Source of the DNA: Amphiura filiformis
Taxonomy: Eukaryota > Echinodermata > Ophiuroidea > Amphilepidida > Amphiuridae
Length of the DNA: 64,000 nt
NCBI RefSeq assembly: GCF_039555335.1
Contig: NC_092628.1
Coordinates: 71,081,706-71,145,705 of the forward strand
Direction of reading: 5' to 3'
Positions 1-64,000 of the stretch are shown piece after piece (the first letter of the stretch is position 1; the number at the start of each line of letters is the position of its first letter). Made by a program: the position numbers and the translations under genes. The notes under the pieces were generated by a model. That model worked only from the letters and a program-made list of their open reading frames with translations, did no database searches and was not told the origin of the DNA.

Positions 1-1087
1 GGCTTTTAAAGAAAGTTCCCACGCAGTGTACTTGCTATAAAAGTGTTGCTTTATGCCATAAAAGTTCAGCGAATTCCATAAAATGCAGTTCAACTTCGCA
101 AAGTGCAGAATTCAACAGCATTGCAAGTCACATGTCACGAGTGAAAAAGCCATGATTTACTCAATAAAAATGACATTTCATTGCAAATGAGTTCAAGTTT
201 AGGCCAAATATCATGATATTTATTGAATTACTGGAGTATTTTGACTATAAGGCCAATTACAATTGATCCTTAGTTTCCTGTTACCCTCGCGCGTCCAAAA
301 TCAAGAATGGAAAAATATTTAATTATTTTATTTTTATTTAGGTATTTTCATCTTTTAATTGACTTTGTAATTACTTTTATTTGCTAATATCTGTTTTTGA
401 TCATCTGAACTTTGATTATGAATATAAAACAAGAACATTGTAGGGTCCCCTACTAATATTAATGTAAAAATCAATTATAAAGGTAAAATAATTAAACCGT
501 AGTCTTAGTCAAAATGACCAAATGGACTGTTGATAATAGTCACGACCACATTTTCAAAATAAAGAAAGTAATAGATAATTAATAATTCATAGATAATTAA
601 TAATTAATAATTAAAAGTCGCCTCGTCCTTTATTTTCAAACTTGAAACAGGAAACTAAGAATTAATTGTGATCATTTTTTGTTTCACATAAAGTATTTTA
701 CATGTAGGCTATTTCTTGCTTTAGATTTGATGATTAAAAATGTGCTTTTTTATGGTTTGGGGACCCACTCCCCTGTGAGCGTGTGTTACCGACAGGTTGG
801 AACTGTGTGCTTGCTTGAAGTTTCGATCTAATTGTTGGATTGTCACTGATGGATGAGATTGTGTATGTGTTATTTGTGGGGGTCAGTGTTGTCTGTATGT
901 TTTGTCTTTGTTTTGTTGTTTGTTTTTCCCATGTTGCAGATTCATGTGTTAAATTCAATTATTTCTTTATGCTGATCTGGAATAATAAGCCTCTTAATTT
1001 CTTTTCTTTAATGATTCAGGTCCCTGATTATAATGAGAACTTATTTGAATGTTTTTTGCAACTCAGATTTTTGTAAAATTGTGACTA

Positions 1088-2185
1088 ATGGCTCTTAAAT
1101 TTTCCACTTTCAATTGCAGAGGGTTACAGGATGGGTTTAAGCGTAAAGCTGTTTTTAGTTATTTTCATAAAAAAGGTGATGATATTATTTTTCTTCAGGA
1201 AACGCACTTTTCGTCTGATTCTAATGAAAAATTCTGGAGTTCACAATGGGGCGGTCATTGTTGGTTTTCAAATTTTGCTTCTAGTAGCAGAGGTGTTGGA
1301 ATTTTGATCAAGTCTAATCACAAAATTTCTGTCAATACTATTGAGAGGGACCCTGAAGGTAGATTTCTTATTCTCGATATTATAATTGATGATTTTAATA
1401 TGATTTTAGTGAACATTTATGGGCCTAATAATGATGATCCTGAGTTTTATTTTGAGGTTTTTGCTAAATTAGACAATCTTGACTCGTCTCGGTTGGTAAT
1501 TGCTGGTGATTTGAATGTTGCATTAGGCCCGCTTGACTACCGTGGCTCATGCCCAACTCATAGTAATAAAAATGCTTCCAAAGCATTGAGTGCCCTTATG
1601 GATGAATTCAATTTGATTGATGTTTGGCGGAATGAGCATCCAACTTTGCGTGGTTTTACGAGGCATCAAAAAAATCCTCCTGTTCTTTCTAGGCTAGATT
1701 ACATTTTAGTTTCCTCAAATTTAGCTGATAATGTGAAACAATCTGAAATTGTCTGTGGGATTAAATCTGATCACTCAATTGTGAAATGTAAAATTTCTAT
1801 TAATGATCCCCCAAGAGGCAAAAGCTATTGGAAATTGAATTGCCATTATCTCAGGCACGATGCAGATTTTGTTTCTTTTATTAAAAACAAAATTACTGAA
1901 TTCAAGGATATCCATAGGGATACTTCTTGTAACCCCGATATCATTTGGGATGCTTTTAAGTGTACTGTTACTGGTCATTGCATTCAGTATTGTAGCAGAA
2001 AGAAGAGAGAAAAAATCAAAAACAAGCAGGAGATTCAAACTAAAATTGACCAAATTAATAATGAAATTCCTAATGTTAGTCCTGATGCTCCACAGCAGCT
2101 TTCTGATTTGCTTGAACAATTGGATTCATTGAAAGAGGATTTAAACAAAATTGTGGATCAGGAAAGCGGCTGGTTTGATAATTAG
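1088..2185 (+). CDS. LINE endonuclease (EEP/APE-like) domain
   Basis: 365 codons, uninterrupted. The exonuclease-endonuclease-phosphatase fold is recognised by FNCRG (Asn9), LQETH (catalytic Glu38), RGVGILIK, NIYGPN, AGDLN, SRLDYILVS and SDHS near residue 225. It nicks target DNA for target-primed reverse transcription. The stop at 2183-2185 lies within the linker to the RT; the next bases, in another frame, read like the usual R-x-W-x-E-H-G-E-K linker, so one frameshift separates EN from RT. Confidence 0.9.
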   Translation: MALKFSTFNCRGLQDGFKRKAVFSYFHKKGDDIIFLQETHFSSDSNEKFWSSQWGGHCWFSNFASSSRGVGILIKSNHKISVNTIERDPEGRFLILDIIIDDFNMILVNIYGPNNDDPEFYFEVFAKLDNLDSSRLVIAGDLNVALGPLDYRGSCPTHSNKNASKALSALMDEFNLIDVWRNEHPTLRGFTRHQKNPPVLSRLDYILVSSNLADNVKQSEIVCGIKSDHSIVKCKISINDPPRGKSYWKLNCHYLRHDADFVSFIKNKITEFKDIHRDTSCNPDIIWDAFKCTVTGHCIQYCSRKKREKIKNKQEIQTKIDQINNEIPNVSPDAPQQLSDLLEQLDSLKEDLNKIVDQESGWFDN

Positions 2186-4880
2186 ATCAAGGATTAAGTG
2201 GGCAGAGCATGGTGAAAAAAGTTCCAGATATTTTTGTAATCTTGAGAAACGTTCCAGTGAGAAGAAAAATATTCATATTTTGAAAAAATGATACCGGCTC
2301 CATCATTTCAGATCAGAAAGATATTCTCAATGAATTACACTCTTTTATGAAACCTTGTACACTTCCAAATCTTCTCCTAGCAATAAGGATAATATAATTT
2401 CTTATTTAGATAAACTTGATATTCCCCAATTTATGGATGAAAGTAAAAATAAGCTGAATAGGCCTATTTCCAAAGCCGAAATTTTAACCTCTTTGAAGTC
2501 TTTGAATATGAATCGTAGCCCAGGCTATGATGGTCTGCCAGCTGAGTTTTACATTGTTTTTTTCATTTACATTTGCGACATGCTTTTAAATTGTTATCAC
2601 TACTCTTTTGAGCAAGGTTTCATGTCTAGTTCACAACGCAATGGTGTGATTACCTTACTTCCAAAAAAGATAAGGATCCTCTCTTTGTTAAAAATCATCG
2701 CCCTATTTCGCTTCTTAATACAGATTATAAAATCATTGCTAAACTTATGGCTAACCGTCTTAAGCTTTTTTGCATGAAATCATCCATGATGATCAAACTG
2801 GTTTTATGAAAGGGAGGAATATAGGCAATAATGTTAGAACTATTATTGATTTGATTGATTATTGTGACTCAAATGACATTCCTGGCTCTATAGTGTTGCT
2901 AGATATTGAAAAAGCATTCGACTCTGTTGAGCATGATTATTTGTTTCAGGTCTTGGAGGCCTTTAATTCTGGCTCAGATTTCATTCAATGGGTGAAAACA
3001 TTTTATTATAATAGGAGAAGTTATGTCAGTAATAATGGGTTTCTCTCCGAAGGTATTTCTATGGAACGTGGCATTTTTCAAGGCTGTCCGATTTACGCCT
3101 CTGTTGTTTCTTTCTGCGCTATCGAGGTGCTTGCAATTTCAATCAGGAACAATGAGAACATTAATGGCATTAGGATTGGTGGTGATGTTGAGAAAAATTG
3201 AGTCTTTTGGCTGATGACACAACTTGTTTTTTGCATGGGGATTTTGAGTCTTTTAGAAATTTGTTTGATTCACTTAGGACTTTTGCTGGGTTATCTGGAT
3301 GCAAGATAAATATGTCTAAATGTGAGGCTATTCATATTGGTAGGTTGAAGGGTAGTGAATTTAAGCCCCTCAGTAATGAGGGTCTTGTTTGGAAAGAGAA
3401 TACTTTTAAAACACTTGGTGTTAATTTTTCATTAAATGTGAATTCTTTGTACGAGTTGAACTTCATTCCTAAATTGAATCAAATTCAGCAAATTTTGAGT
3501 TGTTGGCGTTCAAGAAGTTTGTCTTTAATTGGTAAAATTACTGTTATTAAGAGCCTTTTGCTGCCACAGCTTTTATATTTATTTTCGGTTTTGTGTATTA
3601 CAATTCCTAAGACATTTTTAAGAGATTGAACACTTTGTTTTTAAATTTATTTGGAATGGTGGGAATGACAGGGTTAAAAGAAATTATTTATTCAATGACT
3701 ACAGTGATGGAGGGTTGCATTATGATTGATGTTGAAGCTTTTTCCCAAGCTCAAAAATTAGTTTGGTCAAGACATTTACTAGACCCCAATTATGATAGCT
3801 TTTGGAAACTTTTAGAGACACAGGTTCTTCAGGTATTTCATAACGATACTACAGTTTTATGGAAAGCTGATGCGCCAAATTGTGTTCTTGCTTTGCTAAA
3901 AAATTCACAGTTAGCTGAATCCCTCAGGGTTTGGTATTTGTTCAGAGATAAGGTGAAAGAGAACCTTGGGTACAATGATTATCATCTTCAGAACTCCATT
4001 TGGTGGAACCGGAAGGTGCGTCTTAAAACTAAGAAGTTCTTTTTTTATCAGGATTGGTTTGAACATGGTATTTGCACTCTGAATGACCTTAATAGAGGAC
4101 ATAACTTTGTGAAAACATTTGAAGATCTTGTTATGGAATTTGATATCTCTATTAGGGACAGAAGAAAATACAACTCACTTATGAAGCGGTATTTTAATTG
4201 ATTGGTTCTACAGTCCCAAAGCGGTTCAGGTGAATATTTTTGATAACATAGTTGCTACTTTGTTTGAAAATGGCAAAATTACCAAGTATTCTTACAATAT
4301 TTTGAAAGCAAAGTACAGCCCTGTAAACACTGAACTATTTTGGATTGATGCCTTGAATCTTGATGATGATATTGAGTGGAGTAAAATTCATGATAACAAC
4401 TTTACTTGCAGTATTGAAACTCAGATGAGAGCATTTTACTTTAAGGTTTTTCATAGAGCTGTTTGTACTAATAAATTTCTTCATAAGATTGGTAGAACCG
4501 ATTCTCCATTTTGTTGTTTTTGTAATAAAAATGATGAGACCCTGGTGCATTTGTTTTGTGAATGTGAAAAAATTACTTGTTTGTGGGATAGCTTGAGTGC
4601 CTGGATCGAAAGTAAAACCGGTGAGTGTTTTGGATTCTCAAATTTTCAGAAAATGTTTGGTTTGGATGTTGAAGATTCTGCGCATAAAAATGCCATCAAC
4701 TTTCTTGTATTATGTTTGAAATATTATATTCATAGATGCAAATTTCAGGATGTCAACCCTAGTTTTCAAGCTTACAAGAACATGGTGAAAGTTAAATTTG
4801 GCACAGAATATAAAATTGCAGAAAGCAAAGGAAAACTGGGTAATCATTTCAAGAAATTTTCCTTTGATCTTGGTTTTTAA
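2186..4880 (+). pseudogene. LINE reverse transcriptase and C-terminal Cys/His domain, frame-disrupted
   Basis: RT motifs are spread over several frames: NRSPGYDGLPAEFY (about 2510-2550), a LLPKK segment with shifted continuation near 2670, DDQTGFMKGRNIGNNVR (about 2788-2838), LLDIEKAFDSVEH (about 2896-2935), QGCP (about 3078-3090) and ADD of the catalytic box in LLADDTTCFL (about 3201-3230). The thumb and C-terminal parts follow at 3626-4201 and 4230-4880, the latter with CCFCNKN...HLFCEC, the zf-RVT type Cys/His motif. Breaks near 2185, 2670, 2770, 3198, 3626 and 4200 make the copy inactive. Confidence 0.88.
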
Positions 4881-5487
4881 TGGGATGTAATTTTCAAAGA
4901 TCATTGTGTGTTATTTTTATTTGCACTGTGATATGGGAAAGTTATCTGTGTTTTGTTTTGTCACTTGTCTGCATGTATGTGTGTTTGGGGGATGGGTGTG
5001 TTGACTGTTGAGGGGGTGTTTGGGTGGGATTTTTGTTTTGTGTAGAAAATCCCTGGTCTAGTTTATTGATGTACATGTAACCAACATAATTTGTTCATAT
5101 TATACAAGTATATGTTGTATAGTGCTGATTCTGCCCACCCATGGCAGGGAGACCCAACAGTTACCTTTGTGTAGGCCTTTTCATGCTTTTGCTGGGCTAC
5201 CACTTCTTATTTTGCTTGCCTTTTCATCACTCTTGGATTGGTAGTGCGCAGCATTTGCTCTTTCTTTTTAACAGAGGTATTGGTTGGGTCCTGTTGTCAT
5301 GGTGGGGCGGTATTATTTAAAATCTCATACATATTCTGATCTTTGTATGTATCTTGGTTACAGTAATTAAGATGGGGTCTGGTGGACCATGACTGTATGT
5401 TTTTTTTTCCTTTCCACCAGGCCCAAGTACAGGTGAATAAAAATGGAAAAACAAAAAAAAAAAAAGAATTAATTGTGAAGGGCCTAA

Positions 5488-7887
5488 AACATAATTCAAG
5501 GGCAAATTTTGTCACTTTTTTCTTCTACGGCCTCGTAAATTTCACCGCGGGCATATCTCTACACACCACCCTTGTGAAGCATTTCTTACAGATCCCTAGA
5601 ATTAGAAATTACCAACTCACGTCACGTGTCGTCATTCAGTACTGCAATAAAACTCATCAGTGATTCTAGACAATATCACAATCTGTGTTAAATTACGCTG
5701 GCGGTGTGTATTTTATTTTTATTTTTAAATTATGTTACAATGCTACGGCGACTTCACTTCAACATTAATGTTATTGCATTTTATGTTACATAATTTCTGG
5801 ACAGGTCGTAAATATTGGAGATCGAAGCTTTTATTTTTCTTTCACATGTTTTCATTTTTCTGCGCGCATGAAAACCCCTGAACTGGTAAGCAAAAATGAA
5901 TAGATGCTTTCAAACTTAAAAATATGCGCTGTACGCGCAGAAACGCAGGTTAGCGCGACCCCTGCACAGGCATAGAGTTGTGCTGTAGCATGTTTGTTGA
6001 CATTTTTTGTCAATGTTTACATCAATGACAGAAGTATACTCCATAATTGAAAACTCAAATACAAAGGACATCAGTAGGCAATCTTAATGTTATGCAATCA
6101 AGTTTACAACACATCAGTCTTACAATGGGCATAAAGTTACTGAGTCACGCCATTCAAGTGGCAATATTGATTACTTCAAGTGGCCTAGTGGAGTGACCAG
6201 ATATAACCCTGCATGAATTCCATGTTATTTTGCAATAACAAAACCATGTTTTCCTTGATTTTGGTATGAAATTGAGCAAATAGAATTCAATGTCATGTCA
6301 ATTTGGAGTTATTAAGGGCAACTAAAACTGATGTGAGGTAAGTTTTATCTGTTTGGAATCTGTATTGACTATTCTCAAGGAATTACTGCAATGTAAACAA
6401 ACTAACTCATGGCCCATATGAACATTGTGTACTGGTTTTCAGTACCCTGTTTTCCATGGGTGACTGTAGGAACCCATGGATTCAATCCATGTAGCTATCA
6501 TCATGAGACTAAGATCTAGAAACACCCCCGTATTAAATGCTGTTTTGGGGAATTTTGCTAGCAGAATCTGTTTGATGAAAGTCGATCTTTGAAAAGATGT
6601 AACTTTGCCACGGAAAGTGCTATGACAAAAAGGTTTTCAGTTTTGGCTTTCTTTATTCAAGGCCCCTTGTCAGGGGCCAGGGCTTTAAGTTTAATTTGAT
6701 ATATAAAATGATGCAGTTTGATGGCAAATTTAAATTCACCTGGCATACATATATTGTGTACTCCTGCTTCAGCAGGATTACACAGAGTTGGGTATACATA
6801 ATATCGCTTGATCGAGCGTGCAGGCTCCATCGAGCGGTGTACCCGACCGCTTGATCGAGCGTCACTGCTCAATCGAGTGTACCGCTCCATTGAGCGAGTG
6901 GTCCCGACGTCCGACTGCATGTGCAAATACGCGCAATTTGCAACTTCATGAACTTAGCGCGACCATTGCAAGCGAATTAACATAATCATTACTTGTAATA
7001 TTGACTCGTCATACATGCATGTACAGTATAAAGTACATGCATGCAGGCCTACATGAAACATGATCATCATTTGTCACACTGACTGTCACCCTGGCCCTGT
7101 CAGTGTCACAGTCATGACAGTAGCAGTGCAGTCACTCGATGTCAATAATAAAATCAGACAGACACGATAGAAAAGGATACAACTTGAAACCCTTCAAAAT
7201 ATCCTCCGCTCTGCTTGGCATTGTAAATAAATGGTTTGGTATTGACCTCAAAGATGTAGTCAACAGCTAGTATTTTCCTGTAAATTACTAGATTTTGTAT
7301 TATCTCATAAAGAAGAATTGTCCGCTTTCCGGGAACCGGCATTCACTCAATAGCGTCGTCGCAACCAGGGAAGCTTTGCGTTGCTAAATCCAAAATGTCG
7401 GACTAAAATAAAATAGTCCCTTGGTTATTTACGTGAACATATCACTACATCAAGATCTGGAAATAATTGTATCTGTTAACAAGTAAATAACCATCAAACA
7501 ATACATTTTCCCAACAAAAATTAGTATCAAATATGTGATTAAAAGATTTTTTTTATAAACATGCACTTGATTCAAATAATTAATTACATCTACTTTATTT
7601 AGCGGACTGAGTCCACTGACTTTTTATGTAATTTGGCTGAGGTCAATGCACTTTCAAAATATTGACGGCGCTATTGAAAACAAGATGGAGACTGTCAGGA
7701 GGTGGACCAGCTGAGTAAATCCAGAATTTGTCTGTCTTTTTTTAGAAGAAAATTAACGTGAAGTAGCATTATTTGGTAAGGAAACGTTGAACAATTGTTT
7801 AATGTGAGCAGGAAAATAAACACAGTCCTTCCTTAGTAAAACAGACATTGTAAACGTTAAGTTATTCTAGTTATGCTTACCCGGGTA
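5488..7887. other. Intergenic stretch 5.5-7.9 kb, no supported gene
   Basis: Mostly single-copy-looking AT-rich DNA. It holds a cluster of diverged CGATCGAGCG-like repeats (about 6808-6900), an imperfect inverted repeat GTCACACTGAC...GTCAGTGTCAC (about 7076-7108), an ACATGCATGTAC palindromic stretch (7013-7045) and a short minus-strand ORF with promoter-like surroundings (7154-7342). Confidence 0.6.
7154..7342 (-). CDS. Unrecognised 62-codon ORF, possible first exon
   Basis: It starts MPVPGKRTILLYEI and contains VDYIFEVNTKPF; no family was recognised. Composition is protein-like (mixed hydrophobic and charged, no low complexity), unlike most short ORFs here. GC-richer, promoter-like DNA lies just upstream on the minus strand (7343-7400), so it could be a first exon of a gene leaving to the left, but no convincing donor was found and it may be chance. 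Confidence 0.2.
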   Translation of the reverse strand: MPVPGKRTILLYEIIQNLVIYRKILAVDYIFEVNTKPFIYNAKQSGGYFEGFQVVSFSIVSV

Positions 7888-8183
7888 TAGTCCGAATAAT
7901 CAGACCCAGAACAATTTCTGACATGATCTTGTACTGGGTCTGAACTGTTTGCATATGAAATCTTGATGGCAAATTGGACAATAGAAGCACATGGTTCTAC
8001 GTGACAGCTTTTTAATCCCTATTCAGGTTACGTGAATCACGCTATTGTGGACCGTCCTTCTGATACTTCAGTGTTTGGACACGCCGAACGGTTTTTTGTC
8101 TACCTCTCTGTTTGTAAACAAACCAGGAGGTCGAAATCGTCCTCCTCGCCGAATACGAAAGTCAGCGTAATAGTACGGCACTA
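7888..8183. mobile_element. 296-bp MITE with 9-bp TSD (copy 1)
   Basis: Termini TAGTCCGAATAAT / TAGTGCCGTACTATT form a short imperfect TIR. It is flanked by a perfect 9-bp duplication ACCCGGGTA (7879-7887 and 8184-8192). A second copy in inverted orientation is at 19048-19351, which has its own different 9-bp duplication, confirming the boundaries. A 9-bp TSD points to a Mutator-like group; no coding capacity. Confidence 0.85.
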
Positions 8184-8192
8184 ACCCGGGTA

Positions 8193-8973
8193 CATTTGGG
8201 TAACATCATGTTAAACATCTTAACATGTCATGGGTTAGGTAAGCTTAATAGTAATACTGATACTCATTGTACTGATCTTGAATTACTTACAATACACATG
8301 CATGTTAATGTACAAAATATAGTCCGAAGTTGCTCAGACTCAAAATAACTCCTCATATTCATAATCATATGGCTGTCTGGGACCCAGCAACAAAAGAACT
8401 CATAGGTCGCATGTCACAAGTTGGTACCCCAAAAAAGGTGGAGGTGTTACAATTTTTTCGAATGTAGGCGAATGAAAAATGTCATAGTGAACCAACCCCT
8501 TGTCCTATTGAGCTACTTTGGGTCTCATTTTAAAGCTAAAGAACAGGGCTAAAACTGTGTAAACTAGTACTGAAAAGTGAGTCAAAGTAAATGAATGACA
8601 TCAGCTGGAATTGAAAATTGACGGGGTGGAGGAGCAGGTGGGTCAGGAGCAGGTGGGTCAGGAGTAATGTATTAGCATAGGAAAATGTAAGATTTCCATA
8701 GTGTTGGTTTGAATAAATTATTGTATCTTCATAACTCCTTGTCATATTGAGCTTTTTAATGTCTCATTTTAGAGCCTTTACTCAAAGAAACAAAATTGAC
8801 TTCAAAATTGATCAATTTCATATTCCATATATTATTAGTTTCTCATTACATTTTGTACCATGGGTTGCCTCTAAATGCACAGAAGTCAATGCAATCACGC
8901 GCAAAAACTGCAAAGGTCTATATCTCCTTTAATATTCACTGTATCATGATAAATGTATATGTAGGGGCAAACT
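8193..8973. other. Non-coding stretch, minor repeats
   Basis: No gene seen. It holds two copies of a 16-bp unit GAGCAGGTGGGTCAGG (about 8631-8664) and a segment near 8403 (GGTCGCATGTCAC) that recurs inverted at about 19025, next to the second copy of the 9-bp-TSD MITE. Confidence 0.5.
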
Positions 8974-9589
8974 TGCTTTGCTCCCCTGGTTAGCAGAAGC
9001 TTGGTACTAAATAATACAATCTTCGATGACTCGGAACCAACAACAAAAAGTGACACAAATCATCACAAATCCAAGGATACACTTTAGCTGAAACGCAGGC
9101 CTTATATTAAGTATGCATGGACCAGGAGCTAAAGTAAAATGAGCTTCTGGTCCCAAAGATGGCTCCTGGTCCTATAGTTTGTAGTGTAAAATATTGGACA
9201 CACCAGGAGCCAAAACTTGGCAACCATGGGGTAAAAAAAGCCTGGGTGCCTGGTTAATATAAGCCTTGCTGAAACGTATCTTGATGATGTTTATTATCTT
9301 CACTTGCTATTCTTCTTCTTGTTCTTGTCACAAATACTAATTATGTTGGTTCAGGTAAAGATTAATTGTGTCTTTACCGAGAGCTTCTACACTACAATAC
9401 TTCAAAATACAAGATGACAGCCTCCAGTGCCAAATTCGGCACCAAATTACATGTGATTGATGGGCTGCAGGCTATGTTTAGCTTATACTTCAAGGGCGCT
9501 CATCACATAAACAAACATGCCATAGGAATGCAATGATTAAGGATGCACAACACTTAAACAAACTTTGATTTTGGTAAATGGCATCAACA
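8974..9589 (-). repeat. Left direct repeat (probable 3' LTR), carrying a MITE
   Basis: 616 bp = 435 bp shared with 18111-18545 plus a 173-bp insertion and its 8-bp duplication. Only a couple of substitutions were seen against the right copy (for example at about 8981 and 9058). Ends are TGCTTTG...CAACA on the plus strand. Confidence 0.7.
9096..9268. mobile_element. 173-bp hAT-like MITE inside the left LTR
   Basis: TIRs CAGGCCTTATATTAA / CAAGGCTTATATTAA and a perfect 8-bp duplication CTGAAACG (9088-9095, 9269-9276), both hAT-like. Absent from the otherwise matching right LTR, which gives the empty site. Inside, CCAGGAGC-like words recur in both orientations. Confidence 0.88.
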
Positions 9590-11173
9590 TTCCGGGCGCC
9601 TAATTGTCTGCTACCAGCAACAATTACTTCTTAAAACATAGTTTTGGTGTGCCATTTACTGACAAAACTGAACCTTTTACAAGAGGTGCCTTTGTGACCC
9701 CTTAAACTTCAAAACATCAAACTTGACTGATTTTGAAACATGAATAAAGTTTATGAAATCAAAAACCTTTATCTGATTCACTTGTGTGATAAAAAAACTT
9801 GTATCAATGCTATGATTCAAAACAAAAAAAACATTTCAAAAATTTCAAGTGATTTGATCCAAAAGAAAAAATAAACTGAGTTTTGGACATTTCAAAAAGT
9901 GATTTTAGATTCACATGAAAGAATTATTTAGCTTTATTTTACAGGATAGATGATGCTGCACTCAAGAGATAACTGCCCATGCCAACCAAAATTACTTGAA
10001 ACAAAACCAAACAAAAGCCCACACAAAAGGCAAATTTGGTGAGATTGGAAAGCCAACTGAACACATGGGAGATACTATTTAAGTGCAACATGATCACAAC
10101 ATATCAACATGAACACAACAATGCTTAGTTTGTAACTAAAAATGCAGTCTGTTGCTGTCCTTTAGATGAGAGTACATAACTCCTTGCATGCGAATATCTT
10201 GTTTGGTACACCTTGTAAATGAGAATACAACTTGATATAATATGACTGCCTGTGCACAACCATAGCAGCCATGAGAAAAACACAACTTGATATAATATGA
10301 CTGCCTGTGCACAACCATAGCAGCCATGGCCCAAATTTGCAAATTCAGTCAATCCAGGTTATAGTCAAAACACCAGATGCTGATAGGATGCATTTACTTG
10401 CAAAGTACATGTAGAAGGGAATACACAATTACAAACTTGAGTGAAATTATTTCAGACCTCGATCATGCATACCCTTTGATTAATAGCAGAGCAACTATTT
10501 CAAGAGAAATCAAATTTGAGCATTATCGAGATTCCAAAATACACGCAGAGAACATTACTTTCAAATGTGTATCCCAAATATGGATTACATGTAGATCACT
10601 GTACACAACCAACAAATTGTGCACACGTTGTAAGCAGTAGAATACGATGTAGAATCTTGCAAATTAAAACTCCATGGGCCTGTGGTGTACCAAACTTTAA
10701 ACAAACTTGCTAATGATGCACACCGGTTCCATCGGTACAAATTGCATGCATAGGATTCTTCTTTACAAAATCAAATTCACAGATGTGGTGATGTAGGTGT
10801 CAAACATGTTCATTCTTGATCTTGACGATGAGTTGTATACGAATCTGGCAACTTCACACTAAACGCAGACACGCCGCTGTAGAGAGCGAATCACCAGTCT
10901 TCACATCTGTAGTACAGATAAGTTCATCCGTCATCACATCTGGTAGATCTCATGATGAATTTGACAGTTTGCATCAGTTGTTCCAAAGTGAAAGCAAGGT
11001 GTCAGCTTGCCTTTCATGGCAATTTAACGTAAACTGATGTTTAGTCTTATTTTATATATCAGCTGATCCGTAGCTTAGCCTCCAGACTAAGTGGCAATTT
11101 AGCTTAGCTGATACCTTTTGGTTATAACGGTTTCAGTGACTTGTTGTTATAACACTATTAGCTCTTTAGTTCT
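9590..11173. other. Non-coding 3' part of the retroelement, including a 55-bp tandem duplication
   Basis: No ORF with homology. It contains two tandem copies of a 55-bp unit (from 10228 and 10283; ACTGCCTGTGCACAACC core). It lies between the integrase end and the left LTR and is longer than usual for this family, so some of it may be foreign sequence. Confidence 0.5.
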
Positions 11174-11431
11174 TTACAAGTCCAGGCGTTTCACTGGTTT
11201 CAATGTTCGTCTTGGTCTTGCTTCTGGAGTACCTGACACTGATACAGTTTCATTGTTGGTAGCACTGGACGTAGTTTTAGGCTTGGTACTTGGGTTACCA
11301 AGTGCTGGTACTGGTGGATGAGCTGAAGTAGAATCTTTCTTCACTCCTATATCTTGATCTGGGACTTCTGATTCCAACAGCAAACACAGTTTATCAATGG
11401 GTCTGGTGAGAATGCTTGTCCTAGTTTTCAC
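11174..11431 (-). pseudogene. BEL/Pao pol C-terminal tail, frameshifted
   Basis: Continues the integrase ORF after a frameshift at about 11430. It holds VKTRTSILTRPIDKLCLLLE, the conserved end of BEL/Pao polyproteins (V-x-T...RPI-x-KL-x-LLE), then a Ser/Thr/Pro-rich tail ending at 11174. Confidence 0.75.
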
Positions 11432-12659
11432 TTTCGCACACGTCGAACCAGTCCATCACTTGCTGGGAGAGTTTCAATCACCCTTCCTAGCGGCCAGACG
11501 TTTCTGGGTGTAGATTCATTTACAACCATGACGACATCTCCCACCTTGGCATTTCGCTGTGGGTGAATCCACTTTTGTCTTTGTTGTAACTGAGGAAGGT
11601 ATTCTTTGATCCATCTGCGCCAAAACAGGTCTGCCAGATACTGGACTTGCCTCCACCGACGCTTGGCATACTGACTCAGCTTTCCTGCAGCGGCTGGTGG
11701 TAAGATCATGTCACTCTTTAGTTGAAGAAGGTGATTTGGTGTAAGTGGCTCTAAATCAGATACTTCTCCAGGAACATTGGTGAGTGGTCGGCTGTTAACT
11801 ATGGCTTCTATCTCACACAGTAATGTATGAAGAGAGTCATCTGTTAGTATTTGTTCCTTTATAACAGAGCACATCACTTTCCTGATTGTCCTTATTTGAC
11901 GTTCCCAGATGCCTCCATGGTGACTTCCTGCTGGTGGATTAAAGGTCCACTCAATCTCTCTTTGCAGAAGGTAGTCATGGATTCTGTCTTGATTCCAAGC
12001 TGCAATTTCTCGGCGTAACTCTCTTTCTGCCCCTATCAAATTGGTGCCATTGTCAGAGCGGATCTGTTTCACTTGGCCTCTTCTGGACACGAATCGTCAG
12101 TATGACATTTACGCGAGGCATCGGTATCCAAAGACGCTGCCATTTCAATGTGTATGGCTTTGGATGCAAGGCAGACGAACACTACACCATATCGCTTGAC
12201 TATACTACGGCCTTGTTTAACTTCTAGTGGACCGAAATAGTCCATTCCGACTCTTGAAAATGGTGGCTCTCCTGGAGTGACTCTGTCTTTGGGAAGATCA
12301 CTCATCATCTGCTGTTGTACTTTTGCATTCCTCTTTCTGCAGGTGATGCAACTGTTGATAACCTTTCTAGCTGCTGCATTGGCATTTGTTATCCAGTACT
12401 TCTTGTGCAGATGCGCCAACATGTGGTTTCTGCCCCCATGTCCAGTTGCTTCATGGACGTCATGTAAAATCAACTTTGCAATGTGGGACTTCTTTGGTAT
12501 GATTGATGGAAATTTTGTCTTTTCAGGTAGAGCTGACTTAGCCAGTCGACCACCTACTCTGATTACTCCATCTTCTATAAATGGATTAAGTCTGTAGAGA
12601 GGACTTGCTTTCTTAATCTTGCTAACTTGTATGAAAGTCGTCTTCTGGCTGACTGTCAT
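11428..12659 (-). pseudogene. BEL/Pao integrase (two frames)
   Basis: The first part (12069-12659) has the H2C2 zinc-binding module (HEATGHGGRNHMLAHLHKKY...CITCRK) and the first catalytic Asp in VGMDYFGPL. After a frameshift near 12080 the second part (11428-12090) has the second Asp in RSDNGTNLIG, the Glu in GGIWERQIRT, and the DUF5641-type C-terminal domain (WRRWIKEYLPQLQQRQKW, VGDVVMV, PLGRVIE). All three DDE residues are seen, but not in one reading frame. Confidence 0.88.
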
Positions 12660-13593
12660 TACTTCTCAATTGCAGCTCTTTTAGTGTCATAATTTCTTCT
12701 GGATATGCCTTGGTTTGGACATATACTATCACAGCTCTTTCTGCTTCTTGCATGTCAGCAACATTAAGCAAATCTGTAATGTTGCCATGCTCTTCATTCT
12801 CATCATTCTTTCTACCATCATCATCTCCATTATCAACTCTATCATCATCTCTATCATGACAGATCTTACGGAGATATTTCTTGACTCTGAGGATCCATGC
12901 AACACAACGACAAAGTTGATACCATGAGGAGAATCGTGTAAGTAGTTTCTCCATTGTATCTGTTGCTTCTTCTGTCAACGCTGTGTTGACTACTAATTTC
13001 TTTTTAACTTCTGGATCATCAGCTAGCTCTTCAGCGCTGTTTCCAATGGTAGTCTTTGGCCACTGGTTTTCTGCTTTGTGTAAGAAGTCTGGACCATCAG
13101 TCCACCTTCTATTCTTGAGGAAGCAATCAACGGCTAAGCCCCTTGAGCAGTCGTCTGCAGGGTTTGAGCTGGTTCCTACATACTTCCATTGGTGTGGCTG
13201 GGAGCCATCTCTAATCAGTGCGACTCGATTAGCCACAAAGGTGTGGAATCTGGCGGTGTCATTGTTAATATACTTGATCACGGTCTGACTATCAGTCCAG
13301 AAGTATGTGCTTTCGACCTTCAACTGTAGTTCCTTTTGCAACATGTTGTTGACCTTTACTGCCATTGCAGCTGCAGTTAACTCTAGGCGAGGTATAGTTA
13401 TGATCTTCAAAGGAGCAACTCTTGCCTTGGCTGTCAGGAGAGTAAGATGCACTTGACCACTTTCATTAACGGAGCGTAAGTAACTCACTGAACCATACCC
13501 CTTCTGACTTGCATCACAGAAGTGGTGCATCTGAACTTCACTTTCTTCAAAGTCCTTGGGCTTGAAACATCTTTCGATGGTGAAATCTGACAA
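12622..13593 (-). pseudogene. BEL/Pao RNase H region
   Basis: It carries HHFCDASQKGYG (first acidic residue), IPRLELTAA (Glu), YFWTDSQTVIKYI (Asp) and NPADDCSRG, the RNase H pattern of BEL/Pao elements. It overlaps the RT frame upstream at 13485-13593 and the integrase frame downstream at 12622-12659, each needing a frameshift. A long Asp/Asn-rich insertion (DRDDDRVDNGDDDG) sits near 12800-12850. Confidence 0.87.
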
Positions 13594-15413
13594 TTTCGAA
13601 CTTCATCAAGCCATCTTTCCCAACAGGTCAGAAGCTCACTAGGAATAGACTCATCCCAACCAAGCTGCAGCTTGCTTAAGTTCTGCAGTATTTGTTTTGC
13701 TGGCAGGATTGCTGGAGCAACAAATCCTAGCGGGTCATAGATGGAGCTTACAGTTGCTAGGATGCCTCTTCTGGTAGGAGGTCTCTCTTTTACTTTAATA
13801 TGGAAGCCGAACCTGTCGGTTTGTGGTGACCATAGCAACCCCAGCACCTTTTCTGATGGTAATTCTTCATTCTTCAAATCTAGTGTCTTTGTAGTCTCAG
13901 CTCTATCGTCTTCAGGGACTGACTGCAACACTTCTCTTGAGTTACTCAACCACTTTGTCAACTTGAAGCCACCATCCTTACACAAGCTGGTGAGATCACT
14001 GACGAGTTGAATAGCTTTGCTTTCACTTTCGATAGATTTGAGGTAGTCATCGACATAGAAGTTGGACAGCACTGTGTTGCATACTTCTTCGCTGTATTTC
14101 TCCTTACCATCATCAGCGGTCTTTCTCAGTGCGAAATTTGCACATGAAGGTGACCAGTTGCGCCCGAACAAGTGCACATTCATCCTATATTCCTTCAGAG
14201 GCAGACTCAGGTCACCGTGGGGCCACCATAGAAATCTTACTAAGTCTCTGTCTGGTTCTGGTACACGCACTTGATGGTACATTGCTTTTATGTCTGCTAC
14301 AACTCCAACAGGGTGCTCTCTAAACCTCGTCAACACACCTACCAAGTTGCTTGTCAAGTCGGGTCCTTTTAGTAATTGTGAGTTTAAAGACTGGCCCATG
14401 TACTTCGCCGCACAATCAAATACAACTCGTAGCTTGCCCTTGGTGGGGTGAAACACCCCATGGTGGGGGACATACCACACCTTGCCATCCTTTCTATTGC
14501 ATGCATCTTTGGGCACTTCTTCTGCATAATTATTTTTAAACATATCATTCATGAATGCAGTGTATTGGTCGTTGAAAACCGAGTCCCTTTCTAACTTCCT
14601 CTTCAGATGGCATGCCCGCTGTTCGGCTTGATGTATATTGTTCGGCAATTTCATGTCATCATCTTTGAGCGGAAAACCTACTTGGTAGTGCCCATCTACA
14701 TACTTGATTGATGCTTCTACTCTGTTTAGGAATTGTCCTTCACTCACGCTTCTCTCTGGTTTATCATCAATGATTCGCTCATTGAACTCAGCGTTGTAGA
14801 GTTTCTCTAATTGCTGGTCAATAGTGTCATGTGCCTTAATTCTGTGGATGACTGATGTCCTTTTGTGTTCTTTATTTTTGACACCATACACTGTCCATCC
14901 GAGTCTAGTTTGGCAGGTGAAAGGTCCTTCACCTTGGCTATTTACTACATGTATTGGCTCAAATGCTTTAGGCACATTATTTCCTATGAGGAGACCAATA
15001 TGGCATTGAGATTCATCATTTAATCTTCCTAGCTTAACTTCTTCCATATAAGGAATTGCATCAATATCATCCTGGTTGATGATGTCAGCCAAGTCACCAG
15101 GGATCTTATCTTGTGTATATGCCTTTGGAAGAGAGATGATATTATTTCTGTTCATGTCAGAAACTTCTAAATCTTGGATGATCTCACTGTCTACTATGAT
15201 ATCATCTGTTATGGTTTCAATTTCCAATTTGGTTTTCTTGCCTATAACATGCAGTTCCTTTTGCAGCCTTTCAGAACAGAATACAGCATCACTGCCGTTG
15301 TCGAGATAGGCGTAAGTTTCTACAGACATTCTGGAAACTCTTGAGTAGACTATGACTGGTATTATTGTGGGATATGATTCACTAGATTTAACTCCGCGCC
15401 TGTAAGCCCACAT
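13485..15413 (-). pseudogene. BEL/Pao aspartic protease and reverse transcriptase
   Basis: 642 codons open. The protease has YLDNGSDAVF, the D-x-G-S active site of the DUF1758 retropepsin family, about 35 residues in, and continues through GPFTCQTRLGW. The RT follows with KLRVVFDCAAK, LLKGPDLTSNL, VVADIKAMYHQV and the catalytic YVDD in SNFYVDDYLKS, then the Pao-type connection (SSIYDPLGFVAPAIL). The gag frame upstream ends inside the overlap at 15362-15413. The C-terminal end is out of frame with RNase H. Confidence 0.9.
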
Positions 15414-17047
15414 GTCTGATTGGCAACTTCACCAGACTTCTTTGTCTCTTCCTGTTTCACATGCAGCACTGTTGGATGGCGCTTTTTACATGTCTTGCAG
15501 GTAAGCTTGTATTTGCAGATTTTACTGTAATGTGTTGCTTTCTTTAGGCAGCCAAAACAAACTCCCAACTCTCTTAGATACTGCAACCGGTCACTTATAG
15601 GCTTTTCCTTCAATTTGTTACACATTTCCAAAGTGTGATCTTTACCCTTGCAATATGTACACGGCTTGTCGGCTCCTGGGCTACTTGACGACACATTTAG
15701 CCTGGCTCCTGGACTATATGACATTACATTTGGTCTGGCTCCTGGGCTATTTGATGTCACACTTGCCGACACAGCTTCTGTGTTTGTTGCTAGATTTCTT
15801 CTAGCTTTATAAGTCTGATAGTTTGGGTTTTTTACCCTTTCTTCCTTCTTAGTACTATCTTCCTTCTCCGTCACACTTCTACCGTAGGCAGCATTAGTTT
15901 GCGATTCTAGCCTGTTTTTCTAAGAAGGAGGTGAAGTCTTCAAATGTTACCACTTTGTTTCTTTCTTCTTCTACATAATCTACTTGTCTCCTCCATCTGT
16001 CTCTCATACTATATGGTAACTTCATCATCAACATTCTAATGTTTGCTGTACTTTGCAACTCATTAGTATAGCCCAGGCTGGTCATGGTATTTTTGCATTC
16101 TAACAAAAATAATGACAAATCTTGTAGCCCTGAACTATCACCTTTCACATTCGCCACTGCCTCATCTTCGCTAAGTAAGCCTCTGCAATCTTGTGCTTAT
16201 TACCATATTTCCTTTCCAGCAACCTTTTTGCTTCCAGGTAACCAACCTCATCATCCATGTGAATACAACTTTTCACCAAACTGTTGGCTTCACCTCTTGT
16301 GTACTGTTCAAGATAGTACAGACGGTCTCTATTGCTTTTGCTCTTATTTTCGATTATGAATTCGAAGGCTCTTATAAACGTAACATACAAAAGCGGGTCT
16401 CCAGTAAATGTCTGTAATGTCCGCTTTGGTAAACTTGCTTGTTTATGCTGTTCGACCAGCAGCCTTGTCAAGTTGTCTTGGTTGCGTGCCAAATTTTCTA
16501 TACTGGTATCTTCTTTCACTTCTATTGGCTCGCTTTTTACATGTTGCCGTGGCAACATGACTTGTTTTTTCTTCACATCAGGCTCTGGTGACAAATTTAC
16601 TCTATGACCGTACTTTACTGATGAAGGCCCTTCATGTTCATACTGTTCACTGTACTGTTCTTGACCATACTGTTCATCAATATTTTCATATTTCATAATT
16701 TCTTGACCTTCTCTAGTGTTGTGGTTCAACCACTGCCTCACTGATGTGTTTGTATCTGGTTGAGCTTCTGTGATGTCATCAAGCACCGATTTTGGTCTAC
16801 TTCTTAAGCTCTGGGATTTATGTTCATAATCCTCCAATACATCTATTTTGGCTTGCTCTATGTTTATTTCGGTCTTCATTTCCAACCACTCTCTTTGTTG
16901 TTGCAAGTCCCTTGCCCTGGCTTGCATTTCTTGTTCCAAGTCTCTTGCCCTTGCTTGGATATTAAATTCCTCACTTTCTAAAGCTTGTTTTTCCTTCAAT
17001 GCTTTGGCTCGACATTCTAGTTCAACCTTTCGAGTTGCAGCTTGCAA
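15362..17047 (-). pseudogene. BEL/Pao Gag with coiled coil, DUF1759 and zinc knuckles, frameshifted
   Basis: Three frame segments. 16145-17047: a Glu/Arg/Gln-rich coiled coil (about residues 1-75) and the DUF1759 capsid-like region (FTGDPLLYVTFIRAFEFIIE). 15894-16157: continuation with RMLMMKLPYSMRDRW. 15362-15874: zinc knuckles CTYCKGKDHTLEMC and CFGCLKKATHYSKIC plus CKTCKKRHPTVLH. Just before the knuckles is a triple repeat with SPGA cores (NSPGARPN, YSPGARLN, SSPGAD). Single-base frameshifts separate the segments near 16150 and 15890. Confidence 0.85.
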
Positions 17048-18110
17048 TAATGCATATTCTGTACTTTTTGATAATGCATCACTTTTATAAGATCTTCTGC
17101 TTCTTAATTCGGAACTGCTTTTATGACTCGACTTGATGTTTTCGATAGTACCGAAACGAGCGAATTAATCTAAACGACGCCGATGCAAGCAACGAAGCGT
17201 AATGCGTTTCTAAAGTGAACAACGGTTCACAAATTTATGTGAGAAACTATACGTAGGACCTGTGTAAGGTGTGCTTTGTGAGGCTACATGTGTCGAAACC
17301 TGAAATAAATGCGAATGTCAGTATACACGAAACTTCGCTTGAATGCAGGCCCTACGTTGCTTACCGACGGGTGGGAGAAAGCTCGATGCACCCGCTTATT
17401 GTGTGCCGACGGGCGGGAGTAAGCTCTTTGCGTCCGTTTATTGATAACAAAATACCACAAAACTCTTTTTTAGGTAGAAGTCCTGTGTCAGTGTTGTATG
17501 ATTCTATGAGTTATTCCTGCATGCACTAGCTGTGCAACTGCAAGATTACTAATGTCAGTATTAGAGGCGTACATGCAGGCACTTTACTACCAAACTTTAT
17601 TTGAATTGTCCTAATCGACTCGCGACGGGTGGGAGTAAACTTGTTACCCCTTTATTAGATATTTATTAAAAAATACCACAAAGCTATTTTTCAGTAGTAG
17701 TCCCGTGTCAGTTTGTGCTTGTGTTGTCGTAGCGACTCGTGGGAGTGTTAGAAATGTACATGCAGGCACTACTACTGATATCTTTATTTGATTTCTACGA
17801 TTCGGATTCATAGGCCTTGATAACTTCTTTGAAGTTCTAATCTATAAGCTTCTACCAAGTGTGCATTTATCTACATGCACACTCATTAATATTTGCTATA
17901 TTCAGTGACGTCTGACATGACTGGAGGCTGTGGTGACTGTCTGTGCCAATGCAATGTTTATGTTTACACTGCTGACACGACCTTAAGCTTTTAGCTATTT
18001 TTAGGTAAGCTTACAAAACAGACGCTCAACTGAACCTTTATTTGGTAACTATTTACCAACTATAGCATCTTCTTACAGATAATTAATCTTTACAAATGTA
18101 GTTGCAATCT
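17048..18110 (-). other. Retroelement leader with degenerate internal repeats
   Basis: Non-coding between gag and the right LTR. Units beginning GACGGGTGGGAG occur at about 17367, 17410 and 17623, each followed by TTTATT; the last two also share AATACCACAAA and GTCAGT stretches about 210 bp apart. ACATGCAGGCACT recurs at about 17571 and 17759. Such a repeated 5' leader could hold regulatory or packaging repeats; function unknown. Confidence 0.55.
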
Positions 18111-18545
18111 TGCTTTGTTCCCCTGGTTAGCAGAAGCTTGGTACTAAATAATACAATCTTCGATGACTCGGAACCAACAACAAAAAGTGACACAAGTCAT
18201 CACAAATCCAAGGATACACTTTAGCTGAAACGTATCTTGATGATGTTTATTATCTTCACTTGCTATTCTTCTTCTTGTTCTTGTCACAAATACTAATTAT
18301 GTTGGTTCAGGTAAAGATTAATTGTGTCTTTACCGAGAGCTTCTACACTACAATACTTCAAAATACAAGATGACAGCCTCCAGTGCCAAATTCGGCACCA
18401 AATTACATGTGATTGATGGGCTGCAGGCTATGTTTAGCTTATACTTCAAGGGCGCTCATCACATAAACAAACATGCCATAGGAATGCAATGATTAAGGAT
18501 GCACAACACTTAAACAAACTTTGATTTTGGTAAATGGCATCAACA
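18111..18545 (-). repeat. Right direct repeat (probable 5' LTR)
   Basis: 435 bp, TGCTTTG...CAACA on the plus strand, nearly identical to 8974-9589 without its MITE. High LTR identity implies recent insertion, at odds with the many frameshifts in the body. Confidence 0.7.
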
Positions 18546-19038
18546 GTATACATTTTCTGAAAGGAAATTGCACAAGGAAACTAATTTTTGCATTATAAAA
18601 ATGGTAGGAAGTAGTGTTGGGAAAATATGAATGATGAATTAAATTTTAATTTAAAAATATCAACTTTTTTTGGCGCACCATGTATATCGTGAATGCGATT
18701 ACATAATTTTTTTTTGAAGGGTGAGACTGATGCATCACTATGTTGTGAACATATCCTAGCACATTGGACAAAATCCAACTTTAGACATTTGTTGTAGGGT
18801 ATTTTATGTGAATAAGGTCCAATTTGAGAAAAACACATTTGAAAATTTTGATTTACATTGCGGCCTATGGGCTAATTAGTTACTAATTAGGCAAATTACG
18901 CCAAAACGATAAACATTTTTGAGGTAAAAATGGTATGAGATGTTGCAGTTTTACAATATCTATAACATATTAAAAAATAATTTTTTTGACCATTTTGACC
19001 ATGTAACACAAAATGGACCACCTCATGACATGCGACCC
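18546..19038. other. Non-coding stretch
   Basis: AT-rich DNA without ORF homology. The part near 19020 (ATGACATGCGACCCAT) is the inverted counterpart of the segment at 8400, suggesting another dispersed repeat next to the MITE. Confidence 0.5.
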
Positions 19039-19047
19039 ATAGTACCT

Positions 19048-19351
19048 TAGTGCCGTACTATTACGCTGACTTTCAGATTCGGCGAGGAGGGGCGATTTCG
19101 ACCTCCTGGTTTGTTTACAAACAGAGAGGTAGACAAAAACCGTTCAGCGTGACCAAACACTCAAGTATCAGAAGGATGGTCCACAATAGCGTGATTCACG
19201 TAACCTGAATAGGGATTAAAAAGCTGTCACGTAAAACCATGTGCTTCTATTGTCCAATTTGCCATCAAGATTTCATATGGAAACAGTTCAGACCCAGTAC
19301 AAGATCATGTCAGAAATTAATATTTTGTTCTGGGTCTGATTATTCGGACTA
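19048..19351. mobile_element. 304-bp MITE with 9-bp TSD (copy 2, inverted)
   Basis: Inverted copy of 7888-8183 with high similarity throughout. Perfect 9-bp duplication ATAGTACCT at 19039-19047 and 19352-19360. Two independent insertions with different 9-mers fix the TSD length. Confidence 0.87.
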
Positions 19352-19394
19352 ATAGTACCTGTCAAAACTGTTGGTAAACCTTTAAAGTTTAAGT

Positions 19395-19710
19395 AAGATA
19401 GGACACGCTGCAGTTCTCCAAGCAAGCCGCCTTACATTGATGCAGACAATAGTCACCACCGGTCAGGTCGCCATACCGGCGTAAAAATTTCTCACACCAG
19501 TCGCCCGCCACACTCGTAGAAACAACACAAAGCCATTATAGGCATTCAACAGATTGCACATCATGTGCAAGAATTGTTACAAGGTCAAGACTCCTTCATT
19601 CCCAAAGACTATCAGCGAGTGGAATACCAGAACAACTAGTCAACTTAACTGCAATCGAAATCTTCAAAGACCAAGTAACAAGCCACTTAAGAAAGACACA
19701 ACAAGGCTGC
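19395..19710 (+). pseudogene. Degraded LINE 3' end (RT tail)
   Basis: Across two frames it reads SFPKTISEWNT then LVNLTAIEIFKDQVTSHL (about 19593-19700), the pattern F-P-x-T-I-x-E-W-N...F-K-x-x-V that ends the RT ORF of CR1/L2/RTE-like LINEs. Frame changes and stops show it is dead. The clade cannot be told. Confidence 0.55.
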
Positions 19711-19914
19711 GAGTAATCAACCACCCACACCCTCACACATCCCTTCACACCTGGCTTCTAAAAGAAGCATTGTGGAGTATACTCTCAAAGTCAAAGATTC
19801 AAGTGAGAGTGGAGAAGGCTAGAGGAATTCACCTGATGTTACAATATTTAAGCTTCATCATGCAATGACATGTAACATCATGCATGTTTTTATTATAATC
19901 AGGCTTCCTGTTAA

Positions 19915-20273
19915 GGGGTACTACACCCCTGCCCAATTTTGTGCCTATTTTTGCATTTTTCTGAAAAATTATAGTGCATTGGGGACAAGTAAGAGATGTA
20001 TTTTATAGGGGCAAGGACTGCAACTACTGCACTGGAAATTTTATTGCAGCACAGACAACATTTGTGGAGTAACTGGAGTTACAGTCAAAAATGAGGGAAA
20101 CCAATATTTGATCAATAAATCAATAACTACTTGCTTTGAGTTGCTGAATTTTCAGTACAGTAGTTGTAGTCCTTGCCCCTATAATTTACATATCTTACTT
20201 GTCACCAATGTGCTGTAATTTTTGAGAAAAATGCAAAAATAGGCACAACATTTGTCAGGGGTGTAGTACCCCC
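19915..20273. mobile_element. 359-bp MITE with long TIRs and TTAA TSD
   Basis: TIRs of about 130 bp starting GGGGTACTACACCCC (left) and GGGGGTACTACACCCC (right, reverse complement), flanked by TTAA at 19911-19914 and 20274-20277. TTAA targeting suggests the piggyBac (or Kolobok) group; no coding sequence. Confidence 0.88.
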
Positions 20274-20321
20274 TTAAGGCTTAAAAACTTCGGAAGACTG
20301 AATCACCTACATACTACATGT

Positions 20322-20350
20322 ACTTCCGGGTTCAAATTCAAGATGGCTGC
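20322..20350 (+). promoter_or_regulatory. Candidate housekeeping core promoter upstream of PEX5
   Basis: An ETS-type ACTTCCGG (20322-20329) is followed 10 bp later by CAAGATGGCTGC (20339-20350), which matches the YY1-type CAAGATGGCGGC found at starts of many housekeeping genes. It lies 2 kb upstream of PEX5 exon 1, which needs an upstream untranslated exon. No convincing donor was found just downstream. Inference only. Confidence 0.3.
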
Positions 20351-20406
20351 AGACACAGAACTGTATGGAACATGATGTTTTGCAGTAAATATAACGAAAT
20401 TACATC

Positions 20407-21098
20407 CAGTGGCGTAGCCAGGATTTGGATATTGGAGGGGCAAGTTTTTTCCACAAACCGACAAGATATTGAAAAGTTGAGCGTAGCGAGCGGAGCGATA
20501 AATGGGTGGGGTCCAGGGGCCGCCTTTTAGGCCCCTGGTGGGGGTCCAGGGAAGCTGTGAGGTTTTAGCATTGTGGAGGGCCAATTTTCATGCATGTTTT
20601 TACTTTTAGGTAGGCCTATATAGCATTTTGTTCCTTTGAAATTGTGTGAAAATCACTATAGAATAGGCAAGGAAATAATGTTTGAACATGTTTATAGTCT
20701 TTGAAAGTTTGAAATAATTCAATTACACAGTGTGCCGGTGTGTCTAAATGCCAATACATATACATAATGTTGAACTCACAATTAAAACATAATCAAAATG
20801 TGAATCTTTATTGTATCAAGCAAGAAATATTAATTAGTACGTACATTTCGGCATCAGTATACATACTATTACTATGCTTACATACACATAATATTATAGG
20901 CCTATAAGTCAAGTTCACATGACTGACGATGCCGCATGAGTACATCACATGCAGATTCATGATTTGCCGCCCGGCGCTCTGCGCCGGCACTTAAGTAGAC
21001 CACTCAAAATGAACCGACGGTCCTGTCTGAACCGACGGAATGGAATATTGGGGGGGGGGGGGCAATTGCCCCCCTTGCCATCCCTAGCTACGCCATTG
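20407..21098. mobile_element. 692-bp non-autonomous hAT element
   Basis: TIRs CAGTGGCGTAGCCAGGA / CAATGGCGTAGCTAGGGA and a perfect 8-bp duplication ATTACATC (20399-20406, 21099-21106). The interior has GC-rich CCAGGGGCC words and a G-run (about 21050-21062) but no transposase. Confidence 0.9.
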
Positions 21099-21349
21099 AT
21101 TACATCCATAAGAGCATCATCATCAAACAAGAATCTGATGAAATTAGTGAAATTCTACCATAATTAGGCACTGCCAATGAACTGGATGTAAGTTTGATTT
21201 GTAGGCCCCATGCAATTTAGCGATCATCACAGCTGACATCACTGATGCAAGTCACGATATGACCTGGCAATTTTTTTTGCATTTTTGTCCCTTTTTCATA
21301 GAAAAATTGGAGGGATCTTTATTAGCAGGAGAGTTTTATACAAACAATA

Positions 21350-21957
21350 CAAGGGGGTATCCAAAAGTTTTTGACATCACCCAGAAGGAAAAGAGCTATA
21401 TTGATGAAATTTTGCCAGTGTAATCACTGGTCCTTATGTACATTATGGTCCAAAAATGGTCTCATTAGTATGTTTACTTTCTTTACAGGTGGCGCTAGAT
21501 GGGCAGTAGGCGCATAACCTTTTCATGATAAGATCCTCCACTTTCTTGTGTTTTTTCACTGTGGCCACATCATCCGTAAGTGCTGGACGTCCACTTCTTG
21601 GCTTATCTGTGAGGGACATGTGGCCAGTTTGGAAATTCCTTTTTCAAAAAGCAACAGTGCCATATGATGGGCAATCATCACCGTAGATAGCTTTCATTTC
21701 ATCATAGATTTTCTGAGCATTGTAGGCCTAACCCTTCAAATGCAGGAACTGAATCATGCTGCATGCCTCAATTTTCACCATCTTGTAGGTTATGCGCCTA
21801 CTACCCATCTAGCGCCACCTGTAAAGAAAGTAAACATACTAATGAGACCATTTTTGGACCACAATGTACATAAAGACCAGTGATTACACTGACAAAATTT
21901 CATCAATATAGCTCTTTTCCTTCTGGGTGATGTCAAAAACTTTTGGATACCCCCTCG
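21350..21957 (-). mobile_element. 608-bp mariner-derived element with transposase N-terminal remnant
   Basis: Long TIRs (about 170 bp, starting AAGGGGGTATCCAAAAG one base in) flanked by TA (21348-21349, 21958-21959). Between them, on the minus strand, is a broken mariner transposase N-terminus with QKIYDEMKAIYGDDCPSYGTVAF and PRSGRPA, the helix-turn-helix region; two stops interrupt it. The catalytic domain is missing, so this is a deletion derivative that kept DNA-binding sequence and ends. Confidence 0.88.
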
Positions 21958-21959
21958 TA

Positions 21960-22330
21960 CAGTAGCCTTTGTAGGCATGTGATTATTTTAGGCATTGCTT
22001 GAAGGCGGATCCTCTGCCCAAAAGCCTGGAAATTACTGTGGGCCTGCCGATATGCAAGGTCCATCACATTTTATCACCAAATTCGGTATTAAGACAGACT
22101 CAATGCTGACTTCAACATCAATCCATGCATGCTTTAGTAAATTGCGAATCTCAAATCTCTAAATTTTGCAAATTGAGTTTGGACTCTATTTTTTGTTTGT
22201 TTAAAATAAAAGCTTTTAAAGCAATGATTTTAAATGTGAAAATGTATCTTGGGGGGGAACATTCCCCCTCACACACCCTCCCCCCTGCTAAATTAATTGT
22301 TGGCCTAAATACATGCAACATTTAATTTTT
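21960..22330. other. Short non-coding stretch before PEX5 exon 1
   Basis: No gene or clear element. C- and G-rich runs occur at about 22248-22290 (GGGGGGG...CCCCC), and the intron ends in the acceptor at 22331-22336. Confidence 0.5.
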
Positions 22331-22336
22331 TCATAG

Positions 22337-22513
22337 GTTATCATGGCTATGCGTGACTTGGTAGACGGTGAGTGTGGGGCAGCCAACCCATTGATGAAGC
22401 TGACCCAACATTTCACTCAGGATAAGTCACTAAGGCAAGAAGGACTAGGTATTTCAAGGCCTTTGGATCCAGGATTAGCTGCTAGACAATTTGCGGAAGC
22501 ACCACAACATGAG
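22337..22513 (+). CDS. PEX5: PEX5 exon 1 (first coding exon)
   Basis: The coding part starts at ATG 22343, six bases after a good acceptor (ttcatag, 22331-22336), so at least one 5' untranslated exon lies upstream. It encodes residues 1-57, with Cys11 and the [14 protein letters not shown] block found at the start of animal PEX5. The exon ends GAG|gtaggaa in phase 0. The upstream non-coding exon was not identified with confidence. Confidence 0.93.
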
Positions 22514-25500
22514 GTAGGAATAAGGATATACAATATTGTACTTACAATTAAAGCCATATTATAACATTTGCTGAGGAGGACGCCCTCAATATTTATCAAT
22601 TTTTTGTCACAATTATATTGTACTTTATTAAACCAACATACCCTGCAAAAATCAAGACTCTAGGTGCTGTAGTTTTGTCAAAATCCAAGATTTTGATTAA
22701 AACACAGGAACCGTCGTTATATTATTTAGATGGAATTATTAGTTGAACGCATACATGATGTTCATAACACTGTACGTACAGGGCATACAGGACAGTGATC
22801 TACACAACAAAGGATCGTACCATAACACAACCAAAAGAAATGATACGTATTGGCGACATTGGCGCTGGTAGTAAATTTCAATTTTCTTTGCTTTGCCTTA
22901 GTTGTTTGGCTCAAAAATAAAAGGGGATATATCTGCCAGTAAAAGCTAACATTTTATGGCAAAGAAATGCTAATCTATTTGTATGAAAATGTTATAATAT
23001 GGCTTTAATCCGCACTGATATTACCAGGGTTGTTTTGTTTATAAATATCATTGGTTTGCTACAAAGGGAATACATGTCATGTACATCTTTGCCCAGTTAT
23101 GAATAGTTGTCAAGGTACTTTTTTATTTGTCATGATTTTACAAATTTGTCACATGCAATGGAATATACCGTTTGATTTGCAGTTAGTGAATGAGTTTCTA
23201 GCTGACCAACGCCATGCAGCGCCACCGCAGACATTTCGTATGGATGCACTCTTCCAAGAAATGCGAGAGATTGAAGCCCAATCTATGCATGCACCTATGC
23301 AAGGTAAGTTTCATGTGATGTTGGTTTCTTGTTCCACATATCCATCATCAACAAAATCTTAATGACTGCAATGTTTATAAGCAAAGATTAGCTGATCTTT
23401 GGATAAACATGATGTAACACTGTACATGAGCACTTCATTGTTTGATAGCAATTAGCATGATTACCCTTTACATATATACCTCTGGAATATTTCACCATGG
23501 ACTTGGCAAACTTTTGATTTCTTGCTATCTTCATTTAATTAATAAAGGGCACACCTTTGTGCCACTTTTACTTAGAAACCAATTATTGTTTGATTTTGGC
23601 TGTTTCCAAGAAAGCCAGAGGTACACTATGACTATTTTGATCACCATGCATGATGATCCAATATGGCAGACTGGTCATAGTTTTATACATGAGTCTATAT
23701 TATGAAGTAAGATGTCTATATAATCCCTTTTGTAGGCCCAGCAGTGGCAGACTTAGCAGCTCATCCTGACTGGGCAGCGGATTTCTTGGAAGCGGAACAG
23801 AAAAGAGCAGAGGAAATCATTGATGACAGAGACTCTGATTGGACGAAAGACTTTCTAGACAGCCAAAGCTCAGCAGGTAATTGACATTATCTTCACACAC
23901 ATGTAATTATTACTCATTGATATTTTGTGGTAGATATTAATTACAAGTAAAGTGATCTATGATTTTACACAGTATAGGTCAGTCCATTCAATTCCAAAAC
24001 TAATTGCAAAAGATAAAAACGTTTGAACTAATTTGGCACCATTGGTTTTCTTTCTTCTTGAATATTGGTTTTTGATGTAAGAGATATGGAATAACCAAAA
24101 GGCAATAAATATTTTATTTATACATATTGAAATTCAGATGAGAATACTCACAATATCATTCAAAGTACACTGATCATGTAAATTCCCCAACTTCTGTTGT
24201 TTAAAAAAAAAAAGGAAGGTTTTTATTTCAAACTCAAATGGTGACCCGCAGGTCAAATTGCTAGAATTGAACATTAAACACACCAAAACAGACACAATGC
24301 AATTTACAGGCAGCAGCTTAATCAGCGCCAATATATTGCAACATTGAAACAAACAACTATACAAACATCCAATCCAACCCAACCACATCCCCCAGTAGGC
24401 AATGAGGATAAAGTGCCTTGCCCAAGGACACAACACGTTGGCACGACCGCACGAGCGGGGCTCGAACTCACAACCTATGGATTATGAGTCGGGCGCCTTA
24501 TCCACTGGGCCACATGTGCTTTATAACAAATGTGTTTGTGACTTGTTATTTTCATCTGCAGTTGGTCCAGATATTTTGCCTGTTACAAGTGACATCAAAT
24601 GGGCTGAGGAGTACTTGGAACAGAGTGAGCACCAACAATGGTAAGCATTAGCCAGAGGTTACGTTAATATTCACAGTTCATTATTATTTCAATCATTGGC
24701 CATGTTTAAAGTTACATAGCTATTCCTACTTTCAGTGTAATTTGCCTGTTTGTTTAAATGAATGAAATTGGATAAATATCACTTCTGATTATATTGTAAC
24801 TATTTGTCCTTTCCATTATTTTTTAATTGAAGGGCTGAAGAATTCACTAAACCAGAAGATGCAAAATGGCAAGTATAAACAAAATATATGATAAAAGTAT
24901 ATAGCATTATTAAATAGATCACCAATAACTAAATCAGAGATATACAGTAATTTTTGCCAAATAATAGATTTAAATGTTGGCATCCTTAAATAAAAACCAA
25001 ACCTAATAATAATAAAATAATAACAAACCTTAGAGGTTTCACACCAATAGTTGTTTCACAAGTTCAATTCAAGGAGAAAGATAATATGTGACACGATCTG
25101 GTCCATGGGGGCCAAAGGAGGCATTTTTGAAAATTGAGTTACTGTAATTATTACATTATACATACAATAGGCTATCATTTACTGAAAACAAGTGTCTAGC
25201 ATACTTGGTTCCAAAGTGATGAAGTTTTTTGATGTCTATTTCCTTATGTATTTTATTGTTTTTTACTCCATATTTTTACCTCAATTTCAAATTTGCCGCC
25301 TTTGGCCCCATGGACTAGATCGTGTCACATATTCAAAATTATTATCCACATGGATGGTGGCAGCCTTATACTAAATATTTCAATTCTGTGACTCTTCCTT
25401 TCACAAAAATATGCTTTTGTAAGTGGCGGGTGAATAATTGAAAAGTTACAACATTCATAAATCATATCGGATGTGTGTGTTTGTTATTAATGTCGACCCT

Positions 25501-28500
25501 TTTCCTTTTCAGGGTGGATGAGTTTCAAGCCAAAGCAGAGACAGATGCTGAGTTAGCCAGGACTGCCAATCAATTACTAGGCACTCTAGATGATCCAAAG
25601 TTTGCAAACTCTGAGGTATGGAATCATATTAGAAAAACCATTACTATGTATTTGACTGAAAATTGTGTAGTGTAGTATAGTATTTGATTCATGTTAAAGG
25701 CTTAATGTACGATTTCCTTCAAATTTTAAATTTGTCATTATATACTCAAAATGCTGAAATAATACTAGTAATAATGATCGGGAATGGTTTCTGTCCATTT
25801 TGAGCTGAAATAACGAGGTAACGTGAAAGAAACACTGCTTGTTATTTTGGCCGTTTAACACGCAGTTCTATTCGCGGACATAAAGTCATAATTTCTTGAA
25901 TTATGACTTTATGTCGAACTTTGCTCTGTTTACCTACAAACACAACAAATTTGGCTGATTCCATTTAGGTGCAAGTTGCGACATGTGTAAACATTACAAA
26001 TATGCCAAAAAATCAGGTTTGAAAAAAATTAACCAAATTCATATTATAAGATCGTACATTATGACTTTAACAAAACTGTAAAAAAGGGTTAAAATTGATT
26101 AACAGATTATGAATCTTTGATCCAAATTGTATAATGGTAAAAGTTCTACCAGTTACAGCCTGGTACCAGTGTTTCATTGATTTTGGAGGTTGTAATTTTC
26201 ATTCGTTCTTTATGTTTGCTTTAAAAGTTCATGAAATTTGTGAAGAAAATTGGAGAGGGTGAAGTGAAGATAGAAGATAACCAAGTGAAGGGTGCAGATG
26301 GCAAACCAGTGGGAGCAGTAGCTGATGACTGGACACAGGAATTCTCTAAAGAACAGGTGGGTTTCTGATTTAAATGACAGATTTTTATACCTGCGCATAA
26401 TAAGGCTAAGATATAGTTTGATGTTGTGCTATTGCAATAAATGCTGCATCAATTTTGCTTTAGCAGTTGAATCAACACAAAATTCAATTTAAAAACAATT
26501 TTGGTATGTTTGGAATTTGACCCTAATTTAAATCTTATTGATGGTACCATTTCCAGCACCTGTTAATTAATGATACCACTTAATCATCATATTTCATTTG
26601 CAGCTGAAGCACATTATCAGTGTCACATAGACCACTCTTATCTATACAGACATTTGTTAGTTTTTTTTACTTGGTCCATAAAATATGACACTCACTTATC
26701 AGCAATTATTCAAATTTTTTAAAAATTTTGAGTAAATGAAGAATATGACTTCTACATGCCATGTATTAACCTTTCTCAATATACAGTTGCAACAACTCTG
26801 TTAGTAATAAACTTAATTTAAGGGTTACTGATGTCAATTAATGGTATTATAAGTCTGCCTATTTTGGACTGAGCAAAGTATATATATGTGCACATCCATA
26901 TCAAAATGATGCACTTGTCGGCTGCTACATGTGTCTCTATTTACCATAGTTAATAGAATAAATACCAGTTAACTTCAACTCATACACAAGTCACATGGTT
27001 TAGGAATGGTTTCTGTATTACTAATCCATGTGACTTGGGGATGATTTGAAGTGACATGCACTAGAGATGAGTCTTGATATTAATTTTATTCTTAGCTATT
27101 TATGTAAAAAGAGACTCATGTGACAAGTGCATCATTTTGATATGGATAATTTTATTTGTAGCTATTTATGTAAAAAGAGACTCGTGTAGCAGGTGACAAG
27201 TGCATCATTTTGATATGGATGTACACATAGATACATCCTACTGCTAGACAAAGTTAGCTTCCAAGATGTTAAGACAAACTGTACATGCTTATATAAACAG
27301 AAGTCAAAACAGGTTTTATACTCAGATGGTAAATTTAAATCAATCTAAATGCATGATTATATATAATTTATTTCCTTTAAGTACAAGCGACAGTTTGGAA
27401 ACCTCAAAGATAAGGTAATTGGTGTATGTGTATGAAGTGCAAATCCCTTGTGCCGCCCCAACAAGTTTTTCATATACCTCCGACACATTTTCTTCCACCG
27501 TCTTTGTCTCGCTCTATATTAGATATCCTTTTCTGTATTTTTTCTGTTACTCAAATATGGTTTGTGCTGAATTGTCTTTTAAGTTGGTGTACTTGTACTA
27601 CCATTATAAAGACAAGATTGACAAGAATAAGGTCAGTCTCCTCTATAACATTTGCAGAGCATTTCATTGTTATTACAATATTTGATTCCAGTTTTGAGAT
27701 GCCATTTGCAGTGTTATTTGGAACTGTACTTGCTTGAAACCCGCTGAATAGTTTACTGTTCTTGCACTTTCGTTCTTGTTTTTTGTTCAACTTCAGTTGT
27801 TGTTGTTCTTTTTCAATTTGTTTTTGTTTTGAATAGTGTGCACATTCTCTCTTTTTTTTCTTAAACGGAATCTTTATAGTTGTATTGTCTTTGTTGTTAG
27901 AAGAGTAGATAGTTGTTGAAGTAATTGTATGCAGAAAAGGGGTTGAATTTGATCATTGATCCAAACAAATTACATTTCTAAAACAAATGATTACATTAGC
28001 AAAATTGTTACATTGGGCTGGTATTTAAGGCATTTCTCTTTTATGAGGGAATAACACTATAATTTGAATCCCAATAGATTTATTTTATTGTAACTCCTTT
28101 TTTATGTCCTGTTGTGATTGCTGTGTACCATAATTGCACTTTATCCTTGTTTCTCAAATCCACCTTGCCAGAAGATACTCAGTGTTAGAAATAAGCTACA
28201 ATTTTTAAGGGTAAAAAAATGTACAGACCCTCATCACTTTTCTCAGGCCAGAACTCAAATGAGTATTTGTGACACTTTCCAAGACTCTCGACTTGTAAAA
28301 CGGGCAATGCCAATATAGCAGGGAAGTATTGGTTTTGAAGTCAGTATTGTTATGAATTCATAAGTAACAAAATTTCACGGGCCCCAGGATAGCGTATCTG
28401 GGCCTGTAGTGATTTTCACAGGCTTTTGTCCTGAGGGCTGCCTTTTTTCTAACACTGGACTTCCTGCTCTCCAGTTAGCATTGCAATTTACACATGAAAT

Positions 28501-31500
28501 GGAAGCTACATACTTTTTAATTAATCAAGTATGTTCAGAAATCCTCTTAACACAATGTTCAAATTAAAGTTTCCCCATCTCTTGACAAGAACTGTTGATT
28601 TCATAATATTTATGATGTGTCATATGCTTTTCTCACTCAATATTTCACTTCATTCCTTGAGCTATTGATATGGGTTTTTTTCTATGATTTTCCCACCCTT
28701 ATTAACTTTTGTATTTTGTAATATAATGTTTGCAACTTATTATTGTGTATTGTAGGAACTCCTATCAGACCAGTGGGCAAAAGAGTTTGCTTCAGAGAAT
28801 ACAGTACCCTCAGATTCAGAGTTCTGGGATAAATTACAGAAGTCTTGGGAGGAATTAGCCCAAGAGGATGAGGCTGGAGAGCACCCATGGCTTTCAGATT
28901 TCAACACACAATTCAAAGACCCAGTAAGTATAATCCGCGACTTACAATTTTAAGATGATACTTGTATAAGACATGCATCCTATTTAGATGGAAAACATGT
29001 TACACATTTCATCAGTAGTATTTCCTCAAAATACATTATGCTCCTCAAAGGGACCACATGTTTTTTGCATTTATTGCTCGTATTGCATATTTTGTGTTGT
29101 GCATGGAATGAATCTTCTGCATTTGCAACATGCTTAGCTACATGTACCATATACTCTAAGAATTTGATTTACTGTTGAGCCATTCTATTCAGCTAATCAG
29201 AACCCCACTTCCGTGTTTATGCTCTGCATGCTCTCAAAATGTAAACAAGTGCCATTCTTCTCTGACAAAAACTGTAGTGTTTATAGTCATTTATACCAGA
29301 ACCATGAAAAAGTAAAAATCTAGAGTTTATAATGCCATCTTTATTGAATTATCCTGACAGTAAAGTTCATCATAATCACTACATCATAACAAAGGAGCCA
29401 TGATATAATATCAAATGTTCTTCTTTACAGGAGTACAAATTTGAAGATGAGAATCCTTTGAAGGATCACCCCAATCCATTTGAGGAAGGTCTGAAGAGAT
29501 TAAAAGATGGAGATTTAGCTAATGCAGTACTATTATTTGAAGCGGAAGTACTCCAAAGGCCGGAACATATGGAGGTAAATATTTTTACTTAATCAGTTGG
29601 GGTTTGGAATTTTGTCTATTATAATGCACTTTAATTTTGAGTTATGATAAAAACATAAAAATTGAGAAACCGTATGTTTTAGTACTTTTCGTATCAACAT
29701 TTCAACACAATGATCAAAGTAATTCAAACAATTCAGCCGTATATTGCACTTCTGTATTTCTCTTTGCAAGACTAAAAGAAAATTATGTATGCCCTAAACA
29801 CAAACAGTGCAACAGATAACCCCAAAATGGCCTTTGAAAGCATAAAGGGGTAAACGTGTTAGTAGCATGTTTCCTTTTGAAGGTTACTTAGCTAGTGACA
29901 GTAGAAAGATTTTATACGACAGAGATTGAACTTCAGATTAGTTCAGGTGATAAGCATTTTGTGAATCCTTGCATTTTTCAGGCCTGGCAATACCTTGGTA
30001 CAACTCAAGCAGAAAATGAGCAGGAACAAGCAGCAATTGCAGCTCTAAGAAAGTAAGTATATCAAGCCATTCTAATGGTTTAAATTTTCTTTTTGTTTGA
30101 TTAAATAACTTTCTGTTCATCCCATATTCATCTAATGGGACAAGACCAGTAGCATCAACTTGACAATAATATATTCATGTTGAAATGATAACAGGTATGT
30201 TCAAATCTCACTGTAGTAGAGTTGTTGTGTCAAAGGTGACATAAGTCATCAAAGATATCTATGTATAAAGATCTAATAGTACAGTCAGACACCTCTTTAA
30301 TATATTACTCAAGTGCATAGTCAACACTGATATACTTAAACCACCAATGAGTTGGCCTTTGTGTTCATGTGTCTTACAATTTGTTCTCTTTTTATATCCT
30401 ACAGGTGCCTAGAAATTCAACCCGATAACCTTACAGCTCTGATGAGTCTAGCAGTTAGTTATACCAATGAATCCTTACAGAACCAAGCATTAGAAACCCT
30501 AACAGACTGGCTTGCAGCGAACCCCAAATATAAACATATAGTCAAAGAGGATAGATCACAAAACAAGATGCAACACCCCATGTCTTCATTTCTCATGAGG
30601 TGAGTTATACCAATGAATCCTTACAGAACCAAGCATTAGAAACCCTAACAGACTGGCTTGCAGCGAATCCCAAATATAAACATATAGTCAAAGAGGATAG
30701 ATCACAAAACAAGATGCAACACCCCATGTCTTCATTTCTCATGAGGTGAGTTATACCGATGAATCCTTACAGAACCAAGCATTAGAAACCCTAACAGACT
30801 GGCTTGCAGCGAACCCCAAATATAAACATATAGTCAAAGAGGATAGATCACAAAACAAGATGCAACATCCCATGTCTTCATTTCTCATGAGGTGAGTTAT
30901 ACCAATGAATCCTTACAGAACCAAGCATTAGAAACCCTAACAGACTGGCTTGCAGCGAACCCGAAATATAAACATATAGTCAAAGAGGATAGATCACAAA
31001 ACAAGATGCAACACCCCATGTCTTCATTTCTCATAAGGTGAGTTATACCAATGAATCCTTACAGAACCAAGCATTAGAAACCCTAACAGACTGGCTTGCA
31101 GCGAATCCCAAATATAAACATATAGTCAAAAAGGATAGATCACAAAACAAGATGCAACATCCCATGTCTTCGTTTCTCATGAGGTGAGTTATACCAATGA
31201 ATCCTTACAGAACCAAGCATTAGAAACCCTAACAGACTGGCTTGCAGCGAATCCCAAATATAAACATATAGTCAAAGAGGATAGATCACAAAACAAGATG
31301 CAACATCCCATGTCTTCATTTCTCATGAGGTGAGTTATACCAATGAATCCTTACAGAACCAAGCATTAGAAACCCTAACAGACTGGCTTGCAGCGAACCC
31401 CAAATATAAACATATAGTCAAAGAGGATAGATCACAAAACAAGATGCAACACCCCATGTCTTCATTTCTCATGAGGTGAGTTATACCAATGAATCCTTAC

Positions 31501-34500
31501 AGAACCAAGCATTAGAAACCCTAACAGACTGGCTTGCAGCAAACCCCAAATATAAACATATAGTCAAAGAGGATAGATCACAAAACAAGATGCAACACCC
31601 CATGTCTTCATTTCTCATGAGGTGAGTTATACCAATGAATCCTTACAGAACCAAGCATTAGAAACCCTAACAGACTGGCTTGCAGCGAACCCCAAATATA
31701 AACATATAGTCAAAGAGGATAGATCACAAAACAAGATGCAACATCCCATGTCTTCATTTCTCATGAGGTGAGTTATACCAATGAATCCTTACAGAACCAA
31801 GCATTAGAAACCCTAACAGACTGGCTTGCAGCGAACCCCAAATATAAACATATAGTCAAAGAGGATAGATCACAAAACAAGATGCAACATCCCATGTCTT
31901 CATTTCTCATGAGGTGAGTTATACCAATGAATCATTACAGAACCAAGCATTAGAAACCCTAACGGACTGGCTTGCAGCGAACCCCAAATATAAACATATA
32001 GTCAAAGAGGATAGATCACAAAACAAGATGCAACACCCCATGTCTTCATTTCTCATGAGGTGAGTTATACCAATGAATCATTACAGAACCAAGCATTAGA
32101 AACCCTAACAGACTGGCTTGCAGCGAACCCCAAATATAAACATATAGTCAAAGAGGATAGATCACAAAACAAGATGCAACACCCCATGTCTTCATTTCTC
32201 ATGAGGTGAGTTATACCAATGAGTCCTTACAGAACCAAGCATTAGAAACCCTAACAGACTGGCTTGCAGCAAACCCCAAATATAAACATATAGTCAAAGA
32301 GGATAGATCACAAAACAAGATGCAACACCCCATGTCTTCATTTCTCATGAGGTGAGTTATACCAATGAGTCCTTACAGAACCAAGCATTAGAAACCCTAA
32401 CAGACTGGCTTGCAGCAAATCCCAAATATAAACATATAGTCAAAGAGGATAGATCACAAAACAAGATGCAACACCCCATGTCTTCATTTCTCATGAGGTG
32501 AGTTATACCAATGAATCATTACAGAACCAAGCATTAGAAACCCTAACAGACTGGCTTGCAGCAAACCCCAAATATAAACATATAGTCAAAGAGGATAGAT
32601 CACAAAACAAGATGCAACATCCCATGTCTTCATTTCTCATGAGGTGAGTTATACCAATGAATCATTACAGAACCAAGCATTAGAAACCCTAACAGACTGG
32701 CTTGCAGCGAACCCCAAATATAAACATATAGTCAAAGAGGATAGATCACAAAACAAGATGCAACATCCCATGTCTTCATTTCTCATGAGGTGAGTTATAC
32801 CAATGAGTCCTTACAGAACCAAGCATTAGAAACCCTAACAGACTGGCTTGCAGCAAACCCCAAATATAAACATATAGTCAAAGAGGATAGATCACAAAAC
32901 AAGATGCAACATCCCATGTCTTCATTTCTCATGAGGTGAGTTATACCAATGAGTCCTTACAGAACCAAGCATTAGAAACCCTAACAGACTGGCTTGCAGC
33001 AAACCCCAAATATAAACATATAGTCAAAGAGGATAGATCACAAAACAAGATGCAACATCCCATGTCTTCATTTCTCATGAGGTGAGTTATACCAATGAGT
33101 CCTTACAGAACCAAGCATTAGAAACCCTAACAGACTGGCTTGCAGCAAACCCCAAATATAAACATATAGTCAAAGAGGATAGATCACAAAACAAGATGCA
33201 ACATCCCATGTCTTCATTTCTCATGAGGTGAGTTATACCAATGAGTCCTTACAGAACCAAGCATTAGAAACCCTAACAGACTGGCTTGCAGCAAACCCCA
33301 AATATAAACATATAGTCAAAGAGGATAGATCACAAAACAAGATGCAACACCCCATGTCTTCATTTCTCATGAGGTGAGTTATACCAATGAGTCCTTACAG
33401 AACCAAGCATTAGAAACCCTAACAGACTGGCTTGCAGCAAACCCCAAATATAAACATATAGTCAAAGAGGATAGATCACAAAACAAGATGCAACATCCCA
33501 TGTCTTCATTTCTCATGAGGGTGAGTTATACCAATGAGTCCTTACAGAACCAAGCATTAGAAACCCTAACAGACTGGCTTGCAGCAAACCCCAAATATAA
33601 ACATATAGTCAAAGAGGATAGATCACAAAACAAGATGCAACACCCCATGTCTTCATTTCTCATGAGGTGAGTTATACCAATGAGTCCTTACAGAACCAAG
33701 CATTAGAAACCCTAACAGACTGGCTTGCAGCGAATCCCAAATATAAACATATAGTCAAAGAGGATAGATCACAAAACAAGATGCAACACCCCATGTCTTC
33801 ATTTCTCATGAGGTGAGTTATACCAATGAATCCTTACAGAACCAAGCATTAGAAACCCTAACAGACTGGCTTGCAGCGAATCCCAAATATAAACATATAG
33901 TCAAAGAGGATAGATCACAAAACAAGATGCAACACCCCATGTCTTCATTTCTCATGAGGTGAGTTATACCAATGAGTCCTTACAGAACCAAGCATTAGAA
34001 ACCCTAACAGACTGGCTTGCAGCAAACCCCAAATATAAACATATAGTCAAAGAGGATAGATCACAAAACAAGATGCAACATCCCATGTCTTCATTTCTCA
34101 TGAGGTGAGTTATACCAATGAGTCCTTACAGAACCAAGCATTAGAAACCCTAACAGACTGGCTTGCAGCAAACCCCAAATATAAACATATAGTCAAAGAG
34201 GATAGATCACAAAACAAGATGCAACATCCCATGTCTTCATTTCTCATGAGGTGAGTTATACCAATGAATCCTTACAGAACCAAGCATTAGAAACCCTAAC
34301 AGACTGGCTTGCAGCAAACCCCAAATATAAACATATAGTCAAAGAGGATAGATCACAAAACAAGATGCAACACCCCATGTCTTCATTTCTCATGAGGTGA
34401 GTTATACCAATGAGTCCTTACAGAACCAAGCATTAGAAACCCTAACAGACTGGCTTGCAGCAAACCCCAAATATAAACATATAGTCAAAGAGGATAGATC

Positions 34501-37500
34501 ACAAAACAAGATGCAACATCCCATGTCTTCATTTCTCATGAGGTGAGTTATACCAATGAGTCCTTACAGAACCAAGCATTAGAAACCCTAACAGACTGGC
34601 TTGCAGCAAACCCCAAATATAAACATATAGTCAAAGAGGATAGATCACAAAACAAGATGCAACATCCCATGTCTTCATTTCTCATGAGGTGAGTTATACC
34701 AATGAGTCCTTACAGAACCAAGCATTAGAAACCCTAACAGACTGGCTTGCAGCAAACCCCAAATATAAACATATAGTCAAAGAGGATAGATCACAAAACA
34801 AGATGCAACACCCCATGTCTTCATTTCTCATGAGGTGAGTTATACCAATGAGTCCTTACAGAACCAAGCATTAGAAACCCTAACAGACTGGCTTGCAGCG
34901 AACCCCAAATATAAACATATAGTCAAAGAGGATAGATCACAAAACAAGATGCAACACCCCATGTCTTCATTTCTCATGAGGTGAGTTATACCAATGAGTC
35001 CTTACAGAACCAAGCATTAGAAACCCTAACAGACTGGCTTGCAGCGAACCCCAAATATAAACATATAGTCAAAGAGGATAGATCACAAAACAAGATGCAA
35101 CACCCCATGTCTTCATTTCTCATGAGGTGAGTTATACCAATGAGTCCTTACAGAACCAAGCATTAGAAACCCTAACAGACTGGCTTGCAGCGAACCCCAA
35201 ATATAAACATATAGTCAAAGAGGATAGATCACAAAACAAGATGCAACATCCCATGTCTTCATTTCTCATGAGGTGAGTTATACCAATGAGTCCTTACAGA
35301 ACCAAGCATTAGAAACCCTAACAGACTGGCTTGCAGCGAACCCCAAATATAAACATATAGTCAAAGAGGATAGATCACAAAACAAGATGCAACACCCCAT
35401 GTCTTCATTTCTCATGAGGTGAGTTATACCAATGAGTCCTTACAGAACCAAGCATTAGAAACCCTAACAGACTGGCTTGCAGCGAACCCCAAATATAAAC
35501 ATATAGTCAAAGAGGATAGATCACAAAACAAGATGCAACACCCCATGTCTTCATTTCTCATGAGGTGAGTTATACCAATGAGTCCTTACAGAACCAAGCA
35601 TTAGAAACCCTAACAGACTGGCTTGCAGCAAACCCCAAATATAAACATATAGTCAAAGAGGATAGATCACAAAACAAGATGCAACACCCCATGTCTTCAT
35701 TTCTCATGAGGTGAGTTATACCAATGAATCATTACAGAACCAAGCATTAGAAACCCTAACAGACTGGCTTGCAGCGAACCCCAAATATAAACATATAGTC
35801 AAAGAGGATAGATCACAAAACAAGATGCAACATCCCATGTCTTCATTTCTCATGAGGTGAGTTATACCAATGAATCATTACAGAACCAAGCATTAGAAAC
35901 CCTAACAGACTGGCTTGCAGCGAACCCCAAATATAAACATATAGTCAAAGAGGATAGATCACAAAACAAGATGCAACATCCCATGTCTTCATTTCTCATG
36001 AGGTGAGTTATACCAATGAATCATTACAGAACCAAGCATTAGAAACCCTAACAGACTGGCTTGCAGCAAACCCCAAATATAAACATATAGTCAAAGAGGA
36101 TAGATCACAAAACAAGATGCAACATCCCATGTCTTCATTTCTCATGAGGTGAGTTATACCAATGAGTCCTTACAGAACCAAGCATTAGAAACCCTAACAG
36201 ACTGGCTTGCAGCAAACCCCAAATATAAACATATAGTCAAAGAGGATAGATCACAAAACAAGATGCAACACCCCATGTCTTCATTTCTCATGAGGTGAGT
36301 TATACCAATGAGTCCTTACAGAACCAAGCATTAGAAACCCTAACAGACTGGCTTGCAGCAAACCCCAAATATAAACATATAGTCAAAGAGGATAGATCAC
36401 AAAACAAGATGCAACATCCCATGTCTTCATTTCTCATGAGGTGAGTTATACCAATGAATCCTTACAGAACCAAGCATTAGAAACCCTAACAGACTGGCTT
36501 GCAGCAAACCCCAAATATAAACATATAGTCAAAGAGGATAGATCACAAAACAAGATGCAACACCCCATGTCTTCATTTCTCATGAGGTGAGTTATACCAA
36601 TGAATCATTACAGAACCAAGCATTAGAAACCCTAACAGACTGGCTTGCAGCGAACCCCAAATATAAACATATAGTCAAAGAGGATAGATCACAAAACAAG
36701 ATGCAACACCCCATGTCTTCATTTCTCATGAGGTGAGTTATACCAATGAATCATTACAGAACCAAGCATTAGAAACCCTAACAGACTGGCTTGCAGCGAA
36801 CCCCAAATATAAACATATAGTCAAAGAGGATAGATCACAAAACAAGATGCAACACCCCATGTCTTCATTTCTCATGAGGTGAGTTATACCAATGAATCAT
36901 TACAGAACCAAGCATTAGAAACCCTAACAGACTGGCTTGCAGCAAACCCCAAATATAAACATATAGTCAAAGAGGATAGATCACAAAACAAGATGCAACA
37001 TCCCATGTCTTCATTTCTCATGAGGTGAGTTATACCAATGAGTCCTTACAGAACCAAGCATTAGAAACCCTAACAGACTGGCTTGCAGCGAACCCCAAAT
37101 ATAAACATATAGTCAAAGAGGATAGATCACAAAACAAGATGCAACACCCCATGTCTTCATTTCTCATGAGGTGAGTTATACCAATGAATCATTACAGAAC
37201 CAAGCATTAGAAACCCTAACAGACTGGCTTGCAGCAAACCCCAAATATAAACATATAGTCAAAGAGGATAGATCACAAAACAAGATGCAACATCCCATGT
37301 CTTCATTTCTCATGAGGTGAGTTATACCAATGAATCATTACAGAACCAAGCATTAGAAACCCTAACAGACTGGCTTGCAGCGAACCCCAAATATAAACAT
37401 ATAGTCAAAGAGGATAGATCACAAAACAAGATGCAACATCCCATGTCTTCATTTCTCATGAGGTGAGTTATACCAATGAATCATTACAGAACCAAGCATT

Positions 37501-40500
37501 AGAAACCCTAACAGACTGGCTTGCAGCAAACCCCAAATATAAACATATAGTCAAAGAGGATAGATCACAAAACAAGATGCAACATCCCATGTCTTCATTT
37601 CTCATGAGGTGAGTTATACCAATGAATCATTACAGAACCAAGCATTAGAAACCCTAACAGACTGGCTTGCAGCAAACCCCAAATATAAACATATAGTCAA
37701 AGAGGATAGATCACAAAACAAGATGCAACATCCCATGTCTTCATTTCTCATGAGGTGAGTTATACCAATGAGTCCTTACAGAACCAAGCATTAGAAACCC
37801 TAACAGACTGGCTTGCAGCAAACCCCAAATATAAACATATAGTCAAAGAGGATAGATCACAAAACAAGATGCAACATCCCATGTCTTCATTTCTCATGAG
37901 GTGAGTTATACCAATGAGTCCTTACAGAACCAAGCATTAGAAACCCTAACAGACTGGCTTGCAGCAAACCCCAAATATAAACATATAGTCAAAGAGGATA
38001 GATCACAAAACAAGATGCAACACCCCATGTCTTCATTTCTCATGAGGTGAGTTATACCAATGAGTCCTTACAGAACCAAGCATTAGAAACCCTAACAGAC
38101 TGGCTTGCAGCAAACCCCAAATATAAACATATAGTCAAAGAGGATAGATCACAAAACAAGATGCAACATCCCATGTCTTCATTTCTCATGAGGTGAGTTA
38201 TACCAATGAGTCCTTACAGAACCAAGCATTAGAAACCCTAACAGACTGGCTTGCAGCAAACCCCAAATATAAACATATAGTCAAAGAGGATAGATCACAA
38301 AACAAGATGCAACACCCCATGTCTTCATTTCTCATGAGGTGAGTTATACCAATGAGTCCTTACAGAACCAAGCATTAGAAACCCTAACAGACTGGCTTGC
38401 AGCAAATCCCAAATATAAACATATAGTCAAAGAGGATAGATCACAAAACAAGATGCAACACCCCATGTCTTCATTTCTCATGAGGTGAGTTATACCAATG
38501 AATCCTTACAGAACCAAGCATTAGAAACCCTAACAGACTGGCTTGCAGCGAATCCCAAATATAAACATATAGTCAAAGAGGATAGATCACAAAACAAGAT
38601 GCAACACCCCATGTCTTCATTTCTCATGAGGTGAGTTATACCAATGAGTCCTTACAGAACCAAGCATTAGAAACCCTAACAGACTGGCTTGCAGCGAACC
38701 CCAAATATAAACATATAGTCAAAGAGGATAGATCACAAAACAAGATGCAACATCCCATGTCTTCATTTCTCATGAGGTGAGTTATACCAATGAGTCCTTA
38801 CAGAACCAAGCATTAGAAACCCTAACAGACTGGCTTGCAGCAAACCCCAAATATAAACATATAGTCAAAGAGGATAGATCACAAAACAAGATGCAACATC
38901 CCATGTCTTCATTTCTCATGAGGTGAGTTATACCAATGAATCATTACAGAACCAAGCATTAGAAACCCTAACAGACTGGCTTGCAGCGAACCCCAAATAT
39001 AAACATATAGTCAAAGAGGATAGATCACAAAACAAGATGCAACATCCCATGTCTTCATTTCTCATGAGGTGAGTTATACCAATGAGTCCTTACAGAACCA
39101 AGCATTAGAAACCCTAACAGACTGGCTTGCAGCAAACCCCAAATATAAACATATAGTCAAAGAGGATAGATCACAAAACAAGATGCAACACCCCATGTCT
39201 TCATTTCTCATGAGGTGAGTTATACCAATGAGTCCTTACAGAACCAAGCATTAGAAACCCTAACAGACTGGCTTGCAGCGAACCCCAAATATAAACATAT
39301 AGTCAAAGAGGATAGATCACAAAACAAGATGCAACATCCCATGCAACATCCCATGTCTTCATTTCTCATGAGGTGAGTTATACCAATGAGTCCTTACAGA
39401 ACCAAGCATTAGAAACCCTAACAGACTGGCTTGCAGCAAACCCCAAATATAAACATATAGTCAAAGAGGATAGATCACAAAACAAGATGCAACACCCCAT
39501 GTCTTCATTTCTCATGAGGTGAGTTATACCAATGAGTCCTTACAGAACCAAGCATTAGAAACCCTAACAGACTGGCTTGCAGCGAACCCCAAATAGAAAC
39601 ATATAGTCAAAGAGGATAGATCACAAAACAAGATGCAACATCCCATGTCTTCATTTCTCATGAGGTGAGTTATACCAATGAGTCCTTACAGAACCAAGCA
39701 TTAGAAACCCTAACAGACTGGCTTGCAGCAAACCCCAAATATAAACATATAGTCAAAGAGGATAGATCACAAAACAAGATGCAACACCCCATGTCTTCAT
39801 TTCTCATGAGGTGAGTTATACCAATGAGTCCTTACAGAACCAAGCATTAGAAACCCTAACAGACTGGCTTGCAGCGAACCCCAAATATAAACATATAGTC
39901 AAAGAGGATAGATCACAAAACAAGATGCAACACCCCATGTCTTCATTTCTCATGAGGTGAGTTATACCAATGAGTCCTTACAGAACCAAGCATTAGAAAC
40001 CCTAACAGACTGGCTTGCAGCGAACCCCAAATATAAACATATAGTCAAAGAGGATAGATCACAAAACAAGATGCAACACCCCATGTCTTCATTTCTCATG
40101 AGGTGAGTTATACCAATGAGTCCTTACAGAACCAAGCATTAGAAACCCTAACAGACTGGCTTGCAGCGAACCCCAAATATAAACATATAGTCAAAGAGGA
40201 TAGATCACAAAACAAGATGCAACATCCCATGTCTTCATTTCTCATGAGGTGAGTTATACCAATGAGTCCTTACAGAACCAAGCATTAGAAACCCTAACAG
40301 ACTGGCTTGCAGCGAACCCCAAATATAAACATATAGTCAAAGAGGATAGATCACAAAACAAGATGCAACACCCCATGTCTTCATTTCTCATGAGGTGAGT
40401 TATACCAATGAGTCCTTACAGAACCAAGCATTAGAAACCCTAACAGACTGGCTTGCAGCGAACCCCAAATATAAACATATAGTCAAAGAGGATAGATCAC

Positions 40501-43500
40501 AAAACAAGATGCAACACCCCATGTCTTCATTTCTCATGAGGTGAGTTATACCAATGAGTCCTTACAGAACCAAGCATTAGAAACCCTAACAGACTGGCTT
40601 GCAGCAAACCCCAAATATAAACATATAGTCAAAGAGGATAGATCACAAAACAAGATGCAACACCCCATGTCTTCATTTCTCATGAGGTGAGTTATACCAA
40701 TGAATCATTACAGAACCAAGCATTAGAAACCCTAACAGACTGGCTTGCAGCGAACCCCAAATATAAACATATAGTCAAAGAGGATAGATCACAAAACAAG
40801 ATGCAACATCCCATGTCTTCATTTCTCATGAGGTGAGTTATAACAATGAGTCCTTACAGAACCAAGCATTAGAAACCCTAACAGACTGGCTTGCAGCAAA
40901 CCCCAAATATAAACATATAGTCAAAGAGGATAGATCACAAAACAAGATGCAACATCCCATGTCTTCATTTCTCATGAGGTGAGTTATACCAATGAGTCCT
41001 TACAGAACCAAGCATTAGAAACCCTAACAGACTGGCTTGCAGCAAACCCCAAATATAAACATATAGTCAAAGAGGATAGATCACAAAACAAGATGCAACA
41101 TCCCATGTCTTCATTTCTCATGAGGTGAGTTATACCAATGAGTCCTTACAGAACCAAGCATTAGAAACCCTAACAGACTGGCTTGCAGCAAACCCCAAAT
41201 ATAAACATATAGTCAAAGAGGATAGATCACAAAACAAGATGCAACACCCCATGTCTTCATTTCTCATGAGGTGAGTTATACCAATGAGTCCTTACAGAAC
41301 CAAGCATTAGAAACCCTAACAGACTGGCTTGCAGCGAACCCCAAATATAAACATATAGTCAAAGAGGATAGATCACAAAACAAGATGCAACATCCCATGT
41401 CTTCATTTCTCATGAGGTGAGTTATACCAATGAGTCCTTACAGAACCAAGCATTAGAAACCCTAACAGACTGGCTTGCAGCAAACCCCAAATATAAACAT
41501 ATAGTCAAAGAGGATAGATCACAAAACAAGATGCAACACCCCATGTCTTCATTTCTCATGAGGTGAGTTATACCAATGAGTCCTTACAGAACCAAGCATT
41601 AGAAACCCTAACAGACTGGCTTGCAGCAAACCCCAAATATAAACATATAGTCAAAGAGGATAGATCACAAAACAAGATGCAACACCCCATGTCTTCATTT
41701 CTCATGAGGTGAGTTATACCAATGAGTCCTTACAGAACCAAGCATTAGAAACCCTAACAGACTGGCTTGCAGCGAATCCCAAATATAAACATATAGTCAA
41801 AGAGGATAGATCACAAAACAAGATGCAACACCCCATGTCTTCATTTCTCATGAGGTGAGTTATACCAATGAGTCCTTACAGAACCAAGCATTAGAAACCC
41901 TAACAGACTGGCTTGCAGCAAACCCCAAATATAAACATATAGTCAAAGAGGATAGATCACAAAACAAGATGCAACACCCCATGTCTTCATTTCTCATGAG
42001 GTGAGTTATTATACAAATATTAAACCTCTGAAGTTATGCAAGTGAATTATGACACAGAATCATACATCGTAAAATGTTGGTCTGGACAATAAAACACAGG
42101 TCACTTCCCTTGTCTTAAAGCTTGAGAAACCTTTAATGTAGAATGCCAGTAAAAACATTTTTAGTACATAATTCCTCAGTAGATATGTATTATAAATTTA
42201 TGCTTATCTTTTTTTCTGTGGAGGCAGGAGAAATGCCAATTACACACAGACCTACAAATAAAAAAATACACCAAAAATTGGTATCCATCATGATCGTGAT
42301 CATGGACATGACTGTTACAGACTGCCTCATCTGATTGCAATTATGTTGACTTAAAATGGTCTGATCTGTTGCTTAATGCAATGAAAAGTCTTCAAACTAT
42401 AAATGCAGGGGTAGATTTTGCTATACGATAAGGCACATTGTAAACTATCATGATGCACCATTGTAACTTATAATCAGGGACAGGCGATTTGCGCGGAACT
42501 TTTTTTCCGCGCAATTGGCTATTTTTTTCCTATGGGCAGGGATACATCATTTGCACTGAAAAAAGAGTTCCGCGCAATTTGCTATTTTTTTTCGCGCAAA
42601 TCGCCTGTCCCTGCTTATAATTGATCGAAGAGTTTGCAGCCAATGTGTATCACACATTGGAGATTTGTAACTGTGTTCCATTGTTAAATGAGAAAAGATG
42701 CATGACAGTGACTGCAAATATTTACCTGTGAGTACCAAGCAACATTCAATGAGCAAACTGCATACAGCTTCATATGTTACTCACTTGTAATATGAATGAA
42801 CTGTGCAAAATTGATGCCTGTTCATTTTAATTGAATCCAGTGTCACATTTGGAACAGACAGTCTTTTTAGTTAACATAAACAGGCAGATAAACAGTCATT
42901 TTGATACAAATTATATGATGGCAGTAATTATGTATTTGGAGAACAATTTCATAGAGGCTTTCGTGTAAGTAAGACAGGCGTAGTGGTTATTTTGTTTATT
43001 TAATTGTGACATTGTATTTCCAGTGGTCTTCACAAGGATGTACATGACATGTTCATTGAGGCAGCAAGGGCATCACCATCTGAATTAGATGCTGAAATAC
43101 AGTGTGGTCTTGGAGTCATATTTAATTTATCTCAGGAGTATGACAAAGCTGTTGATTGCTTCAAAACTGCATTACAAGCAAGACCACAGGTAAGCCAGAA
43201 AGAGAGACAGAGAGTGGCATAGGAGAGGTTCTGGGTATAATTGTTCTGAATTCCAAAGAGATCCACTTGACCGTATGTACTTTGGGCTCGAACATGCAAA
43301 CAATTTATTTCCCCCTCTCCCCATCCCTGGTTGCTATGCCAGTGGAGAGGATAGTCACATGATGATGATTCGTCTTCTTCGGCATTGTCTTTTGAGCTTG
43401 TTCAAAATGATATTGGTCTTAAAATTTAGGCCACATGCATGTATACACTGACTGGTTAAGGCAAATATACCAATGGTCACTATGTCAACCCAAACTCTTA

Positions 43501-46500
43501 GTTTAAAAAACTGCTCTTATGGTGTACTAGTGTAAAGACTATAGCATGCTTAATTAAAATAATTTAAAACAAAATAGGCATGATTCAAGTGAACAACACT
43601 TGCCAAAGTTAATTCTATGCTCAAACACATATATACATAAATTTCAAATTATTTGTACCCAAAATGCATGTTTGCCATCAAGAATATATTTGATTAATGT
43701 TTCTGTCATTTGATGACAAATCACAGAGCAGCCAATCAGTGCCACAACATAGTTATTCACTACATACTTTTGAAGCTCACATATCTGGTAAAAGTAATGT
43801 GCCAGCAAATTGTCCTACAGATACCTCAATAATCATATTTGCTCCATCCAGGATGCTCTTCTGTGGAATAAATTAGGTGCTACATTGGCCAATGGTAATC
43901 GGAGTGAAGAAGCTATAGATGCATATCATCATGCCTTACAACTATCACCAGGATTCATCAGGTCTAGGTACAACCTAGGAATTAGCTGTATTAATCTTGG
44001 TGCACATAAGTGAGTATTACATTACCTGTAACTGTATGTTATCATAAAGACTTGAAAGGCTTTGAAATACGTAGTGCTGAATTGGGATCTTACAATGTGT
44101 AGGAACATCTGATCAGGTTTTGAATATAACTTTCTGTCATTTTGCCCAAAAGACACCATCCTGTGATTTTCAGTGTCACCCTTTCCCATTATTATTCTTT
44201 CACTTATGATAAATAGATATATTCCGACCTGAATGATGTTAAAAACGAAGTTATGGGCATGTGTCACTTTGACTTTTGATCACCCAGAAGTTTGATTTAT
44301 CAAGCCTTGACATCAATTAAATCAGACTTAAAAATAATCAAGTGTTTATGTGAAAGGTTGACTTTAAGTATTGCCAGAAGAAACATATACTTGATTTACA
44401 TTTGTTGTTACCAGTGAATAGTTATGCTATCATAAAGGTATTTGTCAATAATGCCTACAATTTGCATCTTGCAAGTCTTTGTGAAATCACACATTTATAT
44501 CACCCAATCATTTATATCTCCTTGTGAGCACTGAGTAGCGAGTCATTATACTTTTTTACCGTATTCGATATCATTTACTCACTCTCATAATTGGAGAACT
44601 CATTTAGCGTTCAAACAAGTGTATTGTTGTGCACCTAATGTTTTGGAGTTTTTATTGGGGGAGGGAGGTATCGGGGCAGAAGGATTTATAACTGGGGGGC
44701 ACAAAATGTTACATTCAATTTGAATCAACAGAAAGAAGAAACTATATTTTGTTAACTCTTTGAAGTGTTTCATAAATGTTTTAATCTTTATTTGTCATTT
44801 TGGAGACCAACACCACTGCCAACTACAAGTTCCACATTCATAAAACTTCATTTCATTTTCTTTACATCTGGACCTCGGGTCTGAATTCTATCTTGCAAAT
44901 GTTTATGTTAGTTTTTGTGTCCATGTCACATTATCTTCACTGCCAGTTTAATACCTACTTTCTAAATGTATCTTGGTGAGACATTCTTTTTAATGTAGTT
45001 TCAAAGTTTGCAGACCGAATTCACACGTGTGATTTCACACCATTCATTCTGAGATCAATTGTTTCCATTTCCATATAGGGAAGCAGTGGAGCATTTTCTC
45101 ACATCTCTCAACATGCAGAAAAGAGGTCTAGGTCCACAGGGCAGCCATTCCACTATGTCAAACAGCATCTGGAAAACAATGACTCTCACGCTCTCCTTCT
45201 TAAGCCGTGATGATCTCTATAAGGTTGCAGAGAATAAAGATCTTGATAGGTTGAATAAGGAGTTCCATGTTGATACGTGACTAGGAACTACATCACATGT
45301 ATGCATTTGTTTTATATGGCATTGTAGGATCCCAGGTATGCCATGCTGGGATTGAGACTACATTGCTTGTGTGGAAAGGATGATGCAGATGCAACCTTGA
45401 AAGATGAATTATTTCAGAGAGGAGTCTTGATCAGAATGTTTTTACTATTGGAGTCAGCATTAAAATGGCTGCAAATGTGCCTATATTTATTTTATGATAG
45501 TGTATCTTATTCAAGTTGGTGATGGAGTGCTATTGAAATAACATGTTCTTAAAAAAAATAATATCTTGTACAGTCAGTCTACTCCGAAGTACAAAGTACA
45601 GACCCGGACGCACACATTGTGCCGACTTTGATGGCACGCATGCCTGCAGCACTGCGCACTGTTTACGCGCGCGTTGTCACTTGTGTACTTCAGAGTGGAC
45701 AAACTGTAGTCAAAATGTAAAGTGTATTCACATGGTGCTTGACTGTAATTGAAATTGACTGAGGAATTGTCCAGGGGAAATATGTGAATGTTTTAATGGA
45801 CAAAATATTTGGCACTTAAATTCAACTCTTACTCACCAACTTGGAACTTGTTTTGGTGCTGTGGACTGTGTGGCTTGGAATTCTATTGGATTGGATAATG
45901 AATTCTCTGTTGACCATCTCCATTGGTATCTCCATTGGTAAATGATTTAGAGAGCCAATACTGGATGCAAAGTTTCATTAATGGTTTGGCTATACGTCAA
46001 CCTGCAGTTCATCCATGAATGATCTCTGAGTAATTTACTTTGTGACATGTTAACCAATATCAGTGATAATGCACTGTATGCAGATGTTTTGGATTTGCCA
46101 GGTGGCAGTTACGAATTAACAAGAATGGTCAATTTAAAGAAAGCATGTATGTTGTTACTTTGGCTCACATCTCTATTTCATCTGTCTCTTTTTCAAGGCA
46201 CCATTTACCACTGATGCACATTTCTCAACACATATCTTGTAGTCATAGATAGAACAACAGTGTGTTATTGTACTGCCATAATGTAATCATCTTGATCTCA
46301 GAGTAACCTGCTATCTTCTTTCATGCACTTGTCTACTTCATGAGTTTTTGGAATGTTGAGAGTGATGAAAGATTGAGACCTGACCAAATGGATTTTGCTC
46401 TCTTATCTCCCTACTTCCTACAGAGAAGCCATTGAGCACTTCCTGAACTCACTAAACATGCAGAGACGAGGATTAGGACCACAAGGAGAGAGTTCGACCA

Positions 46501-46625
46501 TGTCAAGCAATATCTGGAGTACATTACGCATGACATTATCTCTTTATGGTAGACCAGACCTGTACAAGCTAGCAGACGAGAAAAATTTGGATGGTTTGAA
46601 TCAAGAGTTTCACATTGAAACATGA
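22343..46625 (+). CDS. PEX5: Peroxisomal targeting signal 1 receptor PEX5 (whole gene, 14 exons plus two alternative last exons)
   Basis: PEX5 is the soluble receptor that binds PTS1 (SKL-type) cargo in the cytosol and carries it to the PEX13/PEX14 docking complex of peroxisomes. The spliced product is about 638 aa, close to the human long form (639). Seen in the sequence: N-terminus [11 protein letters not shown] with the conserved Cys11 (the monoubiquitination site in the family), an LVxEF motif (LVNEF), seven WxxxF/Y motifs (WAADF, WTKDF, WAEEY, WAEEF, WVDEF, WTQEF, WAKEF), the EFWDKL...HPWLSD linker, then TPRs with [33 protein letters not shown] and [14 protein letters not shown], and the C-terminal helices. 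Exons: 22343-22513, 23183-23303, 23736-23876, 24562-24640, 24833-24868, 25513-25615, 26228-26356, 27382-27414, 28756-28923, 29431-29574, 29982-30052, 30405-30599, 43024-43189, 43852-44009, then 45079-45280 or 46424-46625. Phases agree at every junction. Oddities are a GC-AG intron, the 79-copy exon-12 array and duplicated last exons. Orthology is very secure. Confidence 0.95.
22552..23004. mobile_element. 453-bp TTAA-flanked MITE in PEX5 intron 1
   Basis: TIR AGCCATATTATAACATTT at both ends, TTAA at 22548-22551 and 23005-23008. The internal part (about 22780-22990) recurs diverged in the same orientation at 59575-59810 in MRPL47. Confidence 0.85.
23183..23303 (+). CDS. PEX5: PEX5 exon 2 (LVxEF docking motif)
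   Basis: Acceptor tttgatttgcag and donor CAAG|gtaag. It encodes residues 58-98 starting LVNEF, the variant pentapeptide that binds the PEX14 N-terminal domain, followed by the [15 protein letters not shown] block shared with vertebrate PEX5. It leaves one base for the next exon. Confidence 0.93.
23304..23735 (+). other. PEX5 intron 2
   Basis: 432 bp, GT-AG. No further element recognised; a CATGCATGATGATCC stretch near 23645 is the only notable word. Confidence 0.6.
23736..23876 (+). CDS. PEX5: PEX5 exon 3 (two WxxxF motifs)
   Basis: Acceptor cccttttgtag and donor GCAG|gtaatt. It encodes residues 98-145, including WAADF and WTKDF, diaromatic motifs that bind PEX14/PEX13 and the membrane. Confidence 0.92.
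24195..24522 (-). mobile_element. tRNA-derived SINE in PEX5 intron 3
   Basis: Read on the minus strand from about 24520: an A box TGGCCCAGTGGATAAGG, a B box GAGTTCGAGCCCC, then the body with TGTCCTTGGGCAAGGCAC, a word common in metazoan tRNA-derived SINEs, ending in A/T-rich sequence near 24200. It cannot fold as an intact tRNA gene. Exact ends and TSD not fixed. Confidence 0.7.
24562..24640 (+). CDS. PEX5: PEX5 exon 4 (WAEEY motif)
   Basis: Acceptor catctgcag and donor AATG|gtaagc. It encodes [11 protein letters not shown], nearly identical to the same block in vertebrate PEX5. It ends in phase 2 within the Trp codon of the next motif. A tRNA-derived SINE lies just upstream in intron 3. Confidence 0.93.
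24833..24868 (+). CDS. PEX5: PEX5 exon 5 (36-bp exon with a GC donor)
   Basis: A 36-bp exon between ttaattgaag and AAATG|gcaagt. It encodes the end of WAEEF, then TKPEDAK and the first part of the next Trp. The donor is GC, not GT, but the rest matches the strong GC-AG consensus (G|GCAAGT). Phase 2 in and out keeps the frame and joins to WVDEF in exon 6. Confidence 0.88.
25087..25329. mobile_element. 243-bp TA-flanked MITE (copy 1), PEX5 intron 5
   Basis: TIR TGTGACACGATCTGGTCCAT / TGTGACACGATCTAGTCCAT followed by GGGGCCAAAGG, with TA on both sides (25085-25086, 25330-25331), Tc1/mariner-like. A second inverted copy lies in an MRPL47 intron (57893-58102). Confidence 0.85.
25513..25615 (+). 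CDS. PEX5: PEX5 exon 6 ([15 protein letters not shown] block)
   Basis: Strong polypyrimidine acceptor (cccttttccttttcag) and donor TCTGAG|gtatgg. It encodes residues 183-217 with WVDEF and [10 protein letters not shown], matching the VDDPKLANSE block of vertebrates. It ends in phase 0. Confidence 0.92.
25698..26066. mobile_element. 369-bp TTAA-flanked MITE in PEX5 intron 6
   Basis: TIRs AGGCTTAATGTACGAT / AGTCATAATGTACGAT; TTAA at 25694-25697 and 26067-26070. Inside is a hairpin: GACATAAAGTCATAATT and its exact complement separated by a few bases (about 25877-25916). Confidence 0.83.
26228..26356 (+). CDS. PEX5: PEX5 exon 7 (WTQEF motif)
   Basis: Acceptor tgctttaaaag and donor GAACAG|gtgggt, 43 codons. 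It encodes [13 protein letters not shown], aligned with vertebrate FLKFVRQIGEGQV, a charged variable stretch, and DDWTQEF. Confidence 0.9.
26883..27232. mobile_element. Inverted-repeat element with internal duplication, PEX5 intron 7
   Basis: Ends share about 40 bp in inverted orientation (TCCATATCAAAATGATGCAC core at 26896 and about 27195-27220). A 65-bp part of the right end (AGCTATTTATGTAAAAAGAG ...) is duplicated in tandem at about 27095 and 27161. No clear TSD. Confidence 0.6.
27382..27414 (+). CDS. PEX5: PEX5 exon 8 (33-bp candidate microexon)
   Basis: Eleven codons ([11 protein letters not shown]) in phase 0 on both sides, between a good acceptor (atttcctttaag) and donor GATAAG|gtaatt. 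Skipping it also keeps the frame, so it may be optional. It sits where the vertebrate long isoform has alternatively spliced sequence, but no residue match identifies it. Confidence 0.55.
27415..28755 (+). other. PEX5 intron 8
   Basis: 1.3 kb, GT-AG. It contains a candidate hAT-like pair of ends CAGTGTTAGAAA at 28180 and inverted at 28457 without an 8-bp duplication. A short AAG|...AATAAG|gtcagt segment near 27609-27632 resembles an exon but has no support. Confidence 0.5.
28756..28923 (+). CDS. PEX5: PEX5 exon 9 (WAKEF; EFWDKL...HPWLSDF)
   Basis: Acceptor gtattgtag and donor GACCCA|gtaagt, 56 codons. It carries WAKEF, the last diaromatic motif, then EFWDKLQ and EHPWLSDF, which mark the linker before the TPR domain in animal PEX5. 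Confidence 0.93.
28924..29430 (+). other. PEX5 intron 9
   Basis: 507 bp, GT-AG, AT-rich, no repeat or gene recognised. Confidence 0.6.
29431..29574 (+). CDS. PEX5: PEX5 exon 10 (start of TPR domain)
   Basis: Acceptor ttctttacag and donor ATGGAG|gtaaat, 48 codons. It encodes [19 protein letters not shown] and the first TPR helix pair ([20 protein letters not shown]), close to vertebrate PEX5. Confidence 0.94.
29575..29981 (+). other. PEX5 intron 10
   Basis: 407 bp, GT-AG, nothing recognised inside. Confidence 0.6.
29982..30052 (+). CDS. PEX5: PEX5 exon 11 ([17 protein letters not shown])
   Basis: Acceptor gcatttttcag and donor AGAAA|gtaagt, 71 bp. It encodes [23 protein letters not shown], one of the most conserved PEX5 TPR segments. 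It ends in phase 2 and joins exon 12 as LRK-CLEI. Confidence 0.95.
30053..30404 (+). other. PEX5 intron 11
   Basis: 352 bp, GT-AG. It ends in the strong acceptor ttatatcctacag that was not copied into the exon-12 array. Confidence 0.7.
30405..30599 (+). CDS. PEX5: PEX5 exon 12 (TPR/hinge exon; founder of the 146-bp array)
   Basis: Native exon of 195 bp with acceptor ttatatcctacag and donor ATGAG|gtgagttat. It encodes residues 399-464: [23 protein letters not shown]..., a TPR, then the linker ending MSSFLM. Its last 145 bases plus one donor base (30455-30600) are copy 1 of the array that follows. Splicing from this first donor to 43024 restores [11 protein letters not shown] in frame, so the gene stays able to make a normal protein. 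Donors 2-79 would all place a TGA right after MSSFLMR. Confidence 0.94.
30455..42001 (+). repeat. 79-copy, 146-bp tandem array of the PEX5 exon-12 3' part plus its splice donor
   Basis: Copy 1 is the native exon end; 78 more follow head-to-tail. The length from 30601 to 42002 is 11,401 bp = 78 x 146 + 13, and the 13 are one extra G (33519-33521) and one 12-bp duplication (39331-39354), so no unit is truncated. Each unit starts AGTTATACC, holds the coding part of exon 12 and ends ATGAG|GTGAGTTAT. Common variable sites, counting from the donor G as 1, are 18 (A/G), 21 (C/A), 66 (G/A), 69 (C/T) and 123 (C/T). Rare private changes are at 30758, 30963, 31035, 31131, 31172, 31964, 39595 (makes TAG) and 40843. 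The last copy runs into the ancestral intron start gtgagttattatac at 42001. The array is intronic for the normal mRNA. Confidence 0.97.
30600..30608 (+). promoter_or_regulatory. First of 79 identical 5' splice sites (gtgagttat)
   Basis: This donor, 9 bases from 30600, gives the in-frame PEX5 junction to exon 13. The same AG|gtgagtta recurs every 146 bp to the ancestral donor at 42001. The match to U1 (AG|GTRAGT) is strong. No 3' splice site comparable to that at 30404 exists between the copies; the only candidate is a weak ccttacag/cattacag about 20 bases into each unit. Confidence 0.7.
42002..43023 (+). other. Ancestral part of PEX5 intron 12
   Basis: About 1.0 kb after the last array unit, presumably the whole intron before the array arose. 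It contains one hAT MITE (42475-42613) and the acceptor ttgtatttccag at 43012-43023; otherwise nothing. Confidence 0.75.
42475..42613. mobile_element. 139-bp hAT-like foldback MITE
   Basis: TIR CAGGGACAGGCGATTTGCGC at both ends, with a further inverted TTCCGCGCAAT pair inside, and a perfect 8-bp duplication CTTATAAT (42467-42474, 42614-42621). Confidence 0.9.
43024..43189 (+). CDS. PEX5: PEX5 exon 13 ([22 protein letters not shown])
   Basis: Acceptor ttgtatttccag and donor CACAG|gtaagc, 166 bp. It encodes residues 464-519 with the highly conserved [11 protein letters not shown]...[12 protein letters not shown] of the PTS1-binding TPRs. This is the acceptor that all donors of the exon-12 array would have to reach. 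Confidence 0.96.
43190..43851 (+). other. PEX5 intron 13
   Basis: 662 bp, GT-AG, no element recognised. Confidence 0.6.
43852..44009 (+). CDS. PEX5: PEX5 exon 14 (TPRs 6-7)
   Basis: Acceptor gctccatccag and donor ACATAA|gtgagt, 158 bp. It encodes [20 protein letters not shown] and [17 protein letters not shown], the PTS1-contacting TPRs, almost identical to vertebrate PEX5. It ends in phase 2 and joins either terminal exon to give HKEA. Confidence 0.96.
44010..45078 (+). other. PEX5 intron before terminal exon A
   Basis: 1.07 kb, GT-AG. A G-rich run near 44650-44700; no other recognised repeat. With exon B the intron extends to 46423. Confidence 0.6.
45079..45280 (+). CDS. PEX5: PEX5 alternative terminal exon A
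   Basis: Acceptor ccatttccatatag, then 66 codons and TGA. It starts [13 protein letters not shown], contains RGLGPQG and [12 protein letters not shown], and ends FHVDT. Same length, phase and stop position as exon B 1.3 kb downstream; about 65% identical by eye. It replaces the last TPR helix and the C-terminal helical bundle. Its use as a last exon needs polyadenylation before 46424; no clear AATAAA was seen there. Confidence 0.85.
45281..46423 (+). other. Region between PEX5 terminal exons A and B
   Basis: It would be 3' UTR for isoform A or intron for isoform B. It contains a TA-flanked MITE (45571-45706). No canonical AATAAA was seen, so isoform A may use a variant polyadenylation signal. 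Confidence 0.5.
45571..45706. mobile_element. 136-bp TA-flanked MITE
   Basis: TIRs CAGTCAGTCTACTCCGAAGT / CAGTTTGTCCACTCTGAAGT, TA at 45569-45570 and 45707-45708, GC-richer middle with GCGCGCG. Tc1/mariner-like TSD. Confidence 0.75.
46424..46625 (+). CDS. PEX5: PEX5 alternative terminal exon B
   Basis: Acceptor ctacttcctacag, then 66 codons and TGA. It starts [21 protein letters not shown] and has [19 protein letters not shown], closer to vertebrate ENIWSTLRLALS than exon A, so it is probably the ancestral-like version. It joins exon 14 in the same phase as exon A. The two must be alternatives because each ends in a stop. Confidence 0.9.
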
Positions 46626-47858
46626 CTACAGCCTTTAAAGCTATGGAATGGTCCTAATAATACCAAAGATGTGTGTTTAAAATGCCATAGTGTGATCTGT
46701 GTAAGACCTGCCAATATACCAGGCTTAGCCTTGTGGTGGTAATAACAGTATTATAGATTATTTTTTATAATTTTATCAAAAATTGATATTGAATGCTTTT
46801 GCGATAATTATGATGAATAATTTGAAATTGTGACCATTTCGGACCCAAGGTCCTTTATCTACATGTAGAAAATGACAACTCTGGATGGGAAAAAAATATC
46901 AAAATCACATTGTGTGGGTGGGATGAGCACAAGTGGGCGTAGACATAAAAGACTGCAAGGCACGCAAACAGTGGGTAACACGAAAGCAAGGCACATATGT
47001 AATAGTTGCTTATACAACTCACTCCTAATTTCTTAGTTTCTTAATATGACACTAAAACTCTATTATATCTAATTGTTGTCATAAACGATTTGCCAAAGAG
47101 TAACTCTGAGAACATTTAAGCTAAGCTGGCAGAAACTTAATTTGCTGGTTCTCATCCAGAGGATTTTCATGAATTAATGATGGCGGGAGGTGTTTTTTAA
47201 TAAAGAATTGGCATTGCTAGCAGTTGTAAACCTTTTCATATTCATTCTTTGAAATTGACGAGATACTTTCATTTTAAGGTTCCGAGACCAAGGAGTAGAA
47301 TACAACAAAAACACCTTTATTAAAGTATATGATGTTGCTTAGGTAAAGGGGCATGGTCCAATCTTTTCATGTTCTGTTTTCTATCTTACATTGAGGCCTA
47401 CCATTAAAACAATATTTCCAGATTTTGAGTTGTATTGCTCCAGTGGTTTTGATGATATGAGAAGCAAAAACGTGTATAACAATCCGGGATAACAAGGCTC
47501 CATAGGGCAGTACATGATATATTTCCAGTGTGGTTACCACAATTCACCACGTTTTTGTTCTCACCATCTCAGGCGTTAAATTTTATTTCGGTAATGAGAA
47601 CAATTATGAGTCTTCTTCTGATAGCAGAATTTCAGTTTTGATTAATTCGTAATTGCTGGAGCTTTAAAATTCAGTTATACTTGAAAATTGAAAAATAAAA
47701 GTAAAATGGACCAACTCTATAAAATGATGCGGGTTGGGATGAGAACCAATAAATTAATTTGATACAGCTTAATATGAATACAACTTGTTCTTTGACTTAA
47801 GAATTTCAACTGGAGCAGCCACATGTGGAAGGCTGTGGGATATCCACTACATTGTATA
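46626..47858. other. PEX5 3' UTR and downstream flank
   Basis: An AATAAA at 47199-47204 is a possible polyadenylation signal for PEX5 isoform B. No other gene or repeat recognised. Confidence 0.5.
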
Positions 47859-48053
47859 CCGTAGAAGTGGTAATTATCGCATGGAGTTTAATTCATATTT
47901 TGCTAATTTTGAACACTTTCGTGTGTGTTTATGTTTCACAATTTTGAGCTTTCTTTCACGTTTAAATAAATTATTTGCGTGTTGTTAAATTTGTGGTTAA
48001 ATTTAGCGAAAAACATGAAAATAAAACCCTCACGAAAATAACCACGTTTACAG
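47859..48053. mobile_element. 195-bp TA-flanked MITE
   Basis: TIRs CCGTAGAAGTGGTAATTATC / CTGTAAACGTGGTTATTTTC with TA on each side (47857-47858, 48054-48055). The GTGGTTATTTTCG end is shared by a widespread group of metazoan MITEs. Confidence 0.65.
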
Positions 48054-48867
48054 TATTGAATTGTTATGCATGAGGATTAAAATAGCATACCTCCAGCATT
48101 GCGTTGTGAAACCTGGACAAACGTTGCACATACAAAATTAATGTGCAGTCTTAAAATGTATCATCGTCAAAATCACACTGCACAAAAAGCATGCTCTTAC
48201 AACTTTAATTGCAAAATAATCTGAAGGTACAATATTTTCTCCTCCTTGAATAGTATGCAAACTGTGGCGGAGTCTACCTGCTGTTTGAATTTGCTGCTTA
48301 TACTCTTTCTTTATGTTGTTGATCATGATGTCTTTAAAATATGGATATATTGTGCATATATATCAGATGATTTGGATAAAAATTATTATTAAGGCACTGT
48401 ATTGTTAAAACCTTGCATAAGATATTTAACTACCTGTTGAAAAACTACCCCATATCATGGTGTAAAGCACAAGGTTTTAATCTATATTGCAGATGTTGCT
48501 GTGCAAGCCAAACCTCATGTGGCCATTAATTTAATCATTGGAATAAGATTGGGGGGGTCAGTATTTTGTGAGGTAGTTATAAATCACATACAAGGTTTTA
48601 ACTTGATAATTAGGAAAATGTTATTGACACTTGCTGCGTAAAAACTTGTGGCAGGTTTGCAATTATACTTTCGCATGCTATATATATTTGACTGAATAAT
48701 ATTAATGCTTCAAAAATTGGACTCTATATGTATAATAAACCATGAATCAAAATTGTACAGTTATTTCATGTACATCATGTAATGTGGGTGGCTGGGTGCA
48801 GACAAAAACGTGTCTGCTTGAACTTTATTTGAATGTACATCAGGGTTCCGGCATTCCATGTATTTGC
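48054..48867. other. Intergenic stretch, nothing recognised
   Basis: AT-rich; no ORF with homology and no clear repeat. Confidence 0.5.
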
Positions 48868-49258
48868 GGGTACTCATGCTTGTTGGCAAATTTTGAAGCG
48901 AAGTTTTCAGGATAAAAACACCCTTATTTTTAGTGACTGCACAAAATTTGCGCCTTCAACAATGCCCCTTTTTTGCGAAAATGTGAACGATATTTTTGAT
49001 ATACCCCTTTCCGACAGAAACGTGTAGGATACGTAAAATGCAAGGAACCCACGGCTGTATGCATGCAATATGATGTAATATGTGCCAAACGGAATAACAA
49101 AATTATGAGATGATTTGTGCATGGGATTCGTAAATGAGGAATAATGAAACTACAGTGATTTCATACACAAGAGCATCTTTTTCCAATTTCAAGTGGTATG
49201 AAAAATTACCCCATTTTTGGCATTTCGTGAATCGTGTTTCTGCCAAGCATGAGTACCC
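48868..49258. mobile_element. Inverted-repeat element, about 390 bp
   Basis: Ends GGGTACTCATGCTTGTTGGC / GGGTACTCATGCTTGGCAGA face each other. No target duplication found, so class uncertain. Confidence 0.6.
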
Positions 49259-50360
49259 GGGTTAGGGATTAGGGCAGGTATTGGTGATCAGAACATGACA
49301 CAATTTTGATTCAAAGTGTACTATAGGTAGAAAATCTAACTACATGTATTATAAAATGGAAGCTTGCAGGATTCTATGTGAAACTATGTATCACCTACTG
49401 TAAGATGAATAGTTGTAGACAAAAACAAAAGGTTGAGGTCACTCAGATTAACTTGTGCAATGATATGAGGTAACAAATTTTACCAGCTTTTGTATTTACA
49501 AGATAATTTTCTTTTAAATAATTATGTTGACAGTATTATGATTGTTTTAATTGAATGATTGTGTTTGGGGTAAAATAACAATTTATAAAAAAATAACTTG
49601 CCTATCTTGATTCTGCAGAATTGCCTTTATTCCCCTGATATCAATTCGCCTGTGTGTTCAAGGAATTGATCGTTAAAATATTTAGTTATATTTCTATGCA
49701 AATTACATGTTTTAAAGTTGGCCCAATGAAACACTTGAATTTGAATCCAAGGTATACTCAACATACAGTGTACCATATATTTTCATAAACACCCCACCAT
49801 TTTTTCAATTGTTATATAAATGCTGTCAAAATACCACACAGGACTAGAACATAGATCGTCGATTTCACAATATTCATGTGTGAGCGGCCATTGTTCGCGA
49901 CAGTGTTAAAGGGCATATCTATTGCAAAAACAACATTCAAAGAGAATAATTATTACATTACAAGTTGACACTCAATGCAATTTTTTATGCGTATTTTTTT
50001 GCATTGTAATATCACAATTTACTAATATATAATAAAGAAGCGGCTGATTTTATCCATATGATTAAAAACCATTAAATTTGTAACAGTTGATTAGACCTAA
50101 TTTTCTGAGAACAACAACAGTATACATTCTGTGCATTGAGAGTATTTATAGTCCATTCTTTCAAAGAGGGCACATATCATTTCACGGCGTCAACTTTTTT
50201 CTAGGTCAAATCTGTCTCGTTCGAAGGAACTCACCGCTTACAGTTGGTTTTTGCGGAATATCAATTTTAAACGTCTTATTTTCTCAAAAAAGGAGTCATT
50301 TTCATTGTCCTCATAATATTAGCTTGCCAATGATATGTTGTCCGAGCAATATATATGACC
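49259..50360. other. Intergenic stretch, nothing recognised
   Basis: AT-rich DNA with short non-homologous ORFs only. Confidence 0.5.
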
Positions 50361-50424
50361 TTTAACAGTATTTTATGTAGAAATTCAGTCTTGTTTGTGG
50401 AGTAAAGAGGGGAGGAAAGAAATT

Positions 50425-50520
50425 TTCTTTATCAGGGTGGGGTTTTGAACCAGGTACCCCCCACACACGCATGGTCACACCTTGCCACTGAGGTCTACCT
50501 TGGCCGGCCAAGCTTTCCAT
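50425..50520 (-). mobile_element. tRNA-like SINE fragment
   Basis: On the minus strand an A-box-like TAGACCTCAGTGGCAAGG (about 50481-50498) is followed by a B-box-like GGTTCAAAACCCC (about 50440-50452). Spacing fits a tRNA-derived SINE head. Ends not determined. Confidence 0.45.
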
Positions 50521-50783
50521 ACCCATATGACTGTTTGCATAACGACACATTTGCATGATGACACAATCGCATCACGTGGGATACCCACACTTACAGATGC
50601 TTTGGGAATTGAGCTGCTTTGATGTTTGGTACAGTCAGGGTTAAGTCTTCATCCCTTCCAAAGCTCTTCTTTTTCAAATTCAAGCTATTTTTATCAAACT
50701 AATTCAATAGCTACCAATTAAAGATCACACAGTGGCTCAGGTCATATCTTTCATTGCATAATGCATATAAACAACCAAATTAA

Positions 50784-51352
50784 AAAGTTGCCATTAGTTC
50801 CATCCCCATTTAATCTGATGAGTTTATATAATAGTTTTCTATATACTTTCCTTCGGAGATGAGCATAGGAACCATTTGTTTGGAAATTTGTGCAATTTCT
50901 TAAATGACATATAGGGAGTTGTATCACGTGGTGGAGCTAGCGTGAGTGCCAAGAATTACGTCACCTGAATAATATTGATTATAAAGTGCATCTGAGAGGT
51001 CTAATTTCATTGTCATTAAAGGTTTACCCATGCATGTCAAAATGCAAATCATATACCCAGCTCTCTTAATTGTGTGCAGGCAAGTGTACATCGATTCCTG
51101 TACGGGTTTGCTTCGAGCCACATAATAAGCTGATATCATGCACTGGCTTTTGCATGGTCAATTCGTAATTTGTCATTTTTGAAATTGCATAAATTTCCAA
51201 ACAACAGTTCCTGTGCTCACGATGATTAAACTTTTGATATCAAAATTGGTATCAACCTTCGATGGAAAGTGTATAGAAAATTATTATATAAATTATTTTG
51301 CCATAAACTCACCAGACTCTGATTAAATGGGGATGGAACTAGTGGCAACTTT
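50784..51352. mobile_element. 569-bp TTAA-flanked MITE
   Basis: TIRs start AAAGTTGCCATTAGTTCCAT (left) and AAAGTTGCCACTAGTTCCAT (right) and match imperfectly for over 70 bp; TTAA at 50780-50783 and 51353-51356. Confidence 0.83.
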
Positions 51353-51356
51353 TTAA

Positions 51357-52262
51357 TTTAGCTGTGTTTAGTAGTTTTGTATCATATTTTGTAAATATTG
51401 TTTGTTAAGATGCAAACTTGCTATAAACAGGCTCCATTAGCTATTAGTGAAAAACAGCATCTCTTATTTTTAAAGTCCAATGTGACTCATTATTAGGCTC
51501 CTTTGAGAACCAGGATTTGCTTGACAGACCCGTTGTGGACCACAAAATAAATTACAAAAAAGCTTTATTTAATGGGCTGAAACTCCATACATTTTGAAAC
51601 CTGTTCCAGTGTCTGATGAGCAAACTTGGTCACCCCTCCAGCTATCCAAAATCTACGCAATTATATATTTCATCTTAGTTTCATGAGTATTGAGTTGAGT
51701 TAAATGACATTTATTTGAGGACAAGTTCCAACCTACCAAATTTGGAAAAAGAAAAAAAATACATTACTATAACCGCAACCTAAAACATTTTGAAAACTGG
51801 AATTATAAGACCCAACAGCCACTTTCTCCATAGTTGCCATTCTTTTCCTCAAGCATCCAAATGTTATTTGATAATTCACTAACAAGAGGTTTTTGTCGTT
51901 GAATTGAAAAATGTCCTCAGAAACAAATTTATGACTAGTTGTAGAACTCCGCTACAAAACAAGGAGGATCATTCCATGCTAGAGTTCTTTTTGTACAGTA
52001 AGTGTACTGACCTTTATAATGCTTTTTTAATGAAAATAATATAACATTAAACAATTGATTTATATGAAATGAAAAACACTGTCTCTGGCTCAATTCTTTT
52101 GTAAGTGTTGTTTATTTTTAAATTCAGTAACACACACACCTGGGGGGAAATCTTATTACATGGGAAGATGTATACAAATCAAATTTTGCATGTTAAGGAG
52201 CATCCCAATTTTCCATCTATATCTCGGATAATCTGTGACATGCCCGGTGACATGTTCATATT
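51357..52262. other. Intergenic stretch, nothing recognised
   Basis: AT-rich; no homologous ORF or clear repeat. Confidence 0.5.
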
Positions 52263-52692
52263 CAGCGTTTTTCTATAGGAGCAAAAAGCCGGCTTTTACC
52301 CGATTTGTGGATTAAAAATAACCAGTAGAAAATGACGTCCTCCGGTATTTGGCCGCGAATGCCGGCTAAATTTTCTCCGCTATTTCGCCGGCATTTATCT
52401 TTCTAAAACGAGGATTTTTTCCGGAGAGGAGAGCCGGCTTACATCGATAGAAAACCACAGCCTCTATATTCCGGTTCACACAGTGGAGTACTGAAGCTCT
52501 GAAAGGCTTTTACTTGCGATGTGGGGAAAGTTAAATTAGCAAATATGCTAATGACATCGGCATCATCGGGTATGAATGAATCTTTACCCGGTATTTAGTG
52601 CAATAGAAAATCACAGTAAGCAGGAATATTCCAGTTTAATCTCTAACCGGAATGATTCTTTATTATACCGTATGTTCAATAGAAAAACGCTG
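52263..52692. mobile_element. 430-bp inverted-repeat element with repeated AATAGAAAA words
   Basis: Termini CAGCGTTTTTCTATAG / CAGCGTTTTTCTATTG. The terminal word in the form (A/G)(A/T)AGAAAA-x-x-(A)C recurs inside at about 52324, 52448 and 52606. CCGGC-rich left half. An ATT trinucleotide flanks both ends, a weak TSD candidate. Confidence 0.65.
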
Positions 52693-52947
52693 ATTGTCTG
52701 GTGGTTCCAGACGCAATAGTTGCAAAAAGTAAGTACCAGTATTAGATTTAATTCCAAAACTCGGTTTGAAATTACTGGATGACTAAGAACATTCAGTTAT
52801 TAATCTGATGCTTGAAAAAACTTTCCAAACTTTTGTGGAGTTTAGATTGATAAGAGGTTATACATCATTATGTGACGCACGTTGTTGAAATTGTAACATA
52901 CGTCACAATGAAATTCACCCGATTTAACATGCATCACTGTGTGATTT

Positions 52948-53805
52948 ACCTACTCCCGATTCCAAAAAAATACAGCACCAATTTTTTTTTTATTAAACAT
53001 TCAAATATTATCCTGTTTTTTCAAAATGAAACACAGCTAAATCCTTATCCTTTAATTAGTTCCATCCAACTGGCAAATTTTAATATCCAATTTGAATATT
53101 ACAAGTAGACACATTTTTGGAAATGGGGGCTAAAAACATGCATTTTAGATTTCTTAGAGTATTTTTCGTATGCTGTGACAATCGAGGCCCAAGACTTCTA
53201 CTATACTAATTTCAGGCTATGCATTCTAATTTTTAGAAATCATATTTTCTTATATCTTTTATAACCAATTATCAAAATTAACAAAATATTAAATTTATAA
53301 GCAAACTATACTATAAATTTTGAATGCTTAGACCAGCTCCAAGTCTTTGAATTTAGTGACTGAAATTGTCAGAAATCATGCAAAATTGCATGGTTTCGGC
53401 CTATTTCCCCTGAAATTGCAAAAATATTAAAACTTGACTTTTATTACCAGTTAGAACTAACTAAAGGATGTTATATCATGATTACGTGTGATAACGTTTG
53501 ACTAGTTTTTACTATCACATGGCATGAAAAGAAACCATTTGATATCATGATATAAAACAAATATTATATGCCAATATTCGTGTCATAGTAAAAATATATC
53601 ATTTGGTCAAATTTTGACTGATCTGATCTACGCCTCGTGAAATTAAAAAAGTCAAAATTTGACCTCATGATATATTTTGTACCATCACACTCATAGGCAT
53701 GTAATATTTGTATACTGTCTGTTTCATTTGATGAAGCAGCTAATATTTTTTTAATCCAAAAAAAATTGGTGCTGTATTTTATTGAAATAGGGAGTAGATT
53801 GCATA
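52948..53805. repeat. Inverted-repeat element, about 860 bp, with a second copy near 58.2-58.6 kb
   Basis: The left end has CTACTCCCGATTCC...ATACAGCACCAATTTTTTTT; the right end, reversed, has CTACTCCCTATTTC...ATACAGCACCAATTTT. The left half recurs inverted at about 58190-58577 in an MRPL47 intron. TSD not found. Confidence 0.6.
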
Positions 53806-54224
53806 AAGTTTCATCTATAGATTTCTAAGATGTAATCTATAGATGAAACTTTATAAAGCAACTGATCCCAACCTTGGACTGATTAGCCGATGCTATAAAT
53901 AAAACAATTTTCCTCCCATGACTGAATATACATGGTAACACTAATTGATAATGGCTTTCTTTTATCATATCTTATCTTCATATCAGCAATGTGACATTTA
54001 AATTGTTTACTCCTGAATCCAACACAAAACGTGATGTGTTTTGGTTAGATTCAAGTATATGTTGACCTTTTGGTATTGAAAAGGTTCAAATAAAAATTCA
54101 TTAATAGCACAGATAGACACAGAAGTATTATATATGCACTCAGAACGATGGTCAAAAATTCTTTTGTTATGCATAGTCGCGCAAAAAGTCGATCGATACA
54201 TGTTAAATTCAGCACAATTCAGAG

Positions 54225-56245
54225 ATACACCTTTTTGCTATGAAATTGATTTTCTCGGTCAAATATAAAGCAATATTTTTTTTTCTTCAGTAATGTCAGT
54301 TAAAAACATAGTGCTTGGATATAATTTTTTTTTAAATTATGGTGTTAAAATTAAGCATCAAATTGTGCATTTTAGTGTGATATTTTTGATTTTTATAGGC
54401 CTTTAGTTTGCCCATGAGCTTTTTACGGAATTCATTTTTAGCGTCTCAAACTAATATAGTTTGCTAAAGAAAGATATTTCCCACCTCTGTAAGGCACATC
54501 GTGGGGTCTGTATATTATACTTTTGTCAGAATTTCCGTTTTTATTTTACCCTTTTTCCCTTCATGCTCCGAAAATGTCAAACTCAGCACTTTATCTCGAG
54601 AGCAACCAGCAGAAATAATCAATATTTCCATTGTTGCCATCAAGGTCACTTTTCCATTGAAAGCAAGGATTGCCCGACCAGCGATTTGGTAGCCCAAATC
54701 CCCAATTGGGTGTTCTGGTAAATGAGGTGAATTTTGGAAATTTGCTCCCGTGATAGCCTGCTATTTCAATTTATAGGGCAGGTGGATTCCATGATTATGA
54801 AAACCATTTTGTCTGTTTGTTTGTTTGTTTGTTTATTTACCTAGGATGAGGTCCGTGGGAAAATCCACTCTCCAAACTTAGAAAAATTAGCATGTTATTA
54901 TAGGGGATTTTAATTTTCTGTCCCTCCTATCTCCAGGTGAATTTTGTATGACCCCAACTCCCCACCCCCACCCCATCACGGGTTGGCATTTTCATTACAC
55001 CCTTCGGATTTGTGTTCGGGTTTGTTTTTAATTTGACATGTAGGCCTATTTGTCATAATTTTGCACTATAGAACCTACTTTCTAGCTATAGCCGTGCTAT
55101 ATAAATATTATTATGTACCGGTATGTAATATTATGTACGCCTATGGGGGTGGGGTGGGTGCAGAGGTGTGTGAGGTGGGTAGTGGGGGTGTAGGTAGGGG
55201 TGGTACTCAACACATTTTAACCATGCCTTTCAATGCAAGGCTCATTGTTGCCACAAATGTTTTTTCATTTAGGTCATTTAATAGGTTTTTATAAACTTCC
55301 ATGTTTAACCTTGTATTGTTTGGGCTGCTTCATTATGACTTTCTGTGAGTTTCCAAAAGCAATTTCAAACAAACACAAACAAGAGGCACCATACCCAGTC
55401 ACCTTCATGACAATTGAAACATTAAGTATTAACATCCAAGTTATTCTGTTTTAGGCAAGCAATTTTTAATTAATTGCTTGAACAGGTTTTTGTTTAAAAA
55501 CAAAAACCTGTTTAAATTAACAATGATAATGAAGGCACAATCTCTTCCGATGAGGAACTCAAAGCGCGTAAAGCACGAAATTGACAAGCAAACATAAAAA
55601 CAATCAATTTACAAAGATTGGTTTTAAGCTGGCGTTTAAATAACGAAAGTCTGGGGATGTTACGAAGGTTATTTGGAAGTGTGTTCGAAACAATTTGCTT
55701 GATAAAACATACAGTGTAATATTTATGTTTTGTAAATGAAAGTTATATTTAAAATATTGCCCAATTGCATGTAAGATTGTTGATTTTTTTTACCAAATGT
55801 TGGGCAAAGTTGGGAAGACCTGGGAATTTCTTTGCTATATTGAAGTTCTGGCAACACTGTACGCAGGCCGGGCACCCAGAGATATCGATCCACAATGCTA
55901 GTAGCCTCAGATTTCACGCGTTGATTTTGAAAAATTTTCAGCCAGCAGTAAAAAATGGTGAAATCAAAACGGAAATTCTGACAAAACTATGATATATCGC
56001 TCCCGGGATGTGCGTTAGAAAGTTGGGAAAAATCCTTCATTAGCGAACTATATTACTTTGAAAAGCTAAAATGTTGATCCAAAAAAAGGCTCGAATGACT
56101 GAATTTCACGCCTAAGTTTAACACTAGGATTTGAAAAAAAAATACAGTATCAAGCATTACAGTTTTTCCTGACATATTTACTGAAAAAATGAAAATTATT
56201 GCTTTTCATCTGGCCGAGAAAATTAATTTTACATTGAAAAGGTGT
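54225..56245. repeat. 2-kb composite with degenerate long inverted ends
   Basis: The left arm (about 54225-54540) and right arm (about 55960-56245) are diverged inverted copies (for example TACACCTTTTT / TTTTCTCGG words and CAGAATTTCCGTTTT / AAAACGGAAATTCTG). Between them lie a (GTTT)n run (about 54814-54836), G-rich DNA (55145-55200) and a near-perfect hairpin AACAGGTTTTTGTTT / AACAAAAACCTGTT at 55481-55516. Confidence 0.55.
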
Positions 56246-56302
56246 AACTCAAAATTTTGCTCATTTCAACACCAAATTCGATCGTTTGTATTGCCTCATT
56301 AA

Positions 56303-57291
56303 GGAATCTAAAATGAGCGTTTATTGCGTTCGACAGTATTTTTTGTGGGACATGAGAGCACCTCAGACCTATCGAATTGCATTCTGAATCTGAAGCATGT
56401 CTTTCTGATATCAAATAATTTTCATTTTTGAAAATCACAATATAATACAAATTTTATGACAAATTATAAAAATTTGATATTTTTCAAATTTTGATATATA
56501 ACAGTCCTTGAAGTAAATTATATAAATCTAATGACATAATTCTTAAAGTGTATGTAGCAGGGAGGAAAAGCCGACGGTCAATTGAAAATTTTGACCTTTC
56601 ATATTGAAGATATGGATTTTTTTCCCAAAAAGACCTAATTTTTTGGTGTTTTGGGGAAAAAAATCCATATCTTCAATAGGAAAGGTCAAAATTTTCAATT
56701 GATCGTCGGCTTTTCATCCCACCTACATACACTTTAAGTATAAATCATCAGATTTATAAAGTTTACTTCAAGTACTGTTAAATATCAAAAATATAAATTT
56801 TTAATGATTTGCCATAAAATGTGTATTAAAGGGGCATTTCGTGATCCACAGCCTCATCCCCCACTTTTCTCAAAAAAAAGTTGAGATTTTTATATCACTG
56901 GAAACCTCTGGCTACATAATGTTTATGTACAAAATATTTCTTGCAGATTAATTCGTTTTGCAAAGATATCGTGAAATTGGTGCACCAGAACGAAATTACA
57001 AAGCATTGTCTATGGAGCAGTGTAATACACATAATCATGCATAACTCGCAAAACGCAAAATCGGAATCAACTGAAATTTTGGGAATAGGCTTTTTCGTGG
57101 ATATGTACTGAAAAATGTCATAAAAAGAGGATGCTAGGATCACGTAAACACTCCTTTAAATTGCGAATTTCAAAAAATCAAAATTATTTGATATCAGAAT
57201 GACATTCTCCGTATTCAGAATGCAATTCGATATGTCTGATGTGCTCTAATGTCCCACAATAAATACTGTCCAAACATTCATACCCCAGCCC
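56303..57291. mobile_element. Foldback element with TTAA ends, split by another MITE
   Basis: Two long arms (56303-56615 and 56650-57291) are inverted copies around a short loop near 56630. The strongest pairing is near the centre (GAAGATATGGATTTTTTTCC and its complement; AAAGCCGACG / CGTCGGCTTT). TTAA at 56299-56302 and 57292-57295. The right arm is interrupted by 56830-57155; without it the element is about 660 bp. Confidence 0.75.
56830..57155. mobile_element. 326-bp TTAA-flanked MITE nested in the foldback arm
   Basis: TIRs AGGGGCATTTCGTGATCC / AGGAGTGTTTACGTGATCC; TTAA at 56826-56829 and 57156-57159. The uninterrupted left arm of the host shows the empty site. Confidence 0.82.
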
Positions 57292-57497
57292 TTAAATGAC
57301 TAAGTGAGCCTTGTACAACAATAGGGCCATTGTTGACCACCATTCAGAGTGTATGTGTGCTATGAAGTAATAGTATCAAAGATTTCACTGTTAATTTTGA
57401 CATGTGATCTCATAAAATGCCAAGTTCTGAATACTTCGACAGAATGCATGACGTAAACTGATCAATGTGTTTTTGTTAACTGTCACAAAATGTATTT

Positions 57498-57662
57498 CTA
57501 ATCTTCCTTCCAATAATCAGAATCGGGGTATCTTTCACGCAACTTTTGAATTTTTTTCCTCTCGCTTGCTGCAAGTCTCCTACGTTTTCTCAACTCCTGC
57601 TCCATCCATTCACGTATAAAAGGAAGCATGTAGCGACCATACTTCTTTCTTTTGGTAGCAGC
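57498..57662 (-). CDS. MRPL47: MRPL47 last exon (basic C-terminus)
   Basis: Acceptor ctttcatgatag, 54 codons and TAG at 57498-57500. It is very basic ([33 protein letters not shown]) and ends [10 protein letters not shown], as expected for the rRNA-binding C-terminal extension. A TA-flanked MITE lies in the intron just upstream (57893-58102). Confidence 0.87.
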   Translation of the reverse strand, partial: AATKRKKYGRYMLPFIREWMEQELRKRRRLAASERKKIQKLRERYPDSDYWKED

Positions 57663-60600
57663 CTATCATGAAAGAAAAGAAATTGAAATTATTTAATAGG
57701 TGACTGACTTCTTTATTCTAATTACTTCAAATAATAACTTTCTTTTTGGAACCAAAAATGTACTCCCCAGGGGTGCAAAAGTGTAAAGTCCAAAGCAAAA
57801 TAGAGTTGATGTAGGTGCTTAAGAAATACAACAGTAAGTTTTGATCAAGTCACTTTTTATACATTGAATGTCTAACTGTTGCAATCTTTTTATGTGACAC
57901 GATCTGGTCCATGGAGGCCAAAGGCGGCAAATTCGAAATTGAGATTTAAGGCAAAAATATGGAGTAAAAAACAATAAAATAAATACATAAGAAAATAGAT
58001 ATCACAAAACCTCATAACTTTAGAATCAAGTATGCTACACCTTTGGTGTTTTCAGTATACGATAGCCTAATATTTGGCCCCCATGGACCAGATCATGTCA
58101 CATATGATGAGGAATATATAAGTTTTTCACTACTGTATAATAACTGTGTACTTATTTAACCAGTTAAGAATAAGTTCATTATTTTACTAATTTCTTGAAA
58201 AAAGCCAAAAACATGCATTTTTGGCATGTTTTATAACAATCAAGTCACAAAAATCGAAGACTTGGAACAAGTCTAAGCATTCAAAATCTTGAGTATATGC
58301 CAAAATTTTACTCAAATTTTCACTTTTTTGTGTTACTTTAATTAAATGGTTGGTTATAAGAATGAAACATGTCTTTCCCAAAAATTAGAATGCATAAACT
58401 GAAATGAGTCAATAGTATAAGTCTTTGGGCTTGATTGTCACAGAATACCCTAAAAATGCATTTTTTGGCCCTTATTTCCAAAAATTGGTCAAAGATTGGG
58501 ATTTAGTTATGTTTCATTTGGCAAAACAGGATAATATTTTTTTTTTTAATTAGTGCTGTATTTTTCTGGAATAGGGAGTAGTTACAGCCCTTCAAACATG
58601 AGTTTACTTCTTTTTGACTCGGTCTGTAGTATAATCAAATCTCTCTTCCTGTTTTTATTCCGACCGAAGGATTTTGGGCTAAAATGCATTAAGCAGGCCT
58701 TTTGCCCAAACTCAATTTCTAGTGAGCGATTTTCCACTCGCCATAGACACTAAATATCACTCGCTGCGAATCTACCAAAATCAGCCATCGAATCAGTCAA
58801 TTCAGCATTTAATCGATTCTGTGCCCCCTCCAAGTGGCAGAATTCAAAAAGTTTAGCGTGTTTCGCACACATTTCAACGTAAATACATAAATGCCGTTTT
58901 AAGACTGATGGTCTACTTGATCATACCCAAATAAGTGTTATTTTTGAAAATTCGACCACTCACCTAGCATCATGCTAGCGAGTGATTACCACTCGCCTTT
59001 AAAATCTAGACTGCAAGGCCTGATTAAGTATTTTCCACACAGTCAGTATTCCATGGGCCTTCAATATTTACGCTAAAAACTGATCAAACCATTTTGAAAT
59101 TTCTTATGAACAAAAACCTCATTAGAAGCACTGGTTCCAATATACTACTTACATATTTGTTCATATGCTGAGGAAGTATGTATTCCTTTGGCCTCACAAA
59201 TCGTTTGAAACCAAAGGGTGTATACTGCCAGCGACCAGGGTGCAATTCCCTCTGTCCTGTGTTCAGTAGATTAAGTGCTTCATCCCGCTCCTTCACAACT
59301 TGTTTCAGGTTCTGCATAGATTCCACTACCTGGTGCACATCACAAACAAAATCAAACATACATACAGAATATTAAGGATTGATATCATAAGCACATTTCT
59401 TTCTTTCTCTTTCTTTCTTCTTTTTTTTTTCTTTTGAAGTCCCCCCCTTTTTTTTTTTTTTTTGACACCCTGGGTGCATGAACACATGCACAATTGCATG
59501 AAAATCCCAGTATGGTGGGTTTCTCATAGCATAAACGTGACTGTATACATAGTTTTGAGTTCTATCAGTCAAATTCAGTACGTACATGCTGTATGGGACG
59601 GTCATACACACATCAAAGGATCGTACCATAGCACAACCAATGGAGTGACACGCATTGGCTACATCGGTGCTGGTAGTAAATTCAAATTTTCTTTGCTGTA
59701 CCTCAGTTGTTCGGCTCAAAATTAAAAGGGGATATATCTGATAATAAATACTAACATTTTATGGCACAGAAATTCTAATTTAATTTGTATGGAAATATTA
59801 CAACATAGTGTGGTGGCTAGTCTTACCTTATCTAATCTATCTGGACTTGGCATGAATACTTTCAGTCTTTCAGCCTCCTCTTCCATTGTCATCAACATGT
59901 TACGTTCCTTCAACAGGACATACCTGCAGAGAAGTTCAAAGTTATCGATGAGTTATTTTACTCTTCTGTAGATTTTGCTTCAAGAGTCAATTTAAAGTAA
60001 TCGGTTGGTCCTCGCCTCCTCACTCCCAGAAATAAATGTGCCAGATTATCAGACAAATCAATTGGTGGTTAAGGGTACACAATGTATTCTTGGTCGAAGC
60101 AGCCAAAAAACTTGATTTTCATTATCATAATGAAAATCAATTTTTTCAATATATATTATTGAAAAATAACACTTTGATGTTTTGCAAAAGTTCATTCTAC
60201 AAATCATATACTTTGAAAACTTGCTTGAATTATTGTTGTTTATGAATTATGTATGTTTTACAAAACAAAAGTGTTGTTGTTTCAGCCCTCTTTACAACAT
60301 AACTCAAGAACCACGGGGCATACAAAAATATATGTGATATTTGAATTCTTCTACACACTCGCTATGAAATGATCAATGCAAATTTTGCCAAATCTCACTA
60401 CCATTCGCAAGATGCTGTGAACTACCAAATCACAACAGTTTAAAATAGTTGCTAATCTTAAGTTTACCCAATAGTTAATAGCATGAATTAGATACATTTA
60501 TATACCAAAGTAATTCCATATACATTACTTTCTTTGTTATGTGTACTTGCATGTAGGGGATACCAAAATATTCATTGACAATACTTCACAACTTGGGAGA

Positions 60601-61127
60601 CACTTTGCACACTTATTTGATGTTGTTAAGTTTTTCTTACCATAATTTGTGTAGTGTAACATTGTCTTTCAATCTTAGCTCCTCCACTTTCCATTCCCTT
60701 CCTGTGTTGAAAAATACAAGAGACAACCATTTGAACAATTACGTGTTGAGAAAGAAAATTTGTGAGTGTGAAACACCACCAAACACACTTTCTGGCAGTA
60801 CTTTTTTGAGTGTCAACGTTTTTATCAATATATATTCTGGTGTATTCCACATTGGCCAAAATGTTGTTTGTGGTACATGGTATTAAGCGATAATTATATG
60901 GTACTAATATTTCCTACCTACATGTACTATAATTTACCAGATTTTGCCCACTATGGTTGTGGTATTTACCCACCAAACCAACAATGTAAACAACAGCATA
61001 CATACCTGATTTCACTTTATCTTCTCCTAAATTTTTCTTATCCTCAAAGAACTCTTCCAATCCATGTGATATTGGACTGGTATGAAGTAGTGTTTGTGAT
61101 AATGATGGTTTGACAGCCAACAGTAAC
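57498..61127 (-). CDS. MRPL47: 39S mitochondrial ribosomal protein L47 (uL29m), five exons, first exon not found
   Basis: MRPL47 is the uL29 protein of the mitochondrial large ribosomal subunit. Exons in transcription order: 61006-61127, 60641-60701, 59827-59923, 59153-59329, 57498-57662; all junctions are GT-AG and phases agree, giving about 206 aa. Recognised blocks against human MRPL47: [20 protein letters not shown] with [50 protein letters not shown]. After that comes a lineage-specific stretch ([22 protein letters not shown]) and a basic C-terminus ([12 protein letters not shown]...ELRKRRRL...DYWKED). The start Met and mitochondrial presequence must be in an upstream exon beyond 61127, not recognised. 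Family assignment is secure. Confidence 0.92.
57893..58102. mobile_element. 210-bp TA-flanked MITE (copy 2), MRPL47 intron
   Basis: Same family as 25087-25329, in inverted orientation: TGTGACACGATCTGGTCCAT ends, TA on both sides (57891-57892, 58103-58104). Confidence 0.83.
58190..58577. repeat. Half-copy of the 52.9-kb element
   Basis: Inverted and diverged copy of about 52950-53340, ending TGCTGTATTTTTCTGGAATA GGGAGTAG. It lies in the last MRPL47 intron. Confidence 0.6.
59153..59329 (-). CDS. MRPL47: MRPL47 exon ([22 protein letters not shown])
   Basis: Acceptor gtgatgtgcaccag and donor AAATAT|gtaagt, 59 codons, phase 0 both sides. It matches human [25 protein letters not shown] and continues into a conserved aromatic/basic segment ending ILPQHMNKY. 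Confidence 0.92.
59395..59465. repeat. Pyrimidine microsatellite (CTTT/T runs)
   Basis: TTTCTTTCTTTC followed by T, C and T homopolymers. On the minus strand this is A/G-rich and might be the tail of a retrocopy; nothing else supports that. Confidence 0.7.
59575..59810. repeat. Diverged copy of the 22.5-23.0 kb MITE interior
   Basis: It shares AAAGGATCGTACCATA, GCTGGTAGTAAATT, and AAAAGGGGATATATCTG with 22780-22990 in the same orientation. It lies in an MRPL47 intron. Confidence 0.65.
59827..59923 (-). CDS. MRPL47: MRPL47 exon ([10 protein letters not shown]...MPSPDRLDK)
   Basis: Acceptor cttctctgcag and donor GATAAG|gtaaga, 97 bp. It encodes [20 protein letters not shown] and [10 protein letters not shown], the uL29 helical core and the most diagnostic MRPL47 block. 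Confidence 0.93.
59930..60640 (-). other. MRPL47 intron
   Basis: GT-AG intron (59924-60640) without recognised element except a perfect AT-rich hairpin TTGATTTTCATTA / TAATGAAAATCAA at about 60111-60141. Confidence 0.6.
60641..60701 (-). CDS. MRPL47: MRPL47 exon ([17 protein letters not shown])
   Basis: A 61-bp exon with acceptor ttttcaacacag and donor TTATG|gtaaga. It encodes [21 protein letters not shown] across the junctions, matching the W..QQLRNKS..DLHKLW block of human MRPL47. Confidence 0.88.
61006..61127 (-). CDS. MRPL47: MRPL47 exon ([17 protein letters not shown])
   Basis: Acceptor (minus strand) cattttgttacag, donor ATCAG|gtatgt. It encodes ...[28 protein letters not shown], the mature N-terminus conserved in animal MRPL47. 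It needs two bases from an upstream exon, so it is not the first coding exon. Confidence 0.9.
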
Positions 61128-61440
61128 CTGTAACAAAATGGACAACCCTTAAATTATGATTGATAACACGTTTGTAAAAGATTATCATTCATGTATTAAG
61201 GTTACACAAAGAAACGTATAAAAAACGTATAAAACATGTATAAAGTTGTTCTCTAAAACAGAGTTTTCTCAGTAATCAAATATCGCAGTGAGTGAAATGT
61301 TGGTGCATTGGATGTAGCTTAACATTTTTTTGTGTGATATACAAATTTTTAGAATAAATTTGAAAATCCTTCGTTTAAAGCCTTTTTACGCACCATGTTC
61401 ACAAGATCAACAATGCATTCCATGACGTTTTTTCAAATGT
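61128..61440. other. Upstream of the first recognised MRPL47 exon
   Basis: It should contain intron, and perhaps the first exon, of MRPL47. A minus-strand ATG run near 61393-61422 precedes a possible donor (gtgcgt), but the phase does not fit the next exon. Confidence 0.4.
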
Positions 61441-61442
61441 GC

Positions 61443-63010
61443 GCCAGGGGCGTTTATTCTTCCGTTAATCGCCCCCAAAGGGGAGGGAATAATTTTACTC
61501 CTTTGGGGAAGAATTTTGCATTAAAAAAAAAAAAAAAAAGAGAGGGAAAAACAGAAGAAAGTCAACAGGATTCAAGGAAGATAAAAAGTGAAATTAACTC
61601 ATTTGGGGAAAAATGTATAACTGGAACATGTATTATTATGTTTTATGGTATTTTTGGAATGAAATAGATGGTCACTGGCTGGCAGTGACTGCTCTACAGG
61701 GTGGGTGAATTCATCAAGTGTCATTTAGGGAAGAATTGTAATGGGTACATAACATTAACATACATGAAGTGGTCCCTTGGCTTTTACCCATTCCCATCCC
61801 AAAAATAATTATTTGAGGGAAACCATGGACTTTATCATAAAACAGGGAAAAGTTGGGTCAGTTATTCTTCCCTGCCTGGGCAATAGTGGTCATTTTGCAC
61901 ACTAAGATTAAGGGAGCTCTGCTTTGCATATATATTTCATACAAAATCCATTTTCTTTTTAGTTTGGACATCTGCCTATCTAGGGAAGCATTTTGGATTC
62001 TAAGGGAAGAACCATCAATTAGTTAACAGCTCTATTGTCCAAGTTTCAGATCCAAATCCTTGATTATTCTTCCCTAGATGCAATAGTTCAGTGGCATTCT
62101 CCGAACTCTGCAACAGAAGAATTTTAATTTTAAGGCTTTATAAATCAGGGGCTGAAAACGCAAAAAGAGCTGAAAACGCAAAAACCAGATAGCAAAAAGC
62201 TGAAAACACCTAGCAAAAAGCTGCAATTTGGGAAGATCCTATACTTTTATACAGAGCAAGTGTACTGGTACGAAAAAAAGCTGAAAATCAAAACAAAAAA
62301 GCTGAACTCTCACACCCCTGTAAATAATAAATCACAGCTAGCTCTGAAAATAATAAAGAGCCTAGAGGTGTTTACCAGCCTGTCTTCCCTTTGAACCATT
62401 AGCCCTTAGATGCAATGGTTCAATGTCCAGATTATACCATCTAGAAAATAATTTGATGTTTTTAGGGAAGATAGAATAGAACAACTTACAATACACCTAT
62501 GCTCAGTCTGGGAATGGAGGGAACAAGAAAATACGAAAAAATACATAGCACCCGGGGGAAGCACTCGAATATGAAAGTGACATACCTGTGCCCACCAGCG
62601 TATGAAACTAGGGGTCTATCTATTTTCAGAAAAAAGGGGGTCATTCGGTGTTGCCAATGTCCAAAATGGAGTGATTTTGTTTGGGAGCGCCTAAAATTTC
62701 ACATCATTGACAATCAAAAATAGCTTTTTATCCAATTTTACAGTACAACATAGACAAAACTCATTTATTTTGCTGAAAATGTGTGTGAAGCGCGTCGAAA
62801 TTTCAATTTTGTTCAAGAAAGGGGGTCTACTGAAAAAACAGGGTCATTGGGTGTAGGATTGCCCCATCCCCGAGATAGCAACCAACCTAACATTTTCCCT
62901 TTTTGGTCCATTTTTGGGGTTTTCAGTTGGGGAAGAATCTGGGGACGGATGTGACACAGCGCGGTAGGGTGAGGGAATAATTTCAATTTTCTGGAAGAAT
63001 AGACACCCCT
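61443..63010. mobile_element. Probable composite hAT-like element, 1.57 kb
   Basis: Ends CAGGGGCGTTTATTCTTCC / CAGGGGTGTCTATTCTTCC face each other. Flanking GTGCGC words are similar but offset, so the TSD is unclear. Inside, GGGAAGAAT and ATTCTTCCCTA words are frequent, an AGCTGAAAA repeat runs at 62150-62300, and the GCACTCGAATATGAAAGTGA segment (62560) resembles a common metazoan dispersed repeat. Confidence 0.5.
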
Positions 63011-63560
63011 GAGTGTGCGCCCCGTATGAACTTTGACCTCTATTGATGATCCCACTTTTTTTTACTTATTATCAGTTATTAAAGCCCTTCTAGTTAATCA
63101 TCCAAAAAGTAAGATGGGATCTTGTTGGCGCACATTTTTATTGCTGGTCACAGTTCCACTTTGTGCTGTACATAGGCAAAATAATGGCAATTCGGCACAG
63201 TGTACTCAATTGAATAAGTGTGCCCACATAATCCCACTTTTTTTATACTTGCAATCAGTTATACATAAGCCCATTTAGCCAATCATCCAAAAAATAAGAT
63301 GGGATCATGTTGGCGCATATTTTTATTATGGGTCAAAGTTCCACTTTTGTGCTGCACATAGGCAAATAAGCGTCACTTTGGCACAAAGCTTGACCTTTGA
63401 CCTCTTTTATATTAGTGCGCCCACTTGATCCCAAGTAGCTGTTACTTTTTTTTGTCTACCAGTTGCCAAAGAAACTAGACGATGAAAAATAAAATTGGGA
63501 TCTTGTTGGCGCATCTTTTTGTGATGCAGTAAAAAGACCACATTGTGCTACGTGTCATTA
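63011..63560. repeat. Degenerate tandem repeat, three units of about 185-200 bp
   Basis: Units start GTGCGCCC / GTGCCCAC / GTGCGCCC at about 63017, 63221 and 63415 and each contains CCAAAAAGTAAGATGGGATC or similar followed by TTGTTGGCGCA (63120, 63304, 63502). Units have diverged strongly. Confidence 0.7.
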
Positions 63561-64000
63561 ATGAGGGGAAAAGAGGGCAATTATTGACATCCACAATGAG
63601 GCTAAGTCCATTTTCAAAAAATCAGAAAAATATGAAGATCAAGAGATCCCAAGCTAATTTTTTCAGTACTTGAAGAGAATTACCTCTTCTTTGATGAAAT
63701 GCTATTCGAAGAGTAATACAGGCATGTAAAAATGAAACTTACCATGGAGGCCTTTAATTTCAAACTTGTTCGGACTTGGGATCTTGATGGCGCAGCCCGT
63801 TATAATGCTTTGAAGTTTGCACAAGGGCGCTTTTCATCAAATTATTGGATTTGTTGATTTTGTGCGCCATCAAGATCCCAACTTTTTTTCTTGGTTTTTG
63901 TAATGTAACCATTTGGTACTTTAAAAAAAAGCAAAATGCAGGTTGGGATAATGTTGGCGCACAATGTTATGCACCTCCAAAGTTTACCATTTGCAAGTAT
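63561..64000. other. Further scattered GGGATCTTGxTGGCGCA words to the window end
   Basis: The core word recurs at about 63778, inverted at about 63860-63880, and at about 63945. No gene recognised. Confidence 0.55.

Follow-up and report, generated by a model that had tools for sequence, protein, structure and literature searches.

In the PEX5 gene (PTS1 receptor) of Amphiura filiformis, the 3' part of one coding exon is repeated head to tail together with its splice donor, and the locus raises the question of how such an array arose and how the gene accommodates it. The whole stretch of DNA analysed, 64,000 nucleotides in length, is referred to here as the window; it likely derives from the published A. 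filiformis assembly and has a G+C content of 36.8% by letter counts, in agreement with the published genome value of 36.67% (PMC11310086). The array is real as a feature of the assembly, its copy number being provisional. We propose, with a probability of roughly 0.7, that it is a donor-bearing intronic minisatellite (VNTR) that was born from a coding exon and is tolerated because the first donor suffices. This kind of feature is already known; what is new is the large, mostly coding unit, together with an exon that seems to share one pool of variants with 78 intronic copies.

The PEX5 gene and the structure of the array

A 14-exon model of the coding region translates to 627 aa and is identical to the public A. 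filiformis protein P0001 at every residue, and the naming of the gene as PEX5 in the initial annotation stands. A 13-exon model matched P0001 at 98% identity over the full query length in the protein search; the gap corresponded to a 36-nt microexon with a GC donor, and addition of the microexon gave the exact match. In this search, which covered the best 120 of 2064 matches with 7993 candidates scored, P0002-P0008 from sea stars, sea urchins and a sea cucumber were 61-70% identical to the model at 100% query coverage, and crinoid proteins were 54-59% identical; among these best 120 matches P0001 was the sole one named as A. filiformis, and those without a name were at most 61% identical. Besides the full-length orthologue match, TPR families were found in Pfam, while NCBIfam gave TPR matches that were all below cut-off, because NCBIfam models prokaryotes. 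A 4-exon translation was also matched to solved PTS1 receptors in the PDB (best 2.5e-82, for a 192-aa piece). The exon carrying the repeat, previously called exon 12, is coding exon 11 of 14; it would be exon 12 if one 5' UTR exon precedes the coding exons, a possibility suggested by an acceptor-like AG that lies 6 nt before the ATG.

Tandem Repeats Finder (TRF), run with periods up to 500, reported the array as one row at 30457-42009 (period 146, 79.0 copies, 98% matches, score 22030), and none of the 13 other TRF rows in the window exceeded 3.6 copies. When the 79 head-to-tail copies were placed unit by unit, with the final copy set at 146 bp in agreement with TRF, their lengths were 146 bp in 77 copies, 147 bp in one and 158 bp in one, and the 78 copy spacings were 146 bp (76 spacings), 147 bp and 158 bp. 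The earlier description of a 79-fold, homogeneous, satellite-like array formed in place, given as 78 x 146 bp with two further indels of 1 bp and 12 bp, agrees with this count (the indels lie in copies 21 and 61), and its coordinates agree as well, the last donor starting at 42001. Its claim of an amplified exon holds for the exon sequence and not for the whole exon: 142 of the 195 nt of exon 11 are repeated with 4 intron nt, i.e., 97% of the unit is coding exon, whereas the acceptor and the 53 nt that follow it occur once. The units do end with donors as had been stated, but the exactness of that end is partly a choice of register, as the breakpoint floats within AGTTAT. The flanking intron is normal as claimed, since intron 11 minus the 78 extra copies measures 1,023 bp, compared with 192-2,414 bp for the remaining 12 introns of the model. 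Coordinates are collected in Table 1.

Table 1. Features of the PEX5 locus, in window coordinates (a slash marks the exon end at a donor)
Feature	Position	Strand	Basis or remark
PEX5 coding region	22343..46625	+	14 exons; translation equals P0001 (627 aa)
PEX5 36-nt microexon with GC donor	24833-24868	+	present in P0001
PEX5 coding exon 11, 195 nt; final 142 nt are array copy 1	30405..30599	+	required for exact P0001 match
AGTTAT, exonic arm of 6-bp microhomology at duplication junction	30457..30462	+	junction comparison
Tandem array, 79 copies of 146-bp unit (142 nt PEX5 exon plus intron nt 1-4, GTGA; register GTTATACC...GAGGTGA from 30458)	30457..42009	+	TRF and unit by unit
First donor GAG/GTGAGT, demanded by P0001 protein	30600..30605	+	model; read-through gives TGA and a 453-aa product
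Copy 21, 147 bp, extra G before donor	33378..33524	+	unit by unit
Copies 30-37, unit-type order same as copies 64-71	34693..35860	+	run of 8; 0/1000 shuffles reach it
Copy 61, 158 bp, 12-bp internal duplication	39219..39376	+	unit by unit; TRF row 39329-39355
Copies 64-71, second instance of 8-unit run, 34 units downstream	39669..40836	+	run comparison
Last donor GTGAGT, then unrepeated intron; presumed ancestral exon-intron junction	42001..42006	+	sequence
AGTTAT, intronic arm of microhomology, overlaps last donor	42004..42009	+	junction comparison
Remainder of intron 11, unrepeated, ends with acceptor TTTCCAG before exon 12	42010..43023	+	sequence and model
PEX5 coding exon 12, spliced onto exon 11 in P0001	43024..43189	+	model compared with P0001

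A blastn comparison of two units with the window, after masking of exon 11 and the array, gave nothing better than a match of 20 nt (E 0.63), and the window contains no tRNA and no structured RNA at Rfam gathering scores. Nucleosome-like phasing was considered for copy 2 and set aside: its AA/TT/TA periodicity at 10.43 bp is no higher than in shuffled sequence (268/500 shuffles reach it). In the intron beyond the array, at 42468-42620, there is a hairpin-like inverted repeat with 31-nt arms that are 94% complementary and a 91-nt gap, which resembles a small foldback element.

Splice donors and reading frame

The array adjoins the exon end, and GTGAGT is kept in 79/79 unit donors; the contexts are GAG/GTGAGT in 77 units, AAG/ in one and AGG/ in one (copy 21, with the extra G). 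GAG/GTGAGT scored 11.45, rank 2 of the 13 donors of PEX5, with an approximate donor matrix. Because the repeated segment is the 3' part of an exon without its acceptor, 78 of the 79 copies can be regarded as intron and not as extra exons; judged by the protein, copy 1 would be coding and the others intronic. Exon 11 retains its own acceptor and the first donor; splicing from there to exon 12 would yield the annotated protein, and the remaining 78 copies would be removed inside a 12.4-kb intron. The gene would still work on account of this acceptor and of a first donor that is among the strongest of the gene, and with a lone acceptor pairing with the first donor, the extra copies would become inert intron, free to multiply. 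The acceptor in use, at 43023, lies outside the repeat, so that the intron would have been lengthened, not created. The locus offers an unusually clean natural test of how the spliceosome chooses among 79 near-identical donors.

Read-through past the first donor gives M-R-stop. The unit length breaks the frame (146 = 2 mod 3), 212-222 stops per frame are distributed over the array in the six frames, and open stretches without a stop reach at most 113 aa on the plus strand, because of the 147-bp copy 21, and 57 aa on the minus strand. The extra G in copy 21, which may be an assembly error, fuses two units in frame and creates a 113-residue stop-to-stop frame at 33329-33670. A translated multi-repeat (TPR) protein was ruled out in the coding frame by the TGA at the junction and the stops across the array, and a protein search for the array junction returned no candidate, a result that is uninformative because a frame so short is rarely predicted. 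At the AG sites of copy 2 (read into copy 3), the pyrimidine fraction over the preceding 18 nt ranges from 0.28 to 0.72 with the maximum at the donor's own AG; we judge these AG sites to be weak acceptors, although an acceptor-like site is not wholly absent from the unit because the donor's own AG follows the 0.72-pyrimidine stretch.

Junction, proposed growth and variation of the copies

Since both ends of the repeated segment share AGTTAT, the breakpoint can be placed anywhere within this hexamer, 3-9 nt into the intron; when 200,000 junctions were drawn at random from the surrounding sequence, 0.25% shared at least 6 bp. We suggest that AGTTAT past the exon 11 donor was joined back to the exonic AGTTAT by a tandem duplication, which would have copied 142 exon nt with the donor and left the acceptor behind. 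The doubled segment could then have expanded to 79 copies via unequal exchange or slippage between copies, a step to which the similarity of neighbours, one repeated 8-unit run and the mixed variant combinations described below point. Spliced or circular RNA as the template was set aside as every unit contains at least 3 intron nt; an unspliced RNA could still have served. Coding sequence can apparently seed a minisatellite without evident harm, given that the acceptor is left out.

The mean pairwise difference among the 77 copies of 146 bp is 1.5%. Thirteen substitutions were found among the copies, five of them shared by 9-38 copies (the minor or alternative letter is present in 30, 16, 38, 9 and 37 of 79 copies) and eight private, i.e., seen once. 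The shared variants are all at third positions and synonymous (5/5), compared with an expected synonymous share of 79/414 (19%) for all changes and 44/138 (32%) for transitions; the chance of such an outcome is about 0.0003-0.003 in a test made post hoc. The private substitutions comprise three synonymous changes, four missense changes and one stop, and the comparison of 5/5 with 3/8 synonymous (Fisher 0.04; 0.02 if both indels are treated as non-synonymous) is supportive only. Five of the eight private substitutions fall in copies 1-5 (binomial P 5e-5, with the boundary set post hoc), an apparent edge decay on which no weight is placed because all eight may be assembly errors. At the published assembly error rate of 6.8e-4, 7.9 errors are expected in the array compared with the eight private substitutions seen, so no private change is trustworthy; dating of the array by private changes was dropped as their density equals that rate.

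Copy 1, the coding one, shares the alleles of the pool, matching copy 7 exactly and the others at 98.6% identity on average. All four allele combinations occur at 8 of the 10 pairs of shared sites, and the relation of linkage to distance is not clean (r2 of 0.42 for sites 14/17 vs 0.05 for the equally close 62/65). Neighbouring copies differ at 1.49 shared sites compared with 2.02 by chance, and 0/5000 shuffles were as alike. The recurrence at a shift of 34 units listed in Table 1 is not a clean segmental duplication because only 14/45 unit pairs agree at that shift, eight in the run and 6/37 outside it. We read the pattern of variation as growth of the array in place through exchange between copies, unlike random error. 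The coding copy would either join a common variant pool or all copies would have been seeded from standing exon alleles, and only protein-harmless variants would have become common in either case; the synonymous pool may reflect exchange between the working copy and the array combined with selection, or several standing alleles as seed in a species whose heterozygosity is 3.22%. The fuller version of the former, in which the coding exon evolves in concert with the 78 intronic copies, sequence passes both ways, purifying selection acts on the working copy and thereby screens the whole array, and the array is a store of protein-neutral variants that rewrites an essential gene, is tentative and we regard it as rather doubtful. 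The locus also lends itself to asking if a satellite-like array can be kept in check by selection that acts on a single copy.

Known systems and alternative explanations

The initial annotation knew of no described case, which fails for the kind of feature in view of the ABCA7 VNTR, AGGT-bearing units in fission yeast and a minisatellite known from a title of 1995. The 1995 paper, by its title, concerns a minisatellite offering multiple splice donor sites, reportedly in gene 6-16/IFI6 and reportedly with short units in tens of copies; the PEX5 array is like it, by that title, in that tandem units offer several donors in one transcript. In the coding exon VNTR of LPA kringle IV-2, each unit is a translated exon with an acceptor and a donor of its own. 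Both LPA and PEX5 have exon sequence in a long homogenised array inside one gene, whereas the PEX5 unit is without an acceptor and does not keep the frame.

The closest known system is the VNTR in intron 18 of human ABCA7, in which the first two letters of a 25-bp unit are those of the exon 18 donor and alleles reach about 427 copies, or 10,678 bp; retention of one unit occurs and does not change with length, while skipping of exon 19 rises with VNTR length (PMC5954066). Both arrays start at the donor of a coding exon, include that donor in the unit and are kilobases long. The ABCA7 unit is intronic, whereas that of PEX5 is 146 bp and mostly exon, and ABCA7 length varies and tracks exon 19 skipping, whereas the PEX5 array is known here from one assembly as DNA only. 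In fission-yeast genes, exonic 24-bp units that contain AGGT occur in a few tandem copies, two or four of which are spanned by an intron, and under the Rogers model introns are gained by tandem duplication of AGGT-bearing exon segments (PMC4974935). As in that model, internal tandem duplication would have converted exon sequence to intron with the protein unchanged; unlike it, the PEX5 intron would have been lengthened, the repeat supplies no acceptor, the copies are far more numerous and the unit spans exon and donor. In a search of the open PMC literature, mostly at the level of search listings, no array came up in which a unit made chiefly of coding sequence is present in tens of copies.

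It is improbable that the genome holds few copies and that the assembler or polishing inflated their number or invented their order. The published assembly was built with Flye from nanopore R9.4.1 reads and polished with nanopore and short reads, with the error rate given above and a heterozygosity of 3.22% for the species (PMC11310086), and near-identical units are hard to place from such data; polishing may have homogenised or shuffled copies. Errors would, however, ignore codon phase, and an artefact is an unlikely source of the whole array because the shared variants are codon-phased and the similarity of neighbours is ordered beyond 5000 shuffles. Copies 1-12 also differ from the rest in their alleles at sites 14 (P 2e-6) and 62 (P 0.001) and not at 17 (1.0), 65 (0.13) or 119 (0.76), the cut at 12 being post hoc. 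Assemblers collapse such arrays more often than they inflate them.

The array might instead tune the dose of PEX5 by its length, some transcripts using inner donors or skipping exon 12, meeting a stop (for inner donors the TGA at the first junction) and being degraded. The gene does present 79 strong donors instead of one, and ABCA7 shows occasional retention of one unit, out of frame, and length-dependent exon skipping (PMC5954066, as above); yet among the best 120 of 2064 matches the entry named A. filiformis is the normal form, and the lengths are 564-683 aa with no form of ~453 aa, though this length was within the searched range. That absence weighs weakly because forms lost to decay would not reach the databases and some entries are nameless; dose regulation is unlikely in our estimate. 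By analogy with ABCA7, some loss of PEX5 transcript with array length is plausible. Least of all do we expect RNA or protein to make use of the copies, whether as a repeated TPR segment, as steps in recursive splicing or as an array that binds U1. The copies end in a T-rich stretch and GAG/GTGAGT, and splicing from donor 1 to that point would recreate the same donor; the 0.72-pyrimidine stretch of copy 2 and the absence of AATAAA from 30404-42060 (the one visible ATTAAA there lies past the array at about 42016) are in favour of such use. The stops described above rule out translation of the copies in the coding frame, GAG makes a poor acceptor, and recursive splicing would not show in the mRNA. 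We take the donor-bearing minisatellite to be for the most part a passenger that the gene tolerates, at the price of a small loss of transcript to inner donors, and its copy number is expected to vary between animals.

Elsewhere in the window, Pao/BEL-type retrotransposon sequence extends over several frames at 11428-17164 on the minus strand (Peptidase_A17, integrase zinc-binding and DUF5641 above cut-off; RVT_1 and DUF1759 below), and non-LTR retrotransposon sequence lies in several frames at 1085-4880 on the plus strand, where the two frames that were compared with protein families matched endonuclease and reverse transcriptase. PEX5 itself has two intact tandem last coding exons, 45079-45280 and 46424-46625, in which 44/67 codons (stop counted) encode the same amino acid (dN 0.28). 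P0001 uses the second; the first, which by eye departs at several residues listed as invariant, could be an alternative last exon.
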